From contig JAFTAP010000081.1 in assembly GCA_017455525.1 (NCBI GenBank), positions 1 to 64,000 of the forward strand: a stretch of DNA of 64,000 nt. The letters are read 5' to 3'. Position 1 is the stretch's first letter. Each line of letters begins with the position of its first letter. Positions 1-64,000 of the stretch are shown piece after piece. Under the pieces are notes generated by a model. The model was not told where the DNA came from, did no database searches, and saw only the letters and a program-made list of their open reading frames with translations. This DNA is from Lachnospiraceae bacterium. Its GTDB lineage: Bacteria > Bacillota > Clostridia > Lachnospirales > Lachnospiraceae. The translations under genes were made by a program, and so were the position numbers.

Positions 1-586
1 CGCTCTGCCGGCCTATGCCCGGCTGGTCATAGTACCGAATCTCTCTTTCCCTCAGGAAATCTGTGCTGTAAATTGCTTCGCACTCGAACGCAAGCCACCT
101 GTATGTCTGTTCGTGATCCGAGAGATCAGGCGAAGCCTTCCGCTCGAATGTCTCCTCCGGCTCCCCTTCCATGTACCATGTCCTGACTGCCTCGTCATGC
201 TCGAAATACCCTACAGGAGCGACCGCCATGTCATTCCCTTCCCTCTCCATGACGAGCCTCAGGAGCGTTTCAAGCGTGCCGCTCATGATGCAGTCCTCGG
301 GTTCAAGGAACATGACATATGGGGCGGAAGCCTTGTCAAGTCCGAGGTTCTTCGCATGTCCCGCACTCCCCATCTGATCCGTCATGATTCTGAACCGCCA
401 CCTACCGTCTGCGTACTCCCTCAGTATCCCCTGAGTGCCATCCGTGGATCCCCTGTCCACTACTATGACCTCAATCCTGTCCATAAACTGCGCCTCTAGG
501 CTATCCATGCATTCTCTGATATACCGTGCGCTGTTCATGGTCGTTATTATCACGGAGACCTTTGCCCCACTGTCATTTCCCGTCAT
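1..586 (-). CDS. Family 2 glycosyltransferase, 3' end cut by window edge
   Basis: The minus-strand frame opens at an ATG (584-586) and stays open to base 1, giving about 195 residues with no stop. The N-terminus reads KVSVIITTMNS and is followed by VIVVDRGSTDGTQGI, the nucleotide-binding start of a GT-A/GT2 fold (usual form VDDGSTDGT; here Arg replaces one Asp). The FLEPEDC segment stands where the metal-binding DxD lies in the family. It probably adds a sugar to a surface glycan at the cytoplasmic membrane face. The start overlaps the end of the upstream recombinase-like gene by 14 bases, so it belongs to the same transcript. The acceptor and donor cannot be told, and the C-terminal part is missing. 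Confidence 0.85.
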   Translation of the reverse strand, partial: MTGNDSGAKVSVIITTMNSARYIRECMDSLEAQFMDRIEVIVVDRGSTDGTQGILREYADGRWRFRIMTDQMGSAGHAKNLGLDKASAPYVMFLEPEDCIMSGTLETLLRLVMEREGNDMAVAPVGYFEHDEAVRTWYMEGEPEETFERKASPDLSDHEQTYRWLAFECEAIYSTDFLREREIRYYDQPGIGRQS

Positions 587-1223
587 TATTCGTTCCTTCT
601 TTCCTGTTCCTGCTCGTTCCGACTATCTCTTCCCGATACTTCATAGCTTTGTAATAGAAGGTGCTCCTGCTCATCCCTAATGCCTCAGCTCCCTCGTTAC
701 ATGTTATCTCCCGCCTAAAAAATTTGCTGCAAATAAGATAAAAATTATCCGATACCGGAGCCGCCTGCTTACCGAATTTCACTCCCCTTGCTTTGGCTGC
801 CTCTATGCCCTGCTTCTGCCGCTCCTTCCGCTTCTGCTTTATATCCTGCTCCAGTCTTGCTCCGAATTCGAGAAACTCCGATGCTATGTCTTCGCCAGTA
901 TCAGTAATATCTTCTTCTCCTAACCGCTCATTAAGCAGTGGCATCAGCAATAGGACCGTCTTGACCCCAATTTCCTTCGTGAACAAATTCCATTCCTGAA
1001 GCATCTCGCCATAAGTTTCTCCAAGGTCACAGAAATCATGAATATAAAGGAAATCTCCTGATTCTAGCTTCTTTTTGAGACGCTTGTATGCCGGTCTCTT
1101 AGACACATCCTTAAGACCCGCATCAGCAAAAATACAGTCCTCTGAAACTCCTAGCCCCCTAAGCTCCGAAACTCTACCTGCTATGTCCTTATCGCCTGAA
1201 TAAATATATCCGTATTTGCTCAT
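573..1223 (-). CDS. Degenerate small serine recombinase (resolvase/invertase-like)
   Basis: 216 residues with resolvase architecture. The N-terminal domain has the RPAYKRLKKKLESGDFLYI region that matches the family's R-x-x-L...GD-x-L block. A long E-helix follows (about residues 110-150), then a small HTH (GAEALGMSRSTFYYKAMKYR, about 185-204). Catalytic positions look lost. The canonical Y-x-R-V-S-T start is replaced by YIYSGDKD, and the D-R-L-G-R segment is replaced by CDLGE. I infer a DNA-binding protein without strand-transfer activity, possibly a regulator. It lies inside the glycan operon, between the tarJ-like gene and a GT2 gene that overlaps its 3' end. A remnant of an old invertase is the alternative. 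Confidence 0.75.
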   Translation of the reverse strand: MSKYGYIYSGDKDIAGRVSELRGLGVSEDCIFADAGLKDVSKRPAYKRLKKKLESGDFLYIHDFCDLGETYGEMLQEWNLFTKEIGVKTVLLLMPLLNERLGEEDITDTGEDIASEFLEFGARLEQDIKQKRKERQKQGIEAAKARGVKFGKQAAPVSDNFYLICSKFFRREITCNEGAEALGMSRSTFYYKAMKYREEIVGTSRNRKEGTNNDGK

Positions 1224-1310
1224 CTCTATTTTTACCCATTTTAATAGGCCTTCGAAGTCTGCTCCGAAAGCCTGAATTGTACTTACCGCCGTATATCTAA
1301 ATCTCTGATT

Positions 1311-2390
1311 TTATATCACCATCATAACCTTGCAATAAGACTCTTTCTTGTCGTGCATGATAGCAAATCCCTTATCAAAATCAGCCAGACTGAATCTATG
1401 GGTGATAAGGCTGCCGGGGTTTATCCTACCCTCATTAAGTCTTTTTATCACATATCCCCAGTCGTCTGTCACAGGACTGTCACTGCCTCTCTGCAGAAAA
1501 GTCGAATTCCAAGTACCCATCACATCCAACTGATTCCTGAGTATCTTCCAGTAAGTATCCCTAGTGAGGTTCATGTCAGAGTACGGATTTCCGACAAGCA
1601 CGACCCGACCGCCCGGAACCGTGCCGTCTATGCCGTAAGACACGCACTCGTTCTTACCCACGCACTCAAAGTAGACATCCGCTCCGCCCACGGTTTCCTG
1701 TATCCATCGCGCCGCATCATCCGAACGGCTGTCGCAGAAACTATCCACAGGTATGCCTAAATCAGTAACCTTATCCCTCTGGGAGTCCTTATTACCGATG
1801 ACGTATACCTTCCTAAAACCCCTGTCAACCAGGAACATAGTAAGCAGCAGCCCTATAGTTCCCAGTCCGCATACGACTATCCTCGCATCAGCCGAAGCAA
1901 CCGAGGTCACACCGACTGCTCCTATGCCCCTATGCATCGCATGCACAGCAACCGCCATGGGCTCAAGCATAGCCGCCTCCTCGAATGACACGCCGTCAGG
2001 AAGTTCTATCAGATTCGCTACGGGTACATTCACGTACTCCGCAAACGCCCCATCCCGCCTGGATCCTATGTAATCATAGTCCCTGCACATCTCAGGATGC
2101 CCGCTCATGCACGGCTTACAATCTCCGCACGGTATCAGCGGATACACCCCCACGCGCCTTCCCATCCAGTATGGGTTTGCGTCCTTTCCCACGGCATTAA
2201 CCACGCCTGAGAACTCATGCCCCGGCACTATCGGCATCCTATGCGCCCCGGTCTCATATATGCGCGGTATATCCGACCCGCATATACCGGCAGCTTTTAC
2301 TTGGACTCGAACCTCGCCCGGTCCAAGCAGCGGCATCTCTATATCCTCAAAACGTATATCATCCACTCCATGCAGTACCCAAGCCCTCAT
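1311..2390 (-). CDS. Zinc-dependent medium-chain alcohol dehydrogenase (TarJ-like)
   Basis: 359 residues of the MDR family. GICGSD (catalytic Zn cysteine) and GHEFSGVV (Zn histidine) are near residues 36-62. A structural-zinc cluster CGDCKPCMSGHPEMC is near 93-107, and a VVCGLGTIGLLL Rossmann motif is near 172-183. Its start overlaps the stop of the cytidylyltransferase gene by 4 bases (ATGA), so the two are translationally coupled. The pair resembles TarJ/TarI, which reduce ribulose 5-phosphate to ribitol 5-phosphate and activate it as CDP-ribitol. By sequence alone a galactitol- or sorbitol-phosphate dehydrogenase is equally possible; the neighbour is what favours a CDP-polyol precursor. 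Confidence 0.85.
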   Translation of the reverse strand: MRAWVLHGVDDIRFEDIEMPLLGPGEVRVQVKAAGICGSDIPRIYETGAHRMPIVPGHEFSGVVNAVGKDANPYWMGRRVGVYPLIPCGDCKPCMSGHPEMCRDYDYIGSRRDGAFAEYVNVPVANLIELPDGVSFEEAAMLEPMAVAVHAMHRGIGAVGVTSVASADARIVVCGLGTIGLLLTMFLVDRGFRKVYVIGNKDSQRDKVTDLGIPVDSFCDSRSDDAARWIQETVGGADVYFECVGKNECVSYGIDGTVPGGRVVLVGNPYSDMNLTRDTYWKILRNQLDVMGTWNSTFLQRGSDSPVTDDWGYVIKRLNEGRINPGSLITHRFSLADFDKGFAIMHDKKESYCKVMMVI

Positions 2391-3121
2391 TCTCTTCCCT
2401 CCATAAGCTCCCGAAACCGCTCCATGTCCACATCAGTCGTTATCTTGAAGTTCCCCTCGTCACCGGGGATCATCACTATGTCCATACCGACCATGACAGC
2501 AGGCTCCGACGCCCCGTTGACCTTAAGTATCTTGTCCGGCATAAGCCTCCTCACCGCCTCGTAATACGGCTTAAAATAAAAAAGCTCCGGGGCCTGCCCG
2601 GCGAAAACCCTGCTCCTGTCAAGAAGCCCCGATACCGATCTCCCGTCATCGCTCATATAGACCGTATCCTTCATAGGGAGCACCGGCATCACCCCGTCAT
2701 GACCTGGAAGTGCAGCATAGCACTCCTCGATCATCCTCCCGCTAAGCATAGGTCTCGCTGCATCATGAATAAGTACGGTATCGTCATCGCCTGTCTCCAT
2801 GCCCGAATTCTTTAGTTCATCTATAATGCCCTGCATGCCATTGAGTATGGACTCCTGCCTCACTCTCCCAGGATCAGCAAAGCCACATATCTTATCTGCA
2901 TCAACCCCAGCTTCCCTGACATCCGAAAGAATAGACTCCCTCCACTCATGCTCCGCGACTATATAGACAGCATCAGCACAGTCCGATCTCATCAGGGATT
3001 CGAGCGCAAAAGTCACAATCATCCGTTCTCCAACACAGACATACTGCTTAGGTATGTCAGAACTTATTCTTGTCCCAATTCCCCCAGATAATAAAATAGC
3101 GAAGTTCATAATCCTACCCAT
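2387..3121 (-). CDS. tarI: IspD/TarI-family cytidylyltransferase
   Basis: 244 residues. LLSGGIGTRISSDIPKQY at the N-terminus is the CTP-binding signature of IspD/TarI enzymes, and HDAARP near residue 127 is the second conserved block. It probably joins CMP to a polyol phosphate (ribitol 5-phosphate in TarI). Because its partner is a reductase and not an isoprenoid gene, a TarI role is preferred to IspD. The start is ambiguous: ATG 3121 has a GAGGA site about 9 bases upstream. ATG 3109 (MNFAILLSGG) fits the family length better and overlaps the stop of a tiny upstream frame as ATGA. Confidence 0.8.
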   Translation of the reverse strand: MGRIMNFAILLSGGIGTRISSDIPKQYVCVGERMIVTFALESLMRSDCADAVYIVAEHEWRESILSDVREAGVDADKICGFADPGRVRQESILNGMQGIIDELKNSGMETGDDDTVLIHDAARPMLSGRMIEECYAALPGHDGVMPVLPMKDTVYMSDDGRSVSGLLDRSRVFAGQAPELFYFKPYYEAVRRLMPDKILKVNGASEPAVMVGMDIVMIPGDEGNFKITTDVDMERFRELMEGRE

Positions 3122-3189
3122 CTATATAATTCCTCGTTCACCTCGGAATTATATGACCATACGAAGTCATCAAGAAGTTCTTTGTTCAT
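3106..3189 (-). pseudogene. Short 27-codon remnant ahead of the cytidylyltransferase
   Basis: A frame of 27 residues (MNKELLDDFVWSYNSEVNEE...) ends in TGA that overlaps the second ATG of the cytidylyltransferase gene (ATGA). There is no convincing ribosome site before its ATG. I read it as the 3' end of a larger coupled gene that was lost when the AT-rich island at 3.2-10.3 kb was inserted. It may also be chance. Confidence 0.25.
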
Positions 3190-3251
3190 TGCAAATTATG
3201 TTTTCCGTTGAAAGTAAATATTTACCGGTTTTTTTATTTCCAATGATAGTC

Positions 3252-4367
3252 TCAAGCACCTTTGACATACATGGGTCTTAAAGGACAGTCTGACTGCTCT
3301 ACAACGGGCTTTGCCCGATACTTCTTTGCCTGCAGGTGCTTTTCCAATAGCTCGCAATCATATTCCGCTCTGGGACCAACCGTCACTTTCTTTATAAGAT
3401 TATGAAAGCCTGCTTTATTATTTGAAAACAGTTTATCCCAATCAAGCTTCCATACTTCTTTGATTGCTCTGCTGCTCTCAAATTGTTCTATTTGATGCGA
3501 TAACTTGCGATCATAGACTTCCCCTGTTATTAGTCTTATCTCCTGTTCTGCGTCAAAAGAAATGTGCTTGTGCGAAATGCATTCCGTATAGTAGTCTCTT
3601 AGCAGATCATCCAGATTTCTACCATTAAGACATTTTCCCGTTCTTAAATATCCTATTAGCTCCTTATAGAAGTTATCATCTCTAAATTTTTTACTGTACT
3701 CAACCTTCTCTAAGCGCAAATATTTAAGGTTATTACATATCCTATCCAACTCGCTTTTGCTAAATCCAATGCACACGCCATATCCATTATCACCATATCT
3801 CTCCCATTGTGCTGCATCATCGTTCTTTTCCGAGAAAGAAATAAGATACGCCGGGTAGTCGAATTTATTATCAAAAGTCGAATAAAACCGTCTCTGCCTT
3901 GTTGCGACTCCTCTGTCGCCAGCAAGCAGATTCTCAAAATAGCCCTGTGTCACATTCCTAAAATATTTTCGTTCTCTAATATCATTCATATAATCAGAGT
4001 TCATAAGGTATATAGTATTATGCTCCAAAATAGAAAGACATGTTTCGAGGCTCGTATAATGATATAAAAGGGTCGTCTCCTTCTCAAGCAATATGAACTC
4101 GCCGCTCCCCTCTCCGTCGCGCCTAAAAGAGAATTTCACTTCAAGCCCATAGTCCCTGCATATTTTCTGGAGCTGTGAGTCGTATTTAGCAATGAATTTT
4201 GCTATCATTAGATGGTCAGATTTGAGAAGCTTCTTCCACCACGTATCTTCGCAAAGTATATCGGATAGTTTTCTTTGCGATCTCACCCATCCTTCTTTCA
4301 TATTCTGCACTTGCATGTATGCCCGTACAGCCAATCCATAATATTTTTCATCTCTCATATCATCCAT
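3252..4367 (-). CDS. DUF2971 domain protein
   Basis: 371 residues. The block from about residue 100 reads LYHYTSLETCLSILE, then NSDYMNDIRE, then ISFSEKNDDAAQWERYGDNGYGVCIGF. This succession (HYTS, ND-x-x-E, S-F-S...W-x-x-Y) is the DUF2971 signature. The N-terminal 90 residues are helical and unassigned. The biochemical function is unknown; such proteins are common in accessory and defence-type islands. The ATG has a GAGGG site 6 bases upstream. Its AT-richness, and its place in a block with no glycan enzymes, suggest acquired DNA. Confidence 0.75.
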   Translation of the reverse strand: MDDMRDEKYYGLAVRAYMQVQNMKEGWVRSQRKLSDILCEDTWWKKLLKSDHLMIAKFIAKYDSQLQKICRDYGLEVKFSFRRDGEGSGEFILLEKETTLLYHYTSLETCLSILEHNTIYLMNSDYMNDIRERKYFRNVTQGYFENLLAGDRGVATRQRRFYSTFDNKFDYPAYLISFSEKNDDAAQWERYGDNGYGVCIGFSKSELDRICNNLKYLRLEKVEYSKKFRDDNFYKELIGYLRTGKCLNGRNLDDLLRDYYTECISHKHISFDAEQEIRLITGEVYDRKLSHQIEQFESSRAIKEVWKLDWDKLFSNNKAGFHNLIKKVTVGPRAEYDCELLEKHLQAKKYRAKPVVEQSDCPLRPMYVKGA

Positions 4368-4476
4368 ATAGCGCCCTCATTGCTATTACCTATTTGGGAA
4401 AAGCTGATAATTGTTTAATATGCATACTGTATCAATCGCATGACATTTTTGGCAAATTTACTTCTGTACAGATTTA

Positions 4477-5250
4477 TTATCGTTTATATTTATAATTAGA
4501 CAGATCAGTTTGGCATAGCCTCTCAACCTTATTCTTCATACATTCGAAGTCATTCAACAGAAGCTCCCTTTCATCGGCAACAAAATCAGATTTAATAGCA
4601 TCAATCATACATTTAAGTTTTTTTACTATTTCCATAGAATCATATATGACAGTAGTTAGTATGTAGGGATTTATTTTTTTATCAAAAAAATTAGAGGTGT
4701 TGGAAGTATCCGTGCTTCGAATCAAATGACTATTCTTTTCTTTGGCTTTTCCAATTATTTCCATCTCTAAAAACCTTATGACCTCACTGAATTCACACAT
4801 TGCAACAAGAATATTCAGTTTTGCACATGTACTGTCATTATTGAATTCAGAACTAGCAATGTTTAATTCATCATTAATCTCAGCCACCTTACGGATGATA
4901 TTCTTATTAAAGTCTGTCGCAATCTCTTCATTTGTTCTCTCAGTAGCGAATACTGAAAATTTCCAACGTCGCAAAATCCAATTCTTAATATAGAAACCAT
5001 AAAGAAGAAAAAACAATATAGACATACCAATAAAAGCAATTATCGAAAATACTATACTATGCTCATCTTTTCCAATTAAAGAAGTAATCGCATCGGAAAT
5101 AATAGCAATAACTACGGCAGATCCAATATCCAATATTCTTTCCGATAGAGCATTCGATATATCTTTCTCCTCGCGTCTACTCCTTTCGCGCATCTCCTCA
5201 AGCAAGGACGTAATCCTTTCATTCTGCGTATTTCTTATAAGTCGTTCCAT
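4477..5250 (-). CDS. Two-helix membrane protein of unknown function
   Basis: 257 residues, not recognised. Residues about 1-35 are charged and helical (ERSRREEKDIS). A first hydrophobic segment, GSAVVIAIISDAITSLIG, lies near 43-60 and a second, SIVFSIIAFIGMSILFFLLY, near 65-84. The rest is a long soluble helical domain rich in E, N and K. The start has GAGGAG 7 bases upstream, partly formed by the last codons of the previous gene, so the two are co-translated. A two-helix protein coupled to a small cytosolic partner recalls the organisation of phage-defence or toxin effector pairs, but no family motif supports that. Confidence 0.6.
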   Translation of the reverse strand: MERLIRNTQNERITSLLEEMRERSRREEKDISNALSERILDIGSAVVIAIISDAITSLIGKDEHSIVFSIIAFIGMSILFFLLYGFYIKNWILRRWKFSVFATERTNEEIATDFNKNIIRKVAEINDELNIASSEFNNDSTCAKLNILVAMCEFSEVIRFLEMEIIGKAKEKNSHLIRSTDTSNTSNFFDKKINPYILTTVIYDSMEIVKKLKCMIDAIKSDFVADERELLLNDFECMKNKVERLCQTDLSNYKYKR

Positions 5251-5253
5251 GCT

Positions 5254-5874
5254 TTATCTCCTCTTAATTCTGTCTGAAATATAAACCCTCTCTATATCCC
5301 TTACATCCCTAGGTATATCAGTCTTTGTAAAAGCTCGCAAAGGAAAACACGCAGAACATATATCATAAAATGTATAATCGGTCTTATTACTTCTCTCCAT
5401 CCATTCATGCATAATATCATACGTGCCACAGAAAGCATCAAACATCTTAGAGTACCTATCATCCGTTAAAAAACGTTCAGATTTATAGACAGAGTTCAAT
5501 AATCTTCCCTGCATAGCAAACTCATCATATGTCTCATCAATTCCATATCCTGAGACAAATGAAATCAGAGACTTCAGTTCTTTATCTTCTACATTTGCTT
5601 TAGATTCATAGATTAGATTGTATAAACCCATAAGTATTATCAGGCACTTATATGGTAGTTTATGACGTATTCTGAGAATCCTCTGTATCTGCTTTTTCGA
5701 GATACTTACCTCAAAATCCGTCCTGCATTTCCTTATAATCATTTCTTCTAATTGGCATTTTGTACATTCGTATTCCCCGCACAAGAACTCGAAAATTCTT
5801 TCTAATTTTATGTTTTTCCCACGCTTAGACTTATATCCATATATGGGTATATCCGTATCAGTTCCTTTTTCCAT
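5254..5874 (-). CDS. Unknown 206-residue protein coupled to the two-helix membrane protein
   Basis: Not recognised. The start is set at ATG 5874 (MEKGTDTDIPIYGYK), because GGAGG lies 6 bases upstream of it. A longer reading from GTG 5895 has no ribosome site. The protein is charged and mainly helical, with a CTKC pair near residue 40 and SKKQIQRILRIRHKLPYKCLI near 70-90 that could be a helix-turn-helix-like or RNA-binding segment. It ends 3 bases before the membrane protein gene. The pair is probably one functional unit within the accessory island. Confidence 0.55.
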   Translation of the reverse strand: MEKGTDTDIPIYGYKSKRGKNIKLERIFEFLCGEYECTKCQLEEMIIRKCRTDFEVSISKKQIQRILRIRHKLPYKCLIILMGLYNLIYESKANVEDKELKSLISFVSGYGIDETYDEFAMQGRLLNSVYKSERFLTDDRYSKMFDAFCGTYDIMHEWMERSNKTDYTFYDICSACFPLRAFTKTDIPRDVRDIERVYISDRIKRR

Positions 5875-6028
5875 AAATGTCCTCCATTCCGCCACATCAA
5901 GCCTTATATTATAATTTATCTAGTTCATCCGTATCTTTTCTCACTATTGCTACTTTTTCATTTCCGTTTTTCATTTCATGCTTCTGACTTAATCGAAGCT
6001 TTGTGCTTTCTGCAAATTTTATTAGCAA

Positions 6029-7120
6029 TTAGACAAGCAGCTTGCATCCCACATGCGCTTCATTCAGCCTATCGGCATTCTTCATGAAATATAACGTTTC
6101 AAGTGTCTCGCCTATATATCCAATATAGCGGTCACTCCTGTCGCTCCCCTTGGGCTCCGACAGTTCCTCCGTCCTCAAAAGTATCGGGAACAGCCATTCG
6201 CAGTATTCACGCAACACCCTTTTCCTCGCCAGAATCACATTGTAGTTATACAGATATTTCTGCTCTAGAATCTTGGGAAAAGCGTCAAAATACTCCGGCT
6301 GTATCTCTTTCAGTGCCGTCAATAGCGCTCTCCAGTCCGCTTCCTTAAGATACCTCTCGTGATGAGCATGGATATTGGGTTCGTAAGGCAAGGGGTAAGG
6401 AAGTACCGCATCCACATCATTGTCCACAAGCCTAAGCAAGTCATCATCAGATAAGCCAAGCACCCGCCTGTATTGCACCAACCCGTAATATTGCCCGTCA
6501 TCCCCATCCGATACGCCCTCAGACATCAGCTTGCTCTTCCATATCAGGTAAAGCCCCGTGAGTTCCGAATAATTGCCATTCCTTTCTGATATATTGTCGC
6601 CCATGTCATCCGTAAGACCGGCTATCCTTGTGTCCGTGCCCGCCGCTCCGACCTGCAATGGGAATATGTAATCGGGCAGCTTCATGTCCTGTCTGAGCGG
6701 TCTGTCCTTATGCGACTTAGCCATATACATACGGACGAAAGGAGTGCTGCATCCGACGGGCAATGTGGGCAACGGCAGGAACCACCCAAGCCTCGCATGA
6801 TAGAGCTTCACAAGCTCTGACCACCGTTCGGAATCAAGCCTGACATGGTGCCTGAAGCCATGACTCTCCAGTGTCTCCTCGATCTCCGCCTGCACGTTCT
6901 CCGGCGTGGCGATTAGCACTTCCGTATTGTCCCTCTCCTCCGCGGATACCCCCTCGCTGTAAGAAGCAATCTCCCTTACCGGTATGCCACCTAGCATAGG
7001 GGCATTCCCGCCCATTTCCGTAACAAGGAAGCATTTGACCGCCCTCTTAGGATATAAACTTTTCAATGCCTCATAAGCGCCAAGGGCATAGCCTTGTGCG
7101 CCGTAAATGACTAATTGCAT
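6029..7120 (-). CDS. DUF4422 glycosyltransferase-like protein with N-terminal YGAG module
   Basis: ATG 7120 is chosen because GGAG precedes it by 6 bases; the frame also extends to GTG 7159. Residues 1-110 form a Rossmann-like module beginning MQLVIYGAQGYALGAYEALK. From about residue 130 the DUF4422 pattern appears: NYSELTGLYLIWKSK, then QYYGLVQYRR, then HERYLKEADW, then IGYIGETLETLYF. DUF4422 proteins occur almost only in capsule and exopolysaccharide clusters and are thought to be glycosyltransferases, and this is its likely role. The usual acidic and YRR residues are present. It resumes the glycan operon after the accessory island. Confidence 0.8.
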   Translation of the reverse strand: MQLVIYGAQGYALGAYEALKSLYPKRAVKCFLVTEMGGNAPMLGGIPVREIASYSEGVSAEERDNTEVLIATPENVQAEIEETLESHGFRHHVRLDSERWSELVKLYHARLGWFLPLPTLPVGCSTPFVRMYMAKSHKDRPLRQDMKLPDYIFPLQVGAAGTDTRIAGLTDDMGDNISERNGNYSELTGLYLIWKSKLMSEGVSDGDDGQYYGLVQYRRVLGLSDDDLLRLVDNDVDAVLPYPLPYEPNIHAHHERYLKEADWRALLTALKEIQPEYFDAFPKILEQKYLYNYNVILARKRVLREYCEWLFPILLRTEELSEPKGSDRSDRYIGYIGETLETLYFMKNADRLNEAHVGCKLLV

Positions 7121-7359
7121 ATCTTCTCCAAAATTAGTAAATAATATACGCTCTTTCACGCTAGAGCCTTATCCTTAAGCATTTTCTTTATTATAGATTT
7201 TACCTAAGAAAGCTCATGGCATCCTATAATCCATCATTTGTCATTACGGGGAATATCCTTGATGAAATGACAACAACAAGAATATACTTTAGTATACGTC
7301 CTACTACCGAATGCTGTTCTCAATATAAGAATATCCATCTTCCGTATAAATTTACAAAT

Positions 7360-9120
7360 TCAGCCACCGTTTATCATATAAGCATCTATTTTACTTATAT
7401 CCATTTTATGCGAATCAAATGAAATAATATTCGTGTGTAATTCCCCAATAGCTCTTGGTGGCAATTCATTCGATTGTTCCAATTTAATTACTAAGTAGCT
7501 TGAATCTATATAATAATCACATGAATAGTATATCCCTGTTAATAAATAGATTGCTGATATAATCATATCTACGCAAATCTTATATTTTGCAGAAATAATC
7601 TCATTTCTCAATTTATAAATACTTATAAATAAAGTAGTCTCCTTTTCGCTAAAAGAAATCTTTCCTAGATAATGTTGGGATATAAACCTAAGACACTTTT
7701 TTGCAGACAGCTCGTATCTTTCGTGAATATTTAGGGCATTAAGACCTCTTACTGCTACCCATATATAATACAAATCTTCTTTCGTAAAATCCTTGTTACA
7801 AATTGGAAAATTATCACCTCCAAGTTCTATGTAATCTTCATTCCCAGACAATATGCCCTTTTCTAAGCAGTTGTCGTACATTTCAGTATGAGGTATAGGG
7901 TAAAGAGGATTAATAGCAAGAATTGGTATCTTCAAGCTTATTAATAATGATATTTCATTTATTATTTCTGAAAACGTCTGATCGGGAAATCCAATTATCA
8001 AAGAAACTCCAGCCTCTATCCCTGAATCATTAGCCAATCTTACTGCTCGCATCGCTTCATTCAAGGAAGTATGATTTTTCCCAATTTCGAATAATCTTCT
8101 TTGCGATATAGTTTCTAACCCAAAAAATAATTTTTTCACACCCGCCAATTCAAAAAGCTTAATGGTACTTTTATCTATATTACAAGAAATGATGCCATTT
8201 GGAAGATAAAACTCTGCTTTTATTTTGCGATTAAGAATCTCACTAAAAATATCTTTTGCTCTATTTATATCCAGACTGAAATTATCATCTTCAATATTAA
8301 AGCGATTTACACCCATTTTATAATAATTCTCTATTTCATCAACTACATTCATCTTTGATCTATCACGAAACTCCTTGCCCATACTTAAATTTACAGAACA
8401 GAAGTTACAATCATAGGGGCATCCTCTGCTTGTAATGATAGATACTGACTCATAATCAAATATATTTATCAGATCAAAGGCTGGTTTTATATCATCCAAG
8501 TCCTTGATTCTCATAACCTCCTCATTACAAAATATTCCTCTCCCAGATATGGTTGTCTTATTATGGAGCTCACTACTCCTATACACTATCCCCGGAATAT
8601 CATTTGGGCTACAGTTTTCCTTTATCCTATCCAATAAAAGCGGAAAGGCTATTTCACCTTCATATCTTATTGCATAATCAATAGCTTCATTATCCATAAC
8701 ATGTTCATACATTGATGTCACATGTGCACCGCCTGCTATAATAGTTATATAAGGGAACATATTTTTAATTCGCCTAGCCAGCATATACGCAGTATCATAA
8801 AAACATGAGAACATGATACTAATTCCAATGCAATCCGGATTATATATGGATATATAATTACAAATATCATCTATCCGACTTCCATAATGTATATACTCGC
8901 TGAAAATCGGGTTTTTATTTAATTTATCATGCTGGATTTTGCTCATCTCCTTTTTCTCAATAACATATGGAGTGTTCTTGTAAATCAGCGAATCCAAGAT
9001 TTCTACATCATAATCCTTCCTTCTGCAAGCTTCCGCAATATATAGAAGCCCTATAGGATAATGTCTCTCATTAGTATGAAAAAAACCTTCCTGTGGAGGT
9101 CTTATTAGCAGGACTCTCAT
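7360..9120 (-). CDS. B12-binding-domain radical SAM protein
   Basis: 586 residues. Residues 1-190 are a cobalamin-binding-type Rossmann domain (VLLIRPPQEG; PDCIGISIMF; ITIIAGGAHVT; DYAIRYEGE). Residues about 225-450 are a radical-SAM barrel with CPYDCNFC (CxxxCxxC), SRG upstream and IIGFPDQT later. The DxHxxG cobalamin-ligand motif is not visible, as in many members. The last 150 residues are unassigned. It is likely a methyl- or carbon-chain-modifying enzyme, substrate unknown. It lies 3 bases after a membrane-anchored Nudix-like gene, so the two probably act together. Base composition is distinctly AT-richer than the glycan genes on both sides. Confidence 0.85.
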   Translation of the reverse strand: MRVLLIRPPQEGFFHTNERHYPIGLLYIAEACRRKDYDVEILDSLIYKNTPYVIEKKEMSKIQHDKLNKNPIFSEYIHYGSRIDDICNYISIYNPDCIGISIMFSCFYDTAYMLARRIKNMFPYITIIAGGAHVTSMYEHVMDNEAIDYAIRYEGEIAFPLLLDRIKENCSPNDIPGIVYRSSELHNKTTISGRGIFCNEEVMRIKDLDDIKPAFDLINIFDYESVSIITSRGCPYDCNFCSVNLSMGKEFRDRSKMNVVDEIENYYKMGVNRFNIEDDNFSLDINRAKDIFSEILNRKIKAEFYLPNGIISCNIDKSTIKLFELAGVKKLFFGLETISQRRLFEIGKNHTSLNEAMRAVRLANDSGIEAGVSLIIGFPDQTFSEIINEISLLISLKIPILAINPLYPIPHTEMYDNCLEKGILSGNEDYIELGGDNFPICNKDFTKEDLYYIWVAVRGLNALNIHERYELSAKKCLRFISQHYLGKISFSEKETTLFISIYKLRNEIISAKYKICVDMIISAIYLLTGIYYSCDYYIDSSYLVIKLEQSNELPPRAIGELHTNIISFDSHKMDISKIDAYMINGG

Positions 9121-9123
9121 CTT

Positions 9124-10296
9124 CTATAATATTTTCTTATGTGGAATTTGAAGAGCATGGCCGAATCTACGGATAAAATATGAATTAAGAGTATAAAGGC
9201 CCTGTGGCACGAACACCCTTTTGCTAACATATTCAGTTATCGCATCCTTTTGAGCGGAAACCTTTTCTAAACGAGATGTCTCAAAGCATTTATCTTTTGC
9301 AATAAGTGACTGAATCTCATCAAAATATATTCCATTTAGTTTTACATAACATGTAATCCCAAAATCGAATGTATCTCTTGACAAAAACAAGTCCCAATAT
9401 GACACATCTGTCTTGTTCCGCAAATGGAAATTCTCCGATATTCCCATCTCTTCTTCTATTCCTCTGAACAGACACCTCTCAACAGATACCCTACCACTTG
9501 AAGGATTGTAATCCATATAGCACATTCCCTCGTTTACAGAAATATGGTACATATTCTGGTAATTGATAGTATTTCCAGACCTTTTGGACAGAATAATTTC
9601 CTCTTTATTGTATTTAGGGGAATTGATTCCTATTATTGCATTAACACCTATTGAACAAACGAAACAATTGTACTTCTCCAATTCATCAAGCGATGATATT
9701 CTTGATATATCATGATTCCTTAGTATTAGTTCTTGATATATTGAATTGAATACTCTATATGTATAGAAATCTGTTTCAAAAGTAGTTATAGTGACGACAG
9801 GATCTTCTCTCGAACCTACTCTTGTTCCTATATTTACATTAAGAACACCATATTTTATTTCATTAAACTTACAGCCATTATCCATATTAATAAAATATTG
9901 AGCAACGCGTCCACGATGTATTTCAATTAAATTTTCTAAATCATATATCCCTGTTTGAATAGATAAGTCCCGAAAAGAACCAGAACCGTCAAACGATGTG
10001 TTCTCATGGAAAGACACGTCAGAAGAAATAATTTTCCTATAGTAATCTGGGATATTTACAAACAATTTTTTTGTAGATGCTTCTATTGTGATATTTTTGT
10101 ATTCTGGGACTGCATTTTCAATTGTATATATATTTAGGTTGTCGTCAAATATAAATTGAGATCGTCTCAACTTAAGAACATGGTATAATTGTACTATATA
10201 TGTAACAAATTTCTTTGCTAGAAATATTATTGCACTAAATATCATTCCGATTATGAATGAAACTATTTCATTCCTAAAGCTATTAATAATATCCAT
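9124..10296 (-). CDS. Membrane-anchored protein with Nudix-like C-terminal segment
   Basis: 390 residues. One N-terminal membrane helix (about residues 11-36, IVSFIIGMIFSAIIFLAKKF) is followed by a cytosolic region. The best motif is RGIEEEMGI (about 278-286), close to the Nudix consensus R-E-x-x-E-E-x-G with Gly instead of the first Glu. It sits after a strand pair SVNEGMCYMDY that also resembles Nudix folds. Membrane-plus-Nudix proteins are known among nucleotide-signalling defence families, so a role in sensing or hydrolysing a nucleotide derivative is possible. The family assignment is tentative. It is co-transcribed with the B12 radical-SAM gene. Confidence 0.5.
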   Translation of the reverse strand: MDIINSFRNEIVSFIIGMIFSAIIFLAKKFVTYIVQLYHVLKLRRSQFIFDDNLNIYTIENAVPEYKNITIEASTKKLFVNIPDYYRKIISSDVSFHENTSFDGSGSFRDLSIQTGIYDLENLIEIHRGRVAQYFINMDNGCKFNEIKYGVLNVNIGTRVGSREDPVVTITTFETDFYTYRVFNSIYQELILRNHDISRISSLDELEKYNCFVCSIGVNAIIGINSPKYNKEEIILSKRSGNTINYQNMYHISVNEGMCYMDYNPSSGRVSVERCLFRGIEEEMGISENFHLRNKTDVSYWDLFLSRDTFDFGITCYVKLNGIYFDEIQSLIAKDKCFETSRLEKVSAQKDAITEYVSKRVFVPQGLYTLNSYFIRRFGHALQIPHKKIL

Positions 10297-10358
10297 AAAA
10301 TATCATCCATTCTCTTATGCCAAGATTACCTAAATTGCTTATTCTTAAATCTGGCGAA

Positions 10359-11699
10359 CTATTTCCGCCTCTTCTTGTAATTCTCAGTATATACAAGTTC
10401 CGAAGTATATATGAAAATGTTCTCAGACGCTATATATTCTCTCAGCTGATTTGCTATATCGTTGGCATACTTCTCGCTTGCCACAAGGTACTTCATCGTA
10501 TCCGGCAGCTCTTTAATGGTTTCGGGCGACATTACTGCAAAACCATCAATATGGTTTCCCCACAGTTTCTTGTTATTGTCCATGAAGCCAGCAATCTCAT
10601 ACCTCGAGGCTTTAAGAAACCTGCAAGCCTCCCTGCCGTACACTCCGCAGCCGAATACTATAACCGAACATCCATCGCTTAGGAATTCATAAAACTCTCT
10701 CGTCCTCATGCCACGGTATGTCACAAATCCGAATGCCGGACTCATCAAATGCCTGTATCCCCCTCTTAAGCTAATAGGTATGTCATCCTCTTTAACGTAT
10801 CCCCATCTCTCGGCCTCCCTTAACTGCCTCTGGAACCATGCGCAGATGTCAGCCGCCTCCACCTCCATGAGCATACCATCCGTGCTGTCCATGCAAGCCC
10901 TCACAAAAGACCGTGCCATGCGGCGGTAGAGCATGTTCCTCGATGGCGAATCGGGGCTTTCTCCAAGACCGTCAACCAAAAGCCCGTATTCTTTGCGTAT
11001 GAACTTCAATGTTCTATCTGAATTGGATGAAGCCCCATCACGGTCAACGCAGTATCTGTAAAGCGACTCCCCGACATAAAGTGCCTTCTCCGCAGAGGAG
11101 CAGGTCTTATGCAGGAAGCCTATGTCCTGAAACGCAGCCCCCGGAGTCTCAGAGAACCTTATACCATTCCTGCGCAAGAAGTCAGCATCATATATGCCGT
11201 TCCAAAGATACCAGTCATCCACCACAGTGTCAGGATGCTCCGAGGGCTTGAAGACATCAGAATAAAGCCCTCTGTCCATAGAAATCCTTCGCTCCGTAAA
11301 AAGCCTCTCCCCGTTCTCATCCGTGACGTAGGTGCTGTAATCGCATTTGACGTAATCAACCCCGTGCTCCTCTGCGATGCGGCACAGAGTCCCGTACATC
11401 CCCTCAGCCACGTAATCGTCCGTCTCAAGCACTGCGACGTACCTGCCCCTTGCCCTGTCAAGCCCCATGTTCACTTGAAAGCCATAGCTCTTGACGGGGC
11501 TCCTCAGGGCGATAATCCTGTCGTCCTCGGAAGCCTGCTCCTGTATCTTCTCCCATGTGCCATCGGTGGAGCCTGCGTCAATGCAGATGATCTCTATGTC
11601 ATGCAAGGTCTGATTCCTTGCGCTCTCTATAGACTCGCTTATATACGCTCCGACATTCAGTGACGGCAGTATTATCGAAACTTTGATTCCATCTCTCAT
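10359..11699 (-). CDS. GT2 glycosyltransferase with C-terminal YGAG-type module
   Basis: 446 residues. The GT-A domain starts KVSIILPSLN, with ICIDAGSTDGTW near 37-48 and VLETDDY near 90-96 (metal site). The DDWYLWNGIYDADFLRRN region near 165 is typical of acceptor-side GT2 segments. From about residue 335 a second domain begins VIVFGCGVYGREACRFL, followed by IAGFMDNNKKLWG. This is the module seen throughout the cluster. The start overlaps the upstream gene's stop by ATGA. Probable role: addition of one sugar to a lipid-linked glycan. Donor unknown. Confidence 0.87.
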   Translation of the reverse strand: MRDGIKVSIILPSLNVGAYISESIESARNQTLHDIEIICIDAGSTDGTWEKIQEQASEDDRIIALRSPVKSYGFQVNMGLDRARGRYVAVLETDDYVAEGMYGTLCRIAEEHGVDYVKCDYSTYVTDENGERLFTERRISMDRGLYSDVFKPSEHPDTVVDDWYLWNGIYDADFLRRNGIRFSETPGAAFQDIGFLHKTCSSAEKALYVGESLYRYCVDRDGASSNSDRTLKFIRKEYGLLVDGLGESPDSPSRNMLYRRMARSFVRACMDSTDGMLMEVEAADICAWFQRQLREAERWGYVKEDDIPISLRGGYRHLMSPAFGFVTYRGMRTREFYEFLSDGCSVIVFGCGVYGREACRFLKASRYEIAGFMDNNKKLWGNHIDGFAVMSPETIKELPDTMKYLVASEKYANDIANQLREYIASENIFIYTSELVYTENYKKRRK

Positions 11700-13486
11700 G
11701 ATATGTCACTCAGGCGAAACCTGTTCTTCTCATGCTGCCGTTCAATCTCGCTGTCAAAGCGCTCCCTTAATGCATTCCCTCTATCAAAGCATCCGACATA
11801 ATCGTACAATAGTTGCAACAGCCTTATATCGTCCTTGTCCCTCCTCTGATTTATTAAGCCGACTGCATCTGTTTCGCTCACAAAACAGTCCTTTAGCCTG
11901 TCATGCTTATGCTGCACGACTAAGTCAGGATTCAATACGTTCATGTCGTGATACACAAAATGCAGGCTACGACACTTGTATGGAACGCCGTTATATCCAT
12001 CCTCCACGCAAAATCCATCGGGAAGTATAATCTTCTCCCTATACTCACTCGAAACCAAGACTCCGATATTGCCCGCTTCCCTTAATCCGAGTATCTCCAT
12101 CACTGCCTCATCCGTAAGGCAAACGCAGTCAAATGAAATTCCACTTTCTTTCAGCCTCCCCTTTAAGCACTCAATGCCATTGTCCAGCTTATTGCTTGAA
12201 GCAGTCCTAAGCATCATTCCCGCCACTTTTATATTGTTATGCGACAGCCATACATCCATAAGATGCCTCTGCCTGCTCCTGTCGGGAATGTATATGTCAT
12301 GCCGAGACATGCCCATAACTGTCATGACCTCCTCAGCTCTCCCACGGACAGCCTCTATGATGTCGTTGTTATTTCCATTCTCATCTGAGAAAACTACGAC
12401 GCATACCCTCGGACCTTCAAGGAGCCGAGATCGTATCAGCTCATCGCAGACGTCATCCTCATAGTACGTCTCCCTTAGCAGGCTCTCGAACGCAATGAAA
12501 TCATGCCTGAAGTCAAGCCCTATATGCCCCACTTCTTTTATGCCTTGCAACACTCGGTTTATAATGAAGCGCCATAGTTCTCTTTCCCCGAACAGAAGCA
12601 TCATGCCGCAGCTATCATACAGCTCTGAAAAGCCGGCCATAAGCTCCACCCTGTCCGCCGTAGGGAAACCGCTTCTTTCAAATCTGTCTATAGTCCAATA
12701 GTCCTGCACCCTTTCCTCCGGCAGACACTTTACCCAAATCTCCTCTTCCAGAGCAAGAGCCGCCGCCAGCCTGTGAGAACCATTCAGAAGCTCTGCATTG
12801 CGGTTCAGCGGTATGCAGTCATCTTTCAGAAATCCCTCATGTCGCATGGATTCTATCAGGATGCGGAAGTCGTTCACGAATGTGTCCAGCCCCGTCTTCC
12901 TGTCGTAATCCGACATCCCATCGGGCGCATCCACATAGAACGGCTCATCGGCACCGTTCACGGTCAGTATGAAACGGGAATATAAGTTCTGGTGACGGAC
13001 AGAGTCCAGCCCAAGCACAATGTCCTTTGCGAATAAGTACCGCACCACTATGTCCATGCGGTCGCTTGACACAAGTTCGACAGGCGCGATCCTTTTTATT
13101 GATTCATCTGGCTTATCCTCTATGTCATTGTCATTATTCGTGTAGCTGTATGGAGTCTCATCCAAAAGAACAGGCTCTTTCCAAAAGATTTTGCCGCATG
13201 GCACGCCCAATCCGACAAGGTATTCCCTTATGCTGTCTGCAACCTCCCTGCTCCGTATTGCAACAACGATGACATCATAATCCATGTCCATGATTCTAAT
13301 GGGATTCTCCACCGGAAATCTCTTCGTCTGAAGAGCCTCGTAATCACGATCGACCCATAGCACTGCTTTGCAGAATCCCGAAGCCCGCATCTGGTAATAA
13401 TAATTGTAGCCCACTCCCCCTGCTCCATAAAGGACGACACGGCTGCCCTTATTTACATCGCCGTATGGGAATAAGTATCGGAACAC
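11696..13486 (-). CDS. YGAG module plus ParB-like domain, large protein of unknown role
   Basis: 596 residues from GTG 13486, which follows a GGAGG-rich stretch formed by the end of the previous gene. Residues about 1-110 are the YGAG module (RVVLYGAGGVGYNYYYQM; AVLWVDRDYE). Near residue 230 LLNGSHRLAAALALEEEIWV resembles the ParB/sulfiredoxin-like motif for binding a nucleotide. The last 150 residues contain LTDEAVMEILGLREAGNIGVLVSSEY, reminiscent of nucleotidyltransferase-fold proteins in capsule loci, but no catalytic motif is clear. It may transfer or regulate a phosphoryl-linked decoration. The function is not established. Confidence 0.6.
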   Translation of the reverse strand: MFRYLFPYGDVNKGSRVVLYGAGGVGYNYYYQMRASGFCKAVLWVDRDYEALQTKRFPVENPIRIMDMDYDVIVVAIRSREVADSIREYLVGLGVPCGKIFWKEPVLLDETPYSYTNNDNDIEDKPDESIKRIAPVELVSSDRMDIVVRYLFAKDIVLGLDSVRHQNLYSRFILTVNGADEPFYVDAPDGMSDYDRKTGLDTFVNDFRILIESMRHEGFLKDDCIPLNRNAELLNGSHRLAAALALEEEIWVKCLPEERVQDYWTIDRFERSGFPTADRVELMAGFSELYDSCGMMLLFGERELWRFIINRVLQGIKEVGHIGLDFRHDFIAFESLLRETYYEDDVCDELIRSRLLEGPRVCVVVFSDENGNNNDIIEAVRGRAEEVMTVMGMSRHDIYIPDRSRQRHLMDVWLSHNNIKVAGMMLRTASSNKLDNGIECLKGRLKESGISFDCVCLTDEAVMEILGLREAGNIGVLVSSEYREKIILPDGFCVEDGYNGVPYKCRSLHFVYHDMNVLNPDLVVQHKHDRLKDCFVSETDAVGLINQRRDKDDIRLLQLLYDYVGCFDRGNALRERFDSEIERQHEKNRFRLSDIS

Positions 13487-13487
13487 C

Positions 13488-14831
13488 CTACCTCTCCTCC
13501 ATGTGCTGCCAGATTATCTTCCTGTCATCTATTCCCATAGCTCTTAAGTCTTTGCCGATATCCTTTGCAATCCATTCGTTATCCACGCTTATGAGCACGA
13601 AATCAAATTCAAGGGAAGCATCCGATAGCGCTGAGACCGGAGACACCTGCGGCATCAAGTCCTTATAGTTCCTGTCTACCCACGCAACGACCTCGCAGTA
13701 CGGATTGCGCATCATCTGCGCGAAATACTTTCTCCCCCAAAAACCCGCCCCGTATATCACTATCCTGCTTCCATGAGGAACTAGGCTGTAAGGGAACGTA
13801 TCGTCCCCTCTTTCCATCTTATGAAGCAGCGACCGGTATCGGATCAGCTCCAAATGAACGAAATCATCAAAGCTCCCGTTAAGGATTGCGCAGGTTCTCT
13901 TGAACGTGTCCTCATTGAAGAAATATTCCTTATCACGATTCTTTATTTCAAGCCTTTCGAGGTATGTTCCCTTAAGGGCATCGAACAGTGCCTTCATCGC
14001 CTCCCTCGTCCTCAGCACATCGAACTTAGCAAGGCAGTTATCGGCTGCGGCATTGACGAAACCTCTTTCTAATTTCTCGTAGACCTGTCTTTTCCTTAGG
14101 CGTTGCTGAAGCCCCTCCCATGCGTAGCACGGGTTCAGCGGCTCATCATCCGAATGCATTGATAGTCCTGTGGGATTTTCCATTCGATAATGAATCGGGG
14201 CAATATCCAAGTACCCTATCCGCTCCGCTACCGCCATCGCTTCATGAACGAAGGTCTGAGAGCCCGCCACGTTCATCTCCTGAGAGCGTATACCCTTATC
14301 CCTTATGAACCCTCTCCAGTACATCTTGTTCCATATATAGCCATACGATAAGCCGAATATATGATCCGAAATGTCTCCGGCGCTGAACACTTCTTTTTCG
14401 GGAAGATAACGCTTATTCACAATGCCTGGCATCTTCTTATCAATGCCGGTATCCGAGTCGAACTGATTTGCGCCGAACACGAGTATGTCAAGCCTCCTTG
14501 ATGAAGCGTATCCATAAAGCATGCCCAATGCGTCAGGTTCAAGATAGTCGTCCGCATCAAGGAAGAACAGATACTCCCCAGAAGCCATATCCATTCCCGT
14601 GTTCCTGCTTGCCCCCATGCCTTTGTTCTGCTGGTGTATTACTCTTATGCGCTTATCCTTCGCCGCATAGTCATCAAGGATTTCAGGCGAACGATCCGCC
14701 GATCCATCATCCACGCAGATAGCTTCAATGTCCTCACATGTCTGTTCTATGATGCTCCCAAGCGTCCGATTCAAGAAACTCTCTGCATTATAAACAGGCA
14801 CTATTATGGAAATTTTAGGCTCTCGCCTCAT
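13488..14831 (-). CDS. GT2 glycosyltransferase with C-terminal YGAG module
   Basis: 447 residues. KISIIVPVYNAESFLNRTL opens a GT-A domain. ICVDDGSADRSPEIL (near 36-50), NKGMGASRNTGMDMASGEYLFFLDADDY (near 70-96, with the DxD) and a typical YIWNKMYWR acceptor region follow. From about residue 357, RIVIYGAGFWGRKYFAQM and VVAWVDRNYKDL form the cluster's module. The gene lies 1 base from the next and overlaps the previous fucosyltransferase gene by ATGA. It is a cytoplasmic-face glycan synthesis enzyme of unknown linkage. Confidence 0.88.
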   Translation of the reverse strand: MRREPKISIIVPVYNAESFLNRTLGSIIEQTCEDIEAICVDDGSADRSPEILDDYAAKDKRIRVIHQQNKGMGASRNTGMDMASGEYLFFLDADDYLEPDALGMLYGYASSRRLDILVFGANQFDSDTGIDKKMPGIVNKRYLPEKEVFSAGDISDHIFGLSYGYIWNKMYWRGFIRDKGIRSQEMNVAGSQTFVHEAMAVAERIGYLDIAPIHYRMENPTGLSMHSDDEPLNPCYAWEGLQQRLRKRQVYEKLERGFVNAAADNCLAKFDVLRTREAMKALFDALKGTYLERLEIKNRDKEYFFNEDTFKRTCAILNGSFDDFVHLELIRYRSLLHKMERGDDTFPYSLVPHGSRIVIYGAGFWGRKYFAQMMRNPYCEVVAWVDRNYKDLMPQVSPVSALSDASLEFDFVLISVDNEWIAKDIGKDLRAMGIDDRKIIWQHMEER

Positions 14832-16012
14832 AACTTAATCCACTCCTCTGGATATACATCCAAGAACTCACAGGCGTTGTTCCATTTCCTGGGTGCTATT
14901 ACAAGCTTTTCCTCGTTCTTATTAAGCCAAGCACCCCACCAGCTAAACGTGCTGTTCGCTATGATGTTGTGACTACATCTGCTCATAAGGTACATATCGT
15001 ACCAATCCTTATAAGCATCGAACCCGCTTCCTTCAACGTACACAGCATTATCATACTTTAGATTTTCTTTGGTCCATTCAATATCGTTAGAGAAGAAGCA
15101 GATTATGCTTTTAGGGAATCTTTCTCTGACGTATTCTATTGCATCCGCATAATACCTGCTCGTGCATATATCTTTATACATCCAGCTATTGATGCCATCG
15201 ACATAATCTCCTCGTCTTACATGAACGCCTACGACACAATTCTCCTTAAGAAATGATTCATAATATCTAAGCCCTGTATCCTCTGTATGCGGAAATAAAA
15301 ACTCTCTTTCCAACACATCTCGTATCTCATTAGCATATCGGTATGTTTGAAAGTATCCCTTTAAGTATCCTCCCATATATTCCAGTACCGAAACGTAACT
15401 GCTAAGACTATTGACTGTATTAACTGGCGGCTCCTGATACAGCAGGAAACTGCCGCCCATGCTCCTATCTATAACAGCCTTGTCAATCAAATCGGACCTT
15501 TGGGACGGGCTGCATAGTTTCATATCAAGCGACGAAAATACATCAAGAATGGAAAATACCGGTTCTGTAAGAACTGTATACCAGCTCGTATCAGCTACCG
15601 CGTTTCTCCCGTTTTCACGTAGAAAACGGTATAAGGCGTATTGGAACATCTGGTTTCCGAGTCCTGACGTGAAAGATATCACGAACGTATTCTTACTAAA
15701 ATGCTGCGTCTCCTCCCATTTAAAATTGTCTGTATTCTCCTGATAAACGGAAAAGATCTGGCATCTTCTTACTCCATAACCCTCATACAGCTCTCTTTTT
15801 ACCTCATCAACATGATCGTACATTGCAATTACGACTCTCGGATCATCCGTCTCTCTCAGAATGTCTGGTGAGAAGATCTCTATGCCATTAAGCCTGCTCC
15901 CCCATTTAGCCGGATTCTTATCTAGGTATCCCTTTATCTCATGCCCTTTATAAAAAAAATATGCAGTCTCGCCGAAAAGACCCGATCCCCATATATAAAG
16001 CGGTTTACTCAT
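14828..16012 (-). CDS. GT11 alpha-1,2-fucosyltransferase-like with N-terminal module
   Basis: 394 residues. An N-terminal YGAG-type module (LYIWGSGLFGETAYFF; IKGYLDKNPAKWG) fills residues 1-95. GT11 signatures follow: FTSGLGNQMFQYALY near 114-128, VGVHVRRGDY near 261-270 (GDP-fucose-binding HxRRxD) and NSTFSWWGAWL near 353-363. These are diagnostic of inverting alpha-1,2-fucosyl/galactosyl transferases such as FutC and WbsJ, so GDP-fucose or a related donor is expected. No GDP-fucose synthesis genes are seen in the window. Translation is coupled to the next gene by ATGA. Confidence 0.92.
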   Translation of the reverse strand: MSKPLYIWGSGLFGETAYFFYKGHEIKGYLDKNPAKWGSRLNGIEIFSPDILRETDDPRVVIAMYDHVDEVKRELYEGYGVRRCQIFSVYQENTDNFKWEETQHFSKNTFVISFTSGLGNQMFQYALYRFLRENGRNAVADTSWYTVLTEPVFSILDVFSSLDMKLCSPSQRSDLIDKAVIDRSMGGSFLLYQEPPVNTVNSLSSYVSVLEYMGGYLKGYFQTYRYANEIRDVLEREFLFPHTEDTGLRYYESFLKENCVVGVHVRRGDYVDGINSWMYKDICTSRYYADAIEYVRERFPKSIICFFSNDIEWTKENLKYDNAVYVEGSGFDAYKDWYDMYLMSRCSHNIIANSTFSWWGAWLNKNEEKLVIAPRKWNNACEFLDVYPEEWIKL

Positions 16013-16035
16013 ATCACTATCTCAAGAATATAATC

Positions 16036-16452
16036 TCATAGGCTAAATATGACATCCTCTATCGACACAACCTTGCTATCAGTCCTATTCCTAAGCTCTT
16101 CCCTGATATCTGAAAAATAATGAACCGATGTCACTACTATCACATCCACCGATTTAATATTGTCCTCCGGTTTCACTGTCTTTATCCCATCAATCTCAAT
16201 AATGTCATTCTTGTCTATGAAATAATCCACCCTTATCTCTGTCCCCCGAAGCTCCCTCATTAGGCTTAATCCAAGTTCCTTAGTCCCATATATCGCAATC
16301 CGTTCAAAACGGTTGCTAATGAAATATTCGGCAAGCGTCATGCCTTGCTGATGCACATAAATCCACTGCAGCAGAATGAAATAAAATTCTTTCATCTTAT
16401 CGTATGAGTCCTTCAGCAATTCAAGCTCTTTTATGTTTTTATCCCGTTTCAT
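16036..16452 (-). CDS. Stand-alone YGAG-type module protein
   Basis: 138 residues. A helical N-terminus (KELELLKDSYDKMKEFY...) is followed by RIAIYGTKELGLSLM and VDYFIDKNDI. It ends after the VIVVTSVHYF strand, so it is the cluster's Rossmann-like module with no enzyme attached. Gly of YGAG is partly replaced (YGTK). It is 3 bases from the DUF6492-like gene. It could dimerise with, or act in trans on, the module-bearing transferases. No catalytic motif is visible. Confidence 0.65.
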   Translation of the reverse strand: MKRDKNIKELELLKDSYDKMKEFYFILLQWIYVHQQGMTLAEYFISNRFERIAIYGTKELGLSLMRELRGTEIRVDYFIDKNDIIEIDGIKTVKPEDNIKSVDVIVVTSVHYFSDIREELRNRTDSKVVSIEDVIFSL

Positions 16453-16455
16453 TTC

Positions 16456-17373
16456 TCATTCGATATAGTCTTCATAATGCGTTGCTCTGTATCTTTTCCA
16501 TAATGACTCCAAAGACACGAATCTCCTTAAAGGACTGTTGCTAATCCACGCATACCATTCATCAATCATTTTAGATTTTTCATAACTGATTGTATCGTAG
16601 CTCTTAGCTGCCCATCTCAGGATTCCTTCATCCGTGGAGTCACCTATCACTATTCTCGCAGGTCTTAGGGTTCTTAATCTTCTTGTGGCATACATTCCCG
16701 GATAGTGCCTCATTACGTAGTTCCCATAAGTCTCAAACTCGCTGAACCCACTCGTTCTCAAGAATGTCCACGGTATAGCGTATAATATTTTCTCCCAGAA
16801 ATACACTCCCGCAAGACTGTCATTCGCTTCAATATCCTTTATCAGTTCACGCATGACCTTCGTGCTTATGACCATGTGCTCAGCTATGAAGGACAACGGT
16901 TCTTCTTTATCTAATCCCATGAGCCGCATTAAAGTATAAAAATATGGTCTATGATATTCATTCTTCAAATCAAAGACCGGTCTGCCTGAAGCTTCAAATA
17001 AACTAATCTCCGATAATGGAATGGTGTCAGCGTCCCATAACACATACCATTCATCCTCGCAGGACAAGGAATACGCCATCTTTAGGAACTGCTGGAAGTA
17101 CCATCCCGCCCGCTCTGCGTTTCCTGAACGGGCAAGGATTATACTCTTCACGGACTCAATCGTTAAGCCGTTTGCTATGCTGTCCTCACGATAATATTCT
17201 AGGTCACTCAAGCATCTTTCTTGAATCATCGCCTTAGCTTCATCGCTGCATACTATGACCATTCTTCTGTGATGAATGTTCCGAATTATAATCGGGATGT
17301 TCGATATGGCAATATCCGCATCCTTAAGATGCAGCGGTATCACAATATCAGTCTTATTTTGCGTGTTTTCCAT
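16456..17373 (-). CDS. DUF6492-like glycosyltransferase
   Basis: 305 residues. The N-terminus TDIVIPLHLKDADIAISNI, the central GWYFQQFLKMAYSL and WYVLWDADTIPL (a DxD metal site near 115) fit the DUF6492/GT-A type of transferases found in polysaccharide loci. The C-terminal VYFWEKILYAIPW...SEFETYGNYV pattern is also typical. It lies directly downstream of the broken FkbM-like gene and upstream of the stand-alone module gene. The donor sugar cannot be predicted. Confidence 0.7.
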   Translation of the reverse strand: MENTQNKTDIVIPLHLKDADIAISNIPIIIRNIHHRRMVIVCSDEAKAMIQERCLSDLEYYREDSIANGLTIESVKSIILARSGNAERAGWYFQQFLKMAYSLSCEDEWYVLWDADTIPLSEISLFEASGRPVFDLKNEYHRPYFYTLMRLMGLDKEEPLSFIAEHMVISTKVMRELIKDIEANDSLAGVYFWEKILYAIPWTFLRTSGFSEFETYGNYVMRHYPGMYATRRLRTLRPARIVIGDSTDEGILRWAAKSYDTISYEKSKMIDEWYAWISNSPLRRFVSLESLWKRYRATHYEDYIE

Positions 17374-17381
17374 TGACTTGC

Positions 17382-18477
17382 TCAGTAAAAGAAAAGGTCT
17401 GTCTGATGAATGTCTTTCTCCCCCATAACTTCGGGATAAGTCCTAAGCTCTCGGATATCGTGCTCTCTCTTGACGGCTTCTCTCACCTCTCTGAAGTCAA
17501 CGAAACGCTTGTACACGCTTCCCATATCTTCAAGGTATCGTTCCCATGTACCCTGTCTTCTGTATATATGCGGATTAAACTCCTGCCATATAGGTATCCT
17601 TTTAGAATTGAGCGTGTCCATTGCCCCATGAAGCGCATTTGCCTCGTATCCTTCCGTATCAATCCAGATGTGGCTTATTTCATTCGATGTTATCGCCTTC
17701 TCCTTCAAGTATTCATCCAATGTGCATAGCTTCACGTCATACGTCTCAGTTGTCTTACTCTCCTGTATATTACTTCCTCCTGAATTAAACGAAAAATAGC
17801 GATAATTCGCCCCCCATTTTCGTCCGAAAGCCCCATCCATTCCGCAGTGACTCCATCCATCCGATTCATTATGATATTGGCTCTGAACAAATCGAAATTC
17901 TCCCTGCCCGGCTCAAATCCTATCACTTTAAGCCCAGGAACTTTTTCTTTGACATAAATCGACGTCGTGCCTATATTCGCTCCTATGTCAATAAATATTC
18001 CTCCTGTGGCTTTACAATAGTCTCCTGACGTTGACTTAAAAAAGAAATCTATTTCTTCTTTTGCCCAGTTCTCGCCCGTATGATACATCATCATTGGTAT
18101 TACCGTGTCTCTGCTGTCAGCTATGTATGTAATGCCCTCATCCGTCAACACTGACTGCGTCGGAACTCTCGTATCCAGCTCCTGCGATATCAGCAGCAAC
18201 CATTCCGTGTTCGTCCTGATTTTATGCTTTATGCCTTCGTAGTTCTGCAAGCTCGTTAAATGCTCCATGATTTCATCATGATAGCGATCCGATGCGATTA
18301 TAAGATAATCAAAATCCGATTCTTTATATCCGTGCTTTTTATTACATTCATCCCATGAAAGAGCCCGTTGTCTACTTCTGAGCGAACAAAGTAAACAATG
18401 TCCACTTCCTTGTAATAGCTCATCATGTGCAGTATAGTCTCAGCCCATTTGCCTGTCCCGTATATCGCGCACTTCAT
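17382..18477 (-). pseudogene. FkbM-family methyltransferase with YGAG-type N-terminus, two frameshifts
   Basis: Three frame segments join into one 366-codon protein if one base is added at each of two homopolymers. From ATG 18477 (MKCAIYGTGKWAETIL, the module) the frame breaks at an A5 run (T5 on + strand, 18336-18340). It resumes as KESDFDYLIIASDRY and then FIDIGANIGTTSIYV (SAM-binding motif) and KVIGFEPGREN. It breaks again at a G6 run (C6 at 17810-17815) and resumes as YRYFSFNSGGSNIQES...LCTLDEYL...IWIDTEGYEANALHGA, the FkbM C-terminal motifs. The start overlaps the upstream stop by ATGA. As read here it cannot make the full sugar O-methyltransferase. Slippage or assembly error could restore it. 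Confidence 0.8.
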
Positions 18478-19544
18478 ATCATGTCCTTTACTCTCAAGCT
18501 TATCGGTTCCATTCCTTCCACGGTGACGATTCTCTCGTCTGATATATTTACATTCGTCTTAAGGTCGATCAGGATGCTCGCCGACAATTCCTCATTGCAT
18601 GTCGCCACTATTATGTAATCGAACTCCAGATCCTTTAGTGATGAGGGTGGCAATACCCCTCTTTGCTTCGCATAGTTCTTGTCGACCGTTGCCACGAGCC
18701 GGCAATAGTTGCCGTTAGCAATCTGTACCCTGAAATCACGGCCTACATTGCCTGCGCCGTATAAAACTACTCTCGATGACTTCTCTATCCTGTCGTATGG
18801 AAAAAGATATAGCTTCCTTACGTATTTCAGTTCCTCTGCATAGCTCTCATGCGAAAATTCTTCTATCGAATCATTGATTATCTGACCATTCTCTAAAGAG
18901 CCGACATGGAAATACGAGCCATAATCAAAAAGCCCGTTCCCACTATGATCCCCAATGAAACCTATGTGCTGTACATAGCTTCTCTCCGTAGTAAATATGC
19001 GGATACCCTCTTCCTGTAGGAACCTGCTCCACTCCCAATCAATCCCTCTCTCGGCATGGATTGTTCTACTTGCACAGATTGCCTCAATAATCTCCCTGCT
19101 AAAAAAAGTTCCTGCGCAGCCTATGGCTTCTTTTTCAACCAAGCCATTACCTACAGATTTTCCCGGGTGCTGCTTAGTGTTGAACAGTGACAGTACGCCG
19201 TCCGTCTCTCCTATCTTGGAAACAGCGACCTCCATCCAGTCTGCCGAGAAAATCAGATCAGAATCCGCATTGAACAGATAATCTCCGCCATTCTCTAAGA
19301 AATCGTGATACATATACTCCGCATTCAGATCCGCCCCTTTATTCCTGTCATGGCGGATAATGCTTACCGCTTCAGGAAATATCTCCCTCAAAGTTTCGGC
19401 ATCATATTCGGTAGAGCAGTCATCATAAACCTTTATCTCATAAGGAAACGGTTTTTCCGACAAAGATAGCGATAATGCCATCCGCTTCAATAACTCCATA
19501 CGATTCCATGTAGTTATTCCTATAGTGATCAACTCCTGATTCAT
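18474..19544 (-). CDS. GT2 glycosyltransferase with C-terminal YGAG module
   Basis: 356 residues. GITTWNRMELLKRM begins a GT-A domain. IKVYDDCSTEYDAETL, HDRNKGADLNAEYM and DYLFNADSDLIF (metal-binding DSD) follow, and DWEWSRFL near 195 resembles the ED/W acceptor-site region. From about residue 262, RVVLYGAGNVGRDFRVQI and LVATVDKNYAKQRG form the module. Its stop overlaps the ATG of the FkbM-like gene, so transferase and methyltransferase would be made together. Confidence 0.87.
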   Translation of the reverse strand: MNQELITIGITTWNRMELLKRMALSLSLSEKPFPYEIKVYDDCSTEYDAETLREIFPEAVSIIRHDRNKGADLNAEYMYHDFLENGGDYLFNADSDLIFSADWMEVAVSKIGETDGVLSLFNTKQHPGKSVGNGLVEKEAIGCAGTFFSREIIEAICASRTIHAERGIDWEWSRFLQEEGIRIFTTERSYVQHIGFIGDHSGNGLFDYGSYFHVGSLENGQIINDSIEEFSHESYAEELKYVRKLYLFPYDRIEKSSRVVLYGAGNVGRDFRVQIANGNYCRLVATVDKNYAKQRGVLPPSSLKDLEFDYIIVATCNEELSASILIDLKTNVNISDERIVTVEGMEPISLRVKDMI

Positions 19545-19546
19545 GA

Positions 19547-20659
19547 CTATATCGATATTCCTTTCCGATTCAGAACTTCCGTCCTTATGTCTTTAAGGAT
19601 TGTCCCGATTGTCACATAGCGTAAATCAGGGTTCCCGATTTCCTCAATCTGCGAAACAACCTCGTCGCTTTTATCCATAATAGCAATCACTACGTCCCGC
19701 TTCCCTTTCCCAAGATAACATGGTGAATTTACAGGGCATCCTGAAATTGTCTTGCCCCATCTTCCGTTATCATTATCAATAAAAGCTTCCACTTCGTATC
19801 CTATCTTATCTAAAGCCTCTCCTATTTCCCTTCCCCACCTACCGCATCCGAATATACAAACTTTCCTGCCGACATATTCGCTTAACACTATCTCCAATAT
19901 ACCATCGTTTCTTTCAATCGCTTCATTGTAGCACTCTTCGTCTATTTTTTTCTCCCCATACTCCAGGATACTTGCTTCATCCGATGAATAACCGGCATAC
20001 ATTTTCCTTACTCGCTGGCTTTCCACGGCAGTGGCAATTCGTTCAGTACAGCTTATTCCTTCTGCACGGAAATTAACCCATAGCTGATCAACTATTTTGA
20101 AGCGTACTCCTTGTGTATAGAAGCGAAGAAGCAAATCATAATCAGCAGCTATCCTGTAGCCGGTATCGAACGCCCCACGCTCTTTGTAAACACTGTTCCT
20201 TACAAATACCGCCGGATGCATGAATGGAAAATAATACCATATCTTTTCTATGGAATCCTTATGACTCCGCCCAATGACTTCACCGTTTTTTATTATGTTT
20301 CCTTGTCCGCATACAATGTCAATTGAGGCCTCGTCATTTGTAAATTCGCCCACCGCATTTTTTATGGCATCTTTCTCGTACCAGTCATCGCTGTTTATTA
20401 TCCCGATTATTTCACCTGATGCGGCTTTTATGCCTTTATTCATCGCATCATATATTCCTTTATCATCTTCCCTGATATAAATAGATATGCTATCTGAATA
20501 TTTCTTTATAATATCCCCTGTCCCATCAGTGGAATTACCATCTATGATAATATATTCGATACTGCCATAGGACTGCTCCGCCACGCTTCGTATTGTCTGC
20601 TCTATAGTCCTCTCACCATTTTTTACTACAGTGATGATGGAAACTCTTGGATTAACCAT
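19547..20659 (-). CDS. GT2 glycosyltransferase (WcaA/SpsA-like) with C-terminal module
   Basis: The start is taken at ATG 20659 (MVNPRVSIITVVKNG), 10 bases after the upstream stop. The frame extends further upstream to 20749, but only by reading the end of the previous gene out of frame. The GT-A domain has YIIIDGNSTDGT near residue 40, EDDKGIYDAMNKGIKAASGEIIGIINSDDWY near 65-97 and a YRIAADYDLLLRF acceptor region. From about 265, VCIFGCGRWGREIGEALDK and EAFIDNDNGRWG form the module. The EDDKGIYDAMNKG block is typical of colanic-acid and O-antigen GT2 enzymes. Confidence 0.87.
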   Translation of the reverse strand: MVNPRVSIITVVKNGERTIEQTIRSVAEQSYGSIEYIIIDGNSTDGTGDIIKKYSDSISIYIREDDKGIYDAMNKGIKAASGEIIGIINSDDWYEKDAIKNAVGEFTNDEASIDIVCGQGNIIKNGEVIGRSHKDSIEKIWYYFPFMHPAVFVRNSVYKERGAFDTGYRIAADYDLLLRFYTQGVRFKIVDQLWVNFRAEGISCTERIATAVESQRVRKMYAGYSSDEASILEYGEKKIDEECYNEAIERNDGILEIVLSEYVGRKVCIFGCGRWGREIGEALDKIGYEVEAFIDNDNGRWGKTISGCPVNSPCYLGKGKRDVVIAIMDKSDEVVSQIEEIGNPDLRYVTIGTILKDIRTEVLNRKGISI

Positions 20660-20669
20660 ATTTTTCAAA

Positions 20670-21857
20670 TCAAGACTCTTTGACCAGCCATAAGCTCCCG
20701 CCCCTATCAGATAGCTCCGGATGTTTGTCGATGCACTCCTCTGATTCATGAGTCATGCCTGTTTTTTGCAGCATATCTCCAAAGTACATAATACGGTAAG
20801 CTGAGCCTCCCGAAAGCAGAGCCCTTACTAAGTACGCCTCATTATATGCTCTGCCCTGCCTTAGCCAATCCACAGGATAGGTAAAGGGATAAAACATATC
20901 ATGTATATGAATCATCACGCCTTTTTTCAATCTTGGTAATATTCTGAAGTACTCATACGGAATATCGCCTCCGCTCCTAACGACATGAGAAGAATCAATA
21001 AATAAGACATCACCCTGTTCCAGACAATCAAAATAATCCAACGGAACATTTTGAACATAATCCTCGATTATTTCCATCTTCGTTCTATCGCCCTCTTTTA
21101 TGCTACCCATAAGCCTATCCGGAAATGGTTCTATGCAGGAAATCCTAAGGTCATAGTCCAGCCTGTATTCATCTGCGTCAAGCATAACGCATGTAGACCA
21201 TCCGCTCCCTATCTCGATAATCCTATTAGGCTTGAAATCAATAATAACCCTATATAATGCTAAAGCGTCACAGCATCCAAACATGGAATTGCCTACATTA
21301 TATCTTGCTTTTCCTTCTTTATAGGTCATATCAAAAAAGTCATCGGAAAGCTCCTCCATACGTCTCCAAAACCCTATCTGTCTTTCTAAATTCGTATCTA
21401 TATCCTCTAGTGTATCCCCCTGCACCGTGTTTTCCCAAAAACGCAAGTCTTTAGCCTGCATGAATGGCGACTCATAATGGTTGAAAGGAAAGCTTGCACT
21501 ATATGAAAAATTCTCTCCCGCATCATCCGGCAACATATAAGTCAGTTTCTTAAATAACTGTATGCCTATAATAGTCTTATATTTATCCTTAAAAAAAACA
21601 CGAGCATAATCCTCTGCGATGTCAGCCGTGATTATCAATACGGTATCCGAATGCTCCTCATCGACTTTCTCGGGCGATACTATCTTTAATTCATAAAACT
21701 GCCCCACCTTATACTTATCTATAATAGTAATAATAGGAATATCTGCTTTTTTTAGCCAAAGATAAACCTCGTCAGCACATTTCCCTGCTCCGTATAATGT
21801 CACCCCCCCATTTTTCATTTTATATATAAGTTTTATAAAATCACTCAAAGAATTCAT
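20670..21857 (-). CDS. YGAG module fused to class I SAM methyltransferase (TylF-like superfamily)
   Basis: 395 residues. The module starts with GGVTLYGAGKCADEVYLWLKK (residues 17-37) and IITIIDKYKVG. From about residue 210 a methyltransferase-type fold follows: IIEIGSGWSTCVMLDA, ISCIEPFPDRL, DVLFIDSSHVVRSGGDIPYEYFRIL and GVMIHIHDMFYPFTYP. The pattern matches SAM-dependent sugar O-methyltransferases and related hydroxylase-type proteins of the MT24 group. A G7 run (C7 on +, 21803-21809) encodes the Gly-Gly just ahead of the module, so slippage there would silence nearly the whole gene. In frame in this sequence. Confidence 0.82.
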   Translation of the reverse strand: MNSLSDFIKLIYKMKNGGVTLYGAGKCADEVYLWLKKADIPIITIIDKYKVGQFYELKIVSPEKVDEEHSDTVLIITADIAEDYARVFFKDKYKTIIGIQLFKKLTYMLPDDAGENFSYSASFPFNHYESPFMQAKDLRFWENTVQGDTLEDIDTNLERQIGFWRRMEELSDDFFDMTYKEGKARYNVGNSMFGCCDALALYRVIIDFKPNRIIEIGSGWSTCVMLDADEYRLDYDLRISCIEPFPDRLMGSIKEGDRTKMEIIEDYVQNVPLDYFDCLEQGDVLFIDSSHVVRSGGDIPYEYFRILPRLKKGVMIHIHDMFYPFTYPVDWLRQGRAYNEAYLVRALLSGGSAYRIMYFGDMLQKTGMTHESEECIDKHPELSDRGGSLWLVKES

Positions 21858-21881
21858 AATATCTGCCCTCTGCCAAATGCA

Positions 21882-23342
21882 TCATCGATACATAATCTCA
21901 TATATTTCTTTGACTTTAATAGCATCGGTAAGGTACATATTTTCAGGAAGTACACCTTGTTTAATTAAATAGTGCTCTACTTCTTCTTGCATCAACTTTG
22001 AACCAGCGCAAATAATTCCATCCATGTCGTTTACTTTATCCATGTTGAATTCATATATATCTTTGTCAAATATAGACTCCATATCTATATTATCTTTCAA
22101 TTCGGTAACAAAAATGGCTTCTGCATTAATACCGAGTTTTCGCATTATACTAAGTAAGAATAGTGCATTGATACCAGCCCCGTACAAAAAAATCCTATTA
22201 TGATCGTTACAGAATTTCCTTAACCTGCTCGTTTTTTCTTTATAAATACAAGCTTTATCCAATAAGTCCTCAAATATTCTATCAAATTTAATATTAAATT
22301 CATTTTGTGTATACTTTTCTGCCTGCCTTTTGCCTTTAATTCGCATAATTTGACAGAAGTCATCATCCATCCAATATTTCTTTATTGCCGAAGCAATTTC
22401 ATCAACATTACTTGGATTGAAATATATAGCTGCATCTCCTAATTGATCCGGCATCCCAAATATTCCTGATACTGCCACCGGACATCCGAGACTCATTGCT
22501 TCGATCGGCGGGATATTAGTAGGTCCAAAAAATGTCGGCATTACCAAAGCACATGCATTTTTATACAAATAGCCCATCTGCGAGTTAGAAACATATCCTA
22601 GAAATATTATTTGATTATTCAAGTTTAACTCATCAACCAGTGCTACGGCATCGTCGTAGCCATTCATTTTACTCCCAACGAACACGCAATTAACGATTAT
22701 TTTTTGTTTTCTGAGTTCACTTATAGACTTTAATAAATTGACATGGTTCTTATGTTTCCAGAACTGCGCAGGATAAAATATATATTTATTAAATGGAATT
22801 TCTATATCCTGCTCGATCTCATTCAGATAACGAGGAATAGCAAAAGGAAGGACGTGTATTTTCTTCTCATGATATTTACCATAGCATTCAGTGACATGCT
22901 CTAGGCCTATCTGCGAGTCCACAAGGATTCCAAATGCCTTTTCTGTGATTGAATGAAATAAATAATCTCGTGCTCTTCTCTCTCTTTCATCTCCAACTTC
23001 GGGAAATCCCGTCTCATATCTATGCATCAAATCATGTATAGGAACGACAGTCGGTGAGCAGAGTCTCTCCGACCAATTTGATTGGCAAGAGGCAAATATT
23101 AAATCACATTCCTCAGCATCTATTATTAGTTTATCTTTAATATATTGTCCAACAATCCTAATTTTCTTTATTTCAAAATTAGATAAATAATCCTCCCATT
23201 CATCAAATCTGACGAAAATAATCAATTCGTGATTTCGCTTCCTCGTGGATATATATAAAGCCTCCAACATGCTCCACGCATACTGAAAACTTCCTCCGCC
23301 ATACGCAGGAAAATCTAGTATTATCCCTATTTTAATCTTCAA
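21882..23342 (-). CDS. GT4 glycosyltransferase with C-terminal YGAG module
   Basis: 486 residues from TTG 23342, which directly follows the upstream TGA. It is a GT-B fold: N-terminal FPAYGGGSFQYAWSMLEAL, then YIFYPAQFWKHKNHVNLLKSI, VFVGSKMNGYDD and the family motif ALVMPTFFGPTNIPPIEAMSLGCPVAVS (E-x7-E nucleotide-sugar site, near 285-312). From about 395, RIFLYGAGINALFLLSIM and AEAIFVTELKDN form the module. It probably is a retaining transferase using an NDP-hexose. The very low GC compared with the GT2 genes at 10-16 kb suggests a different origin. Confidence 0.88.
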   Translation of the reverse strand: MKIKIGIILDFPAYGGGSFQYAWSMLEALYISTRKRNHELIIFVRFDEWEDYLSNFEIKKIRIVGQYIKDKLIIDAEECDLIFASCQSNWSERLCSPTVVPIHDLMHRYETGFPEVGDERERRARDYLFHSITEKAFGILVDSQIGLEHVTECYGKYHEKKIHVLPFAIPRYLNEIEQDIEIPFNKYIFYPAQFWKHKNHVNLLKSISELRKQKIIVNCVFVGSKMNGYDDAVALVDELNLNNQIIFLGYVSNSQMGYLYKNACALVMPTFFGPTNIPPIEAMSLGCPVAVSGIFGMPDQLGDAAIYFNPSNVDEIASAIKKYWMDDDFCQIMRIKGKRQAEKYTQNEFNIKFDRIFEDLLDKACIYKEKTSRLRKFCNDHNRIFLYGAGINALFLLSIMRKLGINAEAIFVTELKDNIDMESIFDKDIYEFNMDKVNDMDGIICAGSKLMQEEVEHYLIKQGVLPENMYLTDAIKVKEIYEIMYR

Positions 23343-24101
23343 TCACCTTGCCCTTGCAATAAAGTAACATGTCCATGAGGTAAGCTCTGGCTGCTCATTC
23401 GTATTACAGTCCAAACAATCAATTAATTCAAAATTTCTCTGTCTTAAATAATACTCCATTTCTGGCTTAAAAAAATATCTCATCTTATGCGATTCCTTAA
23501 AGCACTCAGCCTGTCCCGTACTCTTATCTACTGCTATTATTTCATATAATACTTCCACTGTATTATTTTGATTATACATCGTGGGTATTGCGATTCTCGT
23601 AATCTCAGATCTTTCCGTCTCTGCTTTTTTTATCCTGACTTCTGGTAAATCCGTAAGACACCCAGAGCCATACCATGCATCAAAAATAAATAACCCCCCC
23701 ATATCTAACATCCGCCTGGCAGATTCAAGAGCTGATAAAACATCCGCATTTGTATTTTGATAACTCATGACATGAAACATTGATATGACAGCATCATATT
23801 TTTTATCAGAATAATATTGCCTAATGTCGTTTACAGAGAAAGAAACCTTGATATTATTTAATTGACTGTTTTCTCTTGCAACAGCTATCATTTTCTCACT
23901 CTGATCAATGCCAGTGCAGTCATATCCTAATCTTTCAAGCTCTATGTCATGCCTTCCCGTTCCGCAGCCGAAATCAATAATAGACTTTACGCCTTCTCCA
24001 TATTGCATCAAAAGCTGCTGGATTACTTTAGCTTCTCCAACATAATCCTTATCCTTATAAAAAGCGTTGTAGTATTCCGCATATCTGTTAAATTCTTCCA
24101 T
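23343..24101 (-). CDS. Class I SAM-dependent methyltransferase
   Basis: 252 residues. SIIDFGCGTGRHDIELERLGYDCTGIDQSEKMI (near 36-68) is a textbook SAM-binding motif I and II. VSFSVNDIRQYYSDKKYDAVISMFHVMSY and MGGLFIFDAWYGSG follow. It resembles the small methyltransferases that act on NDP-sugars. A G7 run (C7 at 23694-23700) encodes part of the Met-Gly-Gly-Leu turn and is in frame here. The next gene's TTG start lies immediately after its stop. The substrate is unknown. Confidence 0.85.
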   Translation of the reverse strand: MEEFNRYAEYYNAFYKDKDYVGEAKVIQQLLMQYGEGVKSIIDFGCGTGRHDIELERLGYDCTGIDQSEKMIAVARENSQLNNIKVSFSVNDIRQYYSDKKYDAVISMFHVMSYQNTNADVLSALESARRMLDMGGLFIFDAWYGSGCLTDLPEVRIKKAETERSEITRIAIPTMYNQNNTVEVLYEIIAVDKSTGQAECFKESHKMRYFFKPEMEYYLRQRNFELIDCLDCNTNEQPELTSWTCYFIARAR

Positions 24102-24223
24102 CCTGCATCTCCCGATTGATCTGTAATTCTTTTGCTATTCTATGTTTCTCAGAATACATATACCTGTATTTATAGTTTACTTAAATTCGACAATTTGTAT
24201 CCCATAGACTCCGCTTTCTTTCA

Positions 24224-25348
24224 TTAGATCACTTTATCATACCAGAACCAGATATATGATCTAATATAATTATCTACTGGATTCTCTGCTTCGTTTTCCG
24301 CAAAAGCATTAATGTAAGCCTTATCAGAAAATTTCATGCCATAAAATTCCTTGACTGAAGGCAGTATTGGTACGGTAAGGCTATTCCCCATTGCCAGTTT
24401 TCCATGTGCTTCAGCTTTAATATTTAATCTTTTTAATATTTCATCCCCTATATAGCCATATACCTCGCCCGTAAGATGCCTACACTCCGAATAGATCTGT
24501 GTGTCTCTGTAATGTTTTTTGATATAATCGGACATAGTTATGTCCCATCTTCCCAATGTTTCCCGCTTTATCATCCTTTCCATGTTGTCTTCATATAACT
24601 CTTTTAGCACCTTTTCATTATACCTGTAGCTATTCCAATATTTTCGGTACTCCATAATATTCGAACACCCCTGTTGATAGGCCTCGTCCAATACTGTATC
24701 TCTCAAAACAATAAACTGACAATCCTTAAATACATACGCCTTACCCTCATACCGAATATTAGGATAGCACCAATAGCCTAATTCTATACAATTTGGTATA
24801 GTGATAACTTGGCATCCATCCTTTAGTCGTGGCAGAATATATTCATCCGATAGTCTGTAGCCATATTTGTTATCTGCTTTTATGTTTTGATGTATATATA
24901 CATCCGCATTATTTAAGAGATTCTCATCCAATTCCCTATTTATATTCTCATGCACCATTGGTGTAGGATATACAAAAAACCCCCCTTTTCCCCCCCATAT
25001 AGCGTTTAAGTAATTTATTATCGGCGGACCATAGCAATTCGTATTTGCTACAATAACTTTCTTACCATATAGTTGGCTCCAGAAAAAATCCTTAAATTCT
25101 GACAGTTTCCTGTACTGTAGTGCTTTCTTGATTTCAAAATAAGCATTTTTACTCGCCGCAACAATAATCTGATAACCTCTCAGCTCCTCGTTACTCAGAT
25201 TTTCCAACCGCAGGATTGGCTTCCCGTGAAAATTCTCCCTGTCACTATATCTGTCTATGCAAAAAACGATCCGTGAAAACAACGCCATATTGTGATATAT
25301 AAAATTCTCAGCCTCATATCCTACCCCGTACAATATCACATACTTCAT
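24224..25348 (-). CDS. WcbI-family polysaccharide protein with N-terminal YGAG-type module
   Basis: 374 residues. The module occupies the first 100 residues (YVILYGVGYEAENFIYHN; IVFCIDRYSD). The WcbI part begins KVIVANTNCYGPPIINYLN and continues with NADVYIHQNIKADNKYGYRLSDEYILPRL and CQVITIPN. WcbI proteins are capsule-biosynthesis enzymes of unsettled activity, thought to bind CoA and perhaps transfer acyl groups. Two G runs, G7 (C7 at 24990-24996) and G6 (C6 at 24980-24985), flank a lysine codon in this gene. Both are in frame here and are obvious slippage points. Confidence 0.78.
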   Translation of the reverse strand: MKYVILYGVGYEAENFIYHNMALFSRIVFCIDRYSDRENFHGKPILRLENLSNEELRGYQIIVAASKNAYFEIKKALQYRKLSEFKDFFWSQLYGKKVIVANTNCYGPPIINYLNAIWGGKGGFFVYPTPMVHENINRELDENLLNNADVYIHQNIKADNKYGYRLSDEYILPRLKDGCQVITIPNCIELGYWCYPNIRYEGKAYVFKDCQFIVLRDTVLDEAYQQGCSNIMEYRKYWNSYRYNEKVLKELYEDNMERMIKRETLGRWDITMSDYIKKHYRDTQIYSECRHLTGEVYGYIGDEILKRLNIKAEAHGKLAMGNSLTVPILPSVKEFYGMKFSDKAYINAFAENEAENPVDNYIRSYIWFWYDKVI

Positions 25349-25363
25349 TTATCTTCACTCACC

Positions 25364-26497
25364 TTATCCCAACTGGTATATGGTTTTTTTTACACTCCTA
25401 ACTACCGCCTGCATCTGTTCCTCGCTTAATGCAATGCCACTAGGAATATATAACCCTTTTCTTGCTAACTTCTCGGCATTAACATATCTTTCTCCTACAT
25501 AAAGCCTTTGTTTTATATATACTGGCTGCTCATGCATACACCAAAAAAATGTTCTTGCTCCGATGCCTTCACTAGCTAGTCTCTTTACAAACTCACGATT
25601 ATCCATATCAATCTCATCGTCAAGCACTAATCCATACACCCAATATATGTTTTTTGCATAATCTGTTTCAGTAATAGGTAATTTTATTCCTTTAACTCCT
25701 GATAGTTGCTCCGTATAATATCTCCCCATTCTACGCTTCCGCTTGACAAATTCCGACAAACGTTCAAGCTGCGCCAAACCGATCGCCGCCTGGAGATTGG
25801 TAAATCTGTAGTTGTCGCTGATTTCGTCGTGAACATAGCGCACATCCTTACGAAAACATAGATTCCGCAACATCCTGCACCTTTCTGCGAGTTTTATGTC
25901 ATCCGTCACAACCATCCCGCCCTCTCCTGTAGTCACATGCTTGTTAGGATAGAAACTGAATATACTTATGTCACCAAAGCTGCCGCAGGGTTTCCCTTTA
26001 TATGTCTGCCCTAACATTTCCGCTGCGTCTTCAATAACCTTAATCCCATATTTTCTTGCAAGGGTAAGTATTTTATCCATTTCTACCGGCATCCCATATA
26101 AGTGAACTGCCATAATAGCCCTAGTTTTTGACGTTATTTTATTCTCTATTTCATCAACACACATATTCCATGTATCTAAGTCGCTATCAACGAATACAGG
26201 TCTTCCGCCTAACTTAGTAACAGCCATAGCACAGGAAATGATTGTGAAAGTGGGCATAATCACCTCATCGCCCTCAGCTATACCTAGAGCCTGCACTGCC
26301 ACCTCTAATGCCGCCGTCCCATTAGAGACTGCGACTCCATATTGCCTTTGCACTGTGGTACTTATTTTCTCTTCAAACTGCCTGACAAACGGTCCTTCCG
26401 AAGAAATCCATCCGGAGTCTATGCATTCACAAAGGTATTTTTTTTCATTACCTGTCAATAAGGGTTCGTTTACTGGTATAAAATCCATAAAGATCAT
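25364..26497 (-). CDS. DegT/DnrJ/EryC1 sugar aminotransferase (perosamine-synthase-like)
   Basis: 377 residues, PLP enzyme. IPVNEPLLTGNEKKYLCECIDSGWISSEG, VSNGTAALEVAVQALGI, VIEDAAEMLG and FYPNKHVTTGEGGMVVTDD (Lys that forms the PLP aldimine) are clear. The NKHVTTGEGG form is typical of GDP-perosamine synthase (RfbE/Per) and related 4-keto-6-deoxy-hexose 4-aminotransferases. It would make a 4-amino-4,6-dideoxy sugar nucleotide, which the nearby cupin, methyltransferases and WcbI protein could decorate. Its start overlaps the previous stop by ATGA. No 4,6-dehydratase is seen in the window. Confidence 0.88.
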   Translation of the reverse strand: MIFMDFIPVNEPLLTGNEKKYLCECIDSGWISSEGPFVRQFEEKISTTVQRQYGVAVSNGTAALEVAVQALGIAEGDEVIMPTFTIISCAMAVTKLGGRPVFVDSDLDTWNMCVDEIENKITSKTRAIMAVHLYGMPVEMDKILTLARKYGIKVIEDAAEMLGQTYKGKPCGSFGDISIFSFYPNKHVTTGEGGMVVTDDIKLAERCRMLRNLCFRKDVRYVHDEISDNYRFTNLQAAIGLAQLERLSEFVKRKRRMGRYYTEQLSGVKGIKLPITETDYAKNIYWVYGLVLDDEIDMDNREFVKRLASEGIGARTFFWCMHEQPVYIKQRLYVGERYVNAEKLARKGLYIPSGIALSEEQMQAVVRSVKKTIYQLG

Positions 26498-27759
26498 CTC
26501 GCTTTCACAAAATAATAAAGACCATCCATTGATGTATAATCCCTAAGTTTTATATTTCTTAATACGGAAACAGGTGTATATAATGCACACTCGCTACATA
26601 TCTTTGGAAGGATTCCGTTAGTGAAAGCATTTCTAAATTCTCTTGCCTTATTAGAATTCCAAATCTCATCAAGAGTCTGTTTTGAGGTATCCCCTATAAC
26701 ATAGCTACTAAGCCAGTCAATGCATCCGCATCCGACTGCTCTGCCGTCAGACTGTATCGCAAGTGTTGCATTTGGAACAACACAATTACTTTCTCTTCCT
26801 GAGTTATACGATTTTAGCAGATTTGCTCCTTTCGGCAGCTCTGTATCATCTATGCTTCCGAACCACGAGAAGAATGAAGTCTTAACTTCAGATATTCTGA
26901 ACACTCTACTTATCTTGTTATAAAAGTCACTCCCTCTACATTTTTCTGTATCATATGTGCGAAAGGCAATATCGATATCCAGTTCAAGTTTATATTCATC
27001 AATGAGCCGACGTAACCTATCCAATTGTCTGCTGAATATATCAAAAGCATCTACTCCCATCATCCTATTGTAGCTTTCTCTATCATATCCGCCTGCCGAA
27101 ATCTCTAGATAATCAAACACGGACAATATCTCCGCAAATTCCTCATCGCTGTATTTTTCAGCAGAAATCAAAGGTGTCGTGCTATGTACCCATAATTTAT
27201 GTTTTAACCGTCTAATAACATCTATTCTCTTCAGCAATATGGGGTCAGATAGAAAATCTGACTGCATGCTGCCAATTCCAAGAGTCCCCCCCCACAGCTC
27301 AGCGTATTGGGCTACTATGGTTTCGAATTTTATATTATCCATTATATTTTGAATTCTAGTATTTTTTCTATTGACACAGAATACACATTTCATGGGACAT
27401 GAATTAATCGTCTCAATATTCATGTCTAACGGACGATGCGCCGTCATCTCCTCAAGCCTTAGCTGAACTTCATCCAACATCTCATTGTATGTGTTACAGG
27501 TTATCCCCTTTTGTTCAAGCATTGTCTTTATACCTGCCGCTATGCAAGGGTCTTTGATAGCTATTATCGTATATAGTCTCTCATTCAACAATTCTACAAT
27601 AGATATTATCTTTTTACCGCAGTAATACGAGCCTGCTTTGCTACTGTCGCTTTCGCAAAATGCGTAAACCTCAGCATCTCCATATATATCATATACTTCC
27701 TTGCCAGCTTGTCCTGCACCGTATATTATTATTTTATTAAACTCATTGCCCTGTATCAT
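26494..27759 (-). CDS. YGAG module fused to SPASM radical SAM enzyme
   Basis: 421 residues. The module is at the N-terminus (KIIIYGAGQAGKEVYDIY; VYAFCESDSSKAG). From about residue 113 the radical-SAM core reads NIETINSCPMKCVFCVNRK (CxxxCxxC). A C-terminal SPASM-type set CGCIDW...CSECALY would bind an auxiliary [4Fe-4S] cluster. Such enzymes epimerise, dehydrogenate or rearrange sugars or peptides; here a sugar nucleotide or lipid-linked glycan is the likely substrate. A G8 run (C8 at 27286-27293) encodes Trp-Gly-Gly and is in frame. ATGA overlaps tie it to both neighbours. Confidence 0.85.
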   Translation of the reverse strand: MIQGNEFNKIIIYGAGQAGKEVYDIYGDAEVYAFCESDSSKAGSYYCGKKIISIVELLNERLYTIIAIKDPCIAAGIKTMLEQKGITCNTYNEMLDEVQLRLEEMTAHRPLDMNIETINSCPMKCVFCVNRKNTRIQNIMDNIKFETIVAQYAELWGGTLGIGSMQSDFLSDPILLKRIDVIRRLKHKLWVHSTTPLISAEKYSDEEFAEILSVFDYLEISAGGYDRESYNRMMGVDAFDIFSRQLDRLRRLIDEYKLELDIDIAFRTYDTEKCRGSDFYNKISRVFRISEVKTSFFSWFGSIDDTELPKGANLLKSYNSGRESNCVVPNATLAIQSDGRAVGCGCIDWLSSYVIGDTSKQTLDEIWNSNKAREFRNAFTNGILPKICSECALYTPVSVLRNIKLRDYTSMDGLYYFVKAR

Positions 27760-28187
27760 CTTAAGGCTATTTTCTCCTCATTCACACCATCGAATCGACT
27801 CTTATCATTCTCGCCCGCATAAGGTCCCTGCTTCACCTCAATCATTTCGACTTCCTCAAGCACCTTGAATCCATGTCCACCCGAAACAAGAAGGATTACA
27901 TCCCCCTCTTGTAAAATTCGGCTTTCCAAATAATCTTCATATTCATCATAAAAGTCAACTCGTAGCTTTCCTTTTTTTATAAATAATACTTCTTGCGTCA
28001 TCACGACATTCCTATGCACTAAATTATGGACATGAGCATCTATAATCTTCCCTGTCTGATGATGCATATAAGCGACCTGCTGCGAATAGTCATCAGGAGT
28101 GATAAAATCCACGCCTTCATTTTCATATCCGTTTCTTATTATTATCGCTATCGTCTTTTTCTTTTTCTTTATGAATTCCTGCTGCAT
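27756..28187 (-). CDS. Cupin-domain protein
   Basis: 143 residues from ATG 28187, which has GGAG 6 bases upstream; the frame also runs to TTG 28211. VAYMHHQTGKIIDAHVHN, VMTQEVLFIKKGKLRVDFYD and LQEGDVILLVSGGHGFKVLEEVEMIEVKQGPY give two cupin motifs with several histidines and a glutamate as metal ligands. It is similar in layout to WxcM/FdtA-like isomerase cupins and to WbuC-type sugar-cluster cupins. It probably isomerises or modifies a keto-sugar made for the neighbouring aminotransferase. It ends with an ATGA-type overlap. Confidence 0.75.
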   Translation of the reverse strand: MQQEFIKKKKKTIAIIIRNGYENEGVDFITPDDYSQQVAYMHHQTGKIIDAHVHNLVHRNVVMTQEVLFIKKGKLRVDFYDEYEDYLESRILQEGDVILLVSGGHGFKVLEEVEMIEVKQGPYAGENDKSRFDGVNEEKIALR

Positions 28188-28200
28188 GTCCCTCTCCAAT

Positions 28201-29349
28201 TCAGTATTCAAACGTATCCAATCCTAAAGAGATGGCCGCTTCCGATATTCCATACTCCTCATGTAGCTTATCCTTGACTCTTACTGCTTCGTCCCTATCC
28301 ATAAGCATAATGACGATCTTTTCAAACTTATAGCATGTAAGCTCATCCATTGATATGATCTTCTTCCCTTCGTAGTATCCCTCTTTATTCATATCTACAA
28401 AAGCCACTACATAATATGATTCATTGATTTCTTTTTCTTTCCTTCGAAAAAAATCCCCTAATCCATACACAATAATTCCCGTACCACATTTACCATTCAT
28501 TGCCATATATCCACCATAAAACTCTATAAATCTTTCCTTTACATCATCAGAAAAACATATTTGCTCCGGAAGTCTAAATTCATTTCTCTTGCTATCTTCT
28601 AGTTTTGTATTATATATATCCGTATTTCCGCAATGCACACCACTTCCATCCATCCCAATGTTCTTTATCAAAGATTTGTTAGGCGTAATGCAGTATCCTC
28701 CTTGCTCTATCATCTTTAATGCCCAATAAACAGCCCATGAATCAATCTTCCATTGAACTTGATAATCTAGCATTTTTTCTAAGTCTCTACCCCAAATTGC
28801 AAGTTCTCTCGATTGATGCTCATCTTCACATATCTTCTTTACAAGATTATTATCTTTCTCAAACTTTCGCCATCTATCTTTCCATGTCCCCCACCCCCAT
28901 GACGAGGCACGCCCGACTGCATATGCGTCATAGATACTATCTTTATATTTGATTGGATATGTGTAGCCGCTTATAGAAAACACCTCTTCGTTTTCTTTAT
29001 ATCTTTCGAGACATTCAACCATAAATCTAATATAATTTTCATTTGGAACACAGTCATCCTCAAGTATTATGACTGCCTCAAAAGTTTCCAGCATGTAATC
29101 AATTCCCGATGTTATTGATTCCGCCAGTCCTTTGTTTTCCTTAGCTACTATTATTTCCTTTTTACACCAGTCTACGCTATCCAAAAGGTTTTGTACTTTT
29201 TTCCACTCCTCCCTGTCATTCTCATCCTTTAACCCATCGTGAAAGAGAAACAATTTTTCGGGCAGAATAGTATTTTCACGAAGCGCCGTAAGCACCTGTT
29301 CTGTATGTCGGCTACGATTATATGTGAATATTCCTGTTGCGATATGCAT
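28201..29349 (-). CDS. GT2-type glycosyltransferase with C-terminal YGAG-type module
   Basis: 382 residues. GIFTYNRSRHTEQVLTAL opens it. AVIILEDDCVPNENYIRFM (metal-binding EDD near 95) and GRASSWGWGTWKDRWRKFEKD follow; the latter is diagnostic of a sub-family related to GNT-I-like and HlpA-like transferases. From about 290, GIIVYGLGDFFRRKEKEI and YYVVAFVDMNKEGYYEG form the module. It sits between the cupin and a GT2-methyltransferase fusion. Donor and acceptor are unknown. Confidence 0.83.
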   Translation of the reverse strand: MHIATGIFTYNRSRHTEQVLTALRENTILPEKLFLFHDGLKDENDREEWKKVQNLLDSVDWCKKEIIVAKENKGLAESITSGIDYMLETFEAVIILEDDCVPNENYIRFMVECLERYKENEEVFSISGYTYPIKYKDSIYDAYAVGRASSWGWGTWKDRWRKFEKDNNLVKKICEDEHQSRELAIWGRDLEKMLDYQVQWKIDSWAVYWALKMIEQGGYCITPNKSLIKNIGMDGSGVHCGNTDIYNTKLEDSKRNEFRLPEQICFSDDVKERFIEFYGGYMAMNGKCGTGIIVYGLGDFFRRKEKEINESYYVVAFVDMNKEGYYEGKKIISMDELTCYKFEKIVIMLMDRDEAVRVKDKLHEEYGISEAAISLGLDTFEY

Positions 29350-29366
29350 TTTAACTGTGTTCCTTT

Positions 29367-30767
29367 TTATTTTTCACAATCCACAACTATGGATAAGTCC
29401 AGATTCCTTTTATCGTTTTCTTTTGTGCGGAGAACCATCCCCTTGCTATAATCTATTTCTTTGCTGATGCTGCTGCCGTCTGACAAATGATAGCGGTAAA
29501 ATATTATTTTTTTGAACCTAGTTTCATCCAAAAGCTTCTTCACCTCAGAGTAAACTGGAAACCATAAATGACCTCCGTCAACAACCTTACCGCTAATAAA
29601 TGCCCCCCCACCCATCGGGTCGAAAACCGGTTCTTTCTTGTCATTGGTAAAACATCTTTGTCTCATATAGAAACAATTATAATCTGGCAGTGAAAGTCGA
29701 AAAATTCCTCCCGGTTTCAGAACACGCCAGATTTCATTTATGACCGAAACAATTTTCGATTTCTCTATATGCTCTAGCACATCCTCAGCCTGATATGAGT
29801 CTACACTACAATCATCAATTGGATACGGCATCGTAATATCATACATATTAAACTTTTCACTATCTTGTTGACGATACAAAAAGTAACCTGCTAAATGGAT
29901 ATGTAATTTATGTTTTTTTGCTATTTTTTCTGCCTTGCAAATTTGTATTAATAATTCATTATCAATCAAGTGTATTGCTCTACTCCACACATGCCAGTAT
30001 TCTATATTTAAACGATCTACTGTTTTTCTTATCAAGATTTCAAGCCCATTATCATCTGCAAATTTTAAATTCATTAGAAACCCTTCGAACAAGTCCCTAA
30101 CGATATCATAAGATAGATTTAATCCCTTATATCCTATCTTATAGCCATAGAATTCTACATTAACGACGCGAATACAATTTGCATAGTAAAGGGCTCTCAC
30201 CAAAAAAGGAGGATCTTGATACCTTCTTAAATTTGGGAAAAAAATACCATTTCCTACCAAATATTCCTTTCTAAATATGAAACTATGATAACAATAATCT
30301 TCCTGAAAACTTTTGTAATCTACATCAACAATATTCTCTCCATGTGAAAACAAATGTCTAAACCTATCAAGTTCTATTCTGTTTTCTCCCTTATAATACG
30401 AAAACAATCCACTACCAACATCGCATTTGTCCTGATTTAAGGCATCATATATTTTTTTCAGTGAATGCACATCTTCATACATATCATCTGCATCTAAAAT
30501 CGAAATGTACTCACCTCTTGCCATTTCAATTGCTTTATTCCGTGCAAGTCCTGCCCCCATATTATTAGGCTGCCGAAAAACAATAACTTCAGGATGCTTG
30601 TCTGCAAAATCGCATAGAATGGCGTAAGTATTATCTGTACTGCAGTCGTCAATGCATACCAATTCTTTTTCTATTAGTGATTGTTTGAGCCAGTTCTCAA
30701 TCGTCGAGGATATATATTCTTCCATATTGTAAACTGGCATGATTGTAGAAATCTTAATTTGATTCAT
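29367..30767 (-). CDS. GT2 glycosyltransferase fused to a partial SAM methyltransferase
   Basis: 466 residues. The N-terminal GT2 has ISTIMPVYNMEEYISSTI, LVCIDDCSTDNTYAIL, NNMGAGLARNKAIEMARGEYISILDADDMY and YCYHSFIFRKEYL. After about residue 320 the sequence changes to SYQAEDVLEHIEKSKIVSVINEIWRVLKPGGIFRLSLPDY, a methyltransferase post-motif region. The usual GxGxG SAM-binding half is missing. A G7 run (C7 at 29603-29609) encodes Met-Gly-Gly-Gly-Ala in this second part. The methyltransferase half is probably not active alone and may recognise the substrate or be a relic of fusion. Confidence 0.82.
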   Translation of the reverse strand: MNQIKISTIMPVYNMEEYISSTIENWLKQSLIEKELVCIDDCSTDNTYAILCDFADKHPEVIVFRQPNNMGAGLARNKAIEMARGEYISILDADDMYEDVHSLKKIYDALNQDKCDVGSGLFSYYKGENRIELDRFRHLFSHGENIVDVDYKSFQEDYCYHSFIFRKEYLVGNGIFFPNLRRYQDPPFLVRALYYANCIRVVNVEFYGYKIGYKGLNLSYDIVRDLFEGFLMNLKFADDNGLEILIRKTVDRLNIEYWHVWSRAIHLIDNELLIQICKAEKIAKKHKLHIHLAGYFLYRQQDSEKFNMYDITMPYPIDDCSVDSYQAEDVLEHIEKSKIVSVINEIWRVLKPGGIFRLSLPDYNCFYMRQRCFTNDKKEPVFDPMGGGAFISGKVVDGGHLWFPVYSEVKKLLDETRFKKIIFYRYHLSDGSSISKEIDYSKGMVLRTKENDKRNLDLSIVVDCEK

Positions 30768-30794
30768 TTTTCCTTAAATATGTAATCCATGTTT

Positions 30795-31595
30795 TCACTC
30801 ATCGAAAAAGCAATTATTATAAGTTACTGCATTGCAAAAACCATTCTTCCACAAATAACTTATTACATCTGGTGTTTTTTCTTCATTAATTGCCGTCACT
30901 ACAAGCATCCGCTTCAATTGTTCTTCAGCCATGTCTGCCTGTTGAACAATAATACCATTAACTTCCCTCGGATTGTTATTAGTGTCAGACACCAAAATAG
31001 AAATTACAAATCCTATATCCTGATAAGCCGCCTTTTCCGTTTCATACAATCTGATTTTATTCTTATCTATAAATGATTTTTTATACAGTCCATTCCACAT
31101 ATTAATATCTCGATGGACAATTTCCTCATAATCAGAAGGAACTATAACCTGGTTATACAGTTCGGCATTTTTGTTTCCTAAGACACAATAATTCAAAATA
31201 AAGCGGTCATCTTTGTTTCCCATGAACATATCAAAGTCTGATTTAACATAATCAACATCATGGCTTTCTGCCGCTGACAGTAGGTTGGTCAACATATCAG
31301 GATGCCAACAATCATCTGATTCTAAAAAAGCTATGTAATCTCCTGCGACCTCATCCATACCAATATTATATTGGTGTGCCACACTATCTACATCGGTAGT
31401 AATTACTCTTACCCGATCATCTTTATTCTCGTATTCTTTTGATACGGAAAGAACCGGTATACCATATACCTCCTTGTCTCGCTCAGCAACTTCCGTCTGG
31501 ACAAAGCCCTCGATCTCGCACAGCTTGTTTTTTGTTACAAAACGGTACAACCTTTTTCCGTAATTTCCTGCGCCATAAATATATACTTTTTTCAT
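30795..31595 (-). CDS. YGAG module joined to an N-terminally truncated GT2 domain
   Basis: 266 residues. MKKVYIYGAGNYGKRLYRFV and IEGFVQTEVAERD form the module. At about residue 58 the text passes directly into the middle of a GT2 domain (HQYNIGMDEVAGDYIAFLESDDCWHPDML...YVKSDFDMF). The first GT-A strands with the VDDGSTD motif are absent. A normal acceptor region (NMWNGLYKKSFI, YQDIGFVISIL) remains. Without the nucleotide-binding half, catalysis is unlikely. I read it as a deletion chimera between two module genes. A non-catalytic partner is possible. Confidence 0.7.
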   Translation of the reverse strand: MKKVYIYGAGNYGKRLYRFVTKNKLCEIEGFVQTEVAERDKEVYGIPVLSVSKEYENKDDRVRVITTDVDSVAHQYNIGMDEVAGDYIAFLESDDCWHPDMLTNLLSAAESHDVDYVKSDFDMFMGNKDDRFILNYCVLGNKNAELYNQVIVPSDYEEIVHRDINMWNGLYKKSFIDKNKIRLYETEKAAYQDIGFVISILVSDTNNNPREVNGIIVQQADMAEEQLKRMLVVTAINEEKTPDVISYLWKNGFCNAVTYNNCFFDE

Positions 31596-31653
31596 TGCGC
31601 CATCCTTTGCACTTTTTTTATATCCATACCTTTGTCAGTCAATAAAACAAAAC

Positions 31654-32823
31654 TCATCTTATCATTCCATTTCTAAGATCGGCTTGGAATTTATATCTCG
31701 GATTCTGGAGCTGGCAGAAATAATCCTTCACAGTAAAATCCTTACATTCACAGTAGAATTCCGATAAAAACAGCTCTTCACAGCACTCTCTCAAGCCATC
31801 ATAATCAACTGTCATATCAAGAATTCTGTAGTCCATCTCCAATGTGTCGATCTCAATAAGCCATTCGTTTTTTATTGAAAAGAGAACCAGATATCGATTG
31901 TCCCTGACATATGTCGCCATATACTTGCCGCACATGATGCGGTAGTACGCGCTTGTCGCATCCTCCTCCTCGTAGTCGATATCGAAAGTGCCGAGGCTTC
32001 CATCCTCCGTGTCGATATATACAAGCTGATTAGTGTACAGCGGAACGAACCAGATCTTCCCGCCAACGCTTACGCTCTCGATAAAGGCGGGCATATTTGG
32101 ATCCTTCATTTCACAGTCAAGCAGGATGTCCGTCTTTTCGCAGAAGTGATACGTCCCGAAGCCGTCCGACAGCTCGTATGTCTCTTGCAGATTAAGCTCC
32201 TCATCAAGCTTATAGATTCTCTTCTCCCTGCCGGACACCCAGACATTCCCGTTACCGTAAGAAATCGTACAGTATCCCGTCCCATCGATACCCAAATGCC
32301 TACGCTCCACCTTCCCACTCGCGATGTCAATCAGATAAACATTCGGGGAAGACTGCGATATCCACCATATGAGGCCATCCTTGCAAAAATACCACCCTAA
32401 AGCCTCGTCCTCATTCGGTGACACATGTATAGTATCAAGTATCTCTCCGCGCCTGCCGTCCAGTATGGCGACATCCCGCTTCCCGACGTTCATCAGAGCG
32501 TAATTGTCACCGCCAAGCTTTAGGTACCTTACACTCAGTCTCTTCTCTTCCTGAACCCAGCAATCGATGCTTTCCCATCTATTATCAGAAAGATAATAGC
32601 GCCAGATCTTCTTCCCCCTGTCGGGAAGGCAGTATATGGAGTCATCATGTTTGAAACATATCGGATTCTTCCTGAATATGTCCTCTTCTTCGGGAACTTT
32701 GGACAGGCATCTTGCCTCATTTGCAGCAAGTTCCACCTCGAAGAGGATGTTCTCTATTGTGGATGTAAACCACGCCTTAGACTCCTCCAGGTACCAGCGG
32801 TCGCTCATTATAAATCTTTTCAT
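31654..32823 (-). CDS. Repeat-rich beta-propeller-like protein
   Basis: 389 residues, no signal peptide. Several ~40-residue repeats carry a strand-turn-strand pattern: DSIYCLPDRGKKIWRYYLSDNRWE, NVYLIDIASGKVERRHLG, NVWVSGREKRIYKLDEELNL, QLVYIDTEDGSLGTFDID. These are typical of WD/Kelch-like or PQQ-like propellers. No catalytic motif is recognised. Propeller proteins occur in capsule clusters as cytoplasmic partners of transferases. The start may be ATG 32823 or ATG 32808, and neither has a good ribosome site. Confidence 0.6.
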   Translation of the reverse strand: MKRFIMSDRWYLEESKAWFTSTIENILFEVELAANEARCLSKVPEEEDIFRKNPICFKHDDSIYCLPDRGKKIWRYYLSDNRWESIDCWVQEEKRLSVRYLKLGGDNYALMNVGKRDVAILDGRRGEILDTIHVSPNEDEALGWYFCKDGLIWWISQSSPNVYLIDIASGKVERRHLGIDGTGYCTISYGNGNVWVSGREKRIYKLDEELNLQETYELSDGFGTYHFCEKTDILLDCEMKDPNMPAFIESVSVGGKIWFVPLYTNQLVYIDTEDGSLGTFDIDYEEEDATSAYYRIMCGKYMATYVRDNRYLVLFSIKNEWLIEIDTLEMDYRILDMTVDYDGLRECCEELFLSEFYCECKDFTVKDYFCQLQNPRYKFQADLRNGMIR

Positions 32824-32920
32824 GATCTGAGGTTCTCTTTCTTCATGGTTAAAAATATAGCATATTAGAAATGTAATTCAGGCAGGAAAAGTGCAAAACA
32901 GTACGCCAACGACTTCGATG

Positions 32921-34564
32921 TCAGCCTAGCCTAATAGTGTCGAAAAAACTTTCCAGTTCCTCGATTTTTTCATTTATCAGCCATTTCTGCCTGAGCCTAA
33001 GAACACGTTCCCTTGCCGCATCCCTGTTTTGATACAGATATTCAATATCCAGATTCGTAATGCTCATCGGATAGACCACTCCCTCCTTCATAAGTTCCTC
33101 GCAAAAGCTCCCCTTCTTAGTCGTTACTAGGGGAATGCCGGCAGAAATCAACTCAAACGTGGTATTGCTTATCGAATATCTATACATCCCTTCTGTATAT
33201 CTGCTCCTTGTATTGTCATCGCTAGTCCTCTCCATGAGCTTATAGGGAAATTGGACTAATTTTGTATCATCAAAAAGATATAATGCATAATCAAAACTTC
33301 CTAACGAATTCATTAGTTCCATATGATTTACATTTATAAAGTAATGAAAATTCTTCCAGTAATGCCTGCATTCCTCTAAATATACCATCTCATCTTCATC
33401 AGCAAACTTCGAGTAAAGATAAAACTCACATTTATTTTCGCCTACAAGTCGATTTATAATTCTTTTTAGGGGTGTATAACCATTCCTTCCCAGTAATATA
33501 TCATCCAGATGATTGATAATACATACAAAACGTAACTTATCGCCCTTTTTCATTGAATATAATGTGTCATCATCGCAATAATCGGGAAAGCGAATGCTTT
33601 TGCCACCATAATTAATATTAAATCTTTGATGGATAAAATTCTGTGAATAATATCTCCAAACTATACCATCGGCATTTTCTAAAGCATATCTTTCACTTTC
33701 GTAGTAATAATAAGGAAATCCAATATATGTTCCATGTACAATGTCATTCGCGGTGAATATAATTTTGCCGAAAATATATTTAAACTGGCACATTACGGCC
33801 GGAATTACGGCGCACATATTCGGAGCATCAATATAAAACAATTGTGGCTTTTTCTGAATAGCCGAATAAAATAGTTCCTCTACACTTCCGCAGATCGCCC
33901 TCTTAATGCCCAGCCTATCCAGTTCATCATCTCCGGCATAAGGAAACCCCTGAAATTGCATTACCTCTATCGCATATCTCTTATTCCTTTTTTTTAGTGC
34001 TTTGATAATTCTGGCATTTCTTGCCGTTACAACGCCAACAATAAAAACTATCAGCTCGTTCTGAACTCTGCCATCAAAGTGATTTGTCTGTATTTCATGT
34101 GCCAATTCGGTTATATCTCTTTTTACATCCAAGCTATTACCGCTACATATATACCATTCAATCACATTTTTCCAAAAAGTTTTTTCATCATGTAAATAGT
34201 ATCTTTCCCATGCTGCTTCTTGGCTATCTTCTGCTACATAATCAGAAAGAAATATATATGATTGCTTGCCTAACATAGATAATATGCTATGTATTGATTC
34301 CTGTGTTTCGTAACTTACTGCGGCCAGATATGCAGACGCTTCATCATCAAATGTTTCGTCAGTATCGTAAATGGACTTTACAATATACCCCTCTATCTCC
34401 TGTGTCGGTGCCGGGTCCGATACCACAAACCCTGCTATCCGCTTAGAATATCCGACTCTGTTTAGAGCCTGGAATACTCGTCGTGCATAATCTCCGGCTC
34501 CATATATTACAATACGTTCAAAGCAGTCTATTTTTTCACACAGTTCAATTATCCTAAAATGCAT
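32921..34564 (-). CDS. Large GT-B-like transferase with N-terminal YGAG module
   Basis: 547 residues. RIVIYGAGDYARRVFQALNR and IAGFVVSDPAPTQ (residues 17-55) form the module. From about residue 165 the sequence suggests two Rossmann halves of a GT-B glycosyltransferase: NELIVFIVGVVTARNARIIKAL, KIIFTANDIVHGTY, GKSIRFPDYCDDDTLYS, then YALYLFDDTKLVQFPYKLMER and SISNTTFELISAGIPLVTTKKG (C-terminal donor-site helix). Family GT4 is not certain because the E-x7-E motif is not clear. The role is probably sugar transfer in the surface glycan. Confidence 0.65.
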   Translation of the reverse strand: MHFRIIELCEKIDCFERIVIYGAGDYARRVFQALNRVGYSKRIAGFVVSDPAPTQEIEGYIVKSIYDTDETFDDEASAYLAAVSYETQESIHSILSMLGKQSYIFLSDYVAEDSQEAAWERYYLHDEKTFWKNVIEWYICSGNSLDVKRDITELAHEIQTNHFDGRVQNELIVFIVGVVTARNARIIKALKKRNKRYAIEVMQFQGFPYAGDDELDRLGIKRAICGSVEELFYSAIQKKPQLFYIDAPNMCAVIPAVMCQFKYIFGKIIFTANDIVHGTYIGFPYYYYESERYALENADGIVWRYYSQNFIHQRFNINYGGKSIRFPDYCDDDTLYSMKKGDKLRFVCIINHLDDILLGRNGYTPLKRIINRLVGENKCEFYLYSKFADEDEMVYLEECRHYWKNFHYFINVNHMELMNSLGSFDYALYLFDDTKLVQFPYKLMERTSDDNTRSRYTEGMYRYSISNTTFELISAGIPLVTTKKGSFCEELMKEGVVYPMSITNLDIEYLYQNRDAARERVLRLRQKWLINEKIEELESFFDTIRLG

Positions 34565-34629
34565 CCTGCATCATCTCCATTATTTCATTGCCATACATTA
34601 CAGCCTCTACAGATCCTAATCGCATCGCG

Positions 34630-35505
34630 TTACCCTGTTATATGTAATCTTCTTATATTGGCCAGCTTCTCGGAACGCCATATTTCAATCAGGGATTGGC
34701 TAGATACATTCCCAATGCATACATTTCCTTCCCAATCGTTACAGCACAAAACCACGTTGCCATTTGAATGTATTACCATAGTTGAAAACACGGAAATACA
34801 TGGCCAGTCCTCGCCCCCATCCTTCTCGCCATGCAAGGGATGGTAGCCAATAAACTCTGCCTTGTCACTGTCTCTAAGCCTCTGTTTCCAGAATTGCATC
34901 CATTCCTCACGTTCATCAGCGTTCTGCTCAAGCGCAACTCCCCTTACTCTTATAGGAACGTCCGGATAGAAGCTGTTCCTGATATTGATAGCTTCTTCAA
35001 TATTTTCTATAACCTTTTCAAAGGATAAACCTTTCCTTATATGTTCATACCTGTCTTTATAGACAGAATCAACAGAAAATCTGAGATCATTCACTCCGCT
35101 TTCAAGCAGTTCCTTTGTACGTCCGTTGAGCAATTCAGCGTTAGTTGATAACTGTATGTGTTTGATGCCTATATCCTTTAATCTGCTGATTTTCGCTTCC
35201 AGACCCATATCAAGCAGCGGCTCGCCCCGACCATACATAGTCACCATCTCTATCCATTCTGCATGTGGCTCCATCTGCTTCACAATCGCATTAAACAACT
35301 CATCCGATATAATTTCTCCTCTGTCTCTGTAAATACCCCCGGAAGCCGCCCCATAATAGCACATGATGCACCTTGCATTACATGCATTGATTGGCTCTAT
35401 CATTAAATATTTAGGGAACCTCTCACACTCTTTTAATTCCTTTAGAAATATCCTCTCTGCAAGTTGTTTCTCAATTTCAGGATCCTTTCCATATAAGTTT
35501 TCCAT
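34630..35505 (-). CDS. SPASM radical SAM enzyme
   Basis: 291 residues from ATG 35505, which has GGAGG (35514-35518 on +) 8 bases upstream; TTG 35520 is less likely. LMIEPINACNARCIMCYYGAASG holds the CxxxCxxC cluster motif near residue 43. MVTMYGRGEPLLD is the SAM-binding GGE-like motif with Arg-Gly-Glu, and VLCCNDWEGNVCIGNVSSQSLIEIW marks a short SPASM/Twitch region. It probably acts on a sugar or a sugar-linked group near the acyltransferase cassette upstream. Confidence 0.85.
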   Translation of the reverse strand: MENLYGKDPEIEKQLAERIFLKELKECERFPKYLMIEPINACNARCIMCYYGAASGGIYRDRGEIISDELFNAIVKQMEPHAEWIEMVTMYGRGEPLLDMGLEAKISRLKDIGIKHIQLSTNAELLNGRTKELLESGVNDLRFSVDSVYKDRYEHIRKGLSFEKVIENIEEAINIRNSFYPDVPIRVRGVALEQNADEREEWMQFWKQRLRDSDKAEFIGYHPLHGEKDGGEDWPCISVFSTMVIHSNGNVVLCCNDWEGNVCIGNVSSQSLIEIWRSEKLANIRRLHITG

Positions 35506-35533
35506 ACTCAAGACCTCCAAAAAGGCAGTTCAA

Positions 35534-36451
35534 TCACATCTTTTTGCGTGCATACTCTTTTATAAATTCACTATGCTCCATAGCATAATTTCCAGTCATA
35601 TGAGTCCCTTTTCCAACATTGGTGACAACTACTGACCCTGCTGAAATGGAGACACCCTCGCCTATTTTAAGCCGATCGGCTATGAACACATTAGTTCCTA
35701 TTGAAACATCATCGCCTACCAATGTGTATCCCGCTACCAGAGATTGAGCAACCATTTGTACTCTGCTTCCAATATGCACTGCATGTCCTATATGACATCC
35801 CACTCCTAATATTGAATCCTCTCCAATTTCCGTAAACTCACTCGGAAATGTCGCCCTGTCTATATAGCAATTGCTAAATATTTGAACACCATCGCATATT
35901 TTCACTCCTCCTGACGGGAAAAGAGGTAACGGCTTTCCCCCAAAGTTTCTTACATCAAATGCCCTGTTGCCAATTATTACTCCGTCATCTATTTGCACAT
36001 TCGAACCTATAAATGTATTCTCATATATTTTGACGCCGGATCCTATGATTACATTATCACCGATAATCACATTTTCTGAAGCGACCCTTGCATCAGGCTC
36101 TATCCTACATTCCCTTCCGACGACGGTTTCTTGTCGATGCCGATTGTATAGCCCTCTTCTTGCTATATAATTATGGCATTTATAAAAAATTTCTTTGGGG
36201 GAACTGGTAATACATACCCCCTTCTTTAGATTCAGTACATCCTGTGCGAGTTCCGGCAATGTTACCACCATGCACACGCTATCCGAATCCATAAGCGGCA
36301 AATATCTTTTGTCCGACAAAAAAACTCCGCCTCTTACATCAGGAAAAGAGCTGCCCTTAAATGGAATAAACAGTTCATCGGTTTCATTTTCATTTATGAA
36401 TTCAACGTTCTTTATTCCTGCTTTGTACGAAATCTCGCTCAACAAAAACAT
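35534..36451 (-). CDS. LpxD-like left-handed beta-helix acyltransferase
   Basis: 305 residues. After an N-terminal domain (residues 1-110), hexapeptide repeats run from about 112 to 285: RIEPDARVASENVIIGDNVIIGSGVKI, NVQIDDGVIIG, FTEIGEDSILGVGCHIGHAVHIG, GDDVSIGTNVFIADRLKIGEGVSI. The order of helix, loop (FDVRNFGG) and histidine (CHIGHAVHIG) resembles UDP-acylaminosugar N-acyltransferases of the LpxD type. Directly upstream lie an acyl carrier protein, a VOC gene and an FkbH gene. I infer that it transfers an ACP-bound acyl or glyceryl group to an amino sugar of the glycan. Confidence 0.82.
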   Translation of the reverse strand: MFLLSEISYKAGIKNVEFINENETDELFIPFKGSSFPDVRGGVFLSDKRYLPLMDSDSVCMVVTLPELAQDVLNLKKGVCITSSPKEIFYKCHNYIARRGLYNRHRQETVVGRECRIEPDARVASENVIIGDNVIIGSGVKIYENTFIGSNVQIDDGVIIGNRAFDVRNFGGKPLPLFPSGGVKICDGVQIFSNCYIDRATFPSEFTEIGEDSILGVGCHIGHAVHIGSRVQMVAQSLVAGYTLVGDDVSIGTNVFIADRLKIGEGVSISAGSVVVTNVGKGTHMTGNYAMEHSEFIKEYARKKM

Positions 36452-36457
36452 ACTCTT

Positions 36458-36700
36458 TCAATCTCCGGAATAAAGCGTCTCAATCGCTTTGCATATATCG
36501 CCCACATTTTCAAATGTAATGATCTGGTCGATATCAAATCGGATATCGAACTCCTTTTCAATCATTGCCAGAAGGTTAATATGTGCCAATGAATTCCAGC
36601 CGGGAATGTCGTCTGAGCAGGTTTCCATTTCAATATTCAGGGAATCGTCTTCGAATACTTTACGAAAGACCTTGTTTACTCTTGTTTTTATTTCATCCAT
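36458..36700 (-). CDS. Acyl carrier protein
   Basis: 80 residues, acidic. GWNSLAHINLLAMIEKEFDIRFDID contains the Ser (near residue 37) that takes the phosphopantetheine arm. Length and helix pattern are those of free-standing ACPs. It lies 6 bases upstream of the beta-helix acyltransferase and downstream of the FkbH/VOC pair. It therefore probably carries a glycerate-derived acyl unit loaded by FkbH and not a fatty acid. Confidence 0.9.
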   Translation of the reverse strand: MDEIKTRVNKVFRKVFEDDSLNIEMETCSDDIPGWNSLAHINLLAMIEKEFDIRFDIDQIITFENVGDICKAIETLYSGD

Positions 36701-36721
36701 TGTCTATCTTCCTTTCTGTAC

Positions 36722-37124
36722 TTATTTTTCAAAACTCACCAATTCTATAAGCCCTGATTTTTGCGAATACATGAATATATGATTGCCATCTAGAACCTTG
36801 GAATACCTCAGCTTACTTGCTGGAAAAAAACCCTCGTTTCTCAGTTTCTCCACTACTTCAAAAATATCCCTCACCTCATAGCAGATATGGTACGCAACAG
36901 GCCCAACACTATCTAAATAACTGTCAATAGATGTTTTTTTCTCAAAACTTGAGGATAGCAATTCAATGCAATACCCCCCCCAGTTTCCCGAAAGTCGCCG
37001 ACAGTCCTAGTTCATCGTCACACTCAACCATTCCAAAACTAAATCCCAGCAGTTCAAAATCTCTTTTTGCCTCCGTTAAGCTTCTTACGGCATATCCTAT
37101 ATGATGTACTCCGATGATTTTCAA
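36722..37124 (-). pseudogene. VOC/glyoxalase-family protein broken at a G8 tract
   Basis: From TTG 37124 (GAGGG about 8 bases upstream) the frame reads KIIGVHHIGYAVRSLTEAKRDFELLGF, the first VOC half (methylmalonyl-CoA-epimerase-like His). It stops soon after a G8 run (C8 on +, 36974-36981). Removing one G joins it to LGGYCIELLSSSFEKKTSIDSYL...VGPVAYHICYEVRD and IELVSF, the second half, giving 134 codons. Such VOC proteins accompany FkbH/ACP pairs in the literature of glyceryl-ACP pathways. As read here it is non-functional; a G7 tract would restore it. Confidence 0.8.
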
Positions 37125-37135
37125 AACGCTATCCC

Positions 37136-38932
37136 TCATCTCTTTGTTAACGACATGTGTACTAAAGAGCGGAGACCTTTCTCTAATCCATGTATATCTT
37201 TACAAACCCATTCCTGTACCATTTCTTCACTATCAAAGCTCCCCTCAATAAACCCATTATCTCGAAAGAAATGCCTGATCTTCTTATTCCTATCACTTTC
37301 CTTATAGTACCCTCGAATCGTTCCTATCCCATTCACCTTGCAAACTTCACACATTATCAAGAGCATCATGTATTCAAGGCCGCGCCTGAATACCCTGCAG
37401 CTCATCACCCAGTCTTCTATGCTGAATGTATCATCCCTGGTATTACAGATTGCCACAGATACGATCCCATTAGTACCGTATCTGTCGTTTAATGTCAAAA
37501 CAAATGTACTGTATGTTTTATCTTTATAAATGTCTCTTATCTTATCCTCCGTGAAACGATGTGTCAGGAAATTGAATTGGTTTGTTTTATTAAGGAGCTG
37601 TAAAACCCTGTCCATATTCTTTTCATTTAATTCCTCGCATATGCATTCCATATCCAATGATATTAGAAATTCATCGTAATCGGCATATTCCTTCTCAAGA
37701 TTTAATCGTTCGATATTGTCCCTGTAATACTTACCCCTCTGGCCATCATCAGCTGTTAACCCAGAATATTCAAAAAAATCGTTCGTTTCCAAGTCCCTCA
37801 GCAGATCCGCCGGGCTTGATGAATCAAATACCTTTATACTAGGAAAACAATTTTTAACGATATCACGCTCTAAAGCGCTGTCGTCTATGAACAGGGCGCC
37901 GCCTTGCAGCAGATTCAGCTCATTAAGTATTGTATTGACATTGATGTCTTTTTTCTCCCAGTTTATAGCAATTTTAGAAAAATTCTTTTCTTCTAGCACA
38001 GACCTATCTGAACGTATCCCCGAAATACCCTCGTCATAATCATTCTTTGAATTTATAGCTAAAACAATGCCTCTTTCGGATAGGTATCTTAAATAACGCT
38101 GAATCTGCTCATACATTTCTCCCTGCGGGGAATCTGAACCAATTCTTATACCATCTGCTCCGTCCTCGCTGATAATCCCTCCCCACAAAGTATTATCCAA
38201 ATCCGATATAACAAGCTTTTTATTCATTCCATATATTGACTTGATGATATCGGCAAGGCTCTTTGCATACACCGGTATCATATCTATGCTGAACGGATAT
38301 TTATACAAAGCCCACATCCTGTCATCATACCAATTCAACAGACCATATAAAGACGACAGATAGTTGAGATCATTTACATAAAATCCCTTGTGATTATCTG
38401 CATACGTATCTATATATTCATTCAGCCTTTCTATATACCTGACATTGCCATAAGCTGACGACCTTGCTCCATTGCCTATTACTCTGTATGGATAATACTC
38501 AAAATTGTTCTGAATAATGCTGCATCTATATCTATTCTTTAATGAGTTCCATATATCCTCCAGCCTTTTTTCTTCCTTTTGGAGCATCTCATAACTCGCT
38601 TCATCAAATCTACTAAGAAGCCCGCGATTGTTGATATGCACTATCACGATATCAGGCGCGAATTGCTCCATCTCTTTATTCGGGAAGCAAGCCTCCTCAA
38701 AGCAGCGGTTGTAATCACCGACATAGAAAACGGGCTCTATCCCATACGACAAAAGAAACAATTCCAATATATCCTTTGTTTCTCCGAATGTTCCGCTACA
38801 GAGCACCGCAATCTTCTTTTTAAGCTTGTCCTTGCTATGTATGAGTCCCTCTTTCAGCCTCTTCTTGTTTTCAGTATAATACTCATAATCCAGCATCAGG
38901 GTAATGTCATTATCCATTTGTTGTTTAACCAT
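37136..38932 (-). CDS. FkbH-like HAD-family glyceryl-ACP synthase
   Basis: 598 residues from ATG 38932; ATG 38917 is an alternative just after the upstream stop. LVISDLDNTLWGGIISEDGADGI (near 240-262) is the FkbH/HAD nucleophile block. INSKND, LFIDDSALERDIV and a C-terminal GNAT-like region (NQFNFLTHRFTEDKI; VSVAICNTRDD; SCRVFRRGLEYMML) complete the FkbH architecture. FkbH enzymes take 1,3-bisphosphoglycerate and load D-glyceryl (or a related C3 unit) on an ACP. With the following VOC, ACP and acyltransferase genes this suggests a C3 acyl decoration of the glycan. Confidence 0.9.
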   Translation of the reverse strand: MVKQQMDNDITLMLDYEYYTENKKRLKEGLIHSKDKLKKKIAVLCSGTFGETKDILELFLLSYGIEPVFYVGDYNRCFEEACFPNKEMEQFAPDIVIVHINNRGLLSRFDEASYEMLQKEEKRLEDIWNSLKNRYRCSIIQNNFEYYPYRVIGNGARSSAYGNVRYIERLNEYIDTYADNHKGFYVNDLNYLSSLYGLLNWYDDRMWALYKYPFSIDMIPVYAKSLADIIKSIYGMNKKLVISDLDNTLWGGIISEDGADGIRIGSDSPQGEMYEQIQRYLRYLSERGIVLAINSKNDYDEGISGIRSDRSVLEEKNFSKIAINWEKKDINVNTILNELNLLQGGALFIDDSALERDIVKNCFPSIKVFDSSSPADLLRDLETNDFFEYSGLTADDGQRGKYYRDNIERLNLEKEYADYDEFLISLDMECICEELNEKNMDRVLQLLNKTNQFNFLTHRFTEDKIRDIYKDKTYSTFVLTLNDRYGTNGIVSVAICNTRDDTFSIEDWVMSCRVFRRGLEYMMLLIMCEVCKVNGIGTIRGYYKESDRNKKIRHFFRDNGFIEGSFDSEEMVQEWVCKDIHGLEKGLRSLVHMSLTKR

Positions 38933-39821
38933 CCTTTTTAGCCACAAATGCCAGACCAACGGATATATCCGCAGAGTCAGGGAAGTCGTCCTTCATATGG
39001 TAGATATTCTTATCTATTATCGTCATTCCCTCTTCAGCAAGCATCCGTTCCACAACCTCCGGAGATTCGAAATTTGATATATGGTCCATGTGATTGGAAT
39101 CAATCACCGTTGTTAGATACAATATTCCTCCCACTCTCAGCATTCTTACAACTTCGTGCAATCCTATCTCTGGATTCGGGATATGCTCTATAACTTCTGC
39201 AAAAACCGCAAAATCCATGCTATTGCTATCAACCGGAATCCCTTCAAACACATTGCCCCTATCCAATGCGTATCTGTCGCTTTCAATACCGGCTTTGCTC
39301 AAAAAACTTCTTGCAAATTCCAGCGCATAAGGAGAGATATCGTATCCCGCCATCTCAATCTCTTTTTTATTATCTAACAATTCCCAAAGATAGAATCCTT
39401 CGCCAAATCCCACCTCTACCCCTTTATACTTGCCGTGTATCTGCGGTAAAAAAACATTCAGAAATAGATGATTCTTCTCGTAGAGAATAGTCGTGTAAGC
39501 ATATGACAAAAGAAGACCAGGCATATAAGTTTTTAGCATAGTATCTTTGTCGTCATATATTTGTTTTTTTACCGTGCTGTAATCGGCATGTCCGTAATTC
39601 CCATGCTTTAGGAAATAATCAAGCTGCTGCAGGTAATCATATATGTATTTCCTTGCCGCTTTCACTGCATCAAATCCCATATCCTCAAACAAAGCCAGAA
39701 CTGTTTCCGCCAGATGAACATATTCATCACCATATCTGTCTCTTAGGATATTGATCTGTTCCGCAAAACCACTTGTCAGTGGGGTTTTCTTCAATTCTCC
39801 TGAAAAGCTTTCCAGTGTCAT
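38925..39821 (-). CDS. Class I SAM-dependent methyltransferase
   Basis: 298 residues from ATG 39821, which has AAGGAG 8 bases upstream and starts 1 base after the preceding stop. A helical N-terminal extension (about 1-125) precedes VEVGFGEGFYLWELLDNKKEIEMAGYDISPYALEFA (SAM motif), DFAVFAEVIEHIPNPEIGLHEVVRMLRVGGILYLTTV. The extension may bind the acceptor. It belongs to the group between the SPASM enzyme and FkbH. The substrate is unknown. Confidence 0.85.
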   Translation of the reverse strand: MTLESFSGELKKTPLTSGFAEQINILRDRYGDEYVHLAETVLALFEDMGFDAVKAARKYIYDYLQQLDYFLKHGNYGHADYSTVKKQIYDDKDTMLKTYMPGLLLSYAYTTILYEKNHLFLNVFLPQIHGKYKGVEVGFGEGFYLWELLDNKKEIEMAGYDISPYALEFARSFLSKAGIESDRYALDRGNVFEGIPVDSNSMDFAVFAEVIEHIPNPEIGLHEVVRMLRVGGILYLTTVIDSNHMDHISNFESPEVVERMLAEEGMTIIDKNIYHMKDDFPDSADISVGLAFVAKKDG

Positions 39822-39822
39822 C

Positions 39823-40884
39823 TCACGCTCTCCTTCTTCCATTTATCCTAAGGTCAAACACATCCTCGGCCAATAGCGGCTTTAAGACGCTCATGTCCCT
39901 GTCCAAATATTTAACCGCAAACTCACGGTTTTCGCCGACCAGGCATTTATCACTGTAGTCTCTAAACTCCGGTATGGCAAAGCCTCTATTTATAATATCT
40001 CTAAGCGGTTCGTCATGGATATTTCCCAGCTTAACATGAATGTACGGGCAAGGAAGAATATCGCCCAGAGGACTGACATAAAAAAGGTTAACTGCGGGAC
40101 ATCCATATATAAGCTTCTTGTCCGCAGGATTCAGATAATTCCACAAATCTCTAATGATATTTGGATGCTTCTCTTTCAGTGCCCTTAACTCTTCCTGATC
40201 TTCGCTGTCCAACATAACATCATAGTTCCCCCGCCAGTTTCCTGTTGGAGAGGCACAATTGAACACTATTCCATACTTTTTTTCTTCCAAGAAATCCAAA
40301 AATTTCTTTAATTCTTTGCTTTTTGCGTTATAATGTCCGACAACGATATTGACATATGCTCTCATCCCTGCTTGCGTAGCTGCCTCTAAAGCCTCAATGC
40401 ATCTCTCATAAGAACCCTCTTTTTTTCTGAAATAATCATGCTCTTCTTGTGAGAATGCATCTATACTCACGCTTACTCTGTCAACCCCCCCATCTGCTAA
40501 TCTATGCGCCATCTCGTTATCTAGTAGCCACCCATTCGTCGTGATGTAAATATAAAATCTCTCAGTTCCAATTGCTTTTAAAATCTCAAAAAGATCCGGA
40601 TTTATCAGAGGTTCCCCGCCCTGTATATCAATCTCATATACTCCCATTTCATCAGCCTGATCCGCCAATGACTTAATATCTTCTATGCTTAAGTCCGTGG
40701 TTCCAAACTCGCCCGCACCCGATCTGGTGTAACAATGGGGGCATTGGAAATTACATTTATTTGAACTGTTCAATATGAAACCTTTAACACGCGTTCCATG
40801 CGATTGATGTTCCGCATAGTATTTCTGCAGATCCATCATTTTTTGAGTCATTCGTTTTTTCTTCTTAAAGACAATATCAGACAT
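39823..40884 (-). CDS. SPASM radical SAM enzyme
   Basis: 353 residues. GFILNSSNKCNFQCPHCYTRSG carries CxxxCxxC near residue 43. EIDIQGGEPLINPDLF is the GGE SAM-binding motif. The C-terminal half has IYGCPAVNLFYVSPLGDILPCPYIHVKLGNIHDEPL, a SPASM/auxiliary cluster pattern. A G7 run (C7 at 40485-40491) encodes Asp-Gly-Gly-Val and is in frame. Coupled to the following methyltransferase gene. It may modify the amino sugar produced by the aminotransferase just upstream. Confidence 0.87.
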   Translation of the reverse strand: MSDIVFKKKKRMTQKMMDLQKYYAEHQSHGTRVKGFILNSSNKCNFQCPHCYTRSGAGEFGTTDLSIEDIKSLADQADEMGVYEIDIQGGEPLINPDLFEILKAIGTERFYIYITTNGWLLDNEMAHRLADGGVDRVSVSIDAFSQEEHDYFRKKEGSYERCIEALEAATQAGMRAYVNIVVGHYNAKSKELKKFLDFLEEKKYGIVFNCASPTGNWRGNYDVMLDSEDQEELRALKEKHPNIIRDLWNYLNPADKKLIYGCPAVNLFYVSPLGDILPCPYIHVKLGNIHDEPLRDIINRGFAIPEFRDYSDKCLVGENREFAVKYLDRDMSVLKPLLAEDVFDLRINGRRRA

Positions 40885-42015
40885 TCAGCATCCTTCTTTC
40901 ACTATTCTTCTTATAGTATGTACAATATAATCTACATCCTGATCTGTCATTCTATAATGCACAGGCAACGACAACTCCCTGTCATAAAAGTTTTCCGCCA
41001 CAGGACAAATCACATCGTTATACCCATTATTCTGATAGTATGTATTCCTATAAACAGGATAATAATGAACTCCTACGCCAACCTCTTCCTCTCTGAGCCT
41101 TAGATATAATGCTTTCCTCTTCTCTCTTTCAACAAGAACAGGAAAGAGGTGAAAGCTACTCAAATATTCCTTGTCTTGAGCTGGCAACATGATTCCATCT
41201 ATATCTGAAAGCTCGCTAAAATAAATGTTCGCTATTTCTTTTCTTCTCTCAATAAACCTGTTTACTTTTTTTAACTGGCTTATTCCGAGGGAACACTGGA
41301 CATCCGAGAGCCGATAATTATAGCCTAGAAGCTGCTGATCTGAAAACCACGGTCCCTCTTTTCTTTCGGTTTCTGAATTTTTAACCATCCCATACGCGCG
41401 TATAAACTTACATCTGTTATATAGTTCTTCGCTATCCGTCGTTATCATGCCGCCCTCACAGGTAGTCATCTGCTTTACGGGATGAAAGCTGAATGTTGTA
41501 ATATCTGCAAGCGCTCCTACTTTTCTTCCTTTATATAGTGCTCCTATGGAATGGGCGGCATCTTCTATGACAAATATCCCATGTTCTTTTGCGATATCAT
41601 TTATTCTATCCATATCACATGGGCGTCCCGAATAATCTACAGCAATGATAATCCTTGTTTTATTGGTTATTTTTCTCTCAATTTCAGATGGGTCAATGTT
41701 ATAGCTTTGATTATCGATATCAGCAAATACCGGCTTGGCTCCGCAATAAAACGCCACATTCGCAGACGAAACCCATGTATTAGGAGTAGTTATGACCTCG
41801 TCTCCCGTTCCTAATCCGATTGCCATACAGGCTATGTGAAGAGCTGCTGTTCCGCTGGAAACTGCGACAGCATATTTTGCCCCTGTGTATTTTGCAAACG
41901 AAGACTCAAATTGCTCGACCGTTGGTCCTCCCGTCAGATACTCATTCCTAAGCGCATCTGCAACTGATTTGATATCATCTTCCTCTATACATTGAGTGCT
42001 ATATGGAATCATCAT
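40885..42015 (-). CDS. DegT/DnrJ/EryC1 aminotransferase (PseC-like)
   Basis: 376 residues. IPYSTQCIEEDDIKSVADALRNEYLTGGP, VSSGTAALHIACMAIGL, VIEDAAHSIGALYKGRKVG and FHPVKQMTTCEGGMITTD (PLP lysine) resemble PseC, the UDP-4-keto-6-deoxy-sugar C4 aminotransferase, more than RfbE-type enzymes. The stop abuts the SPASM gene with no gap. None of the other pseudaminate genes are seen, so the product is only inferred to be a 4-amino-6-deoxy HexNAc. This is the second aminotransferase of the operon. Confidence 0.88.
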   Translation of the reverse strand: MMIPYSTQCIEEDDIKSVADALRNEYLTGGPTVEQFESSFAKYTGAKYAVAVSSGTAALHIACMAIGLGTGDEVITTPNTWVSSANVAFYCGAKPVFADIDNQSYNIDPSEIERKITNKTRIIIAVDYSGRPCDMDRINDIAKEHGIFVIEDAAHSIGALYKGRKVGALADITTFSFHPVKQMTTCEGGMITTDSEELYNRCKFIRAYGMVKNSETERKEGPWFSDQQLLGYNYRLSDVQCSLGISQLKKVNRFIERRKEIANIYFSELSDIDGIMLPAQDKEYLSSFHLFPVLVEREKRKALYLRLREEEVGVGVHYYPVYRNTYYQNNGYNDVICPVAENFYDRELSLPVHYRMTDQDVDYIVHTIRRIVKEGC

Positions 42016-42045
42016 ATGTCCTTTCTGTTTCTCTCTGCCATTCTA

Positions 42046-43241
42046 TTATTGTGCTTCCAATCTCCATAGAAAATATTGCTCCACGTATTCCCGTTTGTTT
42101 ATAGGACGATCGTACATGGTGAAGTTTCTTCTATAATTACGCAGATATTTCTGTTCAAAGCTTAGTTTGAGCGCAGCCCTTACCGACTCATAAATGGGCA
42201 GTTCCCCGCCATCCTCATCTATCTCCACTGGAACTTTATTGCATTCTTCAACACCGAGTTCAATCAATATCCGCTTCCCCATCTCAATAATCAGTTCCTT
42301 CTTTGGGTGTCCCGGATCATTCCACAGCTGGACTTCCTTATAATTATTTCTTATAAAATCCGAAATTCTTATATCGCACTGCTTCTCCCTTGCTTCTATC
42401 TTTGAAAGTCCTTCAAAAAATTGTTTTCTAATATCATCCCATTTGTAGGATTTCTGATCCTCGATTACACATAATGCCAACTCTATCTTTTTATTTATAG
42501 CAATGTCCTCTTTCAGTATGGCATCGAGATTTTCATCATTATAGGAACTTATATTCCTTACCGCTCCTCTATGCGCTGTATTTAGCACACCATGTATATT
42601 CAGATGTCCTTTTACATCATCTATGACATTCGTCTTTATTTGTGGAAACAGTAAATTATATCCATATATATTTGGAACAACAACTGTTTTCGCTTTTTTA
42701 TTGACCTTCCTTATTAATTCATCTATACTACAGATTCCGGCTTCATTACCCCCCTCACATCCTGTGCAACCAGCAATGCGCAATTCTTCAATTCTTCTTC
42801 AGGTGGATTTTTCAAATAATAGAATCTGACTTCGTATTCAGCTGCAAAAAAAGGATTGTTGTCCAAATAACGTTCTAATACATTAAAATGACAATTGCCA
42901 TATAGTATTGCAAGCTTTTTACAAAAACCCTTGCTATATACAAAATCTTGAAATTCAAGAAGATCGATGGATAAAAGCCAATCTCTTATTTCTCTGTATA
43001 CCTGTATGTCCTCCGCCGCAACAACTATAAAATATTTCTTTAGTTCACTTTTTACTTCCTCTGGATAATATACCATTTGCCCGTGAAAATAACGCCCTGC
43101 TATTCTGTCCATAACAAGCCCTATATTATACTGGCGTGAATACCTGCAATAAAATTTCTCACCGGCAAGCCCCGCACCGTACAATGCCAGCATCCGTCCA
43201 CCCCAGGGCATCATATTTGACTTTATTTCATCGTTAATCAT
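42046..43241 (-). pseudogene. WcbI-family protein with YGAG module, split at a G6 tract
   Basis: Two overlapping frames cover one protein. The first begins at ATG 43241 with RMLALYGAGLAGEKFYCRY (module) and continues with KLAILYGNCHFNVLERYLDNN and CALLVAQDVR (WcbI). It ends after a G6 run (C6 on +, 42749-42754). The second frame continues GGNEAGICSIDELIRKVNKKAKTVVVPNIYGYNLLFPQ and the long WcbI C-terminus. One extra G (G7) would join them into 399 codons. It resembles the intact WcbI paralogue at 24.2-25.3 kb. As read, it is OFF or an assembly error. Confidence 0.8.
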
Positions 43242-43740
43242 TCAGCTTCAATTTATCAAGAATCTTCCTACAAAAACCTGACGCTTCCTCCTTATCTCTT
43301 CCATCAGGCGCCCAGCCAGGATAAATATTGCTTTCTGATGTAAATGGACCTGTCTTGGTTTCATAGTCAATCGCCGCGTCCGTCAAAGGAATCGTCATGT
43401 GATATATATCTGCATTGATTCTATAAGAAAGATATCCACCATTCCTGTCCAATATAAAGGAGTCGATAATTTCGCCGTCATCTGAAAATAATATTATTGC
43501 TTCCCTGCCCTCTATTATGGTATGCGACTCAGATATTCCCTTATGCTTATCTGGTCTTGTATAGTCCCCCTTCGTGCGACATATAAACATTTCCTGTAAA
43601 ATGTTTTCAGGAGAATCATGCAAGCATAATCTGTATCTTTTCTTTGCATTATTGTTAAGTGCAATTTCACGAAAATCCAGAAGCTGGGAACTATGTACCT
43701 TAACTACATCTCCCTTTGAAAAATCTGCTATATGTTCCAA
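43234..43740 (-). CDS. WbuC-like cupin-fold protein
   Basis: 168 residues from TTG 43740, supported by GAGGAG 7 bases upstream. RYRLCLHDSPENILQEMFICRTKGDYTRPDKHKGISESHTIIEGREAIILFSDDG is the WbuC-type cupin with Arg/His ligands (PDKH, SHTIIEG). Such metalloproteins occur in O-antigen and capsule clusters with uncharacterised roles in sugar modification. The stop overlaps the start of the WcbI-like gene. It follows the regulator gene next to the IS element. Confidence 0.75.
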   Translation of the reverse strand: MEHIADFSKGDVVKVHSSQLLDFREIALNNNAKKRYRLCLHDSPENILQEMFICRTKGDYTRPDKHKGISESHTIIEGREAIILFSDDGEIIDSFILDRNGGYLSYRINADIYHMTIPLTDAAIDYETKTGPFTSESNIYPGWAPDGRDKEEASGFCRKILDKLKLND

Positions 43741-43792
43741 ACCATATCTCCTCTATAAAAGTGGTTTTTCGTTCGTTTCTTTCGTCATTTCT

Positions 43793-44140
43793 CTATTTCT
43801 TTGAGAAATACTTCATCGTATCTCTTATGCACTTCTTCCTATTGACATCAAATTTTCTATACATACGTATCATTTCCGTCTCTTCCTTGGTAAGACGTCT
43901 CTCTTCGTCTGCCTCTCCCCAAAACAGGTAATTCGGCGTGGTGTCCAGAAACTCGCATATCTCATCAATGTATTTCAGGTAAACACTACTTCCGTAGTAT
44001 TTCCATTTCGATATGCTTCCTGCCGATAGTCCCAGGAAGTCCGTAAGTTCCCGCTCATTCTTCCTTCGTTCCTTCAAAAGAATGATAATCCGTTGAACTA
44101 TAGGGTCGTCTGTCATTTGCCTGTTTTCAGTTGATGCCAT
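43793..44140 (-). CDS. XRE-family transcriptional regulator
   Basis: 115 residues from ATG 44140 (AGGA 5 bases upstream). IIILLKERRKNERELTDFLGLSAGSISKWKYYGSSVYLKYIDEICEFLDTTPNYLF is a Cro/C1-type helix-turn-helix (about 15-70). A short C-terminal helix follows. It is codirectional with the operon but its upstream side is occupied by the inserted IS element. A dyad 45 bases upstream may be its own operator. It may therefore have a private promoter and could influence the genes to its left. Confidence 0.82.
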   Translation of the reverse strand: MASTENRQMTDDPIVQRIIILLKERRKNERELTDFLGLSAGSISKWKYYGSSVYLKYIDEICEFLDTTPNYLFWGEADEERRLTKEETEMIRMYRKFDVNRKKCIRDTMKYFSKK

Positions 44141-44184
44141 CAATATCCTGAATTAAGCCTAAAATTTCTATTTTACGTCGAAAA

Positions 44185-44202
44185 AATTCTAATTGTAGAA
44201 TT
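44185..44202. promoter_or_regulatory. Inverted repeat upstream of XRE gene, possible operator
   Basis: AATTCTA-ATTG-TAGAATT is a perfect 7-bp dyad about 45 bases upstream of the regulator's ATG. The position and size suit a Cro/C1-type autoregulatory operator. This is inferred from position only. Confidence 0.4.
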
Positions 44203-44235
44203 GTGTTATTCCATAGAGAATAGTATCGTTACCAT

Positions 44236-44480
44236 CATGGACGGTTTTACATCCGTCCGATACAAGCCCGTCACTTTCATTAGCGTCCACGAACGCTCTC
44301 GATGGAGCCTGGGCTTTGCGGTACCTGCGTGTTTTGTCGTGTAGCCTTGCAAGCACCTAGAGGAGTATTGTCTACACCGTACCGCTTCGAGTCAGTTCGA
44401 AGCCGTCGGCGATAACGTCGCATTATATGCGCCCAAATGAATGCTGCTTTACACAATCAGTTTGTGCCGCTGTAGTATGC
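44236..44480 (+). ncRNA. Structured 5' non-coding region of the IS110 element (bridge-RNA candidate)
   Basis: The stretch 44141-44526 has no gene apart from the regulator's upstream site. Within it are two clear hairpins: GGACGG-TTTTACAT-CCGTCC (about 44240-44260) and GCTTCGA-GTCAGT-TCGAAGC (44384-44403). Elements of the IS110 group are known to encode a bridge/seek RNA in the left non-coding end that pairs with donor and target DNA. Position and structure fit; no guide loop has been matched to the flanks. Confidence 0.45.
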
Positions 44481-44526
44481 TTTGCCAAAACAGAAAGGAG
44501 GAACGGGATTCACCCCGTACATCACA

Positions 44527-46050
44527 ATGCAGCAACACAGTTCCTTAAGCCTGTCCGACTTCATTCGCAACCCGGATTCCGTTGTCGAGGATTTCTCTGA
44601 GATCCCGGACGATGACGATACCGAGTTCGTCAAGGAGTACGGCATTGGCATAGACTGCCATCTGAAGTTCATCGAAGTATGCGTTCGCTATCGCAATGGC
44701 GATTTGATCCAAAAGGCACAGTCAAGGTTCTCGACTGAGTGGGTCGATCTCGTGGTCGCCCGCGACTGGTGCGTCAGCGTCCTTGGGACAAAGGCGGATC
44801 CAAGCCCGGATCTTTCCGCACCGCTTCACTACCTCGTGGAATCAACCGCAAACTACCACATGCCCGTATGCATGGCCTTCGGTGGCAATCCCACAATCAT
44901 TAATCCGACAATCGCCGGAGCCACAAAAAGGAAGACCGACGTTCTTGACAGCAAGCTTCTTGCTTTGCACGACCAGATCAACATTTGGCGCGAGTGCTAC
45001 GTCCCGAGCGAGGATGTCAAGACGCTTCGCGTGATGATCTCCCAACGCGACCGATGCATCCATGACGCTACCGTTGCCGGAAACCGCATCAACAACATAA
45101 TCACACGTTTCGGTCTTACCGTGGGACGAAGCGGCAGCGTTGTCAGGGATCCACATGTTCGAGCCATAGTGGAGAACCAGATATCCGATGCCCCAGTTCC
45201 GGTCGAGGGAATATGCCCGATTCCCATACCGCCCGAGGTACGAACCGTCCTACGTGACGAATACGAGAAATTCGACCGTCTTACCGCACAGGCCGAAGAA
45301 TGTAAGGCAAGGATCTTCCAAAAAGCCCGTTCCATGGAATAGGAAACCGATACCGGAACCCTCCCGGGGGAGGAGATGATCCGCATACTCTCCACCGCTC
45401 CCCAGGTCGGAGAACTTACGGCCATCATCTGGCTTGCAAGGGTCATAACCCCGAGACGCTTCCGCAATGCCAAGGCTCTGTCCGCCTACTGCGGCCTCGA
45501 CCCAAGTCTCAAGATCAGCGCCGGCAAGGTGACAAGCACGGTCATGCGTGGCGGAAGCAAGCCTCTTCACAAGGCTCTTAACATGAGCGCACATCGACTG
45601 ATCTATCATCACAACGAGATGTTCGGCATCTGGGAGTACAATCTCCAGCAGCAGACCGGCAAAAAGAAGAAGGCCGCCAATGCGGTCGCCCGGAAACTCT
45701 CGGTCGCCATGTACTATATGATGAAGACCGGCACCGAGTTCACCTACGATAATTACCATTCCATAAGGAACATCGATGTCTTCAATATCCCCGTTGAGGA
45801 TCTTGTTCTCATAAATCAGGACTTCAAACGATACATCCGGATCCTCAAAGAGAACGGTATGAATACATCTGTCGACCTGGCAACTGCGTACATCACTTGC
45901 TCGCTGGGTTCCTGCCGTGGTCTGGTGAAGAAGTTCTTTGGTATCCTCAAGGACTTCCTCGACCACCATGTGACCTACAAGCAGATGTACGATGAAATAC
46001 AGCAAACACTTAATTCCAAGGAGGTCAAAAACAATGAACCAACAGCGTAA
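44527..46050 (+). pseudogene. IS110 transposase interrupted by an in-frame amber codon
   Basis: ATG 44527 opens a frame with GIGIDCHLKFIEVCVRY (DEDD Asp), LVESTANYHMPV and TKRKTDVLDSKLLALH. It meets TAG at 45340-45342. The same frame then continues without shift: GEEMIRILSTAPQVGELTAIIWL, FRNAKALSAYCGLDP and VMRGGSKPLHKALNMSA with the catalytic-serine-type region of Transposase_20. Total 508 codons. CAG to TAG would be a single transition. Either the element is dead, or the amber is read through. A good AAAGGAGG lies about 25 bases before the ATG, so a non-ATG start upstream is possible. Confidence 0.8.
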
Positions 46051-46354
46051 CCCGAAACCCAGTGCAATTGGCCAGAACCAGTCCTACGGTCTTTACCTTT
46101 GCGGCGTCGTAGTCGACAGGACTAGAAGAATGGTTCCACGAAGTAACCCGACCACGGAGATCGTCACCTACACAGTTCAGGACGACGATAACCGCAAGTA
46201 CTACGTCGATGATTACGCCCCCGAACGATATCATGACCTCAACTCGTCAATATCGTTCCCCGTGTATATCAAGCCCTATGTGCGTAAGAACGGTGACGCT
46301 TCCTACACCATCAACGTTCAAAAGCTTCAATCCTCGAGGGGCGAACGTTTTTAA
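46034..46354 (+). CDS. Small accessory protein of the IS110 element
   Basis: 106 residues from ATG 46034, which has AAGGAGG about 9 bases upstream, overlapping the end of the transposase gene. The sequence is rich in beta-strands and basic/aromatic residues: YGLYLCGVVVDRTRRMVPRS, EIVTYTVQDDDNRKYYVDDY, SFPVYIKPYVRKNGDASYTINVQK. The pattern suggests an OB-fold-like nucleic-acid-binding protein, but no family is recognised. Coupling to the transposase and the very strong ribosome site argue for a real product that may assist transposition or bind the element's RNA or DNA. Confidence 0.6.
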   Translation: MNQQRNPKPSAIGQNQSYGLYLCGVVVDRTRRMVPRSNPTTEIVTYTVQDDDNRKYYVDDYAPERYHDLNSSISFPVYIKPYVRKNGDASYTINVQKLQSSRGERF

Positions 46355-46522
46355 CTGAATTCCTTAGTACCATGGCTATGGGTGCGACCGCAAGCATATG
46401 CAATTGTATGACAAACTAGGACGTATTCATAGCCTTTTACCTCATTTGTTTGCATTCATTTTTCTATGCCACTTTTATATCTGACTTACAGACACGCCTT
46501 AGTGTCTATTTGGCTCCCTACG

Positions 46523-47287
46523 CTACTTTACTATATACCCCCCCGGTTGATGGTGGAATGGCATTTTTTGAATAAGTCTATGGTTATGACTTTCATCTCC
46601 AAAAAATTCATCCGCGGCTTTTGTTTCCCCATCCCAAGGCTCAACTCCATACTCGTCAAAAACAACGATTCCTCCGGTGACAATATATGGCCAAAATTGA
46701 TCCAACACGAATTTCGTTGGCTTATATATATCCATATCTAAATGGAGCAGAGAGATTCTTAGAGACGGATGTTCGCTCAGAAAATTAGGAACCGTATCGA
46801 AAACATCTCCTATGACTAAGTTGCATCTCTTAAAACCCGGGCAAATATTATCATCATTATGAATTCTCAGCATCTCTTCTATATCCAATTTAGACGACTT
46901 AAGATTGCCCCTTTGATTGTCATTCGTTGCCTCCGAATCATATTGACCAAATTGCTCTTCCTTTAGTCCGTCAAAATGATCGAACCCATACACCTTCCTG
47001 TATCTGTCTGCTGTACAGAAGGTTTCAAGAAAATTATTCCATGTAAATAACGAACTTCCTCTAAATACTCCGCATTCGACAATGCTCCCGGGAATGTCCA
47101 GAATTTTCTTAAAAAGTTCATAGTGTGCAAGAAATCGCGGCATATCCCTCCTTCTTATATATGCCGGCCAGAATTTTAATATGTTTTCAAGTCGCTCATC
47201 CCCTTCTTTAAACCCCCATACTTTATTTAGAGTCGCCCACCAATCAGCATCTCTGCTTTCAAAATCAAATCCTGTTATTTCACCCAT
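46523..47287 (-). CDS. TylF/MycF-like sugar O-methyltransferase
   Basis: 254 residues. DIPGSIVECGVFRGSSLFTWNNFLE (SAM-binding), VYGFDHFDGL, NLVIGDVFDTVPNFL, LLHLDMDIYKPTKFVLDQFWPYIVTGGIVVFDEYG (metal-binding Asp residues) and W-D-G-E-T-K-A-A-D-E-F are the TylF/macrocin O-methyltransferase pattern. It would methylate a sugar hydroxyl on a nucleotide sugar or glycan. A G7 run (C7 at 46538-46544) encodes Pro-Gly-Gly-Tyr five codons before the stop. Slippage there would only change the tail. Confidence 0.88.
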   Translation of the reverse strand: MGEITGFDFESRDADWWATLNKVWGFKEGDERLENILKFWPAYIRRRDMPRFLAHYELFKKILDIPGSIVECGVFRGSSLFTWNNFLETFCTADRYRKVYGFDHFDGLKEEQFGQYDSEATNDNQRGNLKSSKLDIEEMLRIHNDDNICPGFKRCNLVIGDVFDTVPNFLSEHPSLRISLLHLDMDIYKPTKFVLDQFWPYIVTGGIVVFDEYGVEPWDGETKAADEFFGDESHNHRLIQKMPFHHQPGGYIVK

Positions 47288-47446
47288 TTGTCGCTTTCCT
47301 CCTTATACAAAAATACTTTATTAATTACATCAATCTCTTTTTCTGGCTGTCTGAGCAATGTTTATTCTTTTTCCATCATGCGTCTGGCTTTTGGTTTAGT
47401 CGTCTGACATAGCTGGTCTCCAATCGTATTTATTGAACTTTTTTAC

Positions 47447-48109
47447 TTATTCGAAGAAAATAAAGCTATAATCCCCTGTATAACCCCACTCCCTATACAA
47501 CCATTCCCACTCATCAACCGCATAGTAGCTTGCGCAGGTAAGCTGCCAGTAGAGCATATTCATCTCTTCCCTGTCGTTTCGGTAGCTCTCTACCATGATG
47601 TAGCTGTCGCCCTTGCTGACCCTCTCTATCTCCTGTACGGCTTTTTTCAGGTCGTAGACCCTTAAGTTGTGGAGCGTTGTAAGCGATATGACAAGATCAA
47701 AGCTATTATCTTCAAATGGGAGTTCCTGAGCTGTACCCTTTACCAGCCTGTCCCTTATCTCCTCTTTCGCGTGTTCCAAAGCATAATCGGATATGTCCAG
47801 CCCCGTCACCTCAATCCTAGGAACGGCCTGTGTAAACTCATACAGCAGATGTGCCATGCCACAGCCAACGTCCAGTATCTTCATTCCGGATTTCAGCTTA
47901 TAATGTTCCGCCATCTTCTCTGCTACTTTACGCCACCTACCGTCGTATCGGTAGCCTCCGTAGCCGTACTTCCTGTCGCCGTCCCAGTAGTCATACCCGT
48001 ACTGCTTTGCGATGATGGCGCACTCGGACTTGTCATCGGATGTCACCCTTCCGATGTAGTCCCTCTTAGTCGCCTTATGAAGTTCCGATACGAAGTCTAT
48101 ATATGCCAT
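47447..48109 (-). CDS. Class I SAM-dependent methyltransferase
   Basis: 220 residues. MKILDVGCGMAHLLYEFTQAVPRIEVTGLDISDYALEHA (near 72-110), AQELPFEDNSFDLVISLTTLHNL and VQEIERVSKGDSYIMVESYRND are classical motifs I-III of Methyltransf_11. It follows the transketolase pair and may methylate a heptose- or ketose-derived sugar. 159 bases without a feature separate it from the TylF-like gene. Confidence 0.85.
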   Translation of the reverse strand: MAYIDFVSELHKATKRDYIGRVTSDDKSECAIIAKQYGYDYWDGDRKYGYGGYRYDGRWRKVAEKMAEHYKLKSGMKILDVGCGMAHLLYEFTQAVPRIEVTGLDISDYALEHAKEEIRDRLVKGTAQELPFEDNSFDLVISLTTLHNLRVYDLKKAVQEIERVSKGDSYIMVESYRNDREEMNMLYWQLTCASYYAVDEWEWLYREWGYTGDYSFIFFE

Positions 48110-48130
48110 TGTATTCCTCTATTTCCATAT

Positions 48131-49045
48131 CTATTCGAGCAATTCCCTTATTGATTTTTCTATATTCTCTTTTCCAATATTGTTAGAATCTTTCACTTGG
48201 CTATAACTTCCATATCCATGGGAGAAATCGTGCAGCCCCAACCTTTTGAATTTAACGCCCTTTCCATGTTCTGCAATAACCTCAGCTACCGCACTGCCAA
48301 CACCGCCGATTACATTATGGTCTTCTATCGTTAAAATACGACCTATCTCATCAACAGCTTTTTTTACCGTGAGTTCGTCAAACGGTTTCAATGTATGACA
48401 ATTCACCACACGGCACTTAATTCCTTCATTGACCAGTTCATCAACAACATCAATAACATCCCTCAAAATGCTTCCTACAGAAAAGATTGCTATATCCGAT
48501 CCCTCCCTGAGAATCACCGATTTCCCAATCTCAAATCTGTAGTCTTCATCATATATCTCCTGCTCTCCATTCGTTCCCACTCGAAAGTAAACCGGACCTC
48601 TATATTCATATATAGCATGAGTTGCCTTATATACTTCTACAGGACTACCCGGGCATACAACCACAAGATTGGGCAATGACCTCAATCCGCCCAAATCCTC
48701 TGTCGTATGGTGCGTAGGACCCAATGCGGCATAGGTTTGCCCAGCTCCTGTACCTACTATTTTTACATTCTGTTTCTGTAAACAAATATCATTTCGAATA
48801 AACTCATAAGACCGGTATGCTAAAAAAGCGCCTATTGTGTATGCAAAAGGTATCTTTCCACAGCTTGCCATGCCAGCAGCCATACCCAGCATATTCGCTT
48901 CTGATATTCCTAAATTTAAATATTGATTCGGAAAATCCTCCCTGTATTTATCATATACAATAGCACCGTTATCCGAAATCAGGGCATATACATTCTTATC
49001 TTTACTCGCCAGTTCATGCAAAGCTCTCAAATACGAATTTCTCAT
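48131..49045 (-). CDS. Transketolase, C-terminal subunit
   Basis: 304 residues. DNGAIVYDKYREDFPNQYLNLGISEANMLGMAAGMASCGKIPFAYTIGAFLAYRSYEFI is the pyrimidine-binding domain of transketolase/DXS with the conserved Glu of GISEAN. LGPTHHTTEDLGGLRSLPNLVVVCPG and the C-terminal EDHNVIGGVGSAVAEVI domain follow. Paired by ATGA with the N-terminal subunit. In this operon it probably supplies sedoheptulose 7-phosphate for the heptose branch, or transfers a two-carbon unit to a sugar. Confidence 0.9.
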   Translation of the reverse strand: MRNSYLRALHELASKDKNVYALISDNGAIVYDKYREDFPNQYLNLGISEANMLGMAAGMASCGKIPFAYTIGAFLAYRSYEFIRNDICLQKQNVKIVGTGAGQTYAALGPTHHTTEDLGGLRSLPNLVVVCPGSPVEVYKATHAIYEYRGPVYFRVGTNGEQEIYDEDYRFEIGKSVILREGSDIAIFSVGSILRDVIDVVDELVNEGIKCRVVNCHTLKPFDELTVKKAVDEIGRILTIEDHNVIGGVGSAVAEVIAEHGKGVKFKRLGLHDFSHGYGSYSQVKDSNNIGKENIEKSIRELLE

Positions 49046-49860
49046 TGCAAATCCTCCTCTTCCAGTTCCAACTCTTTCATAAGGATGGGGAGTTCGTCTT
49101 TATTCGGCATCCTGTAGTGCCAAATGGGCGTGTTTTCCATAAAGGACACTCCTTTGCCCTTTACAGTATGCGCAATAATCAATGTTGGCATTCCGGATTT
49201 TCTCATTAAAAGAGCTTCTTTAATCTGCCTGTAATCATGTCCGTCTATCTCCAATACATTCCAACCGAACGCTTTCCACTTATCAGCCATTGGCTGCATT
49301 CGAACAATTTTTTCCAATTCATCCATCGCTTGAAGTTTGTTGTGATCCACCACCACCGTCAAATTATCCAGTTCCAAAGTCGGAGCTGATAAAGCTCCCT
49401 CCCATATGGAGCCCTCCTGACATTCCCCGTCTCCCAAAACAACATATACATGCGAAGCCTTCTTATCACTCTTCAGCGAGTATGCCACACCAATGCCAAA
49501 TGATAATCCATGGCCTAATGCTCCCGTTGAAGCCTCTACGCCAGGAACATCATATAATCTCGGATGTCCGCCAAGCATAGAGCCGGGCTTTCCAACTATT
49601 TTTAATTCGTCTTTAGGGAAAAAACCGCTCAAAGCAAGAACTGAATACAAGGCATAGCATGCATGCCCCTTGCTCAGAATAAATCGATCCCGTTCGTCCC
49701 ATTGCGGATTGCTGGCATCATAACGAAGAACATCACCAAAATACAATACACTTATTATGTCCGCCATTGAAAACGCTGCACCTAGATGTCCACCGCCTGC
49801 ATGATATGCAATTTTGAATATCTCTTTTCTGACCTCTTTAGCCTTATCTTTTATTTCCAT
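49042..49860 (-). CDS. Transketolase, N-terminal (thiamine-diphosphate) subunit
   Basis: 272 residues. YHAGGGHLGAAFSMADIISVLYF, RFILSKGHACYALYSVLAL, TGALGHGLSFGIGVAYS and VLGDGECQEGSIWEGALSA...VVDHNKLQAMD are the TPP-binding motifs (GDG-x25-N). It pairs with the C-terminal subunit gene, which it overlaps by 4 bases. Split transketolases are often found in secondary sugar clusters. The 5' neighbour is a SPASM gene 14 bases away. Confidence 0.92.
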   Translation of the reverse strand: MEIKDKAKEVRKEIFKIAYHAGGGHLGAAFSMADIISVLYFGDVLRYDASNPQWDERDRFILSKGHACYALYSVLALSGFFPKDELKIVGKPGSMLGGHPRLYDVPGVEASTGALGHGLSFGIGVAYSLKSDKKASHVYVVLGDGECQEGSIWEGALSAPTLELDNLTVVVDHNKLQAMDELEKIVRMQPMADKWKAFGWNVLEIDGHDYRQIKEALLMRKSGMPTLIIAHTVKGKGVSFMENTPIWHYRMPNKDELPILMKELELEEEDLQ

Positions 49861-49874
49861 TATAAGGATTACCT

Positions 49875-50945
49875 CTAAATAAAGTTAATGTGGTTCATGT
49901 CCATATGAATAAAGGAGTTCAGTAATTCGTTTCTGCTGTCATATACACAATGCTGATTGCATATTTTTTTTGCCTCAAATGCCTTGAACAATCTCTCCGT
50001 ATTACCTGATGTCCATAAATCCTTGAATGTCTGGTTTTCAATGCTTCCCACACATCCATCTGACAGATAAGCCTTATCATGGCAATAATATACCTTCTGA
50101 TTCGCAGCTATTACACAAACAAACTCCTTAATCGGACACTCACTATACTGTCGTTCAAAAATAACACTGTCATTAAAATCTCCGGTATATAAATCAATAA
50201 TACGGAAATGTTCATCCGTAAGCTCATTTTGCAAATCATTTAAATCAGAAGTAACCTGTTTGCGAAATTTTTCATGATATCCGAAAGTATCATTTGTGCA
50301 CAACGGGGCATATTTAACATGGTTTACTCCCAACTCTTTCATCAAATATGCCATTTCTTTTACTTGCTTATGATTATCCTTTGTAACCACCATGTTGATA
50401 CCAAATTCGCAATTCTTGTTCTTCATCTTTGCAAATTCTCTGATATTCTCGCAAAGAGCAATGAAGCTTCCTTTTTTTATTCCCCTTACCTCGCAATACT
50501 GTTCATCGTTGACGGATTCTATAGATATTCGTACCCATTTACTGCTTGCAAGGAGCTCCGCCTTTCTACCCTTTAGCAAGCTGCCGTTTGTAATAATAGA
50601 TAAGTCTATTCCCGCATCAAGAACCGCCTGCATTGTATCCTCAATATATGGATACAATAGCGGTTCTCCGCCACCGCTGAACGTGACTGCTTTTACGCCA
50701 AGTTCCTTCATGCCAGCAACTGTCTCAAGCATTTTTTCCCTGGGAATCTCATCATTAGGATTGTATTCATCCAAATCCAAATATGCATTTCTGTAATGAC
50801 AATAATTACAGTTGTGATTACATTTGTTTGTCGGCTTTACACGGATATATACCGGATTGCACCTTTCGCCATTTAATAGATGCTCAAGCACTTCTGGATG
50901 ATGGAAAATCTTTAACTGGCTATATGGAGTCTCATTCCTGTTCAT
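49875..50945 (-). CDS. SPASM radical SAM enzyme with H-x-NFI C-terminus (copy 1)
   Basis: 356 residues from ATG 50945 (GAGG 5 bases upstream; a GTG 6 bases earlier is possible). YIRVKPTNKCNHNCNYCHYRNAY carries CxxxCxxC near residue 43. AVTFSGGGEPLLYPYIEDTM is the SAM motif. Two later Cys groups (FVCVIAANQKVYYCHDKAYLSDGCVG and KICNQHC) fit a SPASM region. The protein ends MNHINFI. The next gene encodes a paralogue ending VEHVNFI. Located between HldE and transketolase genes, so a heptose or heptose-precursor substrate is inferred. Confidence 0.87.
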   Translation of the reverse strand: MNRNETPYSQLKIFHHPEVLEHLLNGERCNPVYIRVKPTNKCNHNCNYCHYRNAYLDLDEYNPNDEIPREKMLETVAGMKELGVKAVTFSGGGEPLLYPYIEDTMQAVLDAGIDLSIITNGSLLKGRKAELLASSKWVRISIESVNDEQYCEVRGIKKGSFIALCENIREFAKMKNKNCEFGINMVVTKDNHKQVKEMAYLMKELGVNHVKYAPLCTNDTFGYHEKFRKQVTSDLNDLQNELTDEHFRIIDLYTGDFNDSVIFERQYSECPIKEFVCVIAANQKVYYCHDKAYLSDGCVGSIENQTFKDLWTSGNTERLFKAFEAKKICNQHCVYDSRNELLNSFIHMDMNHINFI

Positions 50946-50952
50946 ACTCACC

Positions 50953-52014
50953 TCAAATAAAATTTACATGTTCTACGGGGTACACTATCTTGTCCAAGTA
51001 TTTATTAATTTCGTCAAGCCTGCAGTTCTTCCTGCAGTTCTTTTTGATAAATTCGCCCTTAAATATTTCCCTTATTTTCGTTGCCCTGTCAGATTCCCAT
51101 ATAACGTCAAAATCATTGTCGTTGATATTCCCATAATTGAATTCGTCCTTTCCCATGAACACGATGCACGGAAAGACTTCACCTGCCGAATCCATATATG
51201 TCATGAAGTGCAGCCCACAGCAATCGTGGTAAGGCTTCTCCATTCCAAGGTTCTCTATGGATTTCGACCTGAAATATATCTTGAAGTCATCTGTCTCATA
51301 CTTCTTCAGCCGCTCGCCTATTTTCTCGCTCTCGGAATAGTCAACCTGCAGCTTGGCCTTGCTCTGAGGATGCTGTGAAAATGGCTTCACCGTAAAGTAA
51401 TCAAAACCGATATCTCTTACTATCCTTGCTAATTCCTCGACTTCATTCTTATTCTCCGGCAATAGCAACAACTGCGCTCCAAGCGTGACGCTTAGTCCCT
51501 TCTCACGCTTGACATCTGCAGCGCTTCTCATGTTATCTATCGCCTTGTCAAAGTCCCCGATATGGCATTGATGGATCTTGCTGTACGTCTCTGGCGTTGC
51601 CCCGGCTATGCTATACCTGACCCATGTAAGCGACTTAAGGCATCCTTCGAGCTTGTCTTTTGTAAACAGTACGCCGTTGGTCGAAACTGCGGCATCTATT
51701 CCGTTCTTCTTTGTCTCGTTAATAATCCTGACCACTTCAGGGTGAGCCATCGGATCACCTTCCCCTGCGTAGATGATGCTTTTCAAGCCTTTCTTTCCAA
51801 GAATCTCAAGATTGCGGCATAGCACGTCTGCGTCAATCATCCTTGGCTTGTATTCCATGTAGTCTACCGCACAGAATATGCACCTGTGATTACAGGCTCC
51901 GCTTATCCCTACTTCCATCTCTATAGGGTATATGAGATTTCCTGCAATAAAATCTGCTACCCTCTGCGGATGATACAATAATTTGTGAGAGTCTATTCTA
52001 AAGTCCTCTGCCAT
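50953..52014 (-). CDS. SPASM radical SAM enzyme with H-x-NFI C-terminus (copy 2)
   Basis: 353 residues. MEVGISGACNHRCIFCAVDYMEYKP has CxxxCxxC near residue 40. SIIYAGEGDPMAHPEVV replaces the usual GGEP with GEGDP. HDCCGLHFMTYMDSAGEVFPCIVFMG and KKNCRKNC give extra cluster cysteines. It ends VEHVNFI. It is adjacent to copy 1, but identity appears moderate, so the two probably act in succession or as partners rather than as a recent duplication. The upstream gene is hldE. Confidence 0.86.
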   Translation of the reverse strand: MAEDFRIDSHKLLYHPQRVADFIAGNLIYPIEMEVGISGACNHRCIFCAVDYMEYKPRMIDADVLCRNLEILGKKGLKSIIYAGEGDPMAHPEVVRIINETKKNGIDAAVSTNGVLFTKDKLEGCLKSLTWVRYSIAGATPETYSKIHQCHIGDFDKAIDNMRSAADVKREKGLSVTLGAQLLLLPENKNEVEELARIVRDIGFDYFTVKPFSQHPQSKAKLQVDYSESEKIGERLKKYETDDFKIYFRSKSIENLGMEKPYHDCCGLHFMTYMDSAGEVFPCIVFMGKDEFNYGNINDNDFDVIWESDRATKIREIFKGEFIKKNCRKNCRLDEINKYLDKIVYPVEHVNFI

Positions 52015-52030
52015 TTGGTTTTCCTATTCC

Positions 52031-53608
52031 CTATACATTCAGAACAGTCTTAATAAACTTAAGAAAATCCTTCTTCTTCACGCTACTCTTGTTGCCGACC
52101 ACATGAGTCTTCATCGCCCCTGCGGCATTCGACAGCAGGGTCGCTATATCGGCTGGAATGTTCTCTACGGCACACAGCGAGGATATTGCGAAGAAAGCAT
52201 CCCCAGCGCCGACTGTGTCAGTAACCCTTAATGTCAATGCAGGTGCTTTTACGGTCTCATCATTATTCGTGCAAATCGCCCCCTCCGCGCCAACCGTCAA
52301 CCAGCCAATCTGTGCCTTAAGTGCCTCCTTGAGTTTTCTAAGCTGTGCGTTGTAATCCTCTGAATATTCACGGAATGCCAGCTTCAGTTCTTTCTCATCC
52401 AGCGCAAAAGCATCCGCCCTGCCGTACTTCGTGATAACGTTCATTCCGTAATTGGACGAGTTGGTCTGGCAGTTTACCGATAAATACTTACTGTTCTTCT
52501 CTATAATGTCTATCGCTTCCCTGTCTATCAGTCCATGCCCGTAATCACACACGATTACCAAGTCATAATCCGCTATCATCTTTTCAAGCGCATCATGGAA
52601 TTTCTTGTAGTCAGTCTCCCTGATATTCTCTTCCTCGTTCAGGAAATTAACGGAGAAGAGCTTCTCATTATCCTTTCTCTGCGGATGAATCTTTAGATAA
52701 CGTCTCTTCACCGGCGTTACGAAGTTCTTGTCCGTAAGGATGTGCAGCTTCATGCCCTTCGGCATTCGTTTCTCTATCCTATCCCGAAGTCCTTCTTCCA
52801 CACCCATCATAGTAAGGAACTCCGCATTAGGAACAAAATTAGCCACATGCCTGGCAATAGCAAGAGCGCCACCTAAATACTTCTCATCACTCTGAAATCT
52901 TGTGGATATCACAGTGTCCTTACTGGTAAGCCCCTGTGGACGACAGAATATGTACTCATCAATAATGATGTCTCCGACAACGAGAACCTTCAGATTCTCA
53001 AAATCATCCACCATTTTCTCTATCTGGTTAAATAGGTCATCGCCGTATTTTGCAAGCAGGCTTCTTGAAAACTCCGGCACACCCTCCGGCAGAGATCCGA
53101 AATAATTGTTGAGGAGCTTGCTTGAGGAATATACCTCACCCTGAGTATAGCGAACTGTTCCTCCAAACTTCTCGACTTCTGCTATCTCATCGGCAACCTG
53201 CCCGGTCACACCATCCGTTCCACTTTCAAATTCCTGACCTTTAACATAAATGTCAGGCTGTATATGGCGAATATTTGTGATTGCTGTTGGCTCATTACTG
53301 AGCATGACGTAGTCCACAAACTCGATGCTTGCCAGGAATCTTGTGCGCTGGCGGTCATCAAAGTATGGTCTATCTGGTCCCTTGTTTACATATGGAGCAC
53401 TTGTTACCGATACGACTACTATGTCACCATAGTTCTTCGCTTCCTGTAAATGCTCTATGTGTCCGTAGTGCAGCAGGTCGTACACACCGTGGCACATCAC
53501 AATGGTCTTGTCATCAGCTTTAATTTTCTCACGGAGCTTTTCAAACTCTTCTCCGGTTATAATCTTTGATTCCAATGTTTTAGTCTCTTTTCCTGCTCCT
53601 ATGATCAA
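52031..53608 (-). CDS. hldE: HldE-like bifunctional heptose adenylyltransferase/kinase, domains in reversed order
   Basis: 525 residues from TTG 53608; a later start such as TTG 53575 is possible. Residues about 18-165 are a nucleotidyltransferase (CHGVYDLLHYGHIEHLQEAK with HxGH; GPDRPYFDDRQR; KGQEFESGTDGVTGQ). Residues about 200-525 are a PfkB-type kinase (VLVVGDIIIDEYI; KYLGGALAIARHVANF; TDTVGAGDAFFAISSL). E. coli HldE has kinase first and adenylyltransferase second; here the order is swapped. It should phosphorylate D-glycero-D-manno-heptose 7-phosphate at C1 and activate the 1-phosphate with ATP, giving ADP-heptose. GmhA and GmhB lie next door. Confidence 0.9.
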   Translation of the reverse strand: MIIGAGKETKTLESKIITGEEFEKLREKIKADDKTIVMCHGVYDLLHYGHIEHLQEAKNYGDIVVVSVTSAPYVNKGPDRPYFDDRQRTRFLASIEFVDYVMLSNEPTAITNIRHIQPDIYVKGQEFESGTDGVTGQVADEIAEVEKFGGTVRYTQGEVYSSSKLLNNYFGSLPEGVPEFSRSLLAKYGDDLFNQIEKMVDDFENLKVLVVGDIIIDEYIFCRPQGLTSKDTVISTRFQSDEKYLGGALAIARHVANFVPNAEFLTMMGVEEGLRDRIEKRMPKGMKLHILTDKNFVTPVKRRYLKIHPQRKDNEKLFSVNFLNEEENIRETDYKKFHDALEKMIADYDLVIVCDYGHGLIDREAIDIIEKNSKYLSVNCQTNSSNYGMNVITKYGRADAFALDEKELKLAFREYSEDYNAQLRKLKEALKAQIGWLTVGAEGAICTNNDETVKAPALTLRVTDTVGAGDAFFAISSLCAVENIPADIATLLSNAAGAMKTHVVGNKSSVKKKDFLKFIKTVLNV

Positions 53609-53636
53609 CAGAAGTATAATCTATAGTTTCAAATCT

Positions 53637-54605
53637 CTACTCTTCTTCTCTCAACAACCTCTCCGCAAGGTTTGGCAACGTTTCTGCGTGGTCTCCGCAG
53701 AAATAATAGCTTTTTCCACCATCCGCCACTGTACGGCTCATAATAGTCTTCCAAGGTCTGAAATAATAATACGGATCTGATTTATCCGGTTCCTTTCTCA
53801 CATCTGCTGTGATTGGCTTTATATCGAATACAGCTGTCGTGATATCCGTTATATCCTCACCGTGCTGCTTCTTGACATTCCTCGCCATGGCAAGCGCTTT
53901 CAGGTACACCTCCGGACCAGTGACAGCAGAGCCAAAGTTCAGGAATACTCCACGCTGAAGTTTTTCAATACTATTTGTATAAATCAGGAAATCTCTGTAA
54001 CTTGCTTCTCCAGCAGCAGCTGGGTTAAAGTTCGGATGCTCGTGCACAATGTCATTACCAATACCGATATGCACAGTACATGGCACTTGCAGATGATAAC
54101 CCATTGCCAGAACACTCTGCTCTCTGTTCGTGAAGTTGTTCTCCCATATGTACTTTCCTACAGCTTCACCAAATCCAAGTCCTTCCTTAGCACCCTCATT
54201 CACAGCATCATTGAGGTACCCTGTCTCTTTCCAGAGTCCAAACTGACCCTCTGAGATGTATTTCGCCACACTTTCACAGGTCTTCCCAATCATTGCAAAT
54301 TCAAAATCATGAATCGAACCTGCACCGTTAGTAGCAAAGTGCGTGATCAATCCACGCTTCATTAGCTCTATCATGTACAACGAATTGCCCTTACGGATGA
54401 CATGAGCGCCATACATCAAGAGAACTGTCGCATCATGTTCTCTTGCCACCTTTATTCTTTCTGCCAGTGATTCGTAATCAGAATTATCAGATAAAGTGGT
54501 TAGCGACCCCACAGGGATGTTTGTAGCATTCTCGTCTATATCATGAATTCTATCTGACAGCGGCTTTATCAGGAGCCTACTTCGATCAAACTGTTTGAAT
54601 GGCAT
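53637..54605 (-). CDS. Deoxyhypusine-synthase-like protein of the heptose cluster
   Basis: 322 residues. The block TVLLMYGAHVIRKGNSLYMIELMKRGLITHFATNGAGSIHDFEFAMIG (about 75-125) and later VPCTVHIGIGNDIVHEHP, FLNFGSAVTGPEVYLKAL suggest the NAD-binding deoxyhypusine-synthase fold. The usual eIF5A-modifying context is absent. It lies between hldE and gmhB, so a role in heptose metabolism or a heptose-linked side group is inferred. Family assignment is from pattern memory and is moderate. The first codons overlap the gmhB stop. Confidence 0.6.
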   Translation of the reverse strand: MPFKQFDRSRLLIKPLSDRIHDIDENATNIPVGSLTTLSDNSDYESLAERIKVAREHDATVLLMYGAHVIRKGNSLYMIELMKRGLITHFATNGAGSIHDFEFAMIGKTCESVAKYISEGQFGLWKETGYLNDAVNEGAKEGLGFGEAVGKYIWENNFTNREQSVLAMGYHLQVPCTVHIGIGNDIVHEHPNFNPAAAGEASYRDFLIYTNSIEKLQRGVFLNFGSAVTGPEVYLKALAMARNVKKQHGEDITDITTAVFDIKPITADVRKEPDKSDPYYYFRPWKTIMSRTVADGGKSYYFCGDHAETLPNLAERLLREEE

Positions 54606-55161
54606 CTTTCGGCACCTCTGTAGTTCTCTTATTTCTCAACACTTCAACCACATCCCTTAAATCATTCATTACATAATCAGGTCTAATATCTTCTTCGAGT
54701 CTTGCAGTACCATAGCCTGATTCAAGTAATATTGTTTGTATTCCGGCATTCTGCCCGGTTTTTATATCTGTAGCACGATCTCCTACCATAAGAGATTCAG
54801 ACATATCTATATCATAATCTTTGCATGCCTGCTGGATCATTCCGATTCCGGGCTTCCGCAAGTTGCTGTCTCGTCTGTACTTCTCAACCACACCATCCTT
54901 ATAATAAGGACAGTAGTATATGGCATCAACATCAGTTTCTGACTTGATATGGTCATGTATAATGTTCAGTTCCTCTTCTGTCAGATATCCTCTTGCCACA
55001 CCACTCTGGTTACTAATGATAATCACATAGTAGCCTAGGCCATGAAGCTCTTTAATACAGTCTCGGACATATGGGAAAATATGTAACCCTTCGAGCCTTG
55101 TTATGAAGCCAATCTCCTCGTTAATCACACCATCCCTATCCAAGAATACTGCTGGTTTCAC
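54586..55161 (-). CDS. gmhB: GmhB-like heptose bisphosphate phosphatase (HAD family)
   Basis: 191 residues from GTG 55161, with GGAG 7 bases upstream. AVFLDRDGVINEEIGFI (nucleophile and acid Asp near 9 and 11), VIIISNQSGVARGYLTEEEL, and SLMVGDRATDIKTGQNAGI are the HisB-N/GmhB motifs. The Zn-binding Cys set of GmhB is largely reduced to one Cys (YYCPYYKDG). It should remove the 7-phosphate from heptose 1,7-bisphosphate. Overlapped on both sides by gmhA and the DHS-like gene. Confidence 0.9.
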   Translation of the reverse strand: MKPAVFLDRDGVINEEIGFITRLEGLHIFPYVRDCIKELHGLGYYVIIISNQSGVARGYLTEEELNIIHDHIKSETDVDAIYYCPYYKDGVVEKYRRDSNLRKPGIGMIQQACKDYDIDMSESLMVGDRATDIKTGQNAGIQTILLESGYGTARLEEDIRPDYVMNDLRDVVEVLRNKRTTEVPKDAIQTV

Positions 55162-55742
55162 AGACTGACTCCATCACATTCCATGATGAGATCTACAATT
55201 TCTTGAAGAATCAGATTATGGATGGATTCTACGATTCCGTATTTATGAGATGGTATGTACACCGAGACATCTGATATTCTTCTTGCAGGATTATCATCAC
55301 TAAAACCTGTGAATGAGATAATGCTCATACCCTTCTCCATCGCTACATCGATAGAATTGATTATGTTCTGACTTTTCCCTGAGCTACTGATAGCCACAAG
55401 CAAGTCCCCTTTACCTGCCAAGAAGCTCAAAGGCTTAGAAAAGACATGTTCATATCCATAATCATTTCCCATGCATGTCGTCACAGCATTGTCATACAAA
55501 CTCACTGTGTTCATCCCACCGTTTTTCATGAAATCAGCAGTCATGTGAGAAGCTATTGCTGCACTGCCGCCGTTACCGATGAAGTAAACTTTAGAGCCTG
55601 CTTTCTTCTTTTCGGTGAATATGTCCACAAGGAGTTTAATGCCATCTTCATAATTATATTTAATATCTCCTTTGCTGATTTCTGTCCTCTTCAGAACATC
55701 AATCAATTTTTCTGTATATGCATCCAAATTCTCAATCCTCAT
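55158..55742 (-). CDS. gmhA: Sedoheptulose 7-phosphate isomerase
   Basis: 194 residues, SIS-domain protein. VYFIGNGGSAAIASHMTADFMKNGG and LLVAISSSGKSQNIINSIDVAMEKGMSIISFTGF are the GmhA/SIS phosphosugar-binding motifs, and E near 168 matches the catalytic pattern. It converts sedoheptulose 7-phosphate to D-glycero-D-manno-heptose 7-phosphate, the first step toward ADP-heptose. Its start overlaps the small zinc-ribbon gene. Confidence 0.9.
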   Translation of the reverse strand: MRIENLDAYTEKLIDVLKRTEISKGDIKYNYEDGIKLLVDIFTEKKKAGSKVYFIGNGGSAAIASHMTADFMKNGGMNTVSLYDNAVTTCMGNDYGYEHVFSKPLSFLAGKGDLLVAISSSGKSQNIINSIDVAMEKGMSIISFTGFSDDNPARRISDVSVYIPSHKYGIVESIHNLILQEIVDLIMECDGVSL

Positions 55743-55932
55743 TCAGTTTATTCTCATAACATCTGGGACACATCTCCGGAACATCTGGCTGATCTTTCTT
55801 CCTGTACATGGAACCACAGTTTTCACACTTCTCCATTTCACTACGTTCAAAATGCTCTCCACACGATATGCAAACATATCCATTTGAATCTTCTTCTAAA
55901 GTCATTCTTCCACATTCTGGACATTCATTCAT
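55732..55932 (-). CDS. Small zinc-ribbon protein
   Basis: 66 residues with eight cysteines in four CxxC pairs: CPECG, CISCGEHF, CENCGSMY, CPRCYEN. This suggests two zinc ribbons. Its 3' end overlaps the gmhA start by 11 bases, so it is translationally coupled to the heptose genes. A rubredoxin-like or RNA/DNA-binding role is possible. The function is unknown. Confidence 0.65.
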   Translation of the reverse strand: MNECPECGRMTLEEDSNGYVCISCGEHFERSEMEKCENCGSMYRKKDQPDVPEMCPRCYENKLNED

Positions 55933-55983
55933 GCTATTTACCTCCCCTGGATTTCACAGTTATCCACACGCTCACATTCTACT

Positions 55984-56482
55984 CTACTCATTCTCCAAAA
56001 ACTTCTCCCACAAGCTCTTGCTCCCTGTGTCGCACCCAACATTCTCTCCATTCTCCCCGACACCGTATATAAGACACCCTGTAACTTCGATGTCCATGTC
56101 AGAACCATTTAGCTCACTATACACTTCTGCACTTGCCAGGCAGTGTCCCTTTCTCACATCAAAAAAATGGTGAAGAGAGCTTTTTGCTAAACATATATCA
56201 AATGAATTATCCTCAAAAGTGATGTCTTCTGCAAAACCTCTTCTAAATTGCGAGCCATGTTTTTTTGTTTTGTTCAGAAAAAGTGATATCTGGGTCTATA
56301 CCCCCACTTGTATTGAAATGTCCTTTATAATAATCAAACATAAACCCGTTCCCACACCCCACGTCTAATATCGACTCTCCATACGCCTCCAATATTTTTA
56401 CAATCCAATCTCCTAAGTTGGCATCACATAACCAACTATAATTCTCATATTTCTCTGCCCTTTCTTTAGAAAACAAATTCAT
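55984..56482 (-). pseudogene. SAM methyltransferase remnant, frameshifted at an A7 run
   Basis: ATG 56482 opens NLFSKERAEKYENYSWLCDAN and SILDVGCGNGFMFDYYKGHF (SAM-binding motif). It stops soon after an A7 run (T7 on +, 56260-56266). Deleting one A lets the frame continue as GSQFRRGFAEDITFEDNSFDICLAKSSLHHFFD, the next methyltransferase motif, and on to TAG at 55984-55986 (166 codons). The last 60 residues depart from the family, and CLIYGVGENGE within them recalls a YGAG module start. I read it as a decayed or fused gene. Confidence 0.6.
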
Positions 56483-56681
56483 TTTCTCTCAAATATACCT
56501 CCAATTGTAATTACATGTTTAATAAATGACTGTGCGATAAAATATGTATGTACATGAAAAAATGCAATTATTTACAAACATATCCCACTTTACTATTATG
56601 ACTATGTTTTTTATAATTGAATTACTTTCAGCTTTTCGCCTGTAGTATATTTCCTTTATTGCATCATTTATCGGAACGCAG

Positions 56682-57344
56682 CTAGAACTTCAACTGCCTT
56701 ATCCTCTTCAGGGTTTCCTTGTATGGGCGGTTCTTGCCGAATAGGAGGGTCGTGCCAAGGACGAAACCCTTCACTCCCATGGGGGCGTACTCCTTTATCT
56801 TGTCAGCCCCACAAGCCCCGTCCCAGTAAATGTCAAAACCCATCTGATCCTTCATCTTCAAAAGGTCGAGGTACTTGTCCTTTATGTACGGTAGGAACAT
56901 CTGCCCCGCATTGCCCGGGTTCACTGACATCACGAGAACCTTGCTCACAATGCGGAGCAGCATCTTTACATCCTCTGCGCTGGTTCCTGGATTAATCGCT
57001 ATTCCGGGGGTTACGCCTTCATCTATTATCTTCTGTATAGTAGTTGACGGATGGTATTCCGCCTCAGGGTGGATGTATATCGTGTCACCTTCCTTCAGTT
57101 CCCGTGCGAAGAGCCTTACCGTATTATTAGGGTGCTCTATCATGAGATGCACGTCGAGAGGCTTATCAGTCGCCGAGCGGATGTACTTCATATCGTTAAG
57201 GGACATTGCGAAGTTGGGAACATACCTACCATCCATTATATCTATGTGGAAAGAGTCTATGCCGCCCTCATCGAGCTCTCTAACTTCTCTTTCAAGGTTC
57301 CCGTAATCGGCGCACATCATTGAGGCCATTAGTTCAAAATCCAT
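56682..57344 (-). CDS. rpe: Ribulose-phosphate 3-epimerase
   Basis: 220 residues from ATG 57344 (GGAG 8 bases upstream; TTG 57362 is less likely). MASMMCADYGNLEREVREL, SFHIDIMDGRYVPNFAMS, DVHLMIEHP, IYIHPEAEYH, GIAINPGTSAEDV and VLVMSVNPGNAGQMFLP are the Rpe motifs. The usual GFGGQ is replaced by GNAGQ, which may mark an allied ketose-phosphate epimerase. With transketolase it would feed pentose phosphates into sedoheptulose 7-phosphate for the heptose branch. 199 AT-rich bases without a gene lie between it and the methyltransferase remnant. Confidence 0.87.
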   Translation of the reverse strand: MDFELMASMMCADYGNLEREVRELDEGGIDSFHIDIMDGRYVPNFAMSLNDMKYIRSATDKPLDVHLMIEHPNNTVRLFARELKEGDTIYIHPEAEYHPSTTIQKIIDEGVTPGIAINPGTSAEDVKMLLRIVSKVLVMSVNPGNAGQMFLPYIKDKYLDLLKMKDQMGFDIYWDGACGADKIKEYAPMGVKGFVLGTTLLFGKNRPYKETLKRIRQLKF

Positions 57345-57358
57345 TATCCCTTCTCCTC

Positions 57359-58714
57359 TCAACTTGCCTCCTCTATTATCTCCGCATTCTGTATCATTAT
57401 CGGCTTGCCCGTCTTCTTGTAAAGCTCCACCACCGAGCTGCCGTCGCCGTAGTATGCGTCGCTCAGCACTATCGCCCTGTCAAGCTCTGCACTGTCGTCG
57501 TATATGCCCCATCCCTCAGATCTATATCTCTCGACTATCGCCGAGTACCTCTCCCAGAGGTGCGGCCTCATGGACGTGATCGTCGCCTGTATCAGCGGGT
57601 GCGGTCTCCAGAGCAGTGCCACGTCGTCCTTATTCTCCCTGAATATCCGCAGCACGTCCTCTATCTTATCGAGCATCTTCCCGTCGTTGTCCAGGAGTGC
57701 CTGCACCCCCGTGTTGTAGAATATGATTTTCTTCATGCTGTCATCAGGCTTGCGGATTATTTTCTCCCAGACTTCCGGGACTTCCACGTCTTCCTTCTTA
57801 GTGCCGGCTACCTTGTCGAACTTCGGTGAGCCCTCGCCGGATATCTTCTTCTCCCAGTAGCCCCTGGTCTGCTCGCCTGCATAGTCAGTCATGACCTTAA
57901 CGTAGACCTTTCGCATATTCTCCGACTGGACTATGACCTTATCCGCATTTATGACCGCAGCCACAGTTATGAAATGGCTGATTTCCTCTATGCTCTCCTC
58001 ATTGTCGGGATCAGGGTCTGCCAGAACGAAATACGGTATGTATATAAGCTCATCAGTATAGTTCTTCAGATTCTTTGAATAAAAGAACGGGTGAACACTG
58101 GTGACGAAATTACCCTCGTCGTAAGGATTGTGTATATATATCCTGTCGGGATGCCTACCCTCAAAGTCATATAGACTGTAATGTGTGACAGGAACGTATT
58201 CCGGATACTCCGCTCCCTCATAATGCTCTTCCCTGACACTACCATCGGGATTCCTGTCAAAGTAAGGTATCGGGATGACGTATGCATCACAGTCAGGATC
58301 TGCCTCCGCCTTCTTCCACACAGACTCCAGGCTGTCCCACATGGATGCCTTGTATGGGAGAAATACAGTCTCTAATGTCTCATGGATGTCTCCTGCTATG
58401 CTGCCCCTTATTGCATTGAGGAACTTGAGCAGCAGCTTCGATGTCTTGTCTGCATTTGCAGAGCCTTCGTTTATCGCCTGTGATATCTCATAGAGCCTCT
58501 CGCAGTATGCCTCAAGAATCCCAACGGTCTTTGTTCCCTCACCCTCGCTTGCCTCGATGGTCTCTCCCATCGTGACCGCACATTCCTGGCACTGACTTAG
58601 CAAGCCTAATACTGTGTCGGTATTTTTATTCCTAAGCCCATTACCTATCTCCTCATGTGCCTCTTCCAGAGTCGCTGCTAGCTCAAGGAGCATTATTTTA
58701 TAATGTCTTCTCAT
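57359..58714 (-). CDS. CDP-glycerol/ribitol glycerophosphotransferase-like protein (TagF-like)
   Basis: 451 residues. A helical N-terminus (about 1-110) precedes a GT-B-type region: IPIPYFDRNPDGS, RIYIHNPYDEGNFVTSVHPFFYSKNL, LIYIPYFVLADP, then IIFYNTGVQALL, DVALLWRPHPL, GWGIYDDSAELDRAIVLSDAYYGDGSSVVELYKKTGKPIMI. The D-A-Y-Y-G-D-G-S-S and W-R-P-H-P motifs match CDP-polyol polymerases. It would use a CDP-polyol, consistent with the TarI/TarJ-like pair at the far end of the operon. No signal peptide. Confidence 0.78.
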   Translation of the reverse strand: MRRHYKIMLLELAATLEEAHEEIGNGLRNKNTDTVLGLLSQCQECAVTMGETIEASEGEGTKTVGILEAYCERLYEISQAINEGSANADKTSKLLLKFLNAIRGSIAGDIHETLETVFLPYKASMWDSLESVWKKAEADPDCDAYVIPIPYFDRNPDGSVREEHYEGAEYPEYVPVTHYSLYDFEGRHPDRIYIHNPYDEGNFVTSVHPFFYSKNLKNYTDELIYIPYFVLADPDPDNEESIEEISHFITVAAVINADKVIVQSENMRKVYVKVMTDYAGEQTRGYWEKKISGEGSPKFDKVAGTKKEDVEVPEVWEKIIRKPDDSMKKIIFYNTGVQALLDNDGKMLDKIEDVLRIFRENKDDVALLWRPHPLIQATITSMRPHLWERYSAIVERYRSEGWGIYDDSAELDRAIVLSDAYYGDGSSVVELYKKTGKPIMIQNAEIIEEAS

Positions 58715-58739
58715 TTTGAAATATACAGATAAAAATCAC

Positions 58740-59930
58740 CTATGCCACATCCGTCAGCCTGCGTAGGTGCGAGTTTTGGATTGCCATCTCGACCTCAGAA
58801 CGGCTCATGCCAGCCTTAAGCACGGCGTCGCTCGTATACATCTCCTGTATTATTATTTTTTCAAGCTCGGAGCATATCGTGTTACCTTTAGATTTTGCTT
58901 CAGTAAAGTCATTCTTCATCTGCACCCAGTCTCTGCTCTCAAATTTCTTCTCACCATTCTCAAACTCTGTCTTTAGAATCCTGGCATCACCTAATAGTGT
59001 CTCCCATGCGTTGTGAATCACGGAAAGATTTTGCTTCATTTCTTCCGATTTCTCACTGAGATCCTTATATGCCTCTGCCTGCTCCTGAAGAACCGCCACC
59101 GTGCTGTTAAGATCTCCGACCACCTTCCATGTCTCTGTTATCTTCGAATTAAGTGTCTTAAGCTTTATGGAGTCGAGCGCAAGGCAAGCTGACGAAAGTG
59201 CTATCACAGGCCCCGTAAGGAGCCATGAAAAGAGTCCCATCGGAAATGCTAGTACCGTCACAGCCATACCTATGCCGAAGAACACAGTGTCCCCCATACC
59301 AGCCTCTATCATCTCCTCTGTAAGGCTCCTGATCTCTTTCTTCACCTCATCAATCAAGCTCTTGAGCCTCTTCACCTCATTCTCGTCCACACCCTTATCC
59401 TTTGTCATAAGCTCGGATATTTCGCCTAGAGCCTGTGCCTGCTCTGTTATCTTATCAACATATTTATTGAGAGAATCTTCCATATCAACAGTCCTCTTAA
59501 GCACATTCTCTATGACCGGCTCTAGTGTATCAATGAAGCCCTTAGCTGCGTTCCTCGCATTCTCATTGCCGGGATCACCTATAAGGATGTCCGCTTCCTT
59601 TATTATCCCGCTGAAGCTGTCGATTATTTCCCCCATCTTGCTCTTCATAATGGATGGATAGGAGCAGAGATTCACATACACCGTATCCTTGAATATGTTT
59701 GCAGAAGCCTTTGCCGTAACAAGCTTTTTCTCATAATCAGCATAGTGCTGTGGCTTCACAGCAAAATCCGGTAGATTTCTCGCGGTCACTGATAGCATAA
59801 ACTCACTGATTTCCTCAACGCTTTTCAGATAGTTCTCATCCGCTTCCCCTACGGTGCGTGTTACCGAGGGACTTGCCACAACCCCCCAGTCGCTGTCTAT
59901 GAAGTTCCTCATGAATGTCATTTCTCCCAT
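58740..59930 (-). CDS. HBL/XaxA-like alpha-helical pore-forming-type protein
   Basis: 396 residues from ATG 59930, which has AAAGGAG 7 bases upstream; the frame extends upstream to 60074 without support. Long amphipathic helices surround one hydrophobic hairpin, TVFFGIGMAVTVLAFPMGLFSWLLTGPVIALSSACLAL (about residues 228-265). The SVIHNAWETLLGDARIL segment near 320 recalls HBL/NHE and xenorhabdolysin A-type toxins of the ClyA superfamily. No signal peptide is visible. It is the first structural gene after loaP. A role as a toxin, or as a membrane-remodelling partner of glycan export, is inferred from fold only. Confidence 0.6.
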   Translation of the reverse strand: MGEMTFMRNFIDSDWGVVASPSVTRTVGEADENYLKSVEEISEFMLSVTARNLPDFAVKPQHYADYEKKLVTAKASANIFKDTVYVNLCSYPSIMKSKMGEIIDSFSGIIKEADILIGDPGNENARNAAKGFIDTLEPVIENVLKRTVDMEDSLNKYVDKITEQAQALGEISELMTKDKGVDENEVKRLKSLIDEVKKEIRSLTEEMIEAGMGDTVFFGIGMAVTVLAFPMGLFSWLLTGPVIALSSACLALDSIKLKTLNSKITETWKVVGDLNSTVAVLQEQAEAYKDLSEKSEEMKQNLSVIHNAWETLLGDARILKTEFENGEKKFESRDWVQMKNDFTEAKSKGNTICSELEKIIIQEMYTSDAVLKAGMSRSEVEMAIQNSHLRRLTDVA

Positions 59931-60245
59931 TTGTCCGCTCCTTTCTTTTACGGTGCCGAAAAAGGGCATCTGCATGCCTTCCCTTAACCGAACCACGGTA
60001 TACGCTGCTTCTTTTCTATGGAAATAAACTCCTGGAATTGACCCTCTTCTTTTTTGCTCTTGTTTACTCTGCACCGTTATGACATAGCTTCGCCGGAATG
60101 ACCCACTCGGTCACCCTGGTAAAAAAGCTATGTCCGCCGCAACCCATACTGCGTTTAAGAACGTCACATATGTTCCGCGGTTTCTTGAAAGTCTAGATTA
60201 TATCTTCTGACAGCCTGCTGCCGTCCATGCTTTTGCTGGCTGTTG
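59931..60245 (-). promoter_or_regulatory. Operon leader between loaP and first structural gene
   Basis: 315 bases without a supported gene. They contain two strong RNA structures, listed separately, and the ribosome site of the toxin-like gene. No U-tract follows either hairpin in the operon direction, so neither looks like an intrinsic terminator. LoaP proteins of Bacilli bind a specific leader hairpin to load on RNA polymerase, and this leader is the natural place for such a site. Confidence 0.55.
60081..60134 (-). promoter_or_regulatory. Leader RNA stem-loop with perfect 10-bp basal stem (candidate LoaP site)
   Basis: GACATAGCTT (complement of 60125-60134) pairs perfectly with AAGCTATGTC (complement of 60081-60090). 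Between them, TGACC-GAGTG-GGTCA can form an inner hairpin. No poly-U follows. It is placed in the leader just after loaP and before the operon's first gene. Confidence 0.55.
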
Positions 60246-60249
60246 TCAG
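60207..60249 (-). promoter_or_regulatory. RNA hairpin at the end of loaP
   Basis: CTGACA-(ACA)-GCC at the loaP stop pairs with GGCTGTCAG 35 bases later, with a 3-base bulge and inner GC pairs. It overlaps the loaP stop codon (60246-60248). It could be a second LoaP-responsive or processing hairpin. No U-run follows. Confidence 0.45.
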
Positions 60250-60749
60250 ATTTTTTTCACGATCCCGACGCCAAGCCTTACATCCATGTCCCGCCCGAAG
60301 AGCCTGATGGTTATCAGGGCTTCCCTGTTGTGCCTGTATAGTTTCCTGATCCTGCCCGCAAGACCTTTCATCGGCCCGGTCTCGATCACTATCTCATCAC
60401 CGTCCATAAAGCCCTCGGAATACTTCACAACATGCTCCTCGCCTCCCAGACGCATCAGGAACTCCTCCTCTTCCGGCTGTATCGGAACGATATCACCATC
60501 CACAGTCATGAGCTTCAAAGTTCTGAACCTGCCATGGAGCGACAGATTGAACTCCTCTGCCCTCTCCGTCACGACGAAGAGGTATCCGGGAAACAGGTTC
60601 TTCCTCTCAGGCTTCCATACGCCTCCAAGCTTGAACATCTTCTCGTTCTCCATGATGAAGACATCCTCGTCCGGCTCCGCTACGTCCTTCCTGATATCTG
60701 CTACTGCCTTCCTCTCCTTCCCCTTCAGGGTCTGTATCACATACCACAT
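60246..60749 (-). CDS. loaP: LoaP/UpxY-type NusG paralogue (processive antiterminator)
   Basis: 167 residues. MWYVIQTLKGKERKAVADI opens the NGN domain; KNLFPGYLFVVTE and LHGRFRTLKLMTVDGDIVPI continue it. The KOW domain reads DGDEIVIETGPMKGLAGRIRKLYRHNREALITIRLFGRDMDVRLGVGIVKKI. Specialised NusG proteins of this length placed at the head of long operons in Clostridia and Bacilli are LoaP. They ride with RNA polymerase and suppress termination over tens of kb. It is the first gene of the glycan operon and lies only about 60 bases from an invertible promoter. Its ribosome site is weak. Confidence 0.88.
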   Translation of the reverse strand: MWYVIQTLKGKERKAVADIRKDVAEPDEDVFIMENEKMFKLGGVWKPERKNLFPGYLFVVTERAEEFNLSLHGRFRTLKLMTVDGDIVPIQPEEEEFLMRLGGEEHVVKYSEGFMDGDEIVIETGPMKGLAGRIRKLYRHNREALITIRLFGRDMDVRLGVGIVKKI

Positions 60750-60808
60750 CCGTCATCACATCCTGCCGCTAGTCTCTGCCCTGATCCCTGCGCCGTACCG
60801 CTTGGATT

Positions 60809-60831
60809 TTCGCAAAGTGCTGACTTTGCGA
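60809..60831 (+). repeat. Left inverted recombination site
   Basis: 23 bp identical, in inverted orientation, to 62335-62357. Internally it has dyad arms CGCAAAGT and ACTTTGCG around an asymmetric GCTG core, the form of a tyrosine-recombinase crossover site. Flanking GGAT/ATCC extends the hairpin potential in the loaP leader. Confidence 0.85.
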
Positions 60832-60858
60832 ATATCCACGGCCAAGCAACCATCACTT

Positions 60859-60887
60859 ATTTTAACCTACTTACAAATGCTTTGCAA
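60859..60887 (-). promoter_or_regulatory. Sigma-70-type promoter inside invertible segment, reading toward loaP
   Basis: On the minus strand TTGCAA (-35, 60882-60887) is followed after exactly 17 bases by TAAAAT (-10, 60859-60864). Transcription would start near 60852, cross the left repeat and enter loaP about 100 bases later. No other promoter of comparable quality is seen between the right-hand terminator and loaP. Confidence 0.65.
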
Positions 60888-61144
60888 GTAATGATATACG
60901 TCAACGACGCCTGAATCAACAGCCTGACTAAAGGACATATATCACAAGTTTTCGCCGGCAAGCAGCCCGCTCATACTACAGCGTATCTATTATATCGGCG
61001 TATGATTCCGATTTCTTTAGTGTTACAAGCAAATTTATTACAAAAAAGTTCCAGGCCGTATGGGAAATAGCCCTGACGAGGATAGTTTCAAGGGCTATAA
61101 GCCGTCAAAAAATGCGTCAGCAAACAACAGAAAGGAGGAATGCT

Positions 61145-62263
61145 ATGTCAAGAAAGGGAGAGAACATCTATCGGAGGAAGGATGGCCGCTGGGAGGCAAG
61201 GTATATTGTGGGGCACGCTGGGAACGGAAAGACCATGTTCAGGTCTGTTTATGCCCCGACTTACACAGAAGCCAGGGAAAAGAGGAAAGAAGCCCTTCGG
61301 GAGTACGAGGATGCAAAGGAAGAGACCGCAGCGAAGACCGGGACCGTGGCTGCCATAGGGGAAGCCTGGCTGGCGGATGAGTCCTACAAATGGAAGGAAT
61401 CCACAAGATGCCGCTATCGTGAGAAATTCGGACTCTATATCATCCCGGAGTACGGGGAACGCAGCCTGGCGGGCATCACCACTGAGGAGGCAGAGAGCTA
61501 TATCGTAAAGCTCCAGAGCGAGGGCCTGCCCGGCAGGAAACCTGTCGGAACAAGTACGGCAAGCCTCGTGCTGACCGTGATCAAGGACATCGTGAAATAT
61601 GCCCGCAAGCACGGATTTCAGACAGGACTTGTGCCGGAATGCATAAGCGTAAAGCGTGACAGAAGCGAGATCACCGTATTCTCAGAGCAGGAAGAGCGCC
61701 GATTGGTGCAAATCCTAAAGACAGATACGGACGAGACCGGTGCCGGTGTGCTGACCTGCCTGTTCACAGGGATCAGGATCGGCGAGCTGTGTGCCTTAAA
61801 CTGCGACGACATCGACCTGGAGCAGTGCGTACTCCATGTGAGACGGACTATGCAGAGGCTGCCCGTTGAGAACGGTGCCACAAAGACTGCGGTGCGGATA
61901 GATACGCCAAAGTCGGACTACTCTGTCAGGGACATTCCCTTTAATAAAGGGCTGGCTGACATCATCCGTCCATTCCATAAGCCCGGGACATTCCTGCTGA
62001 CAGGGGATAAGGCGAGATTCGTGGAGCCGCGGACCATGGAGGTCCGCTTTGCGAGGCTCCTCGATGAGTGCGGGATCGGGCAGGTCAACTTCCATGTGAC
62101 GAGGCACACCTATGCGACACGCTGCATCGAGCGCGGAATGGATGCCAAGACGCTGTCAGAGCTTCTGGGACACGCCAGCGTGTCCACCACGCTGGACAGA
62201 TATGTCCATCTGTCAATGAGGCATAAGGCAGAAAGTGTGCGACTTATCGAGGATCTGTTGTGA
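61145..62263 (+). CDS. Tyrosine recombinase (Tn916-type integrase fold)
   Basis: 372 residues from ATG 61145, which has AAAGGAGG 6 bases upstream. The N-terminal arm-binding region contains YRRKDGRWEARYIVGHAG. A SAM-like core-binding domain follows, then the catalytic domain: TGIRIGELCALNCDDI (Arg I), TPKSDYSVRDIPF (Lys), HVTRHTYATRC (His-x-x-Arg), LGHASVSTTLDRYVHL (His and Tyr nucleophile). All catalytic residues are present, so it should be active. It is enclosed by perfect 23-bp inverted repeats and points away from loaP. It is most likely the inverting enzyme of this segment, not an element integrase. Confidence 0.9.
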   Translation: MSRKGENIYRRKDGRWEARYIVGHAGNGKTMFRSVYAPTYTEAREKRKEALREYEDAKEETAAKTGTVAAIGEAWLADESYKWKESTRCRYREKFGLYIIPEYGERSLAGITTEEAESYIVKLQSEGLPGRKPVGTSTASLVLTVIKDIVKYARKHGFQTGLVPECISVKRDRSEITVFSEQEERRLVQILKTDTDETGAGVLTCLFTGIRIGELCALNCDDIDLEQCVLHVRRTMQRLPVENGATKTAVRIDTPKSDYSVRDIPFNKGLADIIRPFHKPGTFLLTGDKARFVEPRTMEVRFARLLDECGIGQVNFHVTRHTYATRCIERGMDAKTLSELLGHASVSTTLDRYVHLSMRHKAESVRLIEDLL

Positions 62264-62334
62264 ATTTTTTAGCCGTCACAAAAAATGGTCAGCTTTCAGA
62301 GAGCCTTGTGATAATGGGTGACTTTAATACGACA

Positions 62335-62357
62335 TCGCAAAGTCAGCACTTTGCGAA
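62335..62357 (-). repeat. Right inverted recombination site
   Basis: Exact reverse complement of 60809-60831 over 23 bp, with the core reading CAGC instead of GCTG. It starts 71 bases after the recombinase stop. The inverted orientation predicts inversion rather than excision. Confidence 0.85.
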
Positions 62358-62425
62358 TTTTTATTTCGAGGTCGCTTATCCGTAAGTCCGCATAAATAGC
62401 GGCTTTACACTAATATAATGTCATT

Positions 62426-62462
62426 CAGGGCGTTGCCTTTATGCAGTGCCCTGTTTCATTTT
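62426..62462 (+). terminator. Intrinsic terminator reading rightward
   Basis: CAGGGCGTTGC-CTTTAT-GCAGTGCCCTG forms an 11-bp stem with two G-T wobbles. TTTCATTTT follows. It would stop transcripts leaving the recombinase segment to the right, including those from the loaP promoter in its inverted position. Confidence 0.65.
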
Positions 62463-62473
62463 ACCCTGTGATT

Positions 62474-62521
62474 TAAAACGAAAAATGGCACCTACCGCAA
62501 ATAAATTAACGATAGATGCCA
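62474..62521 (-). terminator. Intrinsic terminator reading leftward, after the toxin-antitoxin genes
   Basis: On the minus strand TGGCATCTA (62513-62521) pairs with TAGGTGCCA (62486-62494), one G-T wobble, loop of 18, followed by TTTTTCGTTTT. It closes the toxin-antitoxin transcript and insulates the loaP operon from transcription coming from the right. Confidence 0.6.
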
Positions 62522-62585
62522 AAAGAAAAAGCAGCAAACCTGATCGATTCACTGCTCTAAGCCATGATTAAATCCCCTTACAGGG

Positions 62586-62921
62586 CTAATCGAATGTGTA
62601 AGAAATATTGTCCCTGAGGAGCTTCTGCCAGTCCCTCTCATGCCGAAGCACTCTTATTATATAAACCCTCTCTTCTTTTTCATCCACAAAATAAAAAATG
62701 ATTGACGGGCTGAATGGCTTCATCATTATGAGGTGCTCACGATAATATATGCCTGTCCCTGTGTAGAACTTAAAGGACTTCCCAAGTGCCTCTCCCTCAC
62801 GGTCTATATCCTCATCAAACCTGTCCGCTCTTTCAATACCAAACTCGGATTCTATATACTCGGATATATCCGCAAGATCATATATTGCCTCATGTGACCA
62901 GAAGACCTCATAATCATCCAT
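62586..62921 (-). CDS. ParE/RelE-family toxin
   Basis: 111 residues. VFWSHEAIYDLADISEYIESEFGIERADRFDEDIDREGEALGKSF and YYREHLIMMKPFSPSIIFYFVDEKEERVYIIRVLRHERDWQKLL follow the ParE/RelE plan: two N-terminal helices, a beta-sheet and the VxxVLHxRRD-type end (IRVLRHERDW). It overlaps the preceding antitoxin gene by 8 bases. It would inhibit gyrase (ParE) or cleave mRNA (RelE); the sequence does not decide. Confidence 0.82.
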   Translation of the reverse strand: MDDYEVFWSHEAIYDLADISEYIESEFGIERADRFDEDIDREGEALGKSFKFYTGTGIYYREHLIMMKPFSPSIIFYFVDEKEERVYIIRVLRHERDWQKLLRDNISYTFD

Positions 62922-63111
62922 TTGCGGCAGCCCTTGCGCTCATCCTAGTGTTCCTGCGAGCCTCTCTTATACGCCCTACTTCTGCCATGGCTTCCCTGTG
63001 AGGTACTACTCTTCCTGCCTGAACGTCGTCTATTCCTCTGTCAAGCATCCTCAGAAGATTAGGGTCTGTCTCTGTAGCTACCTGTATATTCGCATTATTG
63101 TCCTTAGCCAT
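62914..63111 (-). CDS. Antitoxin of the ParE/RelE pair
   Basis: 65 residues from ATG 63111, with GGAGG 5 bases upstream; the frame extends to 63180 without support. DPNLLRMLDRGIDDVQAGRVVPHREAMAEVGRIREAR has the D-x-G-x-V-x-P-H-E-E-x...E-V-hydrophobic pattern common in type II antitoxins whose C-terminus wraps the toxin. The N-terminus is short and lacks a clear HTH. Coupled to the toxin. Confidence 0.75.
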   Translation of the reverse strand: MAKDNNANIQVATETDPNLLRMLDRGIDDVQAGRVVPHREAMAEVGRIREARRNTRMSARAAANG

Positions 63112-63205
63112 AAGTCCCTCCGTATAAACATCCCGAATCCTTTCAAACACTATTTTACCTCTATCAGCCCCATACTGCAAAAGTTTTTATTTACATGGTA
63201 TCAGC

Positions 63206-64000
63206 CTAAATTTCCTGTCGTGGCTGCTTTTGCGCCAACGACTGATTCATAGCCCTATCGCTGTTGATCACTGCCGCCTCTGCCGTCTTTGCTTCGAGCC
63301 TGTCCTTGAAGCTCATGTTAGCCGGAGCTTCTCTGTCCGATGCCTTAGGTTTGTTGCCGAAAATCTTATCCAGCCCTTCCGGAGCACGCTCCCATTCTCC
63401 GTTATACTCTCCTAGGCGTATGACAAGCTGGAAAGCCTTCCTCACAAGGGATACATCCTCCGAGCTCCCGCCTATCTCACCTAATGAAGTAACTAGCTTA
63501 CCGGTGTTCCCGCTGACTATGCCTTCCGCAGCGTCAATGATGAACCTCTGAGCCTTATAGTCATCAGGCCTCACTCTCATACCTTCCCTTGAGTATCCTA
63601 CCTCCGCTATCTCATTCGCAAGGCTCCATGCCTCCGGTGCGGATTCCATAAGCTCACGCCCTCTCTGTATCATAGCCATGACCTCACTGTAAGCAGCCTC
63701 GCCCGTGACCGCAGCAGGCTCTGCGACAGCCCTGTTATTCATGTTCAGGGCGATCTCCATGTCATGCCCCGTATCGAATATGTCCGGCATCTCATGCCTC
63801 ATGCTGTAGCACTCGCCCGTCACCCCTGCGACTACTACATGATCCTTTACCGGAATGTTGAGAAGAGCTCCCAGATGAACTGCCACCCTCGTAACCTCCA
63901 CATCCGCCTTTGAAGGCTCCATGTTCCCTGACGGGTGCGAATGCAGCATTATGATGTTAGACGCATTCGTGAGTATTGCATCCTTAAAAACGTTCCTCAT
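63206..64000 (-). CDS. RadC/JAB-type domain protein, N-terminus beyond window
   Basis: 264 residues visible, open to the right edge. The motif LHSHPSGNMEPSKADVEVT (about 19-37) is the JAMM-like RadC signature HxHPSG...S..D. The family's N-terminal part is probably outside the window, so the internal ATG at 64000 is not necessarily the start. A C-terminal extension of about 180 residues is helical and rich in charged residues, as in large plasmid/ICE proteins. This marks the right side as an accessory or mobile region. Confidence 0.75.
   Translation of the reverse strand: MRNVFKDAILTNASNIIMLHSHPSGNMEPSKADVEVTRVAVHLGALLNIPVKDHVVVAGVTGECYSMRHEMPDIFDTGHDMEIALNMNNRAVAEPAAVTGEAAYSEVMAMIQRGRELMESAPEAWSLANEIAEVGYSREGMRVRPDDYKAQRFIIDAAEGIVSGNTGKLVTSLGEIGGSSEDVSLVRKAFQLVIRLGEYNGEWERAPEGLDKIFGNKPKASDREAPANMSFKDRLEAKTAEAAVINSDRAMNQSLAQKQPRQEI

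Follow-up and report, generated by a model that had tools for sequence, protein, structure and literature searches.

A self-contained tyrosine recombinase cassette predicted to invert a promoter upstream of a loaP antiterminator gene

Hin of Salmonella is a serine recombinase whose gene lies, together with an outward-reading promoter, inside the segment that it inverts, switching fljBA ON or OFF. PMC5903667 names Hin as an example of a recombinase inside its segment, Mpi of B. fragilis as a serine-type master recombinase of scattered regions, and RecV of C. difficile as an enzyme that serves several switches in its genome; for the C. difficile flagellar switch, PMC7446863 reports a Rho-linked mode. 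According to PMC11892184, UpxY genes can be regulated by Bacteroidota invertons, and inverton group 139/invertase group 35 (Jin et al. 2025) holds 33 invertons, 32 from Clostridia and nearly all near a tyrosine-type recombinase or integrase, with a shift of orientation shown for an example from Clostridium sp. D5. In Eggerthella lenta, according to a preprint (PMC13174815), DNA inversion puts capsule clusters, loaP among them, into a different regulatory context. LoaP of B. velezensis binds an RNA hairpin in the leaders of its targets and promotes terminator readthrough, and a hairpin with a UNCG tetraloop is described in those leaders (PMC12691694).

Here we describe a locus that combines elements of these systems. 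The window, meaning the whole stretch of DNA analysed, is the first 64 kb of an 80-kb contig (C34) from a genome of 2.72 Mb in 110 contigs, and holds the following features:

60809..62357, no strand: predicted invertible segment, 1,549 bp including both repeats, with an inverted counterpart at C7:18700-20245
60809..60831, plus strand: left inverted repeat and predicted crossover site, by sequence comparison
62335..62357, minus strand: right inverted repeat and predicted crossover site, by sequence comparison
60859..60887, minus strand: sigma-70-like promoter TTGCAA-17-TAAAAT, by scan, reading out via the left repeat toward loaP
61145..62263, plus strand: tyrosine recombinase of 372 aa, by Pfam profile, alignment and AlphaFold2 model
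60246..60749, minus strand: loaP antiterminator gene, by the NCBIfam model antiterm_LoaP (NF033641), over its cut-off
60075..60140, minus strand: hairpin in the leader between loaP and the first cluster gene, by folding (z -4.7) and covariation
573..60074, minus strand: mostly glycan gene cluster, the likely LoaP target, by a profile scan of ORFs
62426..62453, plus strand: terminator-like hairpin outside the right repeat, by scan and folding, with a counterpart on the same flank in C7

We consider it highly probable that the recombinase inverts the segment in which it is encoded, so that a likely promoter faces either loaP (ON, as in the window) or a terminator-like flank (OFF, as in a second copy on contig C7). 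Sequence comparison supports a past inversion of the segment well; activity of the promoter, activity of the recombinase and switching of the glycan cluster are inferred.

As the original prediction had it, perfect 23-bp inverted repeats flank the recombinase gene, and each has the dyad-plus-asymmetric-core form of a crossover site. The two arms are 100% complementary over their 23 nt and, at up to three mismatches, the 23-mer occurs only at these two sites in the 64 kb, with none expected from 100 shuffles, which rules out repeats by chance. Each arm is a dyad with a short asymmetric centre, TTCGCAAAGT-GCTG-ACTTTGCGA. The stretch outside the right repeat, ATTTTTATTT, makes that repeat terminator-like in the rightward reading. 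No tandem repeats were found in 60700-62500 and no Rfam match up to E 0.5 across 58500-64000, and all segment ORFs of at least 100 aa besides the recombinase gene either overlap that gene or enter from loaP. By k-mer count, GGTCA occurs 36 times forward and 5 times in reverse around the recombinase gene on its 5' side, and 36 versus 3 times on its 3' side; direct repeats of GCCGTCA are hinted at by the same kind of count, in a region that is partly coding. These direct repeats are perhaps arm-type binding sites. A ParE-type toxin gene (PF05016; 62586-62921, minus strand) adjoins the switch, beside a possible antitoxin ORF at about 62914-63120 on the same strand.

The recombinase ORF spans 61112-62263, with a likely start at the ATG at 61145, preceded by AAGGAGG. 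The protein matches the Pfam family Phage_integrase (PF00589) with an E-value of 5.6e-23, and residues R211, K256, H317, R320, H343 and Y353 (numbered from 61145), which we take to be the catalytic residues of a tyrosine recombinase, are invariant in 13 aligned sequences. The profile match and the R-K-H-R-H-Y residues together place the protein in this family, with the complete catalytic set that had been predicted for it. Its AlphaFold2 model (mean pLDDT 86, pTM 0.68) finds its best PDB match in the Tn1549 integrase, with an E-value of 8e-12 and a TM-score of 0.61 over the query. An additional N-terminal part of three strands and a helix presumably resembles the arm-binding domain of Tn916-type integrases. 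The encoded enzyme would be expected to exchange strands at the repeats, within the repeat core.

Searched with the window region, the genome yielded a second place, C7:18530-20387. Here the segment between the repeats is 94% identical to that of the window and reversed relative to its flanks, whereas the order is unchanged for loaP with the leader behind it (94% over 695 nt) and for the outer flank (89-90%). The recombinase-5' end with the promoter points to the loaP side in the window and, in C7, to the outer flank with the terminator-like hairpin; the opposite orientation that follows from the original prediction is present in the same genome. When the two copies are compared, alignment of the outer flank begins at the base next to the repeat and that of the loaP-side flank at bases 102 and 40, the stretch from repeat to loaP being about 60 nt longer in C7. 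The repeat cores read GCTG in C34 and GTGT in C7, matching within each contig. Two facts rule out an assembly chimera of C34 and C7: both repeats of a contig have the core peculiar to that contig, and the two cassettes are 6% divergent. The unlike cores would prevent recombination between the two switches on their shared chromosome. The genome holds no further place with the crossover-site pattern beyond C34 and C7. The two modules precede different clusters; in C7, the next gene after loaP appears, from a reading of its translation, cytidylyltransferase/oxidoreductase-like.

Related genomes likewise carry an orthologous locus in opposite orientations, another consequence of the predicted inversion. 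Butyrivibrio sp. NC3005 (L121) and genome G023 (L081) have orthologous loaP-cassette loci with cassettes 79% identical, and the flank on the loaP side in one genome aligns with the opposite cassette end in the other. Between the two loci, alignment of the loaP-side flank begins immediately beside the repeat. Neither genome has perfect repeats, with the loaP-side half-site TTCGCAAAT and the terminator-side half-site TTCGTAAAA in both genomes. These half-sites stay with their flanks while the inside flips, which places the exchange inside the core CTATTATTT. Genome G181 (L089) has an equal layout in the OFF orientation, with an additional ORF inside the segment. This ORF (L089:10780-11860), which we take to be Rpn/transposase-31-like, has the recombinase 3' end on either side of it as a direct repeat, a sign of insertion within the switch. 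Among 19 locus pairs in which cassette and flank both align, 6 have swapped flanks, 13 have them on the same side and none is mixed; the pairs are non-independent, swapped-looking pairs with non-aligning cassettes are excluded, and one of the six (L152/L164) rests on 81 nt of flank. In genome G001, contigs C3 and C30 are identical over 1,862 bases, and the end of C3 falls in the right repeat, at the core; this could, as a weak hint, reflect mixed orientations in the reads. Among the marks of an inverton, the promoter-bearing segment between inverted repeats is recognised here by its sequence, and both orientations are found in the duplicated module and in orthologues rather than at one locus in one population.

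At a threshold of E <= 1e-50, relatives of the recombinase occur in 77 of 397 family genomes, the better matches of which were carried on. A contig database gave 566 confirmed relatives, of which the best 80 were used, with Lachnospiraceae, Oscillospiraceae and Selenomonadaceae among them. The first set comprised 42 loci (the window, L009 and L081-L120), 29 with a repeat pair that scored at least 14.5 and was accepted by eye. In the second set, the best 80 of the 566, relatives proved to carry repeats as well: 63 have a pair scoring at least 13 (that of L175 likely by chance), and none was found in the other 17, some of which lie at contig ends. The two sets, minus seven loci identical over 600 nt of cassette and with L084 counted as L132, gave 84 loci. 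A CG[CT][AG] (CGYR) half-site is recognisable in 66 of the 84 and not in 18. Of these 66 loci, 57 have the same 8 nt following it in either arm, versus identities in 4 of 2,145 pairs between loci; agreement within a locus is partly built in, as the arms were chosen for matching, and the variation between loci is not. The 66 loci have 49 distinct central 4-mers. In L158, L174 and L180, crossover sites are tandemly duplicated within each arm, and the matching arms extend over 54-73 nt. Self-inverting promoter cassettes of this layout are widespread in Clostridia and rest on the fold of a Tn1549-like integrase.

A rival account is a small transposon- or integron-like mobile element, an integrase between terminal inverted repeats, that had inserted by chance upstream of loaP, with the two copies and the opposite orientations being independent insertions. 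The likeness of the recombinase model to the Tn1549 integrase fits this account, as do the many unrelated genes that relatives adjoin and the occurrence of relatives in 7 phage and 12 plasmid records at 30-41% identity. So does a cassette identical over 600 nt in L103, L146, L148 and L149, from organisms that include Butyricicoccus pullicaecorum, Blautia glucerasea and Agathobaculum massiliense; this identity likely reflects recent horizontal spread. Independent insertion would not, however, be expected to give flanks whose alignment begins immediately beside the repeat (the outer flank between C7 and the window, the loaP-side flank between G023 and L121), or outer half-sites that stay with their flanks in G023 and L121 while the inside flips. 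Moreover, all five members found at 55% or more identity to the window recombinase, the window included, lie directly upstream of loaP. We therefore regard chance insertion as improbable. We judge it similarly improbable that the locus is a frozen relic, flipped in the past and with enzyme or sites now inactive: the evidence for inversion does come from comparisons between copies and species, but the C7 and C34 copies both retain perfect 23-bp repeats and open recombinase frames.

The promoter-like sequence TTGCAA-N17-TAAAAT is present as originally described, and is weak taken singly: a scan of 59900-62700 gave 5 promoter-like sites versus 3.0 expected. Since the window promoter is hardly above chance matches, its support lies in the conservation of its position. 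We counted, at the 84 loci, promoter-like sequences reading outward within 120 nt of a repeat. The recombinase-5' end has one in 65 of the 84 loci and the opposite end in 4, compared with 9.75 of 84 in shuffled sequences. Counts over all other positions and directions are 4, 5, 4, 10 and 4 of 84, those for inward-reading or outside positions ranging from 4 to 10. Of the 65 promoters, 58 have a 17-nt spacer, and the median promoter lies 29 nt from the repeat. The scan found no promoter in 19 loci, L121 among them. Promoters read by hand at loaP-linked loci are TTGCTA-17-TATAAT (G023), TTGCGG-17-TATAAT (L121, under the scan threshold), TTGAAA-17-TAAAAT (G181), TTGTAA-17-TATCAT (G001) and TTGACA-17-TATCAT (G039). 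A hairpin lies near the repeat on the far flank in 6 of 8 loaP-type loci, detected by the terminator scan in the window and C7 and by folding in G023, L121, G181 and G001, with G039 and L156 not folded; the simple scan misses hairpins whose stem absorbs the T-run, and the hairpin of L121 has no T-run. That the segment inverts chiefly to control the recombinase or a far-side gene, with loaP under another promoter, is the least probable account, for although an OFF-orientation recombinase transcript would head toward loaP, the conserved position of the outward promoter and the far-flank hairpins speak against it.

These observations suggest how inversion by the encoded recombinase might control loaP. 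In the ON orientation, transcription would start near 60852, cross the left repeat and enter loaP, and the recombinase gene would be read the opposite way, into the right repeat and the terminator. With the segment OFF, transcription from the promoter would head into the far flank and be halted by a hairpin such as that at 62426-62453. The window promoter is predicted to work, and loaP to be transcribed mainly in the ON orientation. LoaP, perhaps via the leader hairpin 3' of its own gene, would then let RNA polymerase traverse the long glycan cluster. A crude scan, of a kind that missed folded hairpins elsewhere, found no terminator between the recombinase gene and loaP in the OFF orientation; as the recombinase gene reads toward loaP there, the OFF state may leak.

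At least 8 of the 84 loci have a NusG paralogue next to the cassette (window, C7, G023, L121, G181, G001, G039 and L156), a lower bound as some contigs end nearby; two of the eight are ON and six OFF. The idea that an inverting cassette may switch a NusG-type antiterminator is supported at this locus, but across the family such a paralogue is only one of many neighbours. In a tally of 76 outward ORFs of at least 100 aa at 79 loci, matches fell into 103 families in total, with 6 to HTH_3, 5 to Cas12f1-like_TNB, 2 to Bac_transf and 2 to NusG. At L106 (= L155, Drancourtella massiliensis), two NusG paralogues lie beside the recombinase gene, and no repeat was found. Homologues of the window gene at 57359-58714 (56-60% identical) lie about 0.5-1.9 kb outside the cassettes of L126, L090, L193 and L199, which have no loaP, an indication that the tie to glycan clusters may extend beyond LoaP; further homologues occur at L170 (43%) and L093 (36%).

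In five loci, the first gene outside the cassette encodes a TnpB-like protein of about 450 aa (L091:9576-10925, L123:7249-8589, L193:2232-3578, L199:4274-5638 on the minus strand and L093:6754-8079 on the minus strand). The call rests on Cas12f1-like_TNB for L091, L123 and L199 and on alignment for L193 and L093. The zinc-finger cysteines are kept, and none of the five proteins is acidic at the positions that we presume to be those of the three RuvC acidic residues. Judging by these residues, the five may be nuclease-dead, TldR-like regulators heading surface clusters.

The loaP gene scores 131.9 bits against antiterm_LoaP (cut-off 125) and 37 bits against the UpxY model, under its cut-off of 100. 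Directly 3' of it, the leader hairpin folds with a z-score of -4.7 (60062-60150) and aligns in five loci, namely the window, C7 (L009), G023 (L081), L121 and G181 (L089). Across these five, 3 of 13 pairs show changes on both sides and each of three pairs is disrupted in a single sequence; the loop is of GARU type, not UNCG. It is plausible that this hairpin is a recruitment element for this LoaP subgroup, in which case the loaP message would be its own target. The genome holds seven matches to the LoaP model (C7, C31, C34, C37, two in tandem on C51, and C60), of which six are over the cut-off and that on C60, below it, is likely the housekeeping NusG. For the other four over the cut-off (C31, C37 and the two on C51), no repeat pair of at least 13 nt was found in 1.5 kb upstream, a flank too short, as the control locus L049 shows, to take in the far repeat of a cassette of 1.5 kb, so that short switches only are excluded, and the leader hairpin sequence is absent from their leaders. 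Neither feature is therefore general for LoaP, and we reject a rule by which all LoaP genes of the genome are switched.

The glycan operon of about 60 kb that had been predicted downstream of loaP corresponds to 573-60074, which holds mostly glycan genes, but its last ORF (573-1223) encodes a resolvase-type recombinase and is no glycan gene. This interval has 58 minus-strand ORFs of at least 100 aa; the profile scan covered 55, leaving out three that are nested or doubtful, and found 7 matches to Glycos_transf_2, 6 to Radical_SAM and 3 to WcbI. The 6 Radical_SAM matches, with 5 to SPASM, are unusual for a plain polysaccharide locus. The first cluster gene after loaP (58740-60074, minus strand) encodes a 444-aa protein that matches alpha-xenorhabdolysin/MakA models weakly, below their cut-offs.

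If correct, inversion by a resident recombinase would let gut and rumen Clostridia switch entire surface-glycan clusters stochastically, and surface glycans bear on phage and immune recognition. The two copies in opposite states in one genome predict two independent switches, with no cross-talk because their cores differ. More broadly, we lean slightly toward the view that a Tn1549-like integrase lineage has been domesticated in Clostridia and Negativicutes as portable self-inverting promoter cassettes, whose private cores would allow several of them per chromosome, and which at the heads of glycan clusters are coupled to a further layer of regulation, LoaP or, in related clusters, a TnpB-like protein without recognisable nuclease residues. 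Being self-contained and of simple signature, the family can be mined across Clostridia.

Among described systems, Salmonella Hin/fljBA is like the cassette in holding a recombinase gene and an outward promoter inside the segment between inverted sites. It differs in that Hin is a serine (Resolvase-type) recombinase, whereas the window enzyme is an unrelated tyrosine recombinase of Tn1549-like fold and its target an antiterminator gene. The original prediction knew of no case of exactly this architecture; the recombinase-inside layout has its precedent in Hin (PMC5903667). Among the matches listed from the open-licence literature, by titles and abstract starts, we found no description of a LoaP gene behind an invertible promoter, or of an invertible promoter segment in Clostridia that houses its own tyrosine recombinase. 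The C. difficile RecV switches (flagellar, cwpV) share tyrosine-recombinase inversion in a member of the Clostridia but have several switches per enzyme, unlike a cassette with its own recombinase. The Clostridium sp. D5 inverton has about 205 bp between 26-bp repeats, unlike the 1.5-kb window cassette, so its recombinase must lie outside. In E. lenta, PMC13174815 describes megabase inversions at a 16-bp repeat with no promoter cassette, and no recombinase gene detected alongside the breakpoints. The Bacteroides UpxY capsule loci share with the window the order of invertible promoter, NusG paralogue and glycan cluster, and the predicted analogy holds in function but not in UpxY membership: the window has LoaP, and its recombinase lies inside the segment. 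Inversion and antitermination would then amount to the Bacteroides logic reached via different parts. The principle is known; the enzyme class is a different one for a self-contained layout, the target is new and the family is apparently large.
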